Origin: Rhexocercosporidium sp. MPI-PUGE-AT-0058
Lineage: Eukaryota; Ascomycota; Leotiomycetes; Helotiales
Direction of reading: 5' to 3'
Length of the DNA stretch: 64,000 bases
Assembly (NCBI GenBank): GCA_020746875.1
Contig: JAGTJL010000015.1
Span: forward strand, 1,674,001-1,738,000
The notes under the pieces were generated by a model. The model saw nothing but the letters and a program-made list of their open reading frames with translations. It searched no databases and was not told where the DNA came from. Shown in pieces: positions 1 to 64,000 of this stretch. Within the stretch, counting starts at the first letter, position 1. Every line of letters starts with the position of its first letter. Both the position numbers and the translations under genes were made by a program.

Positions 1-2272
1 TTCTTTAATTTTTAAAAGCTGCTTATAGAATTTCCTATTATATTCGTCCTTAATTAATAAAAGCCAATTATTTTCGTTAAACTTTATTAAAAAGTCGAAT
101 AAATCTTAAGAAATATAATAAAAAGGACGGGTAACTACTCTTTTTAATTAACGACGACTTATTACTTATTATGCTGTAGCTATTATATAATGCTTATATT
201 TTAACTAAGTTAAACCTTAAATCTTAACGTTACGCGCATTTTTTATTAAGTTTTTTAAGGCTTCTTTTCTTAAGTGACCTACGCGTAAATGCCATAAGTA
301 GGCTTTGTCGACTCGTGGCTTTAAATATTATTTATTTAATTAAAAACCTTAGCGAATACTCCTCTTTAGCGTTAAAAACATTAAAAAGCTATAATTTAAG
401 CGAATTAAAATACGGCAAATAATTAAAAAAACCAAAGAATAATTAAAAGGCTTATATTTAAAAAAAGCTAAGTTAAATTGTCGTTATAATTACTTTAAAA
501 TTAAACTGTCCTTAGCTATTCCCGTACGTAAAGTGCAATTTAAACTATTATATTAAACTCTTGCTTATAAAAGACGAGCTTTTAAAATAATATTAATATT
601 AAAGCTTTTAACGACAGCGACGTTCGAGAAGGTTAAATCGCTTATATTCGGTCCGTTAGAGCCGTGGAGAGCACCTTTAAAGACTCGAGTACCGCGGCTT
701 TTAATTATTAAGCTTAACGTTCCGGCCTTAATATTATTATCCGTAATAAATTTAATAAAGCTTTTAAGGACAAAAAGAGCTTTTAAATTTATTAAATAAA
801 TAGCAGCTCCGTTATTAAGTAAGATACTTTCTGCGAGCGGATGGCGATTTATATTTATAATAGCGTATACTCTTATAATAGCGAAAGCTTTATTAAGAAA
901 TTTAAAGCTTATAAAGTAAGCTTAAACGTTTTTAGAGTATTTTGCTTTTATTAAAGCAATTAGCTTTGGAGTTATAAGAATTACTAGTACTTAAGTAAAA
1001 AAGAAATTATCGAAAGGTAATCCAGAAGCTAATTACGCTATTAATAATATATTTTTATTAAATTTAGTAATTTCTTAGCGGAGGTTAGGAAAGTCGCTTT
1101 TTAGTCGGAGTCGAGTTTTTTTAATTTCTTTTATTAATAGTAAGTTCTTAAGGTTATTCGCCGTCGAGCCGTCGTAATAATACCGAAGTTTATAATAATT
1201 AATAGCCTTATAATAGTAAAAGTAATACTTATATAAGTAAGTATTTACTTGCGTATTTGGCGATTGATTTCGTTAAACCGACGAGGTTGCTGGAGCATTT
1301 AATTTTTTTTCTAAGAATAATATATAAGCTTATTGTTTTTTATTATTTAAAGGTTATAAGTGATTCCTTATTAAAAGTAAATAATTAATTAACGTAATTA
1401 AGTAAAAAGTATTAATTTACTACTTTAAAAGCATTATTTCTTAATAATTTAAAGTATCGTTCGCGCGCCTATTTCGGTGCGAGCTTTTCTTATACCGCCT
1501 TAATAAAATTAAATATTATTAGCGGTCCTTTAACGTTTAATAAGTCGTATAAGAGAATATCTTGATAAGCCGTTCTCTATTTTTAAAGTCACTCTTTAAA
1601 ATTAACTTACCTTGCCTTAATAATAGCGAGCTTCTTTCTGTAAGTAAACTGTGCTAGCGTGCGAGTACTTATTTTTAAAGGGGCGTAATCTCTCTTAAGG
1701 ATCTAAAGGAATAATTAAAGAATCTATGATTTTAATTAAGGGTCTTTATTTATTATTTCGGTTAACTACTCCTTTTCTATACGAGTTTGCTCGTTTTTGT
1801 ATTCTTTAATTATTCCTTAATAAATAAAGGGATTAATTGTCTTCTGAATTTATTTATAAACTACTTTATAAGCTCGAGCCTTTTCCGTCTATTATACGAG
1901 CTTCCTTACGTGTTCTCTTATAAGAGTAGTATATGTTAAGGCCATATTTTCAATTATAGCTTTTGCCGGTAGTAATGCGTTCGACTTAAGGCTTTTCTTT
2001 ATAAGGTCGCGAGTATCTTCGTCTTACTTCGCCTGAGCCTGAAAGTTGTATTTAATAGCTTTTTTATCTTATTATATTTTTAAATCGTTTAGTAATAGGG
2101 GTTTCGGTTCGGCGTCGAGAAGGTTAAGAGTAATTAATAACGTAAGGTTTATTAAATTTTATATTTTATAAAAGATATAAAAGGATTTAAACGCTTAATA
2201 TTAAGGAGTCTAAGTGCGCTTATTATAATTAAGAGGAGTTCGATTATTTAAAGAGGAGGCTGAAGTTGAGTC

Positions 2273-2616
2273 TGTTATAGCGAAGGAGTTGCTCTCGTGA
2301 GCTTCGAGTATTCAATAGAGGAAGGACTAGAAAGTCTAGTTGCTCGGCTTTTATACTCGTCCAGAGTGGAATCGAAGAGTTAGTGGAAAACAGCGGTGTA
2401 AATTACATTTTATAGTAAGGTAAAAAACTCTGCAATATATAATAGATGCTCTTTACCCACAAACTTGCCTCACAGGCTTTATCTAAATCAACAGCATATA
2501 AAGGGAAGAATATTAACTTAATAGCTTTGTCAACGGGGCTCATAACTATTATGCAAAAACAGGACCTGCAGATGCGATCTGCAGTATTCAGTATATAACC
2601 TTTATTTTGTACGACA
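2273..2616 (-). repeat. Candidate 5' LTR of the left-edge Copia element
   Basis: This 344 bp block begins TGTTATAG and ends CGACA on the plus strand, so read in the element's direction it starts TG and ends CA. It sits immediately upstream of the decayed gag and holds a good TATA box. The matching LTR is outside the window, so the ends rest only on the TG..CA rule. Confidence 0.45.
2348..2355 (-). promoter_or_regulatory. TATA box in candidate LTR
   Basis: TATAAAAG on the minus strand, followed by a pyrimidine-rich leader toward gag. This is typical of a fungal LTR core promoter. Function is inferred from position only. Confidence 0.4.
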
Positions 2617-3044
2617 CACCCCCCAGAGGCGGCGGAACGTCATTCCGGCCGTCTCTGACCCGCACCTTCACGTGACCTAGGGCAAGTGTAACCCCGCACG
2701 CCCACCCTGTCGTGTAACGTCCTCGCTTATTTAAGTCGGTAGTAGCTCGCTTATTGCAAGCGAAAGCAGCGGCCGCACTTCGGAAGGAAAAAACACTCAA
2801 TACTGCAGAACAACAGCGCGCAAGGACTGTGAATTTAACTACTGCGCTACGGGGCTTATAACTGTAGTATAGAAGTGGATTAAAGCACTGTGAGCAGTTG
2901 TAATTAAATTAAAGTGATTAATTGTTATTCTAAAAGCTCTAAGAATTAGGAGAAGACAGTTATTCTCCTAAAGGCGGTCTACAGTAGCAGAACCTAATTA
3001 GGTCACGTGCAGTGCCAAGAAAGCAGCTGCCCGTGCCTGTACGA
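2617..3044. other. GC-richer spacer between two dead retroelements
   Basis: About 430 bp with normal CpA/TpG content, in sharp contrast to both sides. A 70-codon minus-strand open frame (2588-2800) spans into the LTR and shows no recognisable domain, so I do not call it a gene. A short motif around ACGGGGCT(C/T)ATAACT occurs at about 2535 and 2848. It may be host sequence or an unmutated remnant. Confidence 0.4.
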
Positions 3045-4498
3045 CATTTATTTATTCGTTTATTTACGGGTAAAACGCCGTCGAAAGGCCTCTTATTATT
3101 TATAAATAAAAGCAAAGTTTTGTTTAAAATTTTAAAGTAAATATAAAGCTTTTATTTTTATAAAATATTAAACCTACAATGAAGTCCATTATAATTAATT
3201 TAAATAGTTTACTAAACTAGCTCAGCGCTTGTATTTCACTAGTTACTTTCTTATGTTTTACCTTTATTTTTTAATAAATATTATAAGTCTTAACGTATTC
3301 TTTAACGTTTATTAACATCTTCGGCTAAAAATACTTTCGCTAAATAAGTTTTAATATCTTTTTATAATTAAAATAACTTATAATTAAATTATTATAATAT
3401 ATTTTTATAATTTCACTACGAACGGCACTATTTTAAGGGACGTAAGCCATTCGCCGGTGTCTTAATAGACTATTACTATTAATACTTTAATTTAAATCCC
3501 TAGCATTTTATAACTTAATTCGCTTTTTAATAATTAAAGCGTCCCTTTTTTATAATTTTAAGAATAGTAAAAGAAGCGAGTTCGATTTAGGGTTTACCGT
3601 TTCGGCTTTTATAACTCTTATTATAAAAAACCGTAGCATAATATATTTATAATTACGTTAACTAACGTTCTGTCTCTCGTTAGCTTTACGTAAAAGGTTA
3701 TTTAAGCCTTTAAATAAGTTTTAAGAACTATTAAGTTATATAAGAACATATTATTAATTAAGCGTAAAAGTTACTTTTATAGCCTTAATTAATATATTTA
3801 TTATAATATTATCGCCGGCAAGTTAAGGAATATAAGTTAGTCAGTATAATATATTATTATCTTTTCGCCGGATGTTTTCTATTATATAATTAGTTATATT
3901 AAGTACGCGAATTAACTTATTTTAAAGTGTGCTTTATAATTTATTTTATAAAGTAAAGAATATAATATTCTCCTTATCCTTTACTAATTCATAATTAGGC
4001 CTACGCAAGGGTTTATTTACGGGATTATTCTTTTCTTTTTTATAAATTATTATAAAGTCATATTTAAATAGTTTTAAAGCCTATTTAACTTATTGCCGGC
4101 TTAATATTGTCGTCGTTATAAAATAATAAGGGTTATTATAGTCTATTAACACTTTAATAAGGGCTAGACTATTTTTTAAATAATGCCTTTAATATATAAA
4201 GTACTTAACGATTATAAGGAGTTCTTAATTATATATTTTATAATTTAGCTTAATAATATTTAGCTTCTTATTCAAAAATGTAATAAGGTATTATACGGCC
4301 TTTCTCTTATCTTTTACTAACTACTCATTAAGTTAAGAAAGGATTCCTAAAAATGCGAATTTCAACGTATTAGTCTTTAGCCTTTTTAACTTATTAAAGT
4401 TAAAGTGTATAAGAAAAGAGGCTAACGTAAATACATCCTTTAATGCGTTAAAAGCTTTTTCTTTAATAATATTTTAATAAAAAGTAAGAATAAATTGC
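3045..4498 (-). pseudogene. Gypsy RNase H and partial integrase, decayed
   Basis: From 4490 leftward on the minus strand the reading starts EKAFNALKD, passes through an RNase H region (ELLIIVKYF and nearby), then reaches the integrase N-terminal segment near 3400-3300 and MDFIVG at about 3190. Directly after this it jumps to a piece like the end of the integrase core (LSTAFYPQ-like) near 3090-3060. The central integrase core, roughly 100 residues, is therefore missing. The reading ends near 3045. Confidence 0.75.
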
Positions 4499-4688
4499 TA
4501 TCGTACAGAAGTGAAGCAGGCTTTTAATGGTTTAAGAGCTCTACGATCAACGTAGAGAGTAAAGGTTCAAAAAGATATATTAAAGTAAGCGTTACTTTTT
4601 ATAAGAGAAGACTGTGACCCGAGTATATATATACGTAAGTGCTTATAAGAGCATATATATGACTAATAGATTACGCTAAGGCGCGATA
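4499..4688 (-). repeat. 3' LTR of Copia element 1
   Basis: 190 bp direct repeat of 12665-12854, identical in length and differing almost only by C/T and G/A. It is preceded by ATTGC at 4494-4498. Confidence 0.9.
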
Positions 4689-5656
4689 TACTCTTATAAT
4701 AAAGCTTTATTATACAAATAAGCCTTATTATTTAAAAGCGTATAAGTAATTAAGAGATATAATATAAGCTCCCCGAGTATATATATTAGTTCTTAATAAA
4801 AGTATAACGCCGAGCAGCAAATTAATACTCTTAGGATATTATAATAAATGAAAATATTAATACGCGCTTTAAAGATATAATATACGAGGACTTTATATAT
4901 TAATATAAGCAGTTTATTAAGCAATTAATATTAGTAATAAATGAGAATATAAATACGCATTTAAATTATATATAATTAAATAAATAAAATCTAAAGATAT
5001 AATTAAGCTATAGTAATTAAGTAAATAAGATCTTGATTATCGTATCTAACGCGTGCAGATCGCAGGTTTTAAAAGTAAGACTAAAATAAAGTTCGGTCTG
5101 CAGCTAAGATCTCGTGCCGTCTTATCTGATTATTGAATTACTAAGTTATGATTAATGAATTTAGTCCTTCTAGAGTAATTATTATATACAGCAGGAAGCT
5201 GTAATAATATATACTAGCTTCTTATTAGCTCATATAATACGCCGCCTCCCGGGTTAGTAGGTTTGTTATTAGTTTAAGCGTCCCGTTCCGTAATAGCGCG
5301 ATTACAATTACTTTTAAGGATATATATATATCGACTTTTGTATTATTATAATTAACTTTTATATAATATTAACGCACTTCATACTCGCGTGCTTATTTAC
5401 TTACCTGTTTCTTTCTTCTATCTTCTGATTTTTTACTTCTTTTAGCAAATTCTTCTTGATTATTAATCATACTTCTTAAAGCTTCTAAAGCAGCGACTGC
5501 GCGCATTAATAATCAGATCGCAGCTCGCTAAGTAAGTTTTTCTTTAATTTAATTTCTTAATTTCATTTTTAAATAACTTTAATATTATTAAATTAATTAC
5601 TAATAATTATATTATAGGATTTTAAAGATGAGTTCGATAATTAAGAAGTATCTAAT

Positions 5657-6640
5657 GATAAGCTTATTAATAAGCTTTCTAATGATCTTCTTCTTGCTCG
5701 TTCGGTTATCAGAATAAATCCTAAAGATAATTAATAATATTTTTCTTCGCGCGAAGATAAAAATACGCTTATTAATAACTCTAATAATAAGCTAATTCTT
5801 CTTCGATCTTCTCGTGTTAAGCTAAGCTCGTTATTTAAGAAGACTTCTACGCGTTCTTTTGATGCTTTATTATTATTAGTTATATTAAGTAAAAGCGTTA
5901 TTATATTAAATAAAAATAACTTTTAATATACTTCTTTTACTTCGTGCGTTTCGCGTCTTAATTCGACTTCCTTTTTTACCCCTTTTCTTGCTTTTGAGAC
6001 TCGCATTCGTTCTTTATTAATTTTAAAGAAGCGCAAATCGTCTCGCACTCTATCTAAGCTTCGCTCTCTTATTAAGCGCGCTCGAGGTATATATATATTA
6101 TTTTAAAGCTTGCTTTTTATTAATAATTTATTTTATTTATATTAACTGAGATTTAAGAAAGAAGTTTGCGGATTTTTATTTATTATATATTCGCGCTGTT
6201 ATTCGTAGCCGTAATAATCGTGAATATTACTTCGCTAATACTCTCGCTATTAGAAGTCGATATTATAATTATATTTCCGGTTATAAGTGCGATTTTATTA
6301 CGAAAGATATATTTAAGTATAATAGAAGATTAATTATAATTATAAACTCTAATAATAGAAAAGTATAATAATCGTATTATAATTAATCGAGCATTTTATT
6401 AACCGATTCACAGAATATTAAGAAGTATAAAACTATTTTAAAAGCTTTAATAAAAGACTTAGTAAGTAATAATAAATCTAATAAGAATATAGAATTAGAT
6501 CTTCCGATACGCTCTTAGAAGCCAGGTCTAAAGCGTAATAAAAAAGATGATTTTAATAATAATACTGATACTAATGCGAGATCTTTAATAAAGTTTAGTA
6601 ATCTTATATAAAATTTGGAAAAGTTCGCGAAGGTCTTGAA
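5657..6640 (+). pseudogene. Antisense decayed reading frame inside Copia element 1
   Basis: On the plus strand, opposite to pol, a long frame reads with few stops: DKLINKLSNDLLLARSVIR near 5657, then Ser/Arg/Lys-rich text to about 6110, and from about 6185 a segment including NREYYFANTLA and SGYKCDF, continuing to about 6630. Stops are TAA/TAG and could be former CAA/CAG. I recognise no family. It could be an accessory antisense ORF of the element, captured host sequence, or a remnant of another insertion. Confidence 0.4.
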
Positions 6641-6704
6641 AATAATAGCTATTCGCTAATCTAAGCTTAAGTGGATTTTTGCGCTTTTAATAGATTATTT
6701 ATAA

Positions 6705-6819
6705 GCTCGGACTGGATTTAAACGGATTTTGCTTGAGCTCGGGCCGGATTTGAATAATTTTTACTTAAGCTTAAGTTAGATTTAAATAAGCTTTACTTAA
6801 GCTCGGGCTGGATTTCGCG
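6705..6819. repeat. 32-bp tandem repeat, about 3.6 copies
   Basis: Units start at 6705, 6737, 6769 and 6801. Each begins GCTCGG(A/G)C(T/C)GGATTT or its RIP variant and is 32 bp long. It lies just downstream of the pol end of Copia element 1, next to the antisense frame. Confidence 0.8.
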
Positions 6820-6929
6820 TTTACGTTCGGCGTTTCTGAAGCGCGAATATCTAAAATATTAAATTAGAAAAGTTTTTATAAATAAAAGATCGTATAAAGA
6901 TATTCTTAATATACTTTTAATAAATATAT

Positions 6930-9900
6930 TTAAAGCTTTTTAACTTAAAATCGGTAATTACTAAAGTTTAAGAGTACTTTAAAAAGCTCGAATTTCTAGC
7001 GAGACAGATTCTTCGTAAGCTTATTAATAAGTATATTAGTAATTAGAAAATATATTATTTTAAATAATCTACGAGCATATTCTTATTTAAGTTATATATT
7101 TTAGATATTCATATAACGAAGCTTAATAATAATCTTTTTAGTATTATTTATAATTAATTTAATCGTTTATTAATTATTATAAAAGATCTCTTAAGTCTTA
7201 CCGATATTAAGAATTAAGTTCTAAAAGAATCGTTAAAGAGTTATAGCTTTTTTTCCGATATATTTTAATATTAATAATTCTGTTTTAATAATCGACGTAA
7301 TAATTGTAAATTACTTTAATACTTTTCAAATTATTAGCCCGCCGAATAATAAAATTATATAATTTTAAAATAACTTCTGAGTTTCGATATTATCCGCGAA
7401 AGATATATCTAAAGTAATATAAAGCGCTTTCTTTTAATTATTTCCGTATATAATATTTAAAAAGCGCGTATTAAATAAGTAGCGAATAAGCTAATATATA
7501 ATTATAAAATACTTTAAATTAAGATTTATCGCGAACTATAAGAGCTGAGCGATCGTAAAAGCTACGTCTGGTTTTGTAACGATCGTTATATATAATACTG
7601 ATTTAATTTTCTTTTAGTAAGTTTTAATATATTTCTTTAAAGCTTATCTTTTATATTTAATAAGATCGATTTAAGGAAGCGATATCGTAAGATACCTCTT
7701 ATTAGCTTGCTCAAACTTTCGAATAATCTTTTTAATATACTAGCTATAAACTAGAGAAATAGTCTTACGCTTTCTGTCGCGTATTATCTTAATCCTTAAG
7801 AATTATTTAATATTTCTAAGATTATGCATATCGTACGCTTAATTCAATCGCTTAATGAAATCTTATCCGAGCTTTAAATCGTTTCGGTAATAGAGCACTT
7901 GAATATTATTTACGTAAAAGAGAATAAGGATCTTATAAGTAAAGTCTGTGAATATATATAGTTTTTCCGAGTATAAAATCAATCCTAAATTTATTAACGT
8001 TTTATTAATATACTTATATTATAAGTACAGAAAATTACGTATCCTGTAAAGAGCGCGATTAACTTATAATATATATTTAAGCTTATTAAAACCTGGAGAG
8101 AATTTGCAATATACGATTTCGCCGTTTATATTCTGAAGAACGTTAATAAACGTATTAATTACGTTAAAATACTTAACTTCTAAGTTAAAATAAGCTGCGA
8201 GCGCTATAGCGATTCGGAAGGATTTAACTGAGAGCGTGCTAGCGTATATAAAAACGATTATTAATTTATTTTAAAAATTACTTTATATAATAATTCGGGA
8301 TCTATATCTTGAAATATATTCCTTTAAATCGGGCTTATACTTGAAAACTTATATAAGCGGGATAAGTATTAATATAATACTTAAATTAAATAATTCTGAA
8401 GTCCAGTAATCTTATTTATTTATTATCTTTATCTTTAAGCTTATATCTTTTTTAAATTACTCTTTTATTAAGTGATTCTTAAGATCGTTTTATTATTTTA
8501 ATTTAAATAAAAGATCTTAAACTTTGATTTTTAAAAATAAAATCTTCTCTTTTAATAATTAGCGGCTCGTTTGCATTATTATTATAATTATATAATATAT
8601 AATCTTCGTTAAATCTCGAAGATCATCTTATTCTTTTAATAATATATATTAATTAAGTATAAGCTTTTAAAGTATTTAATCGACTTCGGACCGAAGATTA
8701 TTATATTAGTCGAGGATTTGATTACTCCCGAGATCAGGCTTATTCCCGAGCTTAAAATTGCCTTTATCGAGGCGTATTTATTTAAAGATAATTATAAGTA
8801 TTATAAATATTTTATTATTTTAATTTTTTTATAATCTTTTTTTTTTCTTTTTATTTTTAATTAATTTTTTTACTTTTACCGAGCTTTTAATAAATATATT
8901 TAATTTTAATTAAGCTTCTTTTATTATAATCTGAAAGCGTATTACTCTCGCTTATCCTATTTTCGTCGTCCGAGCATTCTATATTTTAATCTAAGAATGC
9001 GATATTGAAATTATTACCGGAGACTTTTCTTATAATCGAGGTCTCGACGGTATTTAAATCTCGATGCGTGATAATCGAGGCGGATCCCGCGCTTAATCCT
9101 GCAGTACGTTCGAATCTCGATTAATAAATTATATGCTCTTACGCGAGTCGAATGCCTCTGAGTCTTGTTTTATGCTTAAAGTAAATTCTTAATTTAACGC
9201 ACTTTCTTTTAATTCTTTACTCTGTTTAAGAGGGCTTTTTAGAGCAAGAGTATATTCCGGAGTTAGAAGTTTATTTATTATACTTAAGCTATTAATATAT
9301 TCTTTTATCCTCGAGTTTTGATTCTCGGAGTTTTCAATTAATCTTTGAATTCGTTCAGTATATAATTAAAGCAAGTCTTCGCTTAAGAGATTCGTATTAT
9401 TTTCTCTGATAATTATATCTTTAATAATATTTTCAATAATTCCAGCTTAATTTATAATAGACTTATCTTCCTCGATAAGATCGCAAATAAACCGAGCTTC
9501 TTAAATCGTAATCTTTACTTTTTTACTTAAAGTAATATAAAAGCTATCTTCGTTAAAGCGTATATTACGCGTAATAATTATTCTGTCGAGACGTAGTATT
9601 CAGATCTTATAAATATTAAAAGCGTAAAAACTTATAAGAAATCTAATATACGTACGCGTAATTATTTTAAACGCTTTCTTATCTTATCCTTTAGCTTTTT
9701 TTATTATTAATAAATACGCTTTATAATTATATATATAAATCTTATTTCAATTTAATCTGAAATCTATAATAAGTTTTATAATAAGCGCTAAGTTATATTA
9801 CCGAAAATAATTCCGAAACTATTTATTATTAACTTTAATAAATAATAATTAGTTATTTACTCGCTTTAAGCTTTTATTATATAAATAAATCCCTGCGAGT

Positions 9901-12600
9901 ATATATTTAATACTCAGATCTACGAGAAGATTAGCTGATAATTTCATCTTAATGCTTTTATTAATTGCTTCTTAACCAGCTTATTCGGCTTCGCTATTTG
10001 ACTCGTAAGTTATTATTAATAAGAGCTCGAGGTTAATTCCGAGCTTATTAGCCTATCTCTTATATCTCGTGAATCTTCGAATTATAATAACTGCTTTCTT
10101 TTAATTATATTTGAATTTGTATATTAAGAGTTTAAATTACTTTCGAATTTAAGCTTTAAAGCTTTTAATATATTAAAATACTTTATCGTACTTTTTTATT
10201 TGCAGTATATAATTAATAAATAAGCCGCTGTATTCGTATTTGAGTATAAAAAGCTAAAAGTAATTGCTTTAGTATTTCGGATAATTAAATAAATTTTAAG
10301 TAATTTTTTAAAATAATTTAAAAGATTTCTTTTTTAATAAACGTTTAAAGATTACTTAAATAATATGAATTAAAATATATTACTCGTATTTAATCTTCCT
10401 TATTACTTTAATAATCTTAATATTTCTTGCCGTACTTATTAATTTCTTTAAAATATCCGGGCTTAAATAACCTGCTCGTAAATATTAAATACGCTTCGAG
10501 TCTATTCTGGAGTACTTATAATTTTTAAATAATTTATACGGCTTATTCACTCTTTTAGAAAGCGTTAGAAATATTATAATTCTTGCAACGCTTAAAAGTA
10601 TATTATAAGTATTTGGAAAATAAATTAAACGTAACTTATATTTAAAGAAAACGAGGTTTTATTTACGCTTTAATTATTATATTATATAATATTCACTAAT
10701 TAGTAAGCTTTTCTTATTCTATCTTAAAATGCAATTCATATTATAGAACTAAAAACCGGTCTTATAAAAACGAGCTTCAGAAATAATATTAATATAAAAG
10801 TTTTTTATAATTACGACGTTGTAAAGTATAAGATTAAATAATTCTCCATTCGGACCCTTAAGTATTCCTTTTATGACTCGAGTTCCGCGCTTAATAATAA
10901 GCAACTAAAAGCTTTTATATTTAATTAAATTCTCAGAAGTGGATTTTATAAAAGATCTTTTTAATAATATTGAACGATTATTAATTAGATTAATCGCTTT
11001 ATAATTATTTAATAAAATAAAATCTGATAAAAGATAAAGTGAATTTTAAAAGAAATATATATTCGCAATTAAATGCTCGGCCGGATTAAGTAAGAGCATT
11101 AGGTGCGCGTAAGTCCTGCTTATTCTTTTTTTATTTAATAAGTTTCCGAAAAAAATAAACTTTTTTTTATTTAATTTATTAAATTTTTATTTATTTAATT
11201 TCGTTAAGAGATCTTTTATTAATTAAAAGAAAAGCTTATTCGAGTTTATTTGCTCGCGGAGAGCTTTTTATTATAGCGTAATAAACTGTTACCGGATCTT
11301 ATTATAATATTAATTATTTATTTTTAAATTTAAATAAGTTATTTTATCTTAATATTTAATAAATACTTTTTTATAAATTATTATTTAAAAATAAGTATAA
11401 TTTAAAAGAAACTAATAATAAGTTTTATTTTTTAAATATAAATATGCTTTTTTTATAAGTTTTCTTTTTATCTTAAATCGGTTTGATCTTTTATTAAGTA
11501 AATCAGAAGCTTCCGAGTCGGGTATCTTATTATTATTAAAGCGTGAATTAAGAATAAAGAAATAATTATACTCTGATTTTCTATTAATAAGCTATTAATA
11601 TTAGCGATCAGTTTAATTAAAATAAAATAGCTGTACGAGCTATTTCAAAAAGTATTTAAAAGATATCCCGAGCTCGTCGGCTTCCTTAATTTCAAGAAAG
11701 TACTTTTAAGCTTATAAGTTATTAAAGTTATTAACTGCGATCAGGAAAAGGTTAATATTAAAAGTGCCGAGCACTTCCGGTATATAATATAAATTCTTTT
11801 TGCGAATTAGCTTTTAATATTATATAATCCAGACTTTTAGGTTTCGGACGTTTTTTATATTCAGGAATTGCAAGTAATCTTAGTAAGTTATCGTCTGAAT
11901 CGTTATATCCGTTTAATATAAAACTATTTTAAGCGTGCGAATTAGTACTTGAATATTAGCTCTTTTCTTAGCGATAAGTTATATAACTGTTATACTGAAG
12001 AATTAGCGGCTTATAGTTTTCTTAATTTATTCGTAAAGCTTAAGGTATATCGTAATTCGTAATTGCTATATTACGCATTTTATAATATACGCTTTAACTT
12101 CGGCCTCGGCTTCCTTTTAATAAGATTCTGCGGTTATTTTAATAAGCTCGTGCGGTCGAGTAGGAAGAGAGATAATAAAAGCGTTAAAGCTTATAATTAT
12201 TTGGTCTAAGGAAAACGCAGCTGCTACGTGACGATCGAGCGCTTATTTTTGGAGTTGTTCGTTATACTCGTTCGTTTTTATTATATAATTTAATTTAGCG
12301 AGATTATTTTTTTATTAAGCGATTTACTTGGCGGTTTATAGATTTTTATTAATAATTTCAGTTAATATTTTTGTATTAAGAGTATCTGAGTTAACGAAAA
12401 GCCAGAATCCGAGCATTTAAGCGCTAAGAGTTAAATGATTTATTTATAATAAGAAATCTTTAAGCTTTAAATATATAATATTTGCATTAAGACCGCTAAG
12501 ATTATCGTGCGATAATATCTCGATAATCGCGCTAAGAAGTACGTCAGGGTTTAAGCGTAAGAAAAGGAAACGAAAATCGTAAAGTTAAAATTAAATAAGC
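6930..12600 (-). pseudogene. Copia gag-pol polyprotein, RIP-inactivated
   Basis: Minus-strand reading gives typical Copia landmarks despite many stops. The end of integrase near 9560-9500 reads ITRNIRFNED. RT around 8270-8100 reads SFRIAIALAAYFNLEVKYFN, followed by INTFIN and GEIVYCKFSPGFN, then ALYRIRNF. The catalytic YxDD block is degraded near 7930. RNase H begins near 7560 with RPDVAFAIAQLSQFATNPN-like sequence and ends near 6960. No open frame survives. Fungal Copia polyproteins of this type are a single long ORF. Confidence 0.85.
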
Positions 12601-12664
12601 TTAATTAAAGCTCGAAATCTATATATGCTAAAAGTAGCTTATAAAGACAGATATAGCTCTTAAC

Positions 12665-12854
12665 TATCGTATAGAAGTAGAGCAGGCTTTTAGTAATTTA
12701 AGAGCTTTACGATTAACGTAAAAAGTAAAGGTTTAAAAAGATATATTAAAGTAAGCGTTATCCTCTGCAAGAGAGGACTGTAACCCGAGTATATATATAC
12801 GTAAGTGCTTACGAGAGCATATACATGACCAGTAGACTGCGCTAGAGCGCGACA
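12665..12854 (-). repeat. 5' LTR of Copia element 1
   Basis: 190 bp partner of 4499-4688. It ends GCGCGACA and is followed by the duplicated target ATTGC at 12855-12859. Confidence 0.9.
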
Positions 12855-13244
12855 ATTGCCCTTTCTTTTTACTTTTTATTAAGCTTATTATTAACTAGGC
12901 AATAGTTAAGAAGTTTGCGATAAAACGCTAATAAAAGTTGGCAAAGCTAATAAAAACTTAAATATCTTTAACATTTTTAGGCTTTAGCTAGTCTTTAATA
13001 GTGTTTATTTGACTTTACTTTATTAATATTTTAACGAGAGATATTATATAACTTAAAAAGTCTATATTTTAAGTATTAAAAGAGCATTTTAATAACTTAA
13101 CGAAAAGATTTACTTGTCGTAATCTCTTAAGGACTTAATAAACGTAGTTCTTATATTAAAATAAATCTATTAAATATATTAAGATATTATTAAAATAAAC
13201 AATATAAATAATATTTGTAAGTCCCGTTAATATATTATTAATAT
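12855..13244 (-). pseudogene. Gypsy RT second half (middle fragment of the split host element)
   Basis: Minus-strand reading includes IVYFNNILIYL, a decayed form of the Gypsy YLDDILIYS catalytic block, then FVKLLKCSF, and further on FANFYQRFIANF. It continues across the Copia element into EKAFNALKD at 4490. It is bounded on the right by target duplication AATAT (13240-13244) of Copia element 2. Confidence 0.85.
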
Positions 13245-13451
13245 TGTCGGTATAACTATACCGGGATATATAATAATAAAGTTACTTAAATAAATATCGA
13301 TATTATTAAGTGATTTTAAAGGTATTATAAAGTGTATTCTTTTAAGATAGGAATAAAGCTCTTTATATATTAGTACGGAACCTCACCGAAACTTTATTGT
13401 TTTAGCCTTAAGCTATAGTTTTATATTAATAAGAATCCCTACGGATTAATA
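13245..13451 (-). repeat. 3' LTR of Copia element 2
   Basis: 207 bp direct repeat of 20103-20309. The differences I can see are transitions with about one transversion, which fits RIP rather than ordinary drift. Confidence 0.9.
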
Positions 13452-13765
13452 TAAGTAAAACTTCTTTTAAAAAGATAATAAGAGTTATAAACGTAAAAAA
13501 GAAATGTATATAAAAAAATAAAATATATTAAGGAAAGAGGCCGTAATAATAAAATAAAAGAGCCGAACTTTATTAATAAACAATAGGTGGCTAAGCGAGG
13601 AGCTCGGCTAGCCACTAAAGTACTTATTATTGTCGATTAATTATAAATATAAAAAGAAATCTCCCTTAGGAATCGACTTAATCTCTTAAGCAATTATATT
13701 AATAGAGTTTATACCCTTAAATTGTCTATTTATATAAGAATAAAGTGCTAATAGATTTTATAGAC

Positions 13766-13766
<1 letters not shown>

Positions 13767-13844
<78 letters not shown>
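13767..13844. repeat. (TAA)n microsatellite
   Basis: About 26 uninterrupted TAA/ATA triplets between the 3' LTR and the pol end of Copia element 2. Confidence 0.95.
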
Positions 13845-13848
<4 letters not shown>

Positions 13849-14220
13849 GTTATTATTAATTTAAGATCGATTCGGTATCGATCTAGTAATAATTCGAATG
13901 TTAACGAGTGATATAATATTAATTCCCGTTCCTGCCGGTGCCTTCCGAGCTGCCTACCGTATATATTACCTCTACTGCGCCCGCCTTATAACGACGATTC
14001 CGTTATATAATTGTCTCTTTTATAATAAAAAGGGAAAGAAATACGCTTATTACGTAAAATAGAAGACTTCTTACGTCCTTATAAGTTATAAAATTTTAAA
14101 ATTAGCTTTAGAAATAATTTATAAAAGCTTTGTATTTAATATATAACTTAGCTCCCTTAATATATAAGTAAGGAGTTCTTTGCCTTTTTCGTTGCCGTAA
14201 TAATAAAAGATAAGGTTATT

Positions 14221-14403
14221 ATGGTCGCCGCCGCGACCGAAATCGATTCCGTTTACTTAATTGCCTTAGCAAAAGCGTTAAAAATTAAAAAGGAGGCGTT
14301 AGTAACGTTATTAAAAGAGACTTATACTCTTTATAAAGAAGTGTTTAACTTATTAAATAACGTTAATATAAGTATTTTTAATTTTAACTTAATATTTAGT
14401 TAA
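14221..14403 (+). other. Antisense open frame inside Copia element 2
   Basis: A 60-codon frame on the plus strand, starting MVAAATEIDSVYLIALAKAL, is open within DNA where stops are otherwise dense. The same frame is open upstream to about 14171. It sits between the pol end (about 14890 on the minus strand) and the 3' LTR, the same relative place as the antisense frame of Copia element 1. No family recognised; it may be chance. Confidence 0.3.
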
Positions 14404-14889
14404 TATTAACGCTTAAAGGCCTTACTAAAGTTTTCTCGCCACGTAATAATAAAGGCGACGAAAAAGCGTCGTTAAAGAGATTTTAGTACGAAAGGAAATA
14501 AAGACGAGACAGAGGAAAAAAATAATAAGCCTACGGCCGAGTAGGAAACTACTCGCGTTAAACGCCGTCGTTTTCGCCGCTTATCGTTTTAAAGGCCTTA
14601 TTTTAAATTAACTTTATAATTAGTTTTTTATAATAATACTTTCTTTATACTTTTATATAAGAGTAGCCTTTTATAATAAAACCGGCAGCTAAGTCCTTAT
14701 TAGAGTGTCGTTATAAAACCGCTCGTTAGTGTTTTAAATTAAAGAATAAATAAAAAATTTAATTATTATTTTTTATTTTATAAATTAAAAGTAATATAAA
14801 ATATAATATAAAAAGAGCGTAAAAATATAAAAGAAATTAAAAGTTAAAAAAATTACTACTTTTTAAAACGATATTAAAACTAATTTAAA

Positions 14890-17470
14890 TTGCCTTCGGT
14901 TGGCCTTTAAATTTAACCTTTTATTTTAATAATAAGAGAATTTAAATTAATTAACTCTTAAAGAGCCTTATTTGAATTTACTTTAGTTATTATATTAATA
15001 AAATTGCGAGCTCTATTAATTTATTTTATTTCCGTTAACTTTTTGCGTTTGTACGACTATTGAATAATTATTATATTAATTATTAAACGTTTTTCCTTTA
15101 TTGTGCCGAGTTTAATAATATATTTATATAATAAAAGAGAGTTTATATAAATAACGGTAAAAAGGCGTAAAAGGCTAAGCTTATTAATTATTATAGCGAT
15201 AATAGTCGATATAAAAATAAGTATATTAATACTTATTATTATAACGTAAAGCTTAAAAGTAAAAATAATACGTATTACCTTTTTATACTTCGTTAAGCTA
15301 GTGTAAATAATATTATTATGAAATGTAAACTTTAAATTTCCTTTTATTTCGGTATTAATTAATATTAAAAACCTAATTTATAAGCTTAAGTCTTTATTAT
15401 TAATAAAAAAGCCGTTAATAAAGGCTTATACTTTAACGGACTGTAAATCAATGAGTATATACCGTAGGCCTCTCTTTTAGTTATTTATTTATTATTAAAG
15501 ACGTAGATTTAAGGCCTTAGTCTCCTTTATAAACGGATTTTAGTATTATGTTATAACGAAGAAATTAAACGTAGCCTTTAATTAATATATTATCGCGATA
15601 TATATTCCGCGAGCGCATTATTTTTAATAGGCCTCTTTATAATTTTTTTACTTAACGTTAACGACTTTTAGTTTTATTTTTTATTTCTTTTAAAATATAT
15701 AAAAATCGTTTCCCTTTATAATAATAATATAATTATTAAACGTGACCGATTCGAAGGGGTTAAGGACTTATATTAGCTTAGTTAAGAAACCAGCCTTTAT
15801 AATTTATTTTTATTTTATTTTTAAGAACTCGTTATCTCTTAAAATAAGAGTATTATCTGTTTATATTTTAATTAGTCTAAAATAAAGGTTTTATTATATA
15901 AATATTAATAAATAGAGGTTAAATGTAAAGGTTTCCATTTATAGGTTTTCTTAATAGTGTTTATAATATATATTAAATTAATAATTCTTTAATTTCGGAA
16001 TGCTATATAACGAGAGTATTATTATAAATACCGTTTTATAAGGAAACTCGTCCACAATCTTTATTAATAGCCACGTAAAAATCTTTTAAAGGAGTTTAAT
16101 ATTAATTTATATATATGCCTAAGTAATATTATAAATTATTAAGGTCGATTCGGTATTATTTCCCGTCCGTTTTAGTATTTTAATAAAAACTATTAAGTAA
16201 ATAAGGAGTCGTTAATTAATTTATTAAATTATTAATAATTATATTAAAATATCCTTCTTCTTTTTATTATTAAAATATATAATTATTAGCTTTAACTTTT
16301 TTTATAATATAAGAGTCTTCTTATTTTTAATTTCGTTTATTATATATGACTTAAATATTTAATAGCCTTTAAGTCGTAGGTCACTTTAATCGATTAATAT
16401 AAAGACACCTCTTTTTATAAGTGCCTTATATTTTGTCCTTCGAGATTATTAAAATAATAGACTTAACGTTTTAATTTTACTTTTAACTTATAGTTTAATA
16501 ACGAGCTCTCGATTTCTAATCTCTTTTTTTATAAAAAACGCTTTTATATTAAAATTATTATTAAATACTTAAATTCTTAAAATTAATTATATAAAAGGTA
16601 ATTAATTATAATTTAATAGGTTTCCGGTGTCGTCTTAAATAAGTTGTTAACTTATAATCCCGGCTTACGGGACTCCTTTAATAAATTTTCTTTTTAAGGT
16701 TTAACGTTCGGTGTATTTATTTAAATAAATATATAAAAGTTAATTTAAAGGTTTTAATTTTATTGCCGTTTATTTTAATTTTATACGTCTTTCTTTTTAT
16801 TTTTAAGAAATTATACGGGCCTTTTTACCCCTTTTTTTCCTTTTATATTATAACTTAATCTTTAATTCGGAGGTCATATATATAAGTTATTATAAGACTA
16901 TTACGCGTCCTTAACGCGTTATTTACTTATTAACTAGCTTAAATTTTATAAATCTCTTTTATAACTTTTTTAATAATAATGGCGCGTTATTTAATAAACA
17001 GATTTAATAAGTTTATTTTAATTAATTTAAGGTAAGCGCCGAAAATAAGTAATATAAAGATAAAGCCTTAAGGACCCGTTATATTATTAATTACTTTTAT
17101 AATTATTTATAATTTATTTTTATCGTTTAATTTCAGGTGTTCTTCCGTAACAATTTCATACGCTTAGCGAAGGAGGCAATGGAATCGTTTTACCTTTTTA
17201 ATAAAGTGATATGCCTCTATAAGCATAAGTTTTGGCGTTATTCTTATTAATTTTAAAGAGTTCTTAAACTTCTTTAAGTTAAAATTAGTCCCGTAGTTAT
17301 AGATTACGTAATTAAGAGGGCCGAGGTAAGTGTTTATTTATGCCGATTTAAGTGCGTTAAATATAAACCGAGCTGTAGCCGATCCGGTAGCCTTTCGGAG
17401 TAGTTTTACTTAATTAAACCTTATGCTTTCGTCGACTATATAAAGGACTTGTTTAATTTTTAATTAAACT
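14890..17470 (-). pseudogene. Copia-type integrase, RT and RNase H, RIP-inactivated
   Basis: From 17460 on the minus strand: QVLYIVDESIRFN, then INTYLGPLNYVIYNYGTNFN, then VERYH/AYEIVTEE-like text, an integrase core of a known fungal LTR-element group. RNase H near 15420-15230 reads FINNKDLSL, IRFLILINTE, IIYTSLTKYKKVIRIILTSKLY. The C-terminal tail near 14980-14900 reads NKAL.ELINLNSL. The RT between is too decayed for me to mark residues. Confidence 0.75.
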
Positions 17471-20102
17471 ATATTAACATAAACTATATAATTAAAGTTA
17501 ACGTCGTCCTTTAGCTTAAATCTGAACTTTTATAAAGCCTTTTTATGCCTTTAATAATGTTTATATAACTCTTTAACCTTTTTTATTATTTTAAAATTAA
17601 AATTATAATCGGCTTAATTTAATAAAAGCTTTAAACGCGCTATTATAAGGTGGCTAAACCGCTTGTGGAGTCGTTTAATCTCTGTCTTTATAAGGTAATA
17701 CGTATTAATTGTCCCCGTTAAAAAGTTAAGAAGTTAATTATAATAATTTAAAAAAAGCCACGCGTAACCTTTTTTTTAAATAATTAAGTGTCTCTTTTTG
17801 CCTTAAATTAACACGTTATAAAGGTTGTCGTATTATATATTAAGCTTATTTAATTATTATAAATAAATTAAAAACGATATGTCCGCGTCTACGATTATGA
17901 ATTCTATCTTATTAATAAGAGTATTAATTATTATAACTCTAAAGGAAGGTCTTAAACCGGCATCGAATGTAATTTAATTTGTTTTTGCTTAACTTATATT
18001 AAATTTAATATTTTAGATTTATTATAACGCCTATAGCTAATTAATGCCGCCGGTGTTCTTATTAAATACTTTTATATTAATTAATAAACCTTAAAAGAAT
18101 CTATTAGTTTATTATATTATATATGCCTCGGAAGTAATAGGTTTCATAATTATGGCCTTTAAAATATAAATTGCCTTTCGCTTCTTAAGTTATTAAAGCA
18201 CTTCTTATACGTCATACTTTTTCTTATTTATTATAAATATAGTTATATAAAATATTAACTCGTCGCTCTTTTCACTCACGTCTAAGTCGTCCGAATTAAT
18301 AATAAAATCGACTTCCGACAATAATTTTAGCTTATAATGACTATTATAGTCTTTAAAAGGGGTCCGAATCCTGTTTAAATCGAAACTATTCCCTTTTATA
18401 TATATTAAATATATTTTAAAAGAGAAATCGTTAGCTTTAAGGCCTTTTGCCTTCCGATTTATAAAGTATTTTACCTTAAAAGTAACTCTTTTTTTATTTA
18501 TATAGCGACTATTATAATAATTTAATTTCTTATAAATAATATAGCCGAAATAATTAGGTTTTAGTTTAAATTTATTTCTGCGTTTATTTTTAGACGAGTA
18601 TTTAATCTTTCGGTTTAAGTAATACGCGTTACTCTTTATAACGTGGTTTTTATGTCGATTTAAGCTTATTTTAGAGTGTCTATGGCGTTAATTTAAGTTA
18701 TGCGTTACCTTTACGTCAACCGCATTCTATAAGCTATCCATAAAAGTAAGAAAAGTTAAAGACACGTTAAAAAGTGCCATTTTAAAAAGAGAATTACTTA
18801 ATATTTCCTAAATTATCTTATTATATAATATTTAATTATTCCGTATATATTTATTTTTAAGACTTAATTATATATATTATAATTCCTTAGCGAAGTTCTC
18901 TAATTAAGTTAATACTGACTTACTGCGTTAACGATCGGCTTTTTAAAAATCCTTAAATTTAAAGTTAAATCATCGACTAAGAAACCGCTAAGCTCGCTCT
19001 TCCGTCTTAAAGTAATTACGCATAGCTTATATTAATTAATTAAACGTATATCTCTTATTTTATAAATAATCGGGGTTAAATTTAAAAGTAAAACATTATC
19101 TAGTCTTTATTAAAGTAAACCTTTTATAAGACTAAAGGTAGAAAATAACGACTCCTTCTTTACTTTTATAAGCGCCGGAGGAATTACGTTATATAAATCC
19201 TCCTCCGTATTAATTATTATAATATATTATAAAGTCGTAACGTCTTAAATGCTTTATAACGTACACGTCTTTTAACTTAAAGTTAATATTCTGACTTCTG
19301 GCGTTTATAAAGCTAGTTATATTAACTTAAAACTCTTAATTTGCCCGTCTTATGGCCGTAGCTCGTCTCGTATGTATTTTAGTATAAATTTAAGGTATAA
19401 TCGAGCTTAGTCCCGAAGTTAGTCTTACGGCCACTTATTATATAATGCCTAAAGTGTTACGTATAACGCTCTAACGGTCTTTGTCTTCTTTAACCGTTCG
19501 ACGTTAATTTTATAAAATTTAAAAGCGTTATAAAAATAAAGTCTCTTTAATTTATTAATTATTTTGAGTTAGTCGATTATTTATTCGCTAAAGAACTCGT
19601 AAAAGTCTTAAAAAAGGAATTCTCCTTTAATTCGTCTATTATAAAGGTCTTTATAAAAGTCTTTTAAGTACTTTATTAAGTCTACGGAAAATTCGTTTAT
19701 TAGCTAAGTCTTTAAGGCTTAAGGTATAATATTTATCTTATTCTCTTTTTTATTATTTACCGGAATTAGTTCTCTTACTTTTAATATAATTTCCGTAATA
19801 GTATTATTTCGGTATGGTTTTAATAAGTCTACAAAAATAAAGTCTTATATTAAAAGGGTTTATATTAACTTAATAGTTGTCGAAGAATAATTGTCGTGTT
19901 AAAGTTAATATTTAATAATATCGTCGAGACGCTCGACTCTTTATAACGTCTAAAAGTTAAGAAGATTCTCTCTTTTAATTAATTTAAATATAAAGGCGGA
20001 ACTAAGGCGTTAAGATTTTGACTTCCCGCGCTATCTGCGATTTTAACTCTTTAGTGCTATAACTTTGCCGTTTTATAATACTTTAAGTAGACCACTAATT
20101 AG

Positions 20103-20309
20103 TGTCGGTATAATTATACCGAAATATATAATAATAAAGTCACTTAAATAAATATCGATATTATTAAGTGATTTTAAAGGTATTATAAAGTGTATTCTTT
20201 TAAAATAAGAGTAAAGCTCCTTATATACCGGTCCGAAACTCTACCGAAACCCCACCGTTTCGGCCCTAAGCTATAATTCTATATTAATAAGAATCCCTAC
20301 GGACTAACA
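20103..20309 (-). repeat. 5' LTR of Copia element 2
   Basis: 207 bp partner of 13245-13451, followed by target copy AATAT at 20310-20314. Confidence 0.9.
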
Positions 20310-22560
20310 AATATATACTTAAAATGTCGCCGGCGCATTAAATAGTCTAAACGACATTATTTAATATTTATAATACTTATAATAAATGCAAAATATAATC
20401 TTTTATTTATTTCTTTCTTTAATTTTAATATAATAATATATATTTTATAAATTTAAATTAATAAAAATCTTCACCTCTTAAAGTCTATTTAACGTCTTAT
20501 TAATTAACGGTTAAGGGTATTAATCCTTAATTATAATTTCATTTAAAGCCTTATAATTAACATATAGTTAAAGGCTATTATTATTTTTTTTACAAATAAA
20601 ATAAAAACTTTAATTAAGCTCTTACTTTTCCATATTTATTTTTTAACTTTAAAATATTTAAAATAGCTTTAAAAAACCTTTAATTCCGTCTCGAAGAGGT
20701 TATAAATTAAAAAAATATAAGGGCTTCGCACTCAGTTTTAAGTCGATGACATATTAGCGACCTTATAATAAGGGTAATTCGTTCCCTCTCTCTTTTAAAA
20801 AGACGTCTTTAAATTTATAATATTATTATAAAATAATAAGTATATTGTCGGCGTTTAGTAAATACGTAATATTAAGACTAGGCATTATAGCGTACGCGGG
20901 CGACTCTTTTTTATTAATAACTTATATAAACTCTTTAAGTTTTATAATATTAAAGTTATAAATATTATTTAATTAATATAAATATTTTTATTATTTAGTT
21001 TTAAAATTAATTTAAAGGTTAATTTCTTTTAATTAAGGCTATCTTAAAATTAAGTTTACACTCGACATATTAATGATTTTTAGCCGGAATATATTTAACT
21101 TTATTTATTTAATTATATTTATAATTTCTACTTAAGCGAGAGCTATATTATAAATAATACTTTTATTATTAAAAAGGTCTGAAATGTCTTTAGTCCTTTG
21201 CCAGTGAATTATAAGTTATACTCCTTTATTATAAGCCTTAAGACAAAATTGTCTTTTACTTTATTATTAATTAAAGTTATTAATGTCTCCTACTCTTTAT
21301 TTAATAAAATCTTTAATTAAATTTCTATTCTTTTACTTATTAATCTTAATAAAGACGTAAAGGCTACCGTAAGTCAGGCGCTCTTTTGGCGTTTATTCTT
21401 AAACTCGTCGACATTAATCTTTAGGCATTTATTAATATAATAGCCGAGTTTATAATATAAGTAGCATTTAACTTTCGACTTTTAACTTTCTTTTTTACTT
21501 TTTTTAATTAAGATTTTATTTAAGTTGGCTTTATTAAATTACTTTAGCTAAGAATTATCTCGCCTTTCGCTAACTCTTCGTAAAAGCTTATAAAAAGGTT
21601 TATTTTTTTTTTTTTTTTATTTCTTTTTACCTTTTATTATTTCCTTTTATTAAATTATAAGTTTCTTAAAAAGCAATACCGGAAATGACTTCTTTATAAG
21701 TCTATAGTTTGTTAATTTATCCACTTTTAATAATCTTTTAATAAGCTTTAGGCCGAATCTTATTAAAGAAAATGTCTTATAGTTGACGCTTTATAAAAGG
21801 CTTAAAGTATTCCTTTAATTCTTTTAAATAATTAATTAATTCATAAATAAACTAGCTAACTCTTTATTAAGTTATTTTATAAACTTAAGAGTTAGCTACT
21901 TTTATTAAGACAAAGAATAACTAAAGATTCTTTAAAAACTCTTTATAATCTTCTTAAGTTATTATATTAAGTTTTTTTAAGGTTTACTTTTTAAATCTTT
22001 CTTAAGCATTTACTGATTTTTTATAAAATAATATTATTACTTATTTAATCTTAATTATATTAATCGGAAATCCTTTAAAATCGTAGTCAAAAACACGGTT
22101 ATAAACTTATAAATACTTTATAAGTTCTCGGTGACTCTTTCCTTTATATTTTAAGGGAATTATATGTTTGCCCTTTTTTTGGCGTAAAGCCCGAGGTTCG
22201 TCAACTATTATTAAAGGGCTCTTTATATTACCTCCGTTATTTATAAGAGTTTTTAATTTAATAAGTTAAAAGAGCTAAGCTTTCGTTACTACTTTAAGAA
22301 GGTATTACGTAAAATCGTCGCTATACATCCGATAATACTTAGCAATAAAGCTGTCGAGGATATTATTCCGCTTCTTAAGAGCCTAAAGTTATTCTTATAT
22401 TACGGCAATATTATTTACTAGCGTATTTCTAGCGATTCCTTAGTGTCTTAAGGTATTTAATCGTTATCTTTGTCGACTTAAGGCTACCGCTAATAAACCT
22501 TTAATTTAAACTATTATATAATAATTAAATTAATAAAAAAAATAAAAATAAAATGTAATA
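20310..22560 (-). pseudogene. Gypsy gag, protease region and first half of RT
   Basis: RT starts near 20650 on the minus strand (KNKYGKVRA, then FYL.KK, TLRGEDFY) and ends at the insertion point with a decayed APATFQ block at about 20335. A gag zinc knuckle lies near 21490-21450, where Cys and His codons of a C-x2-C-x4-H-x4-C pattern have partly become Tyr. Gag continues to about 22200. The 5' LTR could not be delimited. Confidence 0.75.
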
Positions 22561-23766
22561 ATTACTAGCACACTAAGGTGACTATAACATAATAAAATAG
22601 CTAGAAAAGCGCTATAGACTCGCTAATAATATTTAAATTTATATAAAAGCTAATTATTAAAAAAGAAAGATTACCTCTCCCCCCTCACTATCCTTATAAG
22701 GGCAGTGATTACGCAATCAGCGCTAAGAGCACAGACCATTACAACAAGCCTTACTTCTTTTAATATTTTGAATAGTCCGAGTTTCTTGAAGTCCAGTTTC
22801 ACACTTAGTTCTTTATTAATTAGTCGTTTAATTGTATATGTATCTTCTTATTGTACGCCGAAGTGAAATTCGTCGTAGAAGGCACAGTCTTTTTAATCAA
22901 TAAAATATGGCCGAAGAAGTAGTTAAATGTTAATTTATACGCGTTAAGCCTTTACTTGTGCAGGTGTCAACTCCTTCTCTTCTTATCTCTTAAATGTCCT
23001 AATTCCTTTGTCTTTACGGCATTATACTCGTATCGTTTGAGCTTTAATATCGCGTATACCGTCGCTATAAAGCGTTTGAGGAAGAGGTTCGCCGGTGGCT
23101 GCGAGAAAGATGTTTTGCCATGGGCTTATTTCGTAACCTCAGAGGTATGCTTTCGTCGGTTAAATAATCGAAGATTGCTTGCGTTTGCTATCGAATTATA
23201 TATTGTGAAGAAGCGCGAGGATTAGGCTCTTGTAGTTCCAAACTGTGATTTAATATACGCACTTCCTTCGACTTTAAGATATCGGTTTGCGAGCGCGGTG
23301 GTACGCCTATAAACTCCTAAATCTCTGGCGTAAGAATCTTAATCTTCTTCTGAAAAGCAATTTCTTTGCAAAAGAAGACACCCGTGCGTTAAGGAGTTGT
23401 ATGATAGCCTGTCGAGACAGAAAGAGCTTGCGATGAAGTTACGTATTTGACGCGTGGAGAGCGTCGTGGAGAACTGATTATAACACGTGTAGTTTGGCAA
23501 GATGTAGAGATATACTTTGCTTTACGCTTCCGAGAGTTACGCTGTGTTGAAGGCATCGTGGTGGTGTTATTTGTTAATTATTTACAGTACAAAGTGCATT
23601 TATTTGGTGTTGGGCGCACGTGCCAAAAATCCGCAGTTTCCCGCTCACACGAAGAGGGCGGAATGGTGGAGTGGGACGTTACAAAAATGTTCGTTTAAAG
23701 AGCGCCTTGTGCTTTTCATCTGCAGCGCATGTTGAGCGTATCTACCTTTAACTTAATGTAGATGTG
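22561..23766. other. Transition from RIP-mutated DNA into the gene island
   Basis: Composition shifts from AT-rich at 22.6 kb to near normal by 23.4 kb. Short open frames (for example 22956-23225 and 23447-23698) lack a convincing start or domain. The stretch upstream of 23767 would hold the promoter of the 2EXR gene; I see no clear element. Confidence 0.5.
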
Positions 23767-24786
23767 ATGGAATCACCGGTCTATGAGAAGCAAAATTATC
23801 ATCTCGAAGGAGAAGTCCCTAACACGAAAGTAACCTTCGCATCCCTTCCCATCGAGCTGCGCGACAAAATTTGGGCGGCGACAATCGAGCCTCGCACGAT
23901 AACTATTTACATACACATGCTTCCGATGCCCGTTTCAGATCCTCATAGTGAACTTACAGATCGTCCTTGGTTCCACACTTTTACAGCCTCGATTGGGCCG
24001 CTTAGGCCTCGAATTACATTGCCTCAAAATCCACCTCAAACGCCCCTGGAACTTGCTGTGAATGACGAGTCACCTCATTTCCATCTCATTGATCCAGACA
24101 CTACATACAAATCACCACCTGCCCCAGTTGCACTCCATGTCTGCCGTGAGAGTCGAGCGGCCGCCCTACGACACTACGAAGTTGCATTTAGTAGCTCAAC
24201 CTTGGTCACCGGGGAGACACCTTTTCTAAAACAGTGGCTCGATGGGCATTTTGGGGAGAAGAAAATATAAGTAGACTTCAAGAATGATACGATATGTATA
24301 GGTACTGGCACCCACCATCCAGCTGAACGATTGGAACATACACTCCTTCGACTAGGCGATATCAGGAGGTATGCTACGGCGGATGCTAAGAAGGTCAGGA
24401 TACTTGCCATTGCTGGGATATGGGTAGACCACAATGTTGCCTCGCGCACGGTTCCAGGAGGACATATACAAGAAGGGCTAGAAAATTTACTGTAGTCATT
24501 TGTGAAGGTCGAGGAGCTCATCGTCTATAATAGAACAGAAGCGGTTGTGGGTGCTATTAGAAAAGAGCCAGACCAGGTCAGAATAGAGCTGATTCAGGCA
24601 TTGAAGGCAGCACGCGAAAAACGTGGAGATTTGACGTTTAAATTACCAGAAGTAATCTTTGAATGGGATCCATACCAACTAGAACAAGATATGCAGCTCA
24701 TGGAAAATAAGATACAGGAACAAGCACGTCAGCGTGTAGTCATGGCCCAACGGCACAGTAGGATGAGTGTTACGATTAATGCTTAG
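23767..24786 (+). pseudogene. 2EXR-domain protein, two in-frame stops
   Basis: One frame from ATG 23767 to TAG 24786 (339 codons) encodes a 2EXR family protein, a large ascomycete family of unknown function. The signature is FASLPIELRDKIWAATIEP near residues 25-43 and PVALHVCRESRAAALRHY near residues 120-137. The frame is interrupted by TAA at 24268-24270 (context KKI-stop-VDF) and TAG at 24493-24495 (context L-stop-SF); similarity-like text continues in the same frame after both. The second fits CAG to TAG, a RIP-type change; the first does not obviously. No intron removes both stops. It is probably a pseudogene at the edge of the RIP block. Confidence 0.75.
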
Positions 24787-26051
24787 AAGAATAGGTATTA
24801 TTATAAGTAAGCGCCGAGTACTTCGTATCTCAAAACGTATATATATACTTTGATTAAGAGACAGTCTCCTGCCAATCAATCTCTTCCTTTTCTCAATATG
24901 TTCGCATTTCCCTTTGTAGTAAATACATTACATGGACTTTGGGGTCCTTAAAGTCTATAAATAGAAGTCATACATATGGACCGAGGTCTTGTGGCCAATA
25001 GATTCCAACTCCTGTTATGTATGTTAGTCTCAAAATAATAATAACCTGTGCCACCGGAAGAACACCAGCAATCTTGGCAGTTATTTTTCTCTGTACGTCT
25101 TTAAACAATTACGAGTCAACCAATCATCAGCTCTCAAATCTACGGAGACCCCGATTATCCAGTATCCAATTATATGTCTTCGCGAATTGGACTCCAAGGG
25201 CTCCACTAAATAAGCACTTTCCCTCATCTGGACGCATTTACACATCCATCGGCCACTGGGAAGTACGAGGGTATAAGGCTGTTAGCGAGGCTGCATGGTG
25301 CCTTGCTTGAACAAGGGTTCGCCAACGCCAAGTATCTAATTCGGGAACATGAAAGATTCCAAACCTAAAAATACTTATAGCTGGACAGGAAGATCTCTGT
25401 CCTCCCCCATCTGGAAACTTAATTAATGCGCTTATATAGAACTTTGTTGCATTCCTGTCATCCTACAGCTATTCTCGCCCCTAACAGGAGGCACTTTGAG
25501 TAAAATGCTGTCACTTCTTCCGGAATTGCCGCTTTAATACCCTGTCTATGCGTCTCTGGTCTAATGCCAGTCAGCGTGCGGGGATAGAGTCAATTGCAAA
25601 CGCAGGCATACTCGTAATGAGTTTCCGGAGCCCCACCATCCCTTTATATTCTATAATTCATTCCTCATTGTCGGCGCTTGCTTCAAATTTCTATTTATGG
25701 CGTCTGTATTCTGCTATCAGAAGCCGGAATCTCCATTAAATCGCGTCTATTTCAAGAAGCATCGAACTTGTTTCCAGCACTATGGTTGAGCGATGTGGTT
25801 AAAACATTTTTACCCTGTTCTGGAATAGTAGTTAGCCAGTCAACTTCAAGTGTATTAAATTCCCATATTGTTTGAAGGCTAGAATACTATTCATGTCCCT
25901 TGAGGCTTATTCTTAGTACTCATCAGTATAAGGAACCATAGTACTGGTAAATGTTATTGCTATTGTCAGATTCCTTCTACACCGAAATACTTTTCAAGTG
26001 AAGTTAGGGGAATACCTTATTGTATCTCGTTATTCATAGACATGACTTGGA
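24787..26051. other. Intergenic, no supported gene
   Basis: About 1.26 kb of near-normal composition. Open frames at 25017-25310, 25548-25739 and 25678-25875 have no recognisable domain. It serves as upstream region of the repeat-peptide gene. Confidence 0.5.
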
Positions 26052-26059
26052 TATATAAG
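26052..26059 (+). promoter_or_regulatory. TATA box of repeat-peptide gene
   Basis: TATATAAG lies about 145 bp upstream of ATG 26204 and is followed by a C/T-rich leader (26080-26200), as is common for highly expressed fungal genes. Position-based inference. Confidence 0.45.
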
Positions 26060-26203
26060 AAGTCCAAAACTCTCCATTATGCTCTCATCATCAGCTTCAA
26101 CTTCATACCTCATCTACACTTCACTTCATTCATACAGCACATCTTCTCCTCCACTTCAAACCTTCTTTACAGTCTTTCCTCCTCCCAATCAACAGATATC
26201 ATC

Positions 26204-26943
26204 ATGCATTTCTCATCAACCCTCACCATCACTACCATCTTCCTCTCCATTCTCCCCTCCATCCTTGGAGCACCTCTCCCAACACCCCAAGGCTTCACAA
26301 TCGGTAAGCCATGCTTCGGATCAGCCGCCACAGGCTGCACTTTGAAGCAAGGCCACAAGAGAGAGATTGAAGAACTCATCACACGCGCACCCGAGCCGAT
26401 CGCCGAACCTCAGGGATTCACCATCGGAAAGCCCTGCTTCGGCTCGGCCGCTACCGGTTGCACCCTCAAGCAAGGCCACAAACGAGAGGAAGAGATTGTT
26501 GCTCGCACCCCTGAACCCATCGCAGAACCCGCACCAGAACCCCAAGGCTTCACCATCGGCACACCATGCTTTGGATCCGCTAAAACGGGATGCACTTTGA
26601 AGAAAGGCCACAAGCGCGAGGAAGAAATCGTCGCTCGTGAGCCTGAGCCAGTCGCTGAGCCAGAGATTGAACTCGAGACCCGCGAGCCAGCCCCTATTGC
26701 TGAACCTCAAGGTTTCACTATTGGGAAACCATGCTTTGGCTCGGCTGCTACAGGATGCACACTGAAGCAAGGCCACAAGCGCGAGGAGAAATTGTTGCTC
26801 GCGCACCTGAACCTATTGCCGAACCCCAAGGCTTCACCATCGGCAAGCCTTGCTTCGGCTCGGTCGCTACTGGATGCACCTTGAAGCAGGGACACAAGCG
26901 CGAGGCTGTTGATGCCACTCTTGCACCAGTTCTTGAAGGCTAG
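26204..26943 (+). CDS. Secreted Kex2-type repeat-peptide precursor (frameshift before last repeat)
   Basis: The protein begins MHFSSTLTITTIFLSILPSI, a clear signal peptide with likely cleavage after Gly22. Five copies of a 25-residue unit follow. Each starts QGFTIG, has two Cys eight residues apart, and ends GHKR, the dibasic site of Kex2-like proteases. Just before every unit is a run of X-Pro/X-Ala dipeptides (AP-LP-TP before unit 1; AP-EP-IA-EP or variants later), as trimmed by Ste13-like dipeptidyl peptidase in yeast alpha-factor. Linkers read E-E-E-I-V-A-R. Unit 3 differs at three positions and unit 5 at one. Between units 4 and 5 one base is missing near 26787-26800, so unit 5 is in another frame that ends at TAG 26941-26943; without correction the first frame stops at 26884. 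This matches known Kex2-processed repeat proteins or pheromone precursors; the exact class is unknown. No UstYa/DUF3328-like gene is seen nearby. Confidence 0.8.
26288..26901 (+). repeat. Five coding repeats with KR ends
   Basis: Units of 75 nt at 26288-26362, 26411-26485, 26543-26617, 26708-26782 and 26827-26901. Start-to-start spacing is 123, 132, 165 and 119 nt; only the last is not a multiple of three, which pins the frameshift to the fourth linker. Third-position differences between units are many while residues are conserved, suggesting purifying selection on the peptide. Confidence 0.9.
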
Positions 26944-27322
26944 ATGTCTTTATCCCCCACGAATTCAGTGGCAGCGCCACGTGATAGCATAGCGAAGGAT
27001 TCCATTGATATATTATACCGGTCTCCTTTGTTCCGTGTTGTATTTATTCACTTTTATACATGTACGGTGGATTAGCATTTGGGCATAGCGGGGGAACACA
27101 AACGGGTTGGGAATTTCATTTTAGCGGGAAGTCAATAGGATTATGGGATGCATGAATATTAGATTCTCGCGGAGGATAGATTGACGCGCTACACGAAACA
27201 AATGAAAGGTTCAATTTGTGCCACACTGTACAGACTCTTGCAAATTATTCCCACCGGTGCCCAAAATGTGTTCGCTACCTCGCCCCAGAATTCCCCTTTT
27301 TGAACCACACTTTTCATCGTCG
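26944..27322. other. Short convergent intergenic region
   Basis: 379 bp between the repeat-peptide gene and the opposing acidic-protein gene. It would hold both 3' ends. I see no other feature. Confidence 0.5.
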
Positions 27323-28111
27323 TCAAACTGCAATTGGCTCCGGTGCTGCGGGTGCCTTGGCAATATTGGCCACGATTGGGATCTCGGATGTTGTTTCTTC
27401 TTCGATAGGGGCGGCTTCGGTCTCGACTAGAGCAACCTCTGGTGCAGTTTCGACGGATGGCTCTTCAACAGGAGCTTTTGGGGCTTCTTCAACGACTGGC
27501 TCGCTCTCAACTACTGGGGTCTCTTTATCAACAGGTTTGCTTTCCTCAACCACAGGTTGTATCTCCTCGACAACAGGTTTCGCTTCCTTAACGACAGGTT
27601 CACTCTCAGCAACCAGAGCAGATTCCTCGACAACGGGTTCGCTCTCGGCGACAGGAGCTGCCTCCTCCTCCTTGACTTCCTCCTTCGGTGCCTCAACTTC
27701 AGGTGTAGGTTCCTGAGTAGCCACATTAATAGGCTTAATAACTGCCGGATCCAACTCTACAACCGGGGCACTTTTAACAACCGGTTCTTCAGTAGCTACT
27801 GGTTCTTCAGTAGCTATTGGCTCTTTAGCAACTATTAGCTCTTCAGCGGTTTCCAGTATGGGTTCTTCAGCTTTGACTGCTTCGACTAGTGCGGGGGTAG
27901 ATTCTTTTTTCACTTCTTCCGTTATCTCTGGGGCAGATTGCTTTTCGGCGACAGGCTCTTTAGTGTCGGGTGTGTTCTCTTCGGTAGCGGCTGGGGTCTC
28001 TTCGGTGGTACTGGGGATAGCGGCTTCCCGATCTTTTAATGTTGCTTCACGGGCATCGAGAGCTGCGGCGCGGGCGAGGAGGGACTCGAGACTTGGTATT
28101 TCGTTTGACAT
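27323..28111 (-). CDS. Glu/Val/Pro/Ala-rich disordered protein
   Basis: A single 262-codon frame, ATG at 28111, TGA at 27323-27325. The start MSNEIPSLESLLARAAALDA looks like a short amphipathic helix; the remainder is low-complexity and strongly acidic, with many imperfect copies of (V/A)ESEPVVEE-type and ATEEPV-type motifs (about residues 95-230). No signal peptide, membrane segment or known domain. It faces the repeat-peptide gene. Likely an intrinsically disordered structural or scaffold protein; the function is unknown. The long open frame with consistent repeat register supports it as a real gene, but no homologue is recognised by eye. An intron near the 3' end cannot be excluded. Confidence 0.6.
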   Translation of the reverse strand: MSNEIPSLESLLARAAALDAREATLKDREAAIPSTTEETPAATEENTPDTKEPVAEKQSAPEITEEVKKESTPALVEAVKAEEPILETAEELIVAKEPIATEEPVATEEPVVKSAPVVELDPAVIKPINVATQEPTPEVEAPKEEVKEEEAAPVAESEPVVEESALVAESEPVVKEAKPVVEEIQPVVEESKPVDKETPVVESEPVVEEAPKAPVEEPSVETAPEVALVETEAAPIEEETTSEIPIVANIAKAPAAPEPIAV

Positions 28112-28638
28112 GTGTAAGGGTGGGTATTATATATAAGAGAGATACAGGAAATAGATTTAAGAAATATAGAGGAAGGAGGACGAGAGAGTAAATTTGAATG
28201 TGGGGATTTGGAGAGCATAAAGCTTGATTTTTAAAAAGACAGGGAAATGCCTTAAGTATATAAATTATCCCAACCTCCTTTGCACTCATGCCAATAAGCG
28301 GTGAATGGTCAATGCATCTCGTGGGGTAATATGGTCCTTCTCAGTGTGCCCTTGGCTGTGAAGCAATACCTCCTGCACGTGGGCACACAAATTCTTATAT
28401 CCTCAGAAACATTGGGTACTATTACATACACTTCCCCTAAATACGTGCTGCAGGTGTGATATAATTCGATAATTCGCCTTTTTTTGACCGCCTTAATAAT
28501 AAAAAACGGTCTCGTGCAGATGGCGATCCAGCCTTGCAAACCAGTCGCGGTGATGAGAATCGCCATCTATTGACGAGCTAGTGGGGAATATCTTTATGTT
28601 CGTCTTGGCCAAGAAGGAATGATACGCTAGAGATATGG
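28112..28638. other. Upstream region of the acidic-protein gene
   Basis: About 530 bp. A TATATAA-like run at 28128-28136 is near the start of the minus-strand gene. No other gene seen. Confidence 0.4.
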
Positions 28639-29016
28639 ATGTTGATTGATTTGGTGCGAGAAATGCAGAGACAATGCACGAGTGTAACTTTGGACGGTGT
28701 GGCGTGCAGGAACTGCTCCGAGGTTGTGAGACATTTGAGGTCCTTCACCGTAGCATTGGATCTCGTGAACCACTTTTGGATTTACGAAAAAATTCACAAC
28801 TCCACGAAACTTAACTTTATAAGAACGAAATTAAAGAAATTGGTTTCTTCAACGTCCAGTTTATTAGAAGCTCTTGCGGTTATTTTGAAAATGAAGAGAA
28901 TTCAAAATTATCCGGTCTCGGCTCATTTATTACTTGATAACTGGCACGCGGTACAAAGTCGCGATAAAACTCAATGTATTATATTACGGTCAGCTTATAA
29001 GCGCTGCGATATATAA
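28639..29016 (+). CDS. Doubtful hypothetical ORF
   Basis: A 125-codon frame with two CxxxxC-like pairs early (TSVTLDGVACRNC) and Leu-rich helices after. No domain recognised, and composition drifts AT-rich toward the RIP block. It could be a decayed gene end or chance. Confidence 0.2.
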   Translation: MLIDLVREMQRQCTSVTLDGVACRNCSEVVRHLRSFTVALDLVNHFWIYEKIHNSTKLNFIRTKLKKLVSSTSSLLEALAVILKMKRIQNYPVSAHLLLDNWHAVQSRDKTQCIILRSAYKRCDI

Positions 29017-29432
29017 GGATTACATTTGTATTAAGTAACGTGACACGCGTGAGGTACTAATACTTTGAACAGGCCGCTAATATATAGTGATGAAAGGGCA
29101 GGGTAAGCTCTGGATTAGTATAGACGAGTTAAGGTTTGAATTAATAGCTTTAATTTGTAGATATTTGACAAAATAATAGGATATGGATAAAGTAGTCTGA
29201 ATTTTTAAGGTTATATTGAAATATAGTATATATAAATTAATTATATACAAGCGATAGTAACTTATTAAAATTAAATCGACCGCCCTACTTTCTTCGATTT
29301 TAAGTTACTTCTTAACGGAGCTTATAACTTATTAAAAAGTATAACTTTACTTCACGTATATGCGTAAGTTACGAAATAGTATTGTTAAAAGAATTAAACG
29401 CTAATAAATTAAATTATAATTTAATTATTTAC
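29017..29432. other. Island edge with AT-rich drift
   Basis: Composition falls toward that of the adjacent dead Gypsy element, consistent with RIP spreading beyond the repeat. The target copy TTTAC (29428-29432) marks the element's edge. No gene seen. Confidence 0.5.
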
Positions 29433-29800
29433 TATTACGGCTGGCTAGAGGTTAATATAGTGCAAAGATAGCTTTATATTTAGACTTAAAGCTACGCTCA
29501 GAATCAAAAAGAAAAGACAAAGAGAAAAGGAGAGCTCTTTATAAGAGGGAGCTTTAATATAAATACACAAAGGGTCCCCCTAGCCTTTCCCGATTAGGCC
29601 TAGCGCTATAATTGCCATACCAAGGCAATGCTACGAGCGATGCCGAGCTCGCTCGGTTAAAATATAAGGCTTATAAAATCGTAACACGAGTAAAGCAGCC
29701 TCCACATAACTAAAGCAGCCTTAATTAAAGTAGCCTCCACGTGACTAAAGCAGCCTTAATAGCTATATCGATAATATAAGGCGCATCGAGGGTCGTAATA
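29433..29800 (-). repeat. 3' LTR of outer Gypsy element
   Basis: 368 bp. It matches 48378-48780 except for one missing 35 bp internal repeat unit (AAAGCAGCCT..-type) and many transitions. Confidence 0.9.
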
Positions 29801-29829
29801 TTATTCCCCCTTCTTAAAGAACTGCGTCC

Positions 29830-31061
29830 GCGTAATTACAGTCATAAAACTATCGTCTTCTAGCTCTTTATAATTATTAACTCTATTATTAAAAGCCTTT
29901 AATTACTTAAGTAAAGCTCTTAAAGGCCTTGTGACCCTCTTATTGTCTTTATACTTTATATAAAAAGCCTTAACTAAGTGAGGGGCCATTATAACATTTG
30001 AGTATAAATACTATTCTAGGTCTTCGTCGGCGCCTAGTCATTTAATGCGATATTAAAGCTTTTAATTTATTAACTTTAAGCTTAAAATAACTTTAATTTC
30101 CTATTCTTTTTAATTAAATAAGAGCTGTATTAGTGCTAGCGTTTGTGTAGCTTAGCCTGGCAAAGGGTTGTCGACGTACTTCCGTAGTAAATAAGCATAA
30201 AATACAAGGTATATAATTTAACTCCTTAGTAATTTTACCTTTTAACTTTCCCCTTTTTATAAGAGTACCTTAACTAGTCCGTACTACTTGTCTAATAGCT
30301 TTTTTAAGGGTCGGTCGACATTTTAATTTTAAGTGTCGACTAACACTAAGTCGCCAACGTCCCAGTCGACGGCACGGCGACTATAATTGGCTAGCCGTTT
30401 CATTTTCTCTTATTAAGCCTTTAATAATAATTATATAACTTTTATAACTTCTTTTATTTATAATATTACTTATAAAGCCTCCTCGCAATTAAGTTTCTTT
30501 ATTACTATAGCTAAAGGCTTTAAGTTAATTAAGTCTTAAGAAGTCCTTAGTTTAACGTCGTTAAATAATTTAAAAGGGAATAAATTGCCTAAGGACTTAT
30601 ATAATAATAATAGTTAAGTAATGTCTATAATTAATAAGAAGTCGCTTTAATTATCTTAATAATAATAGTAAAAGAGGCGGAGCCGCTACTTAATATATTA
30701 ATTCGTTATCTCTGTTTAGCCGTCGACGTTCGGGTTATACGCCGTCGTAAGCTTTACTTTAATTCCGAGGATATAATAATACTCCTTTTAAAAAGAGAAA
30801 ATAAACTGAAGTCTTCGGTCCGAGATAATAAAGTCCGGCATATTAAAGTGTCGGGTTTAATAAATAAAGAAAAGGATTACTATGCCTTTCGCGGTAATTA
30901 TATTATTATAAAGTATTAAAACCGGCTTCTTAAATAAGCGGTCGACAATAATTATAGCGAAGTTATAATTATACTTGTTTAATAATAGCTTTATAAAGTT
31001 TATCGTAAAATATTAATACGGCCGAGTAAAGATTAATAAAAAGTATAAAAAACTAAGAGTT
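29830..31061 (-). pseudogene. Gypsy integrase C-terminal half and chromodomain
   Basis: Minus-strand reading from 30790: LTTAYNPNVDG, then SDFLLIIDITY, then KMKRLANYSRRAVDWDVGDL near 30400 (the GPY/F-side region), DRPLKKLLDKY, and IIYLVFYAYLLRKYV near 30230. A chromodomain-like piece follows (YRIKWLG-like, then ADEDLE.YLYSN) near 30060-30000 and a basic tail. Stops are frequent. Chromodomains mark the chromovirus group, where they direct integration to heterochromatin. Confidence 0.8.
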
Positions 31062-31065
31062 TTAT

Positions 31066-31346
31066 TATAGAGGGGAAAACACTAAACATATAATAAGAGG
31101 GTAGTAAAGCAAGTGCCAGAGGGTAAACGTAGGAAATGCCTATTTAACGAATACTAAAGATATTATATATTTAAGGAGTATAATTTATTAAAAGAGAGGA
31201 AAGGTATAATTTAAATAAGAAGGAAAAGTTATAATAATAAGAATCGTTATTATTTTTAAAAGATATTACCTTAAAAGCTATTTTAAATATAGCAAAATAT
31301 AACTTAATTACGTAATAAATAGGCCTTTAAGGTTAACCCTATTATA
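31066..31346 (-). repeat. 3' LTR of nested Gypsy element
   Basis: 281 bp, aligned with 43358-43643 over its whole length; differences are nearly all transitions. This copy is more heavily mutated at its end than the other. Confidence 0.88.
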
Positions 31347-34300
31347 TGCGTCCCCTCCTTAAAAAACTTATACTCGACCTTAAGTAAAGAAATAAAAATT
31401 AATATTATAGCTTTAAAACTTTAAATACTTAAAAGAAAATATATTTAAGTAAGAATAAGTAAATATTAAGTGACTTATACCTTACCTTTAAAAGCAAATA
31501 ATTATCTCGCTTAATACCTTTAAATATTATCTTTTACTTTATTATTCTTTTTCTTTTCTTTTCTTTTTAATAACTTTATTATTCTTTTTTATAATATTTT
31601 TAAAAAGGTTTTACGCGCCTCTTTACTCTTATATTAGTCTTTTTATACCTTTTAATACTTATTATATTATTTTTGCCGCCTAAACTTACCTTTTTAAATA
31701 TTATATTTAAATAAACTTTAATTTTAATAAAGTTAAAGTAATTCTTTTAAAATAAATCGGCGTATAATTAGTATTTTAAATAAGTTCTCGACTTCTTTTT
31801 TTACGGCGTAAAGACTGACTTTCTTTATAAAATAGAAATTAATCCTTATAACGCGTCGAATTCGTCGATATTTCCTTATACTTTAAGTTAACGTATCTTT
31901 AACGACTTCGCTTCTTCTTTATATTCTTATTTTAACGAATCTTTTATAAACTTTCTTAACCTCTTAATTATTATTAAAAATAAAAGGAAATATATTAAAA
32001 GCATATTAAAAAAGTAAAAATATATAAATATATAAAATTAAAAGTAAATAATAATCGGAAGACAGTCTTCTTACTTTTAAAGTTTAAAGTATAATAAAAA
32101 AATAAAAAGAAGTTAATTAAAATATCTTTTTTTTTAACTTAATTAAGTCTTTTCTTTACTTTTATCTTCTTCTTTTTACTTTTACTTCTTTAATAAGTCG
32201 ATATTAAATAATAATAAAATTAATTTTAAGTGATTCCCCTTCTTTTTATCTTAACAGTTATTATATCGAATAAAAGCGCCGATAATATTTTAATAACTTT
32301 TTATTATATTTTCTTATTATTCTTTAATAAATAAGTAAATTACTATAAGCAGCTAAGATTTATTATATTTAAAAGAAAAAGAAAAAAGATATTATGCTTT
32401 ATATATTAACTTCGAGCTACTTAGTCTTCTTTATAATCTCTCTCTTTCCTTAGCAGTAAGTTATAAAGTAAAAGCTTCTTAAAAATAACTTTTAAAGCTT
32501 TAATAAGTTATAAGCTATCTTAAACCGCTTTCGTCGTCGCTTTCCTTCGACTTACTTCTTATTATTAATTAATTAAAAAAAGTAAAAGACTAAAGATAAG
32601 TTCCTTCTTATTTAATATCGCTAATTTTTAAATCTTAATATTTTTTTAATATAATTTAAAAACTTAAAGTAAAGGCGTAGCTTTAATTGCCTTATTAAAA
32701 TAAGAAGTGTCTTTAACCTTATTACTTATTTTAAGCCTTTATTAATTACATCGTAAATAACTTTTAAACTAATAATGTCGAGCTTTCCGGAAGTCTTTTC
32801 TCATTAAAATAACCCCTTTTTATTTAAAAGTAAAATTCCTTTTTAAAAAACCTTATATTAATATAATTTTATAATAACTTTAAAAGTAATAAAAACATTC
32901 CTTAAACACCTTTATAAGCCGGTATAAGCTAAGTCGAATTTTAAATCTAAAGAAAAAATAAATATATTTTAAGGGCGAAAGTAATAGTATTCTTTTTTAA
33001 TTAATTAATATTCTTAATTTAAAGGCCCGAGGATTAATATCTGGCTAAGAAAAGCTCCTGACTTAAAGTTTAATTAATTTACTTAATAAGAGACAGCCTC
33101 ATAAGGATAAAGTCAGAGGAACACTTATAAATGGCTTAAGTATTTATAATAAGGCACTATTTACTTACTTAAGTCCTTCATAAAGTTATTATTATAATAA
33201 AACTATAATAATAGTATTTGAATTTCAATAAGTAAGATTTTAAAACAATTAAAGAAAAGGCGTATAATTCAAATTAATTAAAATCTCCCTTTACACGGAG
33301 TAATTCTGCCTATTTTATTGTTTTAAAACTAATTAATTAAAACTCCGAGGAAATAAAGTCGTTGTTATTTTAATACTTTAATATATTGCTTAAAATAGCT
33401 CAAAGTAGGCTTAGCCTGTTATAGTACTCAATCCGCTGTCTTATACTTTTGCTCTTAATTAAGTTACTACTATTAACACTTAAATAACGTAAAGGCCTAA
33501 ACTTAATAACCGTCGATCGAGAGAACTCATAAAGTCTAATAATAACCTTTACGTTAAACTTTAGACTTATAATAACTCGACCGCTAATTTCCGAGAATTA
33601 ATAATTTAATTAAAAATAAAACACTTATAATATAAAAGGTTAAAAGCGTAAAAGAAATATAAAAAAGCTAAAGATTTATAACTTATTAGCCGTACTTACT
33701 TTGCCCGTCTTTAATTTAACCGTCACAATCTCGAAATATTAAGCTCCGTTTTTAAATACGTTATATTAAAGTTATTAATATTTAAATAAACCTTTTATAT
33801 TATTAATAATAAATTTAATAATTTTTATTATTAATATAAGGCAGTTATAATAACTTATTTTCTTTATAATAACTTGTGGCCTATCGCGCGCTTTATTATT
33901 TATTTAAATATATAAATTAGTTTTATTTATTTAGTTTTATAAACTCTTTTAAATCTTAAGTCGTTTAATTACGTATAACCTCTTAGTCGTTATATATTTT
34001 CTTTTTAAATTAATAGCTTATTTATTATAGCCTTAAGAGTTATTTTAATTAAAGTAAATTTTTTTATTATAAAATAGTTAAATAATATTAAAAAAGAATT
34101 TTTAATTTTCGATTACCTTTAAGGACTTATTATATAAGCCTGCTTTAGTAATATGTTTTAGGGGGTTATTGTCTTTAGCGCCTGGCCTATTAATATATTA
34201 AGATTATTAACGCTTTAAAACGGCTTATTAAAAGAATCTTATTTAACTTATTATTTAACTTATTATTTAATTCTTTTTAAGATTTAATAAAAAGTAAGTA

Positions 34301-35400
34301 TTTAATTAAATTCTATTTTTTTATAACGTAAGCTATAATCGACTTAATTTAATTAAATTATTTTATAAGGCTAAAACTCTTTTTAAGTTTCTTAAAGGCT
34401 TTTTTAGTTTTATAAAGTATTAATAATTATTGTATTTATAAGCTTTCGAGCTTATACGTCTAGCGTCAATAATATTAAATTATTTAAAGAGCAGCTATTA
34501 TAAACACATTATTTAATTCGACTAAGATATTAATATTATTATTACGGAACGACTTATAAATGTAATCGGAAGGTATTTATAAGCGTAAATAGTATTTAAA
34601 GTATTAAGGGGATTTTTCGTTATTTAAGGGAAAGCCCTTAATATTTTAATATATACCTTTATTATTATGTTTTAATTTTTGTCCCCTTTATAAAATATAA
34701 AAGGTACGTCCTCGCCACAGTTTAGCGTTCGATAACGTTAAATAATAAGTTATAAGAATTATAATAAAAAGTAATTAATAATATTAATTATAGCGATTAA
34801 GTTATTTACTAAAAGAATAAGTAACGACTCAATATTGACTTTATTCCGCGTGAGTTAGCTTTTTAAGTGCTTTAATAATAATTTTATTATTTTATATAAC
34901 TTATTTTATAAGCTCTTTAAAATCTTTAAAGCCTTATAAATTTCGCTTTTTAAAACTAGGTTTAAACTAATCTTTATTATTATTATATTGAGTTATTATT
35001 AAAAGCTTGTCGTTTTTATAATAAATAAAGCGCTTTTATTTATAAAATAACTTAAAGTAATTAATTATAAAAGTATTATAAAAGAGTATATTATTATTTT
35101 TTAGCTTTTTTAACTTATAATAACTCTTTTTAAAAAAGGCCTTATAAATTTTATAAAGTTTTAATTATTAAAAATCAAGCTTTTTACTCTTTAATATATT
35201 AATTTTCTAAATAAAGTCGTACTTAAGAATTAAGTCTTTAACTTATAATAGCTTATTTCGAATATCCCTTTTTACGTCGAAAGCTTCTTTTTCTTTTTAT
35301 TTATAACGTATCTTTTAAAGCTTAGCTTCTTTTATATTATTATTCCGCATTTAATATTAAAGAATTTAAATATAAATTAAATCGTTAATACTTTTAATAT
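31347..35400. other. Unassigned tail of nested Gypsy element
   Basis: About 4 kb of strongly AT-rich DNA between the integrase end and the 3' LTR. I could read no retroelement domain on either strand and found no further LTR pair. It may include a further decayed insertion or an extra ORF. Confidence 0.4.
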
Positions 35401-38400
35401 CTTTTAAAAAAAGGCTTCTTTAAGTAAGATAACGTATTTCGATAAAAAGAATTAATTCTTTATCGTAAACTATATAAAAAGGGGTATAGTCTATAAGTTT
35501 ATAAACTATAATACGGTTAATAAACAGAACTGCTAATAAATTACTTATTTAGTCTTTTCTTATTTTAAATAAAGTATTTTTAACAAAGCTATGTCTTCGC
35601 TCGATTATATTATTAGCTTTTACATTATAAGCCGATATTTAAATTCATTGAATTTCTACTTTATTTAATAAATGAACGACTTCGCCTATATTCTCTATGC
35701 CTTTATTAATTATTAGCTTTTAAAATAGCTTATGTTAATAAATAATATTTTATTAAATGAAATTAATAATGCTTTTAGCTTCTTTTAAAGTAAGCGCCTT
35801 AGCTTCGACTCAACCGCTTATATTATCTTAAGCGATAACGAAATACTTTTTTTCATTTTATATTAATATAAAAGTAATATTTAGCGCTTATTTTTTTATA
35901 AGTCCGTTTAAAGTAATTAAAATTATAAATTCTTTTTGTCGCTTAATATTATATAATATACACTTATTGTATATTTTAACGAATTCCGCGGAGTCTTTAA
36001 AACAACTCTTTTAAAAATAGCGCTAGAAAATGCGGTAATATATACTTTCCTTTCTTTTATAGCCGGAGTTATTATAATAGTTTTATAAAATATATACCTT
36101 ATCTTTATCGGTGTCGATAACGAGTTTAATAAGTATGCCTTTTAATAAAAGTCTTTAAATACGTTAATTATAAACTTTATATAATAATACTTCTTTTTTA
36201 AATATATAAAAGGCTTTTAAGTTTATATTTTTCGAAGTCTTAAGTATAATTAAATAAATAATTATCTTTTAATAATATTTTTTATAATATTTTAAAGATA
36301 TTAATAAGTTTACTTTGCTTTCTTAGTTTATACTTAAGTCGCTATTAAGTATTATTTAATCGTTCGACTTATTTTATAATTTTTAGACTTTTCGCTTTAT
36401 ATTAATGAGAATATCGCGTCTTTAAGTTAATTTAAGGTTATTGAAAGTCTCTAGCTCTTTTATTAAGTCTTTTATACTTTTCGCTTCTACCGAGCAAATT
36501 TTAATTACATTAAGCTTAGCTAAGATTTAATCTTTATTATTATTATTTTCGGTATCTTCCTTAGTATTCTTAAGGTATTTAAGTCTCTTTAAGAAAGCAT
36601 TTACTATTATATACGTAATACTTTTAATATAGCGCACTTCGAAGTCGAAAAGCCTAATTTAAGCGAGCTAGTAAGTAAATATTATATTAAAGTAATCGTA
36701 AGCAGCTCCTTTAAGTTAAGTAATAAGAGTATTTACGTTAGTTTTTATAATAAAATAGACTTTTATAAGCTAGATTTTGAACTTCTTAAGGATTAAAAGT
36801 ATACCTTTATATTCTCTTTTTATAGCGTCGTAGTCTTATTTTACTTTTATTTAAAAGCCGCTTTTATACCTCGCTAGTCTAAGCTTATTATTTTTCGGGT
36901 CACGTTAATTAAGGAAATTACTTTATCCGACTTTATTAAAGTCTATAAAAACGACGATTTTGTTAACGCCCTTAAAGTAATTAATCTTATAAAATATTAA
37001 AAAGAAGCACAAGGTATTTTAAAAGGTTTTTATTACTTAATTATAAGTTGCGGGGTTTTATATAAATTTAATTCCTTTTTTAATAAAGTCGTATAACGGC
37101 TCGGCTAATAAATAAAAGTTTTTAATTTAAATGCGAAAATAAGTAATTAAATTTAAAAATCTTTTAACTTTTATAACGTTTTTAGATTCTTTTTATTTTT
37201 ATATTTTAATTGAATGTATAACTAAAGGTTTTCTTTTTTATAAATTATATATATAGCCGACGACGTTTATATTATTACGACAGAACTGCGATTTAAGGCC
37301 TATAGTAACTCTAGCGCGCTTAAGGCGTTTTAGCGTCTTATTAAAGTTGAAAAGGTATTTAAGGACGAATTAACGAATTCTAAGCCGTGCTTCCTTCCGA
37401 TTATAATTTATATATAATCTTTTTACGTTAACGTCGTTTAAAAACGACATTATAATAAAAAGCATAATATTTTTTAGTATTTTATTAATTATTTTTATAA
37501 ATTAAGTAATAGAGTTTATAACTCCTTAAAGTAGCGTCGTATTTCGGACTAATTTAATATTAAATATAAAAAAAGCTATTATATTTCGGCTATTTTAATA
37601 TAATACTTATTAATTATAACTTAAGTATAAGTCTATTAAGCTCGCGATATGGCATTTTATAAATTCCTTTAAAAATTCGTTAATAAAAAGAAGTAAGTTA
37701 ACGTTTCTTAAAGTAATTGCGTTAAATATAATTATTAAATTAATTAAGTAATACTTTTTTAATTCCTTTTTTTTAATTAAAAACTAAGCGTTGCGATATA
37801 ACCCCTTAAAGAGTTCGAGAACCCTACGGCTAAGTCTGTCTTTTATTATCTTTTTAACTTCGGGAGCTAACGCTTTAAGAAATGGAAAGTATAATATTTA
37901 TTAAGCTTTATAGTTTATTATTTTAATAATTATAAGTAATAAAATATTCTTATAGAATTTCTTATATTTAATTTAATTAAATATAATAATAATTTCTTAA
38001 TTTAATATTATTTCGTTAAAGAAGGCTTTCTTTTTTAATTATAATATATCTTTAATATTTAAAGTAATAAGTCGCTTTTCCGTAATCTTAAATCTATAAA
38101 GAAAGCCGGTAAAATAAAAGAGTAAGATATTTTAATATTTTTTAACTTATTCTTAAGAAAAGTCCCTTTTTTTAAAGGCTTTATATTAGTTTTTACGGCC
38201 GTTAAGTACATTTCTTATTTTATTTATTCAATTTATAAGCTTAATCTTTTTATTTTTTATTTTATATATAATATAAACCCGCGAAACTTATTTATGTTTT
38301 TTAAATAAGAATATTATTAATAAAGTATTATAATTTATAATAAATTAAAAAGTAAGTTTAATTTTCTTAATTAATACGGTATTAAACACGCGTTCTTTAT

Positions 38401-41400
38401 CAAAAGGAGCTTTAATAAAGTCTTTATAAAAAGGGTAATCGTAAAGGTCCGTCTTTAAAATTATGAATTCTCGCTTTATATATTTAATAGAAATATATAA
38501 GACGTCTTTAAAAGAAGAATTACTTTTATTATTAGAAGTTTTTTTATCCTTTTTATAAAAAAGCTTATTCTCGAGCTTAAAGGAAGTATTCTTTAAAAAG
38601 TATTCGACGGTATTAACTATAAAGCTTTAGTTATAGTTAGTTATTCGTTTCTTAAGTCAGTTTCGGACTCCAAGTAGTTTAATTCCGGATTTAATAATAT
38701 TTTATTAGTTTAGCTTTTAAACTTTATAGTTTTAATACTTTTAGCGTACTTTATAAATTTAATTACTTTAATAATAATAACTAGTCGTGTAATCTTATTT
38801 TATAAGTTAGCGTAAACTAGACCGCCTTTTATATTAAATAAGTATTTAAATAAAACGCGTATAATTTAAAAGAATAGAAATTTAAAAATAATTTTAATAC
38901 TTAAGATATTTATAATATAAAACTTAATAAAAATAATATAATCTTTTATTATAACCGAGACGTTGTTTATATATTTTAGAAATCGCGATTTTACGTTTAT
39001 AATACTTTTTAAGGCTATAAAATCACTTTTTATAATAAAGACTTTTAATTAAATAATAATATTATAAAATATATAATTGACTTTTACGCCGAAATTAAGA
39101 GTAGCTTAAATATTACTAAGTCTTGTCCTCTTAAGTATAGTAATCACACACTTCGGTGTTAAAGAGTATTACTTATAACTTAGTCCTTAAAGTATATTAA
39201 TTAAATAAACTTTAGCGGTTAATAATAAGTCGACTTTAAGTTTTTCTTTTAAAACTATTACTTTTTAAAACGTTATTAAAATAATAATTAAGATTATAAG
39301 CATTAAGTTAAAGAAAAGAATTAGGCTTAATAATAATTAAAAAGTTAATTATTAAATTAATATTTTTTATATTAAAAAGACTTAATACTTTTATTTCTTT
39401 TATTAAATTTAAAGCTTATACGTAAGTTTAGCTTAAGATACGATAAAATAAGTAATAACTCGTTATTCTTATTTAAAGAAAATACGTTTAAGCTATCGCA
39501 AAGCTTATAATCCTCTTAATATAGAATCCGAAGTATTAGCCCGAAGTAATAAAAGGCGTTAAATATAATATTATTCCCTTTTTAATTACAGTCCTAAAGA
39601 GCCTTTATATACTTTATAATCTTAATAATAATAATAGTAATTTAGTCTTAAATCTCTTAATTAATAGTCTTCGGTCGACTTGTCCTTAATAAGTCGATTA
39701 AAATAAAGATTTCTCTTAAGGTTAAGTTTTTAAAGAGCTCTTTTTAAATAAAAAACTTATTTAGCGTATTATTTAATATATAATTATTCCGCGATAGCGC
39801 CTAGTATACGCGAGGTCGGCCTGAAGTCGTCTTAACGGTAATAAGTAAGTTACTTTTAGCGCGTTTTTAAATAATCTTTATAAAAGGTAGTTTAATAGTA
39901 GTCGGTCCTCTTTAACTTACGGCTAAAATAACTTCTTTTAATTTCTTAAAAATAATAATATTATTATTATTTCTTATAATAATCCGAGTGGGTTTTACCT
40001 TAAGTACTTTAATTAAAAGGTTTACGTTTATAAGCTCTTAAAATCTAACGGCATTTTTAACTTCTTTATAAACCTTTAGTCTTCCGTAATTATTTTAAGC
40101 TTTAAGACGTTTTTAAAGTAAGGTTCCGGTTATATATAATTTAACTCTTATTATTACTCTAAAAGCAGCGGCATTTTATTATTTTGTTTTTATAAGTGCT
40201 ATTTTAAAACTATTATTTATTCCTTTTAAATTAAAAATAATAAGTACGTTTTAAACGTTAGTTAGTCTTATTATATTAAAGAGTCGGATAGCGAGGATAT
40301 TTAAATAGTCTTAAGGCTTTTAATTTATTTTTAATATTAGTTTTTTTAAGGCTGACTTTAATATAATATTTTATTAAGTTAAAAGGGCTTTTTGAGCGTC
40401 TTAAAGCTTGTTTTAAATTACTTTTTTTTTTGCTTTAAGTTTAAGTCTTTTTTTATATTAATTATTTATAAAATAAAGACTTTTCTCTTTAGTTTGTCTT
40501 AAGGAAATTAAACCGCTTGAGCTTTTATTCCTTCCTTTTAAGGGCTTATATAAATGTAATTATTTTTATTTTTATAAATAATTCTTAAATTAAGCCACTT
40601 TTTGAATTTATAATATTAATTTTAATATTTATGAAATCCTTAAGGTCTAGCACCTGAAATCGACTTATTAAAGTAAAAAAGGCATTCAGTACTTGTATCG
40701 TCTTTTATATTAAAACGTTAATTATATTTAAAGCTTGCTTTAGAATCTTAATAAAATACCTTAGCTTTTTTAAGGTATGCGATTAACTCGTAAGTAAATA
40801 AAGCCTTAATTTTAGCTATTAACTTTAGATTTTTTCTTTTCTTTATAATAACGTATAAAATACGTAAGTTGTTTAATTCTTCTGTAATTATATTAATATC
40901 CTGTTTTATAATCTAATTAACATCGCGAGTTAGCCTTTTAATAATAAAAATAACTTTTTTTTAAATATGCCTTTTTTAATTTAATTTAAAATAAAGCACC
41001 GAACTCTTCTTAAAGACGTCGTTAATCTCTTAAGTTAAAGAATTATTCTTATACTTTATAAGCTTAAGGCGAGCTATAAGGTTAAGCCCTTCGAACTGTG
41101 CTATTAAAGAGGGAGTTTTATTATTACTTAACTCGAGTCGAAGACGGTCGGCCTAAGTAATTCGTATAAATAATACTTTCTTTTTAATTAACGTATTAAT
41201 TTCCCGCTCGACTTAAAGTAAGCCTTTTATTTTAATATATATTTTATTAAAAGATTATATATTTTTCGTATTAAAAGTATTATTATTCTTTATAAAAGTT
41301 CCGGCCTTTCGCCTTAAGTACTTAGGCAAAGCCGTTAAAAATTTTATAATTATTTATTGTTTTATAATAATTTTCTTTTATATATAAACTCGATTAACTT

Positions 41401-42100
41401 TTTTAAAAGCTTAAAAGAATTATTAAGATTAAGATTTAAAAATATCTTTTATAATATATTTAAAGTTATTAAATATCCTTTTTAAATTTTAAAAAATATA
41501 ATAATATTACTTAAAGTTAAACGTTTAATATTCTTTTATAATTTCTTTAATTAATTCTTAATAAGTATTATTAAAGAAGTCGGGGAGCTATTCGATGTTT
41601 TGGCTTACTTTAAGGGTGTAATAGTCTACGACGTATTATTTTTTTTTAGCGTTATTTATAATGCTTCGAGCCGTAAAGAGCTACTTTAAGGTCTTAAAAA
41701 ACTTAATAATATTATTCCCGTTAAAGTATAAGTAGCTAAAGGTACTTAAGATTGGCATGACTTAAGCTATTACAAAATGAAGAGGTCTTTTAATAGAATT
41801 CGTAATAAATCGTGCGGCTTAAGATATAAACTATTAAGACGTTATATTATTAAAGGTAAGTTTATAATAATAACTGTTTAAAGCCTTATTTATTTTATAT
41901 AATATAGAGGTTTTAATAAGTTTATATTGTCCTGGCGTAAGTCGTGTTAATTAAAAAGTTTAAGCAGAAGTGGCTTAAGCCTAAAGCGGTGTTATATAGC
42001 TTATATTGGCGGGGTTAAGTCCCCCTTGCTTTAGAGGTAAATATAATATAAATTAAGGGTGTATAGGCTGAGTGAGTGTTATATAAGCCGGTAAAGCTTG
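35400..42100 (-). pseudogene. Gypsy gag-pol of nested element, RIP-inactivated
   Basis: Integrase core near 35860-35440 reads KKYFVIA, VEAKALTLKEAKSI, KGIENIGEVVHLL, ISAYNVKANNIIERRHSF. RNase H near 36930-36600 reads YDAIKREYKGILLILKKFK, then IRLFDFEVRYIKS, then a decayed ADALSR-like block. RT lies to the right of this; gag is presumed at 40-42 kb and not resolved. No intact frame remains. Confidence 0.8.
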
Positions 42101-43357
42101 AGGGGCGGCCTAAGCTTTTATATTAGAGCTTTGTAAATGGCTACTGCCTTAATTATAATTAAATATGTCTTGTCGTAAGTTATTACCGCCACTTTTATTT
42201 CTCTTCTTTTTCTTATTTATAATTAAAGTATTATCTATAAGTGTTCTCGGTAGTTATAATAAGATAAAGTTAATAATTCCAGCGATATTAGGCTTTATTA
42301 AAGGCCTAGTAAGCATAAAGGTAAAAGAGTTTACAGAGCCTATAGAGCCTGTCTTAATAGTAGAGTAGTCTATAGTCGGGGTCGTAAAGCTTTCTCGAGT
42401 TGTAAAGAAGTTATTAATAAGTCGTTTAAGCTCCTTGCTTTTTAAGTTGCCGTTAAAGGCGTTGTTTTTAATATCGTTTTTAAATATAATTAATTTTTTT
42501 TAAAGAGTAGATACGCTTAATATTATTAATAAAAAAGTAAAAAATATAATATATTATATTAAAAAAAGAAGAATATATAATCTCGAGAAAATAAAGGAAA
42601 TATATAAGTAAAATATTAAGTTAAAAAGCTTATAGCTTTAAGCTCCTCTTAAAGTAATAAAGCCTAAAAGACGCCGAAGTCTAAGCTTCTTATTTTTATA
42701 ATAAACGAATATATAAACTTAAATAATATAAATAAATCTTGTTAAATATTAAAGCTTTATTATTATTAAAGTTAATTTCGGCGTAAAATAACTTAAGATT
42801 AAAACTAATTAAAAAGGCATAAAGTAAAACTTTATATACTTTTTTATTAAGCTTTATCTCGCTAGCCTAAAGTAGGCCCTTAATAGAAAAAGAAGAAGAA
42901 AAAAATAATAAATACGCTTATTAAAAGTGTAGTTAACGTTAAAATTTACCGAATTTATTTTAAATAATTTACTTTTTGTTTTTTAAAATATTAAATATAT
43001 TTTAATATTAATTAAGGCGCTTTTTAATAGTGTAATCCGGCTATTTTCGGTCCGACCTTTTTTAGTATCGATGCTTTACGTGTTAGAACTAGTATTTTCA
43101 GTAGTTTAAGTATTCTTATATTAAAGGTAAGTGGTTTCCCTTTAGACTTCTTATGTTTCTTATTATATTATAAGAGACTGTCGAGGTGCCGTATTTAATT
43201 TTACTTTAAGGGCTAGGAGATCTCTAAGTGAATAAGTCTATACTAGTTTGAACATTTGTCGGTTTCGGTCCTTATAATTAATATAAGAGGCTTTTAGGCT
43301 TTTTTACGTATCTTATTTTAGCTTTTCTATTTATTTCTTACGTCGGTTATTAAAATA

Positions 43358-43643
43358 TATAAAAGAGAAAACATTAAGTATATAATAAAAAGGTAATAAA
43401 GTAAGTATTAAAAGATAAACGTAAGAAATTAAATACTCATTTAATAAATATTAAAAATATTACATATTTAAGGAGTATAATTTATTAAGGGAGGGAAAAG
43501 GTATAATTTAAATAAAAAGGAAAAGTTATAATAATAAAAATCGTTATTATCTTTAAAGGATGTTACCTTAGAGGCTATCTTAAATACAATAAGATGTAGC
43601 TCAATCACGTGACAAATGGGCCTCTGAGGTCAACCCCACCACA
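43358..43643 (-). repeat. 5' LTR of nested Gypsy element
   Basis: 286 bp partner of 31066-31346. Its right end keeps CpA (CCCCACCACA) where the left copy is RIP-converted. Confidence 0.88.
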
Positions 43644-43647
43644 TTAT

Positions 43648-46600
43648 TTCTACGGGCTTTTTGTCGAGAATAACTATAGTTTGCCACGTATCGGGCTATA
43701 TCCGTAGTAAGGCCGTTCTAATAGTATTTACGACTAAGTAATACCTTTATCTTTTCGATTCTTACGTGTGCTACCGAAGGTTATAAGTATACGTGGCGAA
43801 TAAGTGTCGTGCGAAGCTCCGGCGGCTTTAAGGGCACTTTTAAGCGTCTTTAAAAAAGTAGCTTATTATTTATTAACTTATAATTTAATAATTACTCTCT
43901 GGCTTTTTGTCGAAGAGGCTTTAGCGAAAGGGACGACTTATTAATTAAAAGCACTTAATTAATAATATTATATTTTATAATATTATAAGTTATTATAAAG
44001 TTAAAATTAAGCTCTTCCGGCGTAAGAGTTTCTAGGTCGACTAACACTTTTATATTAAACTCAGGTTTTAGCTTTAACTCGTTACGAGGCTTAGCATTAT
44101 AGTTTAGGATTATAGCCTTTATAAGTATTAAAGGTATTGTCTTTACGACTTCGATATAGGCGTTTATAAAATCGACGGTAAAGAGTTAGAGGTCGCTAGC
44201 GACTCGTGAGTCGATTTTATTAATTAAAATTAACTATTAATTATAAATAGCCCGCTTTTATACCTTTATAATCGTGAAGTCCTAATCCCGTTAAGACAGG
44301 GTATCGGCTAACGTATTAGTCGTCTTATTACGATATATAATTATAAAATAGAATTCCGTAAAGAACTCGGCTTAACGTATTTACCTAGCCGTAAGATCCT
44401 TAATAATTATAAAGTACTTTAAGACTCGGTAATCCGTATATATATATACGTTCTTTTAAATACTTAATAATTTTAAACGGTATTACTTAAACGACCGAAA
44501 AATTACTAGTATTTTTTTATTGTAAATTAAGTAATTAAGCTCGGGATTTATTATAGTCTTAAAAAAGTAACTTATAAAGTAAAAAAATACCGTTTTCTTA
44601 AAGTTAAGATAATACGTTAATAACGACTTTATTAAAAGAGTCGGTTTTCAGCCGTATTTAATTTATTAAATTATAATAATAAAGGACTAATATAAATTAA
44701 AAGGCTTTTCGGAGAGTTTCTTATGCGTTTTTATAAGCGTTGTCGAAGTTAAAGGGCACGTCCTTCCCAATAAATATTATAAGGAGTCGAGCGATGCGAC
44801 TGTAATCCTTAATAAACCGGCGGTAAAAATTATAAAACCTAAAGTAACTTTATATGTCACGTACGTTACCGGCGTATTTCTAGTCCTTAATTACGCTAAC
44901 CTTTTTTAAGTTTACTTTTATATTATTAATATTAATAATAAAACCTAAGAACTTTATCTTTTATACGCTAAACTCGGACTTCTTAATGTTAGCTTATAAT
45001 CCGTGCGCTTATAATATTACTATTATTTTCTTAATATAAACCTCGTACTCCTTAAGGGTTAATAAGTATATAAAGATATTATTTATATAAGCCGCGTAAA
45101 AGTCGTTTAAGTACTTTATTAAAATATTATTAATAAATCGCCAAAAAGTCGCCGAGCTATTCGTAAGGCTAAAAGAAAGGACTTTATATTTATATATATT
45201 ATACCGAGTGCGAAAGGTCATATAATCTTCGCTTTCGGAAGACATACGAATGCGGTAAAAGGCTTATTAAATATTAAGCTTTATAAAGACTTTTATTTTA
45301 TAAATATAAGCTATTATCTCATCGATTAAAGGAATTAAGTACGGATCCTTTTTTAATAAGGCATTCAGCTTCCGGTAGTCGATATAAAGCCGGAGACTGC
45401 CGTCGGCTTTCTTAATAAAGAGAATAAAGGCTATATATAATGCGCTAAAGGGCTTAATAAAACCTTTATATAAGTTATTAATAATATATTGCTTAGTCTT
45501 TAATAGCTATTCTTTAGTTATATGCCGGAGAAGTTTAAAGAATAAGTCGTTTTCTTTAATAAGCTCGATTTAATAGTTTACGCTTTAGTAATACGCTAGT
45601 AATTTATTAGAGGCTCGCCGGGAGAAAAAAGGAATATACTCTTAATACTCTACCGAGAGCTTTTTACTTATTAACTTATTATCTTACGCGTACTTAACCT
45701 TTAAGGCTTTTTCTAAAGTTAAGTCTTTATTTATTAATGCGAGCTTAACATTTAATTAATTTAAGGCCACTCGCCGGCGGCGAGTTAACTCTTAGTCGAT
45801 TTCATATATTAATACTATAAAGGTTTTCACCTTATTCTTCCTAACTTTCTTAAGTCAAAAGTACGTCGTAAATATCGTTATTACCAATATAAGGAAGATC
45901 TCCGTAATAAGTGCCTTTAATTAAGGATTTACCGGGGGAGCTCGATAAAGGTTTCTTCCCTTAAGTAATAATCCTAGGTCACAAGATATCGAGGAGTTTA
46001 ATTAATCCTTTATAATACGTAAGCGCTTCTTAACCTCTTTAATAAAGCTCGAAGGTCGAGTCGGCGAGACGCTAGCTATAAGTCGTATAAAGACCTTAAA
46101 CTTAAGGGAATCGTCGAATGTTATAATCCTGGCTTGCCTCCGGCGATAGTTATTTAAGTTTAAGAAGGCGTCCCTTCGTTTTACATCGAGCTAGTAAGAC
46201 TTAATAATTAGTTTATTAAAACGGTTAATATTAACGAAGACTTATTAATTAAAGTACGGTTATACGAGTATATTTAACGGCTATTTTAGCCGGTTGTAAT
46301 TCTTTATATACGACTGCTTTAAGTCGTAATATTTAAAGAACTTCCGACTAATTAAGACGTCGGTATTTCTTAAGTCAGTTATTAAGAAAGGGAAGTTAAT
46401 TTGCCGGTAATCGATAGTTAAAGTAAGTAAGACAGCCGTATCGATTAGCTTGCTTTTCCTATTATTATAGTTAATTAAGACGATTAGCTAAGGGAGTATT
46501 ATAAAAGAGATATTAAATTGTTTAACAAGTCGGTATGCGAGGGAGGTTTTAATTATATTAAAAATATTTACTCCGTTATTAATATGTGTAAGTGTTTTAA

Positions 46601-48300
46601 TGAAGAAATTTTTTTTTTAATTTAATATTAATTAAAAATTGTTGTCTTTTAATAAGAGCACGAAAATTAAATGCTAAGTCGTTTTATAAGTTATAGCTTA
46701 TGCCGAGGTATAAGTCTTTGCTACGGCTTAAGAGTTTTTTAATAACTTATTAATCTTTAAGTCTTTGTTAATAATTAACTTAAAAATTAACTTATTAAGG
46801 GCTTAATTTCTTCGGCGCTTAAGGCAGTTGCTAACTTAATAGCCAGTCTTATTATAATAAAAATAAATATCGAAAGAGACGTCTTTAAGAATAAAAGGCG
46901 GTATAAGAAACTTAAGGCGGCAGAGGAATAAAGCCGGGGATAACGAGCGCGGGCGAACCTCTAGTAATAGTTTATAGGTTAATATTAAAGGTTTTTATAT
47001 TATTATAGCCGGCGTAAAAGAGGTTATACGCTAGCTTTTTTTCTTAAAAATGCCGCGCGCGTTATAATTATTAAAAGTAATGTTAGCTTAAGCTTTATAA
47101 GTCGTTATAACCTCCTTTAATATAATATTACGGGATTCTCGATCCGCAATAATTAAGAATTCGTTAAAGACTATATAATTTCCGTTTATTTTATACTTTT
47201 TTATATAAATTATACGCTTAAAGGCTAAAAAGACCTTTTTGTATTAGTCCTTAAATTAGCGAGAGCGAGCAATCTTATTAATAATAATATAAGAGGTAAA
47301 TTTAATTCGGAAGTCGTTATAAGTTATATTATTTATTAATAGCTAATTATATATTCTTTTAATAGCTTAGATTCGGTTATAATTAGAGAATCGCTAATTT
47401 AAAGCTGTTAAAACGTCGGCGGCAGTTTTAAAAGTATCGGCAAATTCGAGGTTTATATATTAAAAAATAATAGTTTTTGCTTCGTTAGCAGTATATTAAA
47501 AGTAAGCCTTAATTTATAATATCTTACTTTTAAAGTTACTTAAGTACTTTTTTATAAATAGCTTTATTTTTATTTTTTAAATATTATACTTAATATTGCT
47601 TTTATAATCGCTAAAGAAAATATAAGGATACTTAACTTTAAAGGGCTTTATAACTTAAATTAAATTATTTAGTTTTAATAGGTAATAGTCGGTGGTCGGC
47701 TAGAAGTCCGCTATAAGAGCACGTACCGATCGATCGCTTTAAGGAGGAGAGGAAGTACGAGTCTCTTAGCAGGGGTTATTAAGAATATATTAATCGAGGG
47801 CTTGCTTAACAGCGGTAGCAATAATAAAGCTAACGGAGATCTCGATTAATTAATTTACCTTTATTTATTAAGCGGGGGTAAGGCCCTTTATAATAGCAGT
47901 AAGCTCTAGCGAGGCGTTAAAGTAATTCTGAGGTTTATCTTCTAAGTCGGAATTAGGTTCTTTAAAGTTATTAAGTTCTTTTATAAGAGTCTCGACTAAA
48001 AAAATAAGAGTATTAATAAAGCTTAGCCGTAAGAGGGCGCTTCTTTTTCTAGAGCTTTGCCGACGGGGGAGAGAAGTCGAAAGTAATAGTAATATAAAGT
48101 AAAGAGGTGTTTAAAGTTATTAATTAATTTATTAATTAAATATAAGTCGAAGTCGAAGTTCGAATAGCACGCGTTAAGTTATATAAAGTAAGTTAATAGC
48201 AAGAGGTTTTCCAGCTTTCTCTAAGGCAATTTATTATTAATAGAGAGGTACTTATTTATTAAATAAGCTAAAATATTAAAGTTCGTCGTTAACTTATTAT
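43648..48300 (-). pseudogene. Gag, protease, RT and RNase H of outer Gypsy element
   Basis: The clearest stretch is RT at 45245-45009: TFRTRYNIYKYKVLSFSLTN, then SSATFWRFIN, then YINNIFIYLLTLKEYEVYIK. In the Gypsy family these are FRTRYG.YEY.VMPFGL, PATFQ.YIN and YLDDILIYS, so the catalytic Asp pair has become Asn-Asn. A retroviral-type aspartic protease region is near 46450-46200. Gag fills up to about 48300. RNase H toward 43900 is more decayed. Confidence 0.8.
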
Positions 48301-48377
48301 AAAAGTAAGAAGACGTAACGCGTAAGACTTAATAAAATATAACGCTTTATAGCGAAGGGGTTATTAGTCTTTTCTTA

Positions 48378-48780
48378 TATTACGGCTAATTAAAGGTTAA
48401 TATAATATAAAGATAATTTTGTATTTAAACTTAAAGTTACGTTTAAAATTAAAAAAAAAAGACAAAAAGAAAAAGAAAGCTCTTTATAAGAAGGAGCTTT
48501 AATATAAATATATAAAGGGTCCCCTTAGCCTTTCCTAATTAGGCCTAGCGCTATAGTTGCTATATTAAGGCAATGCTACGAGCGATGCCGAGCTCGCTCA
48601 GTTAAAATACGAGGCTTATGGAATCGTAATATAAGTAAAGCAGCCTCCACGTGACCAAAGCAGCCTTAACCAAAGCAGCTTCTACGTAACTAAAGCAGCC
48701 TTAATTAAAGTAGCCTCCACGTGACTAAAGCAGCCTTAATAGCTGTGTCGGTAATACGAGGCGCATCGGGGGTCGTAACA
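48378..48780 (-). repeat. 5' LTR of outer Gypsy element
   Basis: 403 bp partner of 29433-29800. It carries an extra 35 bp unit built from AAAGCAGCCT-type motifs (48635-48740), and ends CGTAACA before target copy TTTAC. Confidence 0.9.
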
Positions 48781-48785
48781 TTTAC

Positions 48786-49596
48786 GTATCTTTTTATTTA
48801 CTTATAAAATTTCTGTTTTTTATCTTTTGAAAAAATTATAAGAATAAGAGTCGCGTACCTTAATCATGTTACCCTTAGTCGAGTTAACACGTGATATCTG
48901 CTCTAAACTACTTGATATTCTAAGGGTACGTTATTTATAAGAAATTAATCTATAAAAGGAAAAAGTTAAGTCTTTGACTTAGCTTTAACTCGTGGTATAA
49001 AGAAAAAGTTCCGAAAAGAAAGTTAATTAATTTTTTAAGTTTATATTAAAAAGAAAGCAAAAGCAAAAGCTTTAATATTATTCGTTAAGTTATACTTAGT
49101 ATAAACTTTTTATATTAAGTTAATTTTATAATAACTGTTTATAAAAGAATTCAAAAAGTAAAATATTTATTATTCTCTTAAATAAATTAATAAAAAGTTA
49201 TAAATAATATAACGCTTATTTTATAAAAAACAATAATCATATGTAACTAACGCTTTTATATTTTACGGAAAAATATATAATTGTATAAGAAAGAAAATAA
49301 AGAAAAAAGTAAGTTATATATAAATTTTTTGGGGGAATAAAAGCTCGTTTAATTTCGGTTACTTTTTAAATAAGAAGTGAGTAGCCGAGACTGAAACTAA
49401 GGCTTTAGCAGCTTTAAACCGTCACAATAGCGAACGACTTCGGTATTGCGGCGCACTTATTATATGTAAAGAAACTAATTTATAGTTATAACTCTTAAAA
49501 GTATATTATATTTGGGGAAAAAAAACTTTTAGGAACGAGATTTAAGGAGATATAAGTATATAAAAGAAATTTTTGTAAAAGGGATATAAAACACGT
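48786..49596. other. AT-rich flank right of the Gypsy block
   Basis: RIP-like composition continues about 0.9 kb past the element end. No coding sequence or LTR recognised; either another old remnant or RIP spread. Confidence 0.45.
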
Positions 49597-49652
49597 ATTT
49601 TAAAAGAAATATTTTAAAAGAAATATTTTAAAAGAAACATCTTAAAAGAGAT
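49597..49652. repeat. 14-bp tandem repeat, 4 copies
   Basis: Unit ATTTTAAAAGAAAT, four head-to-tail copies, the last two with C/T and G/A changes. Confidence 0.9.
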
Positions 49653-49709
49653 AAGCATTTAAAACTATAAGATTTCCAGAAATACTAGTATTTTAAAAAC
49701 TGTCTTTTA

Positions 49710-49830
49710 GAAGTCGATTTCTTCTAGAAACTTTCTTCTGGAAGAGTATATCTTCTGGAGGCAGCTAGCTTCTTGCAGACTTTACTTAGAAGAAGGCTCG
49801 TCTAGAAGACTAGATTTAGAAGACCCTAGC
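49710..49830. promoter_or_regulatory. Cluster of TTCTxGAA / AGAAG motifs
   Basis: Contains TTCTAGAA at 49722-49729 and TTCTGGAA at 49736-49743, the two inverted nGAAn-type arrays of a heat-shock element, plus further TCTTCTGG, TAGAAGA and TCTAGAAGAC copies. It could be a regulatory cluster or just an imperfect short repeat; no gene start is seen next to it. Confidence 0.25.
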
Positions 49831-52235
49831 ATTTACACGAACCGAATGCACGTTCTGAAGACGCCTATTCCTGCCAACCTGCCGATTAGTTATTTTCTTT
49901 TTCAAGCGAATGAGTAGCTTGAGTCCACAGGCGAATGGTGAAGCCAGGCCTATGCAGTCCATTCGAAATGCACCCATCGCCAAACGGACGCACTCCAGCA
50001 GCTTAGCGACCAACAAGGTACGCACAACGCTCCCTATGGCTACGATGTAGCATGCCATCGCGTGCGCGAATCACTTACAGTTTCCAATAGCAAGCGTCCA
50101 CATAACGAGCACGATGGTGTTCGTCACCCAGAGGCTTACTACCAGCACCACCCGATCATGAGATCTGGTAGAACAGCCTATCCGAGCGGTCCGAGCCCCA
50201 TCCCAGCTTCCACGCACATTCTTTCTAGAAGCTGCGGCAGCGCGCATGCTTCCCGGGAGCGAACCTTTGGTCTGGGAACGGCCGGTACTGCTTGTACCCG
50301 TCTGCCTGTCCCCGTCCTTCCGGGTACCTTAGTCGACTGCAGGGGAGGGGTCAGGGTGTGATCCTGACTGCGACCAGGGTTGAGAACTTGAGATAAAGTA
50401 TTGCCTTTTTGTTATTTTTCGCGGTCCAGAGAGCTTGTTGAATCCGTTGGACAGGGAAATCATAAAGGGTTAGGAGAACAGGAGACTGAGCGTGGAGGAG
50501 GAGGTGCTTATGTATGGTAAGTACCAATCGTGCCCTTGACCAGCCTCAGAGAACCCGACGACTCCTTGTCTTTTTGCTTCTGTGTTGTGACAGGCAACTT
50601 AGAAGCAGCAGGCTCACAATGAACAAGTGCCGATGTTTTGCTATGGAGCGCAGTGTCACCATACGACTGATGTCCAAACCCGAAGTTCGCTTCCCCAAAC
50701 CCTTCAAGTCAACTTTCCCTCTTTCCCTATTTCTTTCCCGCTCTCGTATTTTGTCTCGCTAAAGCCCTTGTGCATCTCGCCAGAGCACGCCCCCAATTTC
50801 AGAAGCGGAGGGATCATTAAAGTGATCTTCCCGTCTGAGATAAGTAGCGTGGGATGGCAGGCATTCAATGCATGACTTATTGGTGTAAGCATCTTATCTG
50901 GACTTGTGAACTCTAGGCTCCACTCACTACATGGGTATTGGAAGTCTGGATCTCGAAATGTCTTCGATTAGGATCCATTCTCTTTGCGCAGACTGTCAGT
51001 GTATCAACTAACAACTCGAAGAGGATAAACAGTTTGTAGCCTTGTCGTACTATTTCTCGAGCAGGAGCCTTGGTGTATACTGCGAATTGCTGAGAGTGTG
51101 AGGAAGAATGGAGGCTTCTGAACGAGGCACTCCCACATGCGATCCATGGGTACGACTCTGTCCTCATATTGACATGAAACCCCTCGTAAGCGAGGGCGCT
51201 TCACAACGGTGCTGGATGCTAGATGAGGTGAACTTCTTCTGTTGCAAAGTTATCTGCTGCTATCCCAAATACAGTACGTGCAATTTAACCTTCTCGGAAG
51301 GAAAAGTTTGGCACTCACCACGATGTGCGACATGGATGTGGGGGAAGTCAAGGGAAGGACCTGGCTTAGGATATTCCGCTGCTTTAGCCATGCATTTTAG
51401 ATCTGCGGCTGTATGAATTAGGGTTTCCTTGCATGGAAAAGTTCCACACCACACCACGCTTCGATTTCGAGGCTGACTCCGATGAAAGACGTAAGGCTGC
51501 CTCACCTCGGAATTTGCGCGTGCCCTAATTGGGCGTTGGCTTGCTCTTGATGTCTTTGCGATTGGCCGGGCTTGGACGACCTCGCTACCTGTGCGAGGCT
51601 GGCTGTCCAGCTCGGTATCATTAAATTGTTTGAATCGTAGATTTACGTGGTTCCCTTGACTCTATGGCTTGAAAATGGGCCATCCGCCACAAGAGAATGG
51701 TAACTTTGTGGTTTGTTAGAAGGCACCCATTTGAAGCCCATTACAAAAGAAGAGGATCACCGAACATTACTGTAAATGCTCTGCCCGGAGAGAGTATCGC
51801 ATGGAATGTCTCGATCGGAGGTAACAGCTTCTTGTGACCGCAAAGGGAGCGTCGTTATATCAATGTCATACAATCACGTCAAGCACTGTTGTATTCTAAT
51901 ATGGGACGCTCGAAGCGAGAGGGCGCGAGAAGATGCCGTCTATGCTCTATTCGACCACGCAGATGAAGCATGAAACACCCGTAATTAAATATCCGATTCC
52001 CACCCCAGCTGATCCCACAGCAGGTCATCTGGAGCCGGACCGTAAATACAGGCCACCAAAAGTGGCCTACAAGAAGAAGAATATGTAGCGCAAACTGTGC
52101 AACCCATGTAAAGTTGTCCCAGCCATCTAGCCCTCCAAACAACACCTGTGTACGCCATATGCACGTCTATGCCACTAGATTGTGGACATCGAGCTGTTTC
52201 GCATGTGCAATACGAGACAGCGGTGTTCCGAGGCT
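49831..52235. other. Normal-composition region without a supported gene
   Basis: About 2.4 kb. Many frames of 60-100 codons on both strands (for example 50062-50361, 51108-51416 plus; 51879-52145 minus) but none has a domain, good start or matching splice sites that extend it. Could be 3' UTR or non-coding transcript of the minus-strand gene at 52236. Confidence 0.4.
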
Positions 52236-52657
52236 TTAGTTGTTTTGACCGTAGGCATTGCCGCCTCTATTTTGATTTCCTCCTCCAGCGTTTGACTGAC
52301 TTGCTTGCTGCTGGTCATAGCCCCCATTCTGACCTCCTCCGTATCCTCCTCCACTCGACCCATTCGTCTGCGGTGAGCCGGGGCCATCCTGTTGGCCTCC
52401 CTGCGGGGTAGGCGGGGTGTGTGGAGAGTACTAAAGTATACAAATCTTATCAGTGGCCTCCCTCTGAAATTAATGGTATGCTAAAGGACTTGGATTTTAC
52501 TCACGTTCTCTTTTACGTCTCCACTGCGATAGCTTGCGAACATGCCGGTTGATGCTCCGAATCCAGTGGCTCCAGACTTGGGAGTGGTCAGAAGGTAATC
52601 GGGGAAAGAGGACCATAACCCTGGATGGATGCTTACTACTGGACCGTAGGTGGCCAT
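52236..52657 (-). CDS. Small Gly/Asn/Gln-rich protein, one intron
   Basis: Exon 1 (52657-52505, 51 codons) reads MATYGPVVSIHPGLWSSFPD and continues to a segment TGFGASTGMFASYRSGD. Exon 2 (52400-52236, 54 codons plus TAA) is a low-complexity tail of Gly, Gln, Asn, Ser with GGGYGGGQNGGYDQQQ. The intron 52504-52401 (104 nt) has GTGAGT at the donor and CCCCGCAG at the acceptor, phase 0, and both exons are whole codons, which supports the model. Product 105 residues, no signal or membrane segment. The tail resembles those of RNA-binding or condensate-forming proteins; no domain lets me name it. I did not recognise a family for the N-terminal part. Confidence 0.6.
52401..52504 (-). other. Intron of the Gly/Asn/Gln-rich gene
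   Basis: 104 nt, donor GTGAGT, acceptor GCAG, phase 0. Confidence 0.6.
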
Positions 52658-53470
52658 TTTATTGCAATGGAATGGAACTGACTGACGGCGTGGTCTGGCG
52701 TTGTGATCTGGGATTGCGAGTTGCGGTGCTTCAAAGAATGGCTGTTCCAGTGCGAGTGCTGTTGGCAGATTGAATGAATGGATGATGGGATGGAATTCAA
52801 CGACGGAAAATTGAGTTGACGCTGACTGGCGGCCGGGGCACTACGGAGGGTCGTGTTCGTGCCTCCGTTGTGTGCGTGCCATGCTGCCAGCCATTACAGG
52901 GCAGGGCATAGGTAGCGTCGAGTTGTAGACGATTTTAGCTTTGCGCTGCCCGAATTGGTCAGAACTCGACTCTACGACCACTGGATGGTGTTCTTGCGAC
53001 CTAGGGGACCTACCTTACCTATGGATTGAAATGGTATCTGTGCTGCGGCTATGATAGATATGTGCTGCAGGATTGGGCGAGAATTGACCAGATGTGCACC
53101 TTGGTCTTTGTCCCATGAAGGTCCCACTGGCGGGAGCTTCTGATTGTGAAGAGTCAATTTCAACCTGGAAACCTGGAAACCTGGAAGTCCCTAGTCTGGG
53201 CAACTACCGTACGAGCGGGTCAGCCTTGGGGGTGGCTGTCAGGCCCCGCAGGAAGTGGCAGATTCGGGGACACCCGCCAAAACTCGAATTTTCACAAGGA
53301 CGATCAATATAAAATTAATACAAAACTCGGGAGCATTATCAAGCAGTAAAATACTGTTCACAAATTTAGCTTGAAGGAAAAAAACTTTTGCAGTCGTGGA
53401 GTTAATACCATTTTATCACTTGGAGTATTGTTGTTTTGGTGGTGGCCTGTGCCCTGAAATCGGCCATTTC
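52658..53470. other. Upstream region of the minus-strand small gene
   Basis: Normal composition; includes a triple (ACCTGGAA)-type direct repeat at about 53160-53190. No supported gene. Confidence 0.4.
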
Positions 53471-53496
53471 CCGCGGGGCCCGACAGGGTGGCCCGT

Positions 53497-53514
53497 ATTC
53501 CGCGTTAGCGGAAT
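53497..53514. repeat. Perfect 7-bp inverted repeat (hairpin)
   Basis: ATTCCGC-GTTA-GCGGAAT, within a larger GC-rich CCCG..CGGG bracket (53492-53527). It sits exactly where normal DNA turns AT-rich, so it may be the end of an old DNA element. Confidence 0.5.
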
Positions 53515-54010
53515 TCTCCTAGCGCGGGTTAAAATATAAAAAGCTATTTCTTAAAAAGCCGTACTTACGCATAAGTAATACTAAACCCTAATGTTTCTTA
53601 AGTCAAAATCTAATACGTAAGGCGGTCTTTTAACATTATAGATAGCTTTTGCAAGTGACTAGCAGTTTCTTGATATGTATTTAGATTATAAATGCAGTGT
53701 TTAAGAATAAACCTCGGAATACCTTACTTAATTAAAGCGCATCGTTCGGACTTATTATTTTTGACCGCATCAATTACTTGAAACATCTATACTTAGCATA
53801 TTTAGGCTTTATTATCGCCTCAATTCAGATTCCAAAAAATTAAGAAAATCGATAAGAGAATAGAATAATTGTTAATTATTAAAAGTAAGTAAGTGAAAAT
53901 AGCGGTAGGAATATTTCCCGCCCAGCTTCTGAGAAATAAAACAAGCAATTGCCATGGCTAATCCCGCACACGTATAAGATTATATTAAGGCTTTCCACGT
54001 ATATCCGGTA

Positions 54011-54115
54011 GCCCGCAAAAGACTACTGTAGGCTTACGTATACTCGGCAGCTCGGCAGCTCGCAAAAGACTATTTTAAACCTAAATAACTCGCAAGAGAC
54101 TACTTTAGGCTCAAA
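54011..54115. repeat. Degenerate CTCGCAAAAGACTA repeat, 3 copies
   Basis: Copies near 54015, 54059 and 54089 share (C/T)CGCAA(A/G)AGACTA(C/T)T. Differences are mostly transitions. Confidence 0.6.
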
Positions 54116-54128
54116 CTAAAGCTAACTC

Positions 54129-54210
54129 TAATATAAAGCTAGTCTTAATACAAAGCTAGTCTTGATACAAAGCTAGTTCTAAAAAAAAGCTAGTTTCAAT
54201 ATAAAAGCTA
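54129..54210. repeat. 17-bp tandem repeat AATACAAAGCTAGTCTT, about 5 copies
   Basis: Head-to-tail units each containing AAAGCTAGT, with G/A and C/T variation between copies. Confidence 0.75.
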
Positions 54211-54290
54211 ATAACCGATGCGAATAGCCGATGCGAGAGCTAAATAGCTTGGCACCTAAAGTAGTTATATAGACCTAGTTTCCCCCAAAG

Positions 54291-54793
54291 TAATGGAATC
54301 ATCATTCACACCAAATCTCTTCTTTTCAACACGCAGGGAGGTGGGGGAGGGGGGATACCACCATACTGTACGACATAACCACAACTGTACTTGTACGGCG
54401 ACTGAACGGGACGGGACAGCCCAGCATTGGTTGAAAAAGCAAATGGAAAGTTGCGTGGATTGGTGGAAAAATAACTCTCCTCCCTGTTGGCAAGTAATTA
54501 AGGTAAGCAGAATATTGAAAATGAAAAGCGCTGCTGTATTACTCGGGGTCGCCGCTTGTGGTTGGCACTTATTGGCACTTTGTTGGTATGTTGTTGTCGT
54601 TGGGTCCGCATTCGGGATGGCTCCGTTCAGTTTCGCTGTTGACTCAACTCAACTCGGTTGTTCAAACGTATAGTCAATCAATAGCCTAGCCAATAAATAC
54701 AACAAACAGCAACCTTCCCTTCCCTTCCTTAGTTCAACACAAACAAATCCATCTCCATCTCCATCGTTGCTCCCGTCAACGCCTACCCCCATA
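54291..54793. other. Upstream region of the NmrA-like gene
   Basis: Normal composition, ending in a C/T-rich leader (54710-54790). A 126-codon open frame at 54293-54673 has no recognised domain and overlaps this region; I do not call it a gene. Confidence 0.45.
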
Positions 54794-55721
54794 ATGGCCA
54801 CCGTGATCGTCTTCGGCCCAACAGGCAACAATGGCTCCGTCGCCGCCCAAATCGCCCACCAGAATGGCGCCAAAGTCTGGCTCGCCATGCGCGACCCTTC
54901 CAAAGCCATCCCAGGCCTGACCCCCGACGCCGAGAAAGCCGGCAACTACTCGCGCGTCCAGGCCGACTTGAGCAAGCCCGACACCGTTGCAGCCGCCGTC
55001 AAGACCTCGGGCGCCACGCGCGCCTTCATTTACGTCGCCCAGGGCACGAAAGACTACATGAAGGGCACCGCCGAAGCGCTCAAAGCCGCCGGCATCGAAT
55101 TCGTCGTACTGTTAAGCAGCTATACCATCGGGCACACTCCACAGGCGGACGTGCAGCCGAGCGAGAGTATCCCGTACGCGCATGCACGGCTCGAGGTTAC
55201 GTTGGATGAGGTTTACGGGCCAGATGGGTAGTTGCTGTGCGTCCCGGGGCGTTTGCTACGAATTTGTTACGGCAAAAGGGGGGATTCGCACCGGCGAGGT
55301 CACGATGTATACGCCCGGGTTCAAGATTGACTGCATCACGCCCGTGGACATAGGCGGGGTAATCGGCACGATTTTGGCTGAGGGGTTGCCGCGGGATGGG
55401 CAGCGCAAGATCTTTTTGTATGGCCCTCAAATTCTGTCGCAGAAGCAGGGACTGGAGATTATTGGTGAGGTGCTGGGCAAGGAAATCAAGGTTACGGGCA
55501 TTGATCCGGAGGAGGCGTTGGCGCAGTACCTTGCGAAGGGTGCTCCCAGGCCAATGGCGGAGTATCTTATTAGGGAGTTGGGGGACACAGACCCCGAGTT
55601 GGAGGATGGTTCATGGCTCGCAAATTACAAAGAGGGCATCGAGAATGTGAAGAAGTATACGGGGAAGCCTGCCACTGGGTTGCGGGTTTGGGTTGAGGCA
55701 AACGCGGAGCTCTTCAGGTGA
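54794..55721 (+). pseudogene. NmrA-like NAD(P)-binding protein with two frameshifts
   Basis: Starts MATVIVFGPTGNNGSVAAQI: a Rossmann beta-strand and GxxGxxG (Gly-Pro-Thr-Gly-Asn-Asn-Gly). Then ADLSKPDTVAAAV and VVLLSSYTIG follow the atypical SDR/NmrA pattern, about 300 residues in the family. The first frame stops at TAG 55229-55231 (after VYGPDG). The next expected piece (VAVRPGAFATN..) is in another frame, so one base is missing at about 55230. It then shifts again at the six-G run 55278-55283, after which the third frame runs to TGA 55719-55721 (GGIRTGEVTMYTPGFK onward). Two single-base losses in 50 nt could be real inactivation or consensus errors, one being in a homopolymer. Start chosen at 54794 because the upstream ATG adds only a Pro/Thr leader. 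Confidence 0.75.
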
Positions 55722-56418
55722 GCCTGGGGACTTGAAGGGAGGGGCGAAGGATCCTATGCAACGCTGAGAGCCCTGATTGAGAAGTACACCATAAGCAATC
55801 AATGTGCTTAAATAAAGGTTTCAGATAGAACGTTATTCCTCTGGACTGGTAAAAGATAGAGAGTATACACGTCCTAATAGAGTTCCGGGAAGCTATTAGA
55901 GGTATTAACGTTATATCAGTAAGAGTTATTGACGAAGTAAGTGTGTACACACCTAATGAGTGAGATTACAATTGTTTCAAGAAACAAATCTAAATTAATA
56001 AATTCTGAATTAATTAATATTGTGATCTTAGATAATCTATTTTTAGGGATTCCGTTAGAAGGTTATTCATTGATTATATAATTATATGACTGAAATTATG
56101 TGTATTTAGGTGTGATTCTCTGTAGAGGTGCTGACATAATCGCTTAGCGTTCTCACAACCCCCTGCTGCATCCCACTGAGTAAGCTTCATCTAACACCGA
56201 GTAGACTTGAACTTATTTGCCCTTACATATTGACTTGTAAAGTTGTTGTCGCGATCCGGTGAAAAGTAGCTCCTAGCGGCTAAGTCTCATCAGTCATTGA
56301 ATACACTTGGGAAGCTCGACATCCTGACCACGATGTCGACTTCCATCTCAACCTAGGGATAGAGCTGACGTGACTTGCTTGAGTTAAGTCTCTCCAAATA
56401 GTCTCAATTTGATCAAGA
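55722..56418. other. Intergenic, nothing supported
   Basis: About 700 bp, moderately AT-rich in the middle (55900-56100). No gene or repeat recognised. Confidence 0.5.
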
Positions 56419-57015
56419 ATGTTTGTTCTGTCTTCCAATATGTTTGAGTTAGCGTTCGTCCTCTTTTTTCTGGCAGTAGCTCTGCCAATATACTACCGAC
56501 TACGCTTCTGCCCCCTCGCTCACGTGCCAGGGCCGCCACTTGCTGCTATTTCGTCACTTTTTCTTTATGCTATATGCTATCTTGGCATCGAGGGCAGCGT
56601 GATACGCGGATATCATGATAAATACAAGACCGAGGTCGTCCGTATAAGCCCCAACGCAATTTCAGTGGCCGACAGCGATGCCATCCGAGACATCTACGTG
56701 GCTGACCCCAACACCCTAGAGGCGGAGGCTAAAGCAGCAATCCATTTCGCGTCGCGGTTGATGGGGCGGTACAATGTATCACAAGCAGAGGTACTTGCTC
56801 GTGAAGGGCCTTCTACTCAGAGGCAATACACTAGAGAAAGTGTTGTATCAATGGAGCGCGTCTATGGCGATAAGTCAAAACCAGTGAGCTATCAGAGCTA
56901 TATCGATACTTTATGTTACGCTATAATATGCTTTTTCGACTGCAAGTTCTATTTAAAGAATACGATCGCTGCTACTATATCGTTCGAGATGACATACAAC
57001 TTGATTGCCGAATAG
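56419..57015 (+). pseudogene. Cytochrome P450 N-terminal fragment fused to unknown tail
   Basis: The first ~97 residues are a typical microsomal P450 start: membrane helix (FELAFVLFFLAVALPIYY), then the Pro-rich hinge HVPGPPLAAISS, then KYKTEVVRISPNAISVADSD and IRDIYVAD. After this (about 56710) the family text stops abruptly, and about 100 residues of unrelated sequence continue in frame (EAEAKAAIHFASRLMGRYNV and on) to TAG 57013-57015. The oxygen-binding helix, ExxR and heme Cys are all absent, so it cannot be an active P450. Likely a broken gene joined to other DNA by rearrangement. Confidence 0.7.
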
Positions 57016-57764
57016 GCCCGGCGTTATAAGGGCATTAGGAGTAAAAATAGCTACTCAGTCGGTATTTCCGAAGAGCTATGCATGATGGCGGAGGAAGAGA
57101 AGGTAATTACTCGAGGAAGTCCAGGCCAAGAAAGCGGCCGAGGTGAAGAAAAAAGAAGCTGAGAGACAAGCGCAGTTGGCCCGTTTGGCTCCTTTTCCCA
57201 AGGCCCTAAACAACAAACTCTCTTCCCCCAAATTAGCAACAAATGCCGATACTAATGCTGATATCAATAGTAGCCCGGCTGCCTTCCACGATGACGCTTA
57301 CAATACGATGTAGCTGGTCTCGGAGGGAATGGAAGACAACTGCCCCAATGCTACCTCCGGCTCTCCGGATAGTAGCAGTGAAGACGGCATCGAGCCCGAC
57401 TTCAGTAGAAGACGAATATGATGTCAACTTCAGAGATTTGGACGAAGAGATCAGCATCAAGCCTGAGCCACTATCATCCAAGGCTTCCTTGGGACTGTAT
57501 TCGACACCACCTTCACCAAACCCCTAGAGTAACGTCCATTCTCTATTGTTGAAACGAGAGCTAGTACTAGCGAGTTCAGCTAAGGTAGAGCAAAAGTCGA
57601 GCGAGCTATAAGAATTAGAGCTAGAGGTGGAGTCAAAATAGGCCTCGCATATGCAACTCGTTACCTTTCGCGTAATAGCTACTAAGATTGCAGACGGACA
57701 TCTAGAAGAAAAAGACGTAAAGCTTCGCAACTGGTCGGCTAAAAACACTATGATACGGGATTAG
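57016..57764 (+). pseudogene. Decayed gene of unknown family
   Basis: Several plus-strand frames give protein-like text broken by stops and shifts: a Lys/Ala-rich coiled segment (QAKKAAEVKKKEAERQAQLA) near 57120, an acidic Ser-rich stretch near 57330-57430 (EDEYDVNFRDLDEEISIKPE), then a Leu/Val/Glu segment (LVTFRVIATKIADGHLEEKD) near 57660-57715, ending at TAG 57764. The order resembles a low-complexity fungal hypothetical protein. Not nameable. It may be the same unit as the tail of the P450 fusion. Confidence 0.45.
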
Positions 57765-58530
57765 AACACATACGATCAAGGAATCAGGGATAGTAAGAAG
57801 ATCGACATGCGCAAGAAGAGATTAGAAGGATAAGTGGTTCCTAGGGACGCGAAGGACTGTCCTGCAAAAAGAAAAGAAGCTGGAATATTGCTGTAGAGTA
57901 AGGCAACATTAGGAAGTTACATTACTGTATAAATAAAGAAAGGCTGCCACTGAAATGACATCGCTTCATTGTATAATTTGCCTTTCTGACAGGTAGGCAT
58001 CCTGAACCTGTGCGATAAGGGCTTGCGAAGCTTGGGGCCCCTGGCAGGGCTCGGTCCGAAGCGATACCGTGACGGAGAGCGGCAGAGTTCACGCTAGCTG
58101 GGTTTACCGTGTCACTCGATCGCCGGTTACAGCCAGTTTCAATTGAAGCTGACCGATTATCATATAAGGATCATGATTTCGTGCTGAACTAGTGGAAGGA
58201 TAATCATAAGCAATGGCTAGCAATGGCAGCAGCAGCACGCGACCTTCTAGCTTGTTCAGCTTCAGAAGTCGGCGTTGATGGGACAAGACACCTGTAAGTA
58301 CCCTGCATATCTGTTGTTTTGGGATGGTACAAGAATGCTCATCTAGTAAAAGTCTACCTGACTGTTTCCGGGCACAAGATGGCTGCGACGCAGCAACGCT
58401 GATTGGGAATGCAGTGTATGAGTAGTCCTCTAGCTAGTCATCTACTATTGGGATTTTCGAGGCTATTCCATGTCATTCGCTTGGACTAGACCGTATACAT
58501 AACGGATGCGCCGTTGACTATTTGGCTGAC
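57765..58530. other. Intergenic, 3' of ERG24
   Basis: About 770 bp without a supported gene. It holds the 3' UTR of the minus-strand sterol reductase. Confidence 0.5.
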
Positions 58531-60073
58531 CTAGTAGACGCCAGGCAGGATCTTCCACTTGACAACGCTCTTGTACTTCGCCCAGTCCTCACCATACTTC
58601 TCCGAGCAGGCAGCATCGTCCCTTCCTTCTCGATGGAGGAGGAGGACAGCGAAGTATAATAGGTAAAAGTAAGTAAAGACCATACCCCAGCCCCTGGCCG
58701 CGCCCTGGATTACCTCTCGACCGTCGAGCATAGTTATAGCGCCAGAAACCGCGCCACCGGCTGTGATGATTTGGTATCCGGCAATGCCGGTCGGGAGGCT
58801 GAAAGGCCAGCCCTGAAGCCAGTCACCGAAGTAGTTAATATGACGTGACATGCCCCACCATCCGCCAGTAAGCAGCCTGGTCCCTCGCTTCGTTTGGAGA
58901 AATGGCATATCCTTAACGCTTGGGTGGTCTGGCTGCATCCGAAAGACCTTCTTCTGGTTGTTGGCGGAACGGAAAATGTAGAAGCCAATTGCGAATACAG
59001 CAGCCACACCAGCACATCTAGCCCAGCCTAGCTGAACAGGGTAGACAGAGAGATAGCGGGTCTGTGTAGAGTAGAGGAAGGGAACCCAAGCAATGTTGCC
59101 AAATGTCAGCATAAAGCCCAGGCCATCGGTAGTAACGTCCATCATAGTCAGGAGATCAGCCTCCCAAAGCTGACTCTCGAAGACATAATAAGTCTGAAAG
59201 ACGGTTGTGAAGATAATGCTGTCAGACAAGTATCCGTACGTGCGAAACTGCTTAGCGCAAAAAGCTAAGTCGAGAATGATCCAACCAGTTAGACCAGGGC
59301 GCATCTCCAGCCAAGTCTTGATGTCGACCTCGCCGAATAGCGGCAGGGAAATGCGGGGGTTGAGCTCACGCCCGATCCAAAAGTCGTATATTAGACTGCC
59401 AGTGTTGCCAAGGCCTATCTCGCGGAGTTCTAGGTTGCCAGGCTTCACGCTGAAACTAGAAATATAGACGTACACACTGATAGTGTAGGACAGGATGATG
59501 TTGGCAGTCAGCAACTGGAGGTAGTTATCCGAGATATAGGTCCAGATAACAAAGTTAGCGCCCTGAAAATAGGTGCCAGCGGCCAGAACAGAAAGCTGAA
59601 CAGCCGTGGAACTCAAAGCTGCGACGCGACGTTAGTCTTACGTTCCTCATAGACAGAAGAGTGAGCCCACAGTTGAATCGATACTTGAGAGGACGACCAG
59701 ACTGGACCAACTTCGTACCAAGAAGCTCCTGGGCAGGCAGAAGACGATAGAGAATCAGACTTAGGAGGTAGTAGGCCAGAGTCCAGCCCATAACTTCCCA
59801 GCTGCAGAGCCCCCAAATGCCGTCATCCGGCCATGGTGTCTCTGCCTTCAGCTTCACTAAGGTCAAGGTGGAAGGGCTCAGGGTGGAAGGCGCCGGACAT
59901 CCAGTCTTGTCATTACAGACAAAGAAGAGCGTCCACAAGAGAACGGGAAGTCCAAAGACAGTGGCAGTGGCGCCAGAGCTGATACGCGTGACGTTAGCAG
60001 TAAATACTTACGTGGGTGATTAGACACGAACTTACGGGCCGCCAAACTCGTACTTGTGCTTTTGCTGCGCCAT
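58531..60073 (-). CDS. ERG24: C-14 sterol reductase (ERG24 type), three exons
   Basis: Spliced product 477 residues: exon 1 60073-60036, exon 2 59978-59671, exon 3 59618-58531 (TAG/TAA-type stop at the left end). Introns 60035-59979 (57 nt) and 59670-59619 (52 nt, branch CTAAC) restore the frame exactly. Start MAQQKHKYEFGGP matches ERG24 N-termini. Family landmarks: GRELNPRI (about 198-205), TGWIILDLAF with AKQFRTYGYL, TTDGLGFMLTFGN, GWWGMSRHINYFGDW (about 367-381), and LLHREGRDDAACSEKYGEDW (about 442-461). Polytopic endoplasmic reticulum enzyme reducing the C14-15 double bond after lanosterol/eburicol demethylation in ergosterol synthesis, NADPH-dependent. The related ERG4 and ERG5 classes have different C-terminal motifs. 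Appears intact. A second genomic copy cannot be judged here. Confidence 0.9.
59619..59670 (-). other. ERG24 intron 2
   Basis: 52 nt, donor GTGGGC (weak), acceptor GCAG, branch CTAAC 12 nt before the acceptor, phase 1. Joined sequence gives FN-S-LSSTAVQ. Confidence 0.75.
59979..60035 (-). other. ERG24 intron 1
   Basis: 57 nt, donor GTAAGT, acceptor ATCAG, CTAAC branch about 18 nt before. Exon 1 is 38 nt and ends within the Gly-Gly-Pro codons. Confidence 0.85.
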
Positions 60074-60855
60074 AATCGCCACAAGATTTTCCTGAGTCAG
60101 TCGGTTGATTCTTGACTCCTTGAGTCAATTGAATGTTCGGACCCTAGTTTCGCTTGCTAGTGACGTGGTGGTATCAAGGAAAGTAAACAAGACAGGGATA
60201 TCAGAGGTCTACGGGTCGACCTCGGCAGAAATTTCTTGTCGCCAAGCCGATGAACTGTGGAAGGCCACTTAGTGCTGGTCGTCTCTGCCAGCTGCTAGAG
60301 AGAGATCCGTCTTGAAAAGGAGAAAGGCAGATATAAGTGAATCTTTTCTAAATGAAGTAAGCCAACTAGGAGAGAAGTGCTAGAATTGCTCTTTCTTATA
60401 GATAAATCTTCCCCCCCCACCCTGACACTGCCCGTCGTGCCGGCTCGTATTCGTACACATTGGGTCCACCCCAAACATTTAACATTATTCAGGGGTGAGG
60501 GATGGTAGTGAGAACGCTATTTAAATATACCCTACGAGTACTGTAGAAGTGTCCACTCGATCACCCCTACCACCTCCCGCTTCCGGATCTGCGTATTCGG
60601 ATTTGAATTGACTATACAAAATCGAATCGAGGTCCCTCATCCTCAGGAAGAGATATCCAAATGCGGAGAGATCGGGGATATTGCCAAAGTCGTAGAACAA
60701 GCGGTAGGTGACTTTGCCGAGATAGCAATAAAAAAAGAATTGTTGGCTCGATCTAATGATTGAATGAAATCCTCGAATAAAGTGGATATGTTCGTACAGG
60801 TTCGGCACAGACTTTGATACATAACATACATAGTGGCTAACAAAGTTCCCAAAAG
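60074..60855. other. Upstream region of ERG24 and 3' region of the next gene
   Basis: About 780 bp. It should carry the ERG24 promoter. I see no clear sterol-regulatory element by eye; open frames here are unsupported. Confidence 0.45.
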
Positions 60856-62745
60856 CTACCTGTCGATCTCCTCAACTTTCCTATACTCCTTCCAGGTACT
60901 TTTCCTAGCAGCCACATAGCTCTTGCTCTTGATCGCCATCCAAATCCCATAGAAGCCGCCGAATGGCCACATCGTTCTCATTTTCTCAGATAAAGACATT
61001 TCTGCCTTGGCAGTCTCTTCTCCATCAACACTAACCTTAACTTTCTCGTACACGCTCGGCAGGCTCTGCGCTTTATACTTAGCTCGGAGAGCTTCGTACC
61101 ACGGCCGGTCGAACTGTGACCAGAACTCGTCCTCGCCATAGTATGTATGAGCGTACATCCATTTCATGCCGCCCAGTTCTTGCAGCTTCTGCTCCAGAGC
61201 ACGGTTTTTATGGATGAACTCCGAGTGGTCTTCTGGCCCGTGGCCCCACAGCCCTATGTTGAGCATCGGTTCCAGAGCCTTTGGTTGTGCAGTTGGATCT
61301 GAGGATGTTGAAGAGGAGGGGATGAAATGCGGATGCATAGTCGGATATGGGCTCTGCTTCAAAGGACACAGCCAGAGTGGATAGATGCCAAACTCCTCAT
61401 CGGTATAATCCACGAATGCTTCCGCCGTAGAGTAAGGTAGTGCAAGGTCCTGCACGACATATTTCTTGGACTGACCGCTGGCATGTAGAGCGGTATACAT
61501 CATGCGTGTATGTAAGAAGTCATCCAGCCACCAACGTGTGAATTTATTGAATGGGAACTTGAAATAATCAAATGCCGAAGCACCCACCCAGAAACCGCCA
61601 CGGTCATAGCGGAAAAGGTATTCTGGAAGTGGGATAGCTTCCGTAACCGGCTCGAAGTTGGAGTTGACAGCGTCCTGGACGTGGAGGTAGAACCATGGAT
61701 CACTAGCGGCGCTGAAGCTCTGCATAGCTGCATCTTCCTGGGGAGTATCGGTCAATCGACCCGTGACAATCGCTCCGTGGACCTTCGAGAACATAATTCC
61801 ATCCACATAATCAAACGGCGAGCCCTCAGCAGTGAATTCTTTCGATTTGGCAATTGCTTCCTGCATGCTCGACACAGGATGGTAGGTCGTCTCAACAAAC
61901 TTCTTTGCATCCTGCAAGCGCAATTCCACCAATGTAGTCACACCAAATGTGCCAACTGCGCCCGCAGCTCCATGAAACAGATCACCCCTCTCCTCGGGGG
62001 ATAGCCGTACGACTTCTCCGTCTGCAAGAACCATCTCTACCCAATTGATTGTCTGGTCGAAGAATCCATGCTTGAACGAACTACTCTCGCCGCTTGTCCC
62101 TGAATACCCTCCTCCAACAGTTATACCTGGAAATTCCATCACAACAGGTGGGACGAGTCCATATTTCAGCGTCTCCTCCACCAGCCTATCCATTGGTACG
62201 TTGGGTTCTACCAGACAGGTCTTCTTCTCCGCATCGACATGTAAGACGTTCGAAAGCTTGCTTGTGTCCACCAAATTCTTCTTCAGGTTTGGTCGAGTGC
62301 TGTTCGTCGAGCCGTGGAAGATGCGGAACTTCTCTCCGCGAGAGTAGTAGTCGCGGACACTGGCCGATATGCCCTGGACCGCCTGCTTATGTTGGTCCAT
62401 TGCGGCATCTGCTCGGATATTTGTCGTTGAGAATTTTCGGTACTGAGGGTAAGCTTCCCTTTGGGAGGGAGCTGTTAATCCTAAGCATCGTGAAGGAGGG
62501 TGTACGGAGCCATTGCCCTGCAGCGCTCTTCTCGCAGGAGCTCGATAAGGCGACGAGGCTGAGAAATGTCGCGGGGTTACAGCAATGCCTTGTTGCTGGG
62601 TCCTAATATGGCGAGCTGTGCGTCGTGGAATTGGATAAAGCTGTGGCCTGCTGGCTGATATGGCGGTCCATTGAGGCTTCATTGAGGTTGCGAGGCTGAT
62701 GTCCTTGATGGCGCAGAAAAGATGGTGAGGTTCGGACCTCTTCAC
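60856..62745 (-). CDS. DHCR24/DIMINUTO-like FAD-dependent oxidoreductase
   Basis: Uninterrupted 629-codon frame. Residues 116 on match the fungal relatives of delta-24 sterol reductase: FRIFHGSTNSTRP (about 140-152), TCLVEPNVPMDRLVEETLKY (176-195), GITVGGGYSGTSGESSSFKH (207-226), GDLFHGAAGAVGTFGVTTLVEL (254-275). These form the FAD-binding (VAO/PCMH) fold. The C-terminal part has LWLCPLKQSPYP and YAHTYYGEDEFW. Residues 1-115 are Arg/Ser-rich with RHFSAS and RKFSTT, like mitochondrial presequence sites; alternatively Met116 (nearer the family's start) is used. The true ergosterol pathway of fungi does not need DHCR24, so the substrate is open. Same strand and next to ERG24. Confidence 0.8.
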   Translation of the reverse strand: MKRSEPHHLFCAIKDISLATSMKPQWTAISASRPQLYPIPRRTARHIRTQQQGIAVTPRHFSASSPYRAPARRALQGNGSVHPPSRCLGLTAPSQREAYPQYRKFSTTNIRADAAMDQHKQAVQGISASVRDYYSRGEKFRIFHGSTNSTRPNLKKNLVDTSKLSNVLHVDAEKKTCLVEPNVPMDRLVEETLKYGLVPPVVMEFPGITVGGGYSGTSGESSSFKHGFFDQTINWVEMVLADGEVVRLSPEERGDLFHGAAGAVGTFGVTTLVELRLQDAKKFVETTYHPVSSMQEAIAKSKEFTAEGSPFDYVDGIMFSKVHGAIVTGRLTDTPQEDAAMQSFSAASDPWFYLHVQDAVNSNFEPVTEAIPLPEYLFRYDRGGFWVGASAFDYFKFPFNKFTRWWLDDFLHTRMMYTALHASGQSKKYVVQDLALPYSTAEAFVDYTDEEFGIYPLWLCPLKQSPYPTMHPHFIPSSSTSSDPTAQPKALEPMLNIGLWGHGPEDHSEFIHKNRALEQKLQELGGMKWMYAHTYYGEDEFWSQFDRPWYEALRAKYKAQSLPSVYEKVKVSVDGEETAKAEMSLSEKMRTMWPFGGFYGIWMAIKSKSYVAARKSTWKEYRKVEEIDR

Positions 62746-63244
62746 GAGATCTCGGCTCGGCTCAGCTCGATGATGCTAGCTCGGGTCTTCCATCAACTTA
62801 CTCCAACAAAACAACAAAAGTAGAAGATATCACGGTATGCTTTCTTTGTCTTGGATCGTCAAAGCTTGGGGGACACCACTTATTTCATAACCTTCGACTG
62901 CCTTTGATCGCTACTTATGACGAGTGGCCCTTCCATATGTCCATTTTCCTACATAGCTGCAGCACTCCAGCATCTGGAAGACCCTGACACTTGCTCTGCA
63001 TCTGCTGATGTTGTACTCTTTCACCTACTTTCTTATTACCCTCAATTAGAAATATTTTTCTTTGATGGCCTTATGATAACCAGAAATCCTTACCGGGAAC
63101 CATTGATGATCGCACCGGACGATTAAGCATATGGATGTGTTGAAAGTTCCTTCCTCATATCAGCGAAGAACGGGCTGGGCTCTGACCTCGATTTCCATAT
63201 GCATTCAGCTCGACATCTTTTACATTCCTGCTCACTATACCCAA
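62746..63244. other. Divergent intergenic region
   Basis: About 500 bp between two outward-facing genes, thus likely shared promoters. Open frame 62917-63126 is unsupported. Confidence 0.5.
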
Positions 63245-64000
63245 ATGGAAATATACCTACACACCATGCTGTCTTTCCTTTTATTCCCGCTTTTCATTTC
63301 GTCCTTCCTCCTGGTCCTCGTCACTTCTCACTCTTCTCCCGCGAACACCTCCTCTAGAGGTGTTCCACATAACCTCCACAATCATATCGTGCAGCAAGAC
63401 TTCGAAGATTATGCACCATTCCCAATTCTAGAGATCGGTCTCCAGCATATCCTCTCCCAAATCGGTGCCAATGCAACGGAGGCAGGCAATGAGTCCATGT
63501 CAGGCAAAAACCATCAGCACCTCAACATAGCAAACAAAATTCCAACACAGATAAAAGAGGTGGCTAATCAATGTGGCTCTGGTTCTCCTTGCGTTGATGG
63601 AAGTTGTTGTAATTCCGTGAGAGGCACACTTCTACCTGGACGCGAGAGCAGTAACTGATTGTTCCAGGAAGGGAAATGCGGATACACGCCGTATAACTGC
63701 GGATCTACAGCGACAACAGCGTGTATCTCGAATTGCGATTCCAGAGCTATGTGTGGTATCAACTCGAAAGACAGCGCGCAGAATTGCCCCCTGGGTCTCT
63801 GCTGTTCGTACTTTGGATACTGTGGCGTATGTTGTTCTGGCGTTGACTTGGGACTTTTCCTGACCCGGTGAAGGCTTCAGAATTTCACTGCGGAAATCCG
63901 AACGGAATGGCGCCTTGCCAGCAAGGTTTTGGAAGTTGCCGGTCTGCATCGATCCCATCTTGTGCTGGTGGCTCCTCTGCAAGTGGAGGTCGGAAGGTGG
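63245..64000 (+). CDS. Secreted CBM18 chitinase-type protein, 5' part
   Basis: Start MEIYLHTMLSFLLFPLFISS gives a signal peptide; the frame-upstream Met at 63131 is less likely. A low-complexity region and then a Cys-rich block follow: CGSGSPCVDGSCCNS at the exon 1 end, then EGKCGYTPYNCGSTATTACI, CDSRAMCGINSKD, CPLGLCCSYFGYCG. These are the pre-CBM18 and CBM18 hallmark of fungal killer-toxin-like GH18 chitinases (often with LysM). Introns 63617-63667 (51 nt, GTGAGA..CCAG, phase 0) and 63827-63873 (47 nt, GTATGT..AAG) remove stops. Exon 3 reads ASEFHCGNPNGMAPC, CQQGFGSC, then a Ser/Gly linker, and leaves the window before any GH18 active-site motif. The GH18 domain is therefore an inference. 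Confidence 0.75.
63617..63667 (+). other. Intron 1 of chitinase-type gene
   Basis: 51 nt, donor GTGAGA, acceptor CCAG; joins NS to EGKCGY in frame. Confidence 0.75.
63827..63873 (+). other. Intron 2 of chitinase-type gene
   Basis: 47 nt, donor GTATGT, CTGAC branch, acceptor GAAG. The next AG (63880) would break the CBM18 frame. Confidence 0.6.

Follow-up and report, generated by a model that had tools for sequence, protein, structure and literature searches.

The locus described here raises the question of what is released by a short gene built of near-identical Cys-pair repeats, and of whether the product is a mating pheromone, a cyclised RiPP, a structural or host-directed peptide, or a signal of another kind. 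A role beyond mating is known for few fungal secreted peptides. The functions of Kex2-processed repeat proteins (KEPs) are largely unknown (PMC9769878). The window, by which the whole 64-kb stretch of analysed DNA is meant, was G000:C7:1674001-1738000 in a genome of 62.7 Mb on 60 contigs. As read from its sequence, the gene is probably the precursor of a conserved secreted signalling peptide that is not a mating factor and that would be matured by the alpha-factor machinery.

Repeat units, reading frames and surroundings

Five 25-residue units with the consensus QGFTIGxPCFGSxxTGCTLKxGHKR were found within 26288-26901, each with two Cys spaced eight apart and Lys-Arg at its end (table 1), as the sequence-only reading had described them. 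The single gene that it drew across 26204..26943 stands as an envelope and not as one frame, since the ORF of units 1-4 stops at 26884 and unit 5 is read in another ORF. Met 26204 is the likely start of the precursor ORF, because MH and a similar hydrophobic stretch open five of the 12 relatives described below (P0002, P0003, P0004, P0005 and P0012); a second in-frame ATG is located upstream, at 26042. A hydrophobic N-terminus runs from this Met (Kyte-Doolittle mean >1.5 in 11-residue windows starting at residues 6-15) and is presumed to be the signal peptide named in the sequence-only reading. The N-terminal start is alike across five aligned precursors, and the assumed cut ILG/AP leaves AP-LP-TP in register ahead of unit 1. 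In the linkers before units 2, 3 and 4, an acidic stretch after Lys-Arg is followed by LITR, IVAR or LETR, then by X-Pro/X-Ala pairs only and then by QGFTIG. A structure model of the whole precursor, built on a five-sequence alignment, had no confident fold (mean pLDDT 37.7), which would suit a string of peptides but would also be given by a shallow alignment and is counted as weak evidence.

Table 1. Positions of the repeat units, their flanking sites and the bordering blocks within the window.
Feature	Positions	Strand	Basis or remark
Left AT-rich block	1..23000		GC 0.259; TpA/ApT 1.32, (CpA+TpG)/(ApC+GpT) 0.42; RIP-like
Precursor ORF, units 1-4	26204..26884	+	226 aa plus stop
Presumed signal peptide, residues 1-22 (...ILG/AP)	26204..26269	+	hydropathy run, helix 5-21 of a low-confidence model, dipeptide register; cut site assumed
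Dipeptide run AP-LP-TP, before unit 1	26270..26287	+	register walk
Unit 1, QGFTIGKPCFGSAATGCTLKQGHKR	26288..26362	+	unit alignment
Site LITR, then run AP-EP-IA-EP, before unit 2	26375..26410	+	register walk
Unit 2, same protein as unit 1	26411..26485	+	unit alignment
Site IVAR, then run TP-EP-IA-EP-AP-EP, before unit 3	26495..26542	+	register walk
Unit 3, QGFTIGTPCFGSAKTGCTLKKGHKR	26543..26617	+	unit alignment
Site LETR, then run EP-AP-IA-EP, before unit 4	26672..26707	+	register walk
Unit 4, same protein as units 1 and 2	26708..26782	+	unit alignment
Separate ORF in another frame, unit 5 and C-terminal tail	26731..26943	+	ORF list
Site IVAR, then run AP-EP-IA-EP, before unit 5, in the unit-5 frame	26791..26826	+	register walk
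Unit 5, QGFTIGKPCFGSVATGCTLKQGHKR, frame unlike units 1-4	26827..26901	+	unit alignment
Linker EEEIVARTPEPIAEPAPEPQGF			candidate Kex2 substrate (predicted)
Right AT-rich block	29000..50000		GC 0.254; TpA/ApT 1.47, (CpA+TpG)/(ApC+GpT) 0.30; RIP-like

Differences between the units are mostly silent, so that purifying selection on the peptide is strong. Pooled over the 10 pairs of window units, pS was 0.694 and pN 0.049, and as controls the two remaining reading phases of this alignment gave pN/pS of 4.27 and 4.39. Variable columns fell at codon positions 1, 2 and 3 in the numbers 4, 3 and 20 (25 codons), and silent differences were near saturation. Between units 2 and 4, which share one protein sequence, there are 15 silent differences; between units 4 and 5 there are 13 and a single replacement, a pattern suggesting that unit 5 either lost its frame only recently or is in frame in the living fungus.

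The frame break before unit 5, one of the features that the sequence-only reading had overlooked along with the Ile/Leu/Val-x-x-Arg sites, the Ste13-type runs and the family, lies downstream of units 1-4. No splice-donor-like GTRNGY was found in 26701-26960, so an intron is not an obvious cause. The break may be a sequencing error or a real mutation, the two being indistinguishable here, and with unit 5 out of frame the gene is possibly damaged at its 3' end in the assembly. Read as a loss of maintenance, the same out-of-frame unit and missing intron signal would make the gene a decaying pseudogene. We regard this as quite unlikely: units 1-4 with their sites and linkers are intact upstream of the break, four copies are still encoded and predicted to be released, and the sequence of unit 5 has been kept, which points to a recent break or an assembly error.

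The position of the gene in an island between dead repeat blocks, also claimed earlier, was upheld. GC is 0.457 in 23001-29000 (TpA/ApT 0.84, (CpA+TpG)/(ApC+GpT) 1.22) against the much lower values of the two flanks (table 1), whose dinucleotide ratios are called RIP-like (RIP, repeat-induced point mutation) by the usual thresholds. Samples of 1 kb from the left block and 1.5 kb from the right block were each repeated at no fewer than 39 other places in the genome, 40 candidates having been scored per search. Around the right block, the stretches 29433-29802 and 48378-48782 contain a 300-nt direct repeat, whose copies at 29433 and 48378 are 85% alike and separated by 18.9 kb. Each stretch also has an adjoining segment of 111 nt (91% alike between 29692 and 48672) and tandem repeats of 35 nt (TAAAGCAGCCT...); the two stretches may be the decayed termini of a single old mobile element. 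The left block holds a perfect TAA repeat of 26 copies at 13767-13844.

Of the island neighbours covered by domain searches, one ORF has a 2EXR domain, one is Glu/Pro-rich and one has no convincing domain; no obvious tailoring enzyme is among them. The ORF that adjoins the precursor (27323-28111, minus strand) encodes 262 residues of repetitive Glu/Pro/Val-rich sequence with no Pfam match above cut-off and no obvious signal peptide by eye. Outside the island, an ORF at 56413-57015 (plus strand) starts like a cytochrome P450 N-terminus by eye, with DUF2786 as its only Pfam match above cut-off, and is perhaps a broken or intron-split gene.

Relatives of the precursor

With the ORF as query, a search of 5.77 billion proteins gave five proteins, the window's own among them. 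A profile search gave 13 proteins at E <=1, namely 12 relatives and the window's own, and when an aligned set of one- and two-unit forms served as the query, nine proteins came back, none of them new. Since these searches reach only proteins in a length range that share short words, the family is probably larger than 12 relatives. The search for homologues that had been proposed earlier thus returned 12 proteins, all of which carry the core Gx2C[FP]G[SG]x2T[GS]C with the Cys pair kept in 12/12. In 14 representative units chosen for comparison, the core columns G, C, G, T and C were invariant and F, S and G nearly so; the first Gly of the core is usually preceded by Ile or Val.

Three relatives are from named species, Rhynchosporium agropyri RAG0_15114 and Oculimacula yallundae VTL71DRAFT_10423 and VTL71DRAFT_916, both genera belonging to the Ploettnerulaceae (Helotiales), and the remaining nine of the 12 are environmental proteins. 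The three named proteins have the core of the window gene but fewer units, and the form QGFTIGTPCFGSxKTGCTLKxGHKR is found in both units of VTL71DRAFT_10423 and in the third unit of RAG0_15114. As listed, the 13 precursors contain 5, 4, 3, 3, 3, 2 (six times), 1 and 1 units, counts in which some precursors are possibly partial because they lie on short contigs or have no Met start. The R. agropyri precursor (P0005, RAG0_15114) combines two GIVGSGCFGGTGTGC units with one QGFTIGTPCFGSKKTGC unit (QGFTIG type), and these unit types are split over separate O. yallundae proteins (P0012 and P0006). In P0008, the tail after the second unit repeats the N-side grammar with no Cys (IIAR-EA-EP-IVG and IVTR-EA-DP-IVG), as if units had lost their ring.

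The earlier description of the peptide as undescribed is consistent with the database and literature searches. The precursor had no Pfam match at E up to 1, PDB sequences gave nothing better than E = 1.2, and a bacterial and archaeal collection gave 44 stretches matching the pattern, with 0 confirmed relatives. In the paper collection searched, none of six core variants was found, nor any of the gene tags RAG0_15114, VTL71DRAFT_10423 and VTL71DRAFT_916. Within the genome, the protein query returned the gene itself and unit 5 and nothing else. A degenerate ring pattern matched seven places, five being the window units; the other two were judged to be chance matches and were rejected as second copies, C12:2655242 because no listed ORF of >=40 residues reads the motif there and C5:898570 because it lies inside a 596-residue frame that resembles a ferric reductase by eye.

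Predicted maturation

Maturation through the alpha-factor route is, judged on the sequence, quite probable. The signal peptide would be cleaved near ILG/AP, and a kexin (Kex2-type) would cut after the Lys-Arg at the unit ends and after LITR, IVAR and LETR before units 2, 3 and 4. A dipeptidyl aminopeptidase of the Ste13/DPAP type would then remove the X-Pro/X-Ala pairs and halt at Gln-Gly, a Kex1-type carboxypeptidase would trim off Lys-Arg, and a disulfide between the two Cys would close a nine-residue ring. Domain matches observed in the genome were one P_proprotein (kexin-type) match and DPPIV_N matches at two places. The product is probably a 23-residue disulfide-ringed peptide, QGFTIGKPCFGSAATGCTLKQGH, with predicted monoisotopic masses of 2306.094 (disulfide) and 2289.067 with N-terminal pyroglutamate; masses of 2336.141 and 2319.11 are predicted correspondingly for the unit-3 variant. 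N-terminal pyroglutamate is known from other KEP peptides, and some of those of Coprinopsis cinerea start with it (PMC9769878). The sequence-only reading, in which a Kex2-type precursor gives several Cys-pair peptides, agrees with both the sequence and the 12 relatives, with cleavage, secretion and the disulfide as its predicted steps.

The N-end of the peptide was predicted by a register walk over 33 units (32 in the 13 precursors, to which the window's unit 5 was added). For 29 units the walk set out from the Arg nearest upstream of the core, and for four from the assumed signal-peptide cut. It fell 8, 6 or 5 residues ahead of the first Cys in 31/33 units (14, 12 and 5, respectively). The exceptions were unit 3 of P0003 (12 residues) and unit 1 of P0010 (56 residues), the latter misread, because the listed protein begins upstream of the likely signal peptide. 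The N-end was uniform across units in seven of the 11 multi-unit precursors, the others being P0003, P0005, P0008 and P0010. Two or more in-register X-Pro/X-Ala dipeptides precede 26 of the 33 units, one precedes a single unit and six have none; Arg abuts the core with no dipeptides in P0003 unit 1, P0005 units 1 and 2, P0012 and P0013. Such runs, which are described as the Ste13 signature (PMC6339444), stand before all four in-frame window units and before unit 5 (XA/XP in each case).

In the 28 of 33 units with linkers long enough for shuffling, 98 in-register dipeptides were observed against 23.4 expected, and 0/20000 shuffles reached 98, figures to be read with the register analysis having been devised after the linkers had been seen and with the relatives sharing a common history and so not being independent. 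When shuffling was done within single proteins (P0005, P0008, P0010, P0012 and P0013 left out), the observed number was reached in 0, 4, 4, 0, 20, 2, 31 and 18 of 20000 shuffles for the eight of 13 precursors covered.

An aliphatic-x-x-Arg site is weaker than Lys-Arg as a Kex2 site, and longer peptides would be released if it were left uncut. Two-thirds of the units (22/33) come after an Ile/Leu/Val-x-x-Arg site, and among the 27 Arg sites other than Lys-Arg, 22 have Ile, Leu or Val in the P4 position, the five exceptions being APGR, RETR, HPSR, MIAR and FQAR. By sequence, the Ile/Leu/Val-x-x-Arg sites fit the extended Kex2 motif, which has Arg at P1, Leu or another aliphatic residue at P4 and a variable P2 that includes Thr (PMC8528282).

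At the C-end, P0011 stops at VITEE, which is its own unit 1 minus KR, and P0010 and P0003 end at GH, the residue preceding KR in the window units; these ends are database predictions that contig ends could have cut. The sequence-only reading had named, as what would refute it, homologues in close relatives that lack the dibasic sites and the Cys pair, and for the dibasic sites this was borne out in part: in some distant relatives (P0004, P0010, unit 1 of P0009 and unit 1 of P0005) Lys-Arg does not directly follow the unit. The C-side cut thus varies between family members; the Cys pair is retained in all 12.

KEPs are defined by at least three repeats of at least eight residues between dibasic sites that cover at least 15% of the protein (PMC6339444, PMC7329392), and the window ORF falls within the repeat definition with four 25-residue units ending in KR in 226 residues, behind a presumed signal peptide. 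A KEP with a Ste13 signature is, as a kind, already known. What is new, on the predicted sites, is the layout of aliphatic-x-x-Arg followed by a dipeptide run, which together with the one- and two-unit members sets the family apart. Compared with KEPs, one or two units are all that eight of the 13 precursors have as listed (some possibly partial), and a dibasic site is missing on the N-side. Such members would be lost to pipelines built on three repeats with KR, RR, KK or RK. The core is not among the conserved KEP motifs named in the main text of PMC6339444, and the supplementary tables of the surveys may list it. Agaricomycete KEPs are alike in giving non-pheromone peptides, which were seen by mass spectrometry (PMC9769878), whereas the window peptide is predicted; their cores are unrelated and they come from basidiomycetes. 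Ste13 motifs are discussed there for KEPs of Pleurotus and Lentinula, and the kep knockouts of C. cinerea had no phenotype (PMC9769878).

Candidate roles of the peptide

The architecture of the precursor is that of alpha-factor precursors (Ppg1/MF-alpha type), with a signal peptide, tandem units, a Kex2 site, X-Pro/X-Ala runs and two Cys per unit, and the genome contains a receptor gene of the Ste2 family. The window gene could on these grounds encode another alpha-type mating pheromone, additional or alternative, that Ste2 recognises, a reading that we consider very unlikely. A precursor of alpha-pheromone type with seven RCGHPGQPC units already lies on another contig (C12:571243-571782), laid out as KR, then DA-IP-EP-AP-EA, then RCGHPGQPC, which makes the window gene unlikely to be an alpha-pheromone gene and bears out the doubt expressed earlier that it is one of the usual kind. 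Of 14 species from the Ploettnerulaceae, Drepanopezizaceae and Mollisiaceae, seven have RCGHPGQPCG (PMC10569646), and the repeat suggests that the genome, too, is from this group. Mature alpha-pheromone repeats have 9-14 residues, with GQ or PG in the vast majority (PMC10569646), whereas the window unit has 23 residues before KR, a CFGSxxTGC ring and neither GQ nor PG, and its N-side cut is predicted at aliphatic-x-x-Arg and not at Lys-Arg. A Sclerotiniaceae-type pheromone pattern allowing three mismatches gave nine matches in the genome, seven of them in the pheromone-type gene, against 2 and 0 in the control. A pattern starting with Trp-Cys was discarded; it gave four scattered single matches, and the control 2 and 5. 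The pheromone-type precursor provides a built-in control for work on processing.

A dikaritin-type RiPP, the core of which would be cyclised by UstYa-type oxidases, shares the Kex2-processed repeated core with the precursors of ustiloxin and phomopsin type, and a signal peptide followed by repeats with Kex2 sites is the form of ustiloxin-type precursors (PMC7329392). At least 57 UstYa match pieces are present in the genome. None is in the 64-kb window, as the sequence-only reading had noted of UstYa-like partners, and about 437 kb separate the gene from the end of the nearest piece listed for the contig; DUF3328 (UstYa) genes are found near 22% of KEP genes at a mean distance of 3.09 genes (PMC7329392). 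Tyr is absent from all five window units, whereas ustiloxins and phomopsins have an EDYXI core (PMC6339444). The dikaritin reading is mostly refuted and we give it scarcely any credence. With a pheromone-type gene on another contig and no UstYa match in the window, the precursor is probably neither an alpha-pheromone nor an ordinary dikaritin precursor. Several UstYa-domain match pieces lie within about 10 kb at G000:C34:2592341-2602710 and may mark a RiPP gene cluster on another contig.

Repellents are hydrophobic peptides and are not known to have a conserved Cys pair. The window peptide has such a pair, and a bulk structural role would not lead one to expect the single-unit relatives P0012 and P0013; against an antimicrobial or structural role also speak the two Lys per peptide (three in unit 3) and the small Gly/Ser/Thr/Ala ring. 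We therefore think it rather unlikely that the product is an antimicrobial or a repellent-like surface peptide and not a signal, even though the predicted peptide is mildly basic and surface-active Kex2-processed repeat peptides exist, such as Rep1 of Ustilago maydis (PMC8528282).

The main rival is a host-directed or apoplastic peptide, matured in the same way and aimed at a plant. Islands amid RIP-affected repeats are a common location of effector genes, and the window gene lies in such an island. Both named genera include plant pathogens (see also PMC5118889), and Kex2-matured repeat effectors are a recognised class among bioactive-peptide effectors (PMC8528282). Strong purifying selection on the core between units, with no sign of diversification, tells against this rival, as do the environmental relatives (9/12), to which no lifestyle is attached. 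A host-directed peptide is, on balance, possible but doubtful.

For a signalling role, towards the fungus itself or towards a host, the fixed core and the listed single-unit relatives are the points in favour: the core has been kept despite near-saturated silent sites and is common to precursors of one to five units, so the peptide is taken to bind one fixed target. This is the weakest step of the explanation, and we would place it a little below even. A likeness of the ring ends to the vertebrate natriuretic-peptide ring was judged superficial and was dropped.

Tentatively, and with more doubt than confidence, the peptide may be read as a second, non-sexual pheromone-like hormone of helotialean fungi, produced by the alpha-factor enzymes through two types of Kex2 site and with an orphan fungal or a conserved plant receptor, that would be widespread but missed by surveys requiring three repeats with dibasic flanks. 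The dibasic site would set the C-end of such a hormone, and aliphatic-x-x-Arg would start the Ste13 run that sets its N-end. For the family, the product and its masses are predicted exactly, and the conserved core allows selection to be measured. Further members could be sought by a rule of three elements in order: an aliphatic-x-x-Arg site, a run of X-Pro/X-Ala pairs and the core. Should this rule prove true, surveys restricted to dibasic sites and three repeats will have missed signalling peptides encoded in one or two copies.
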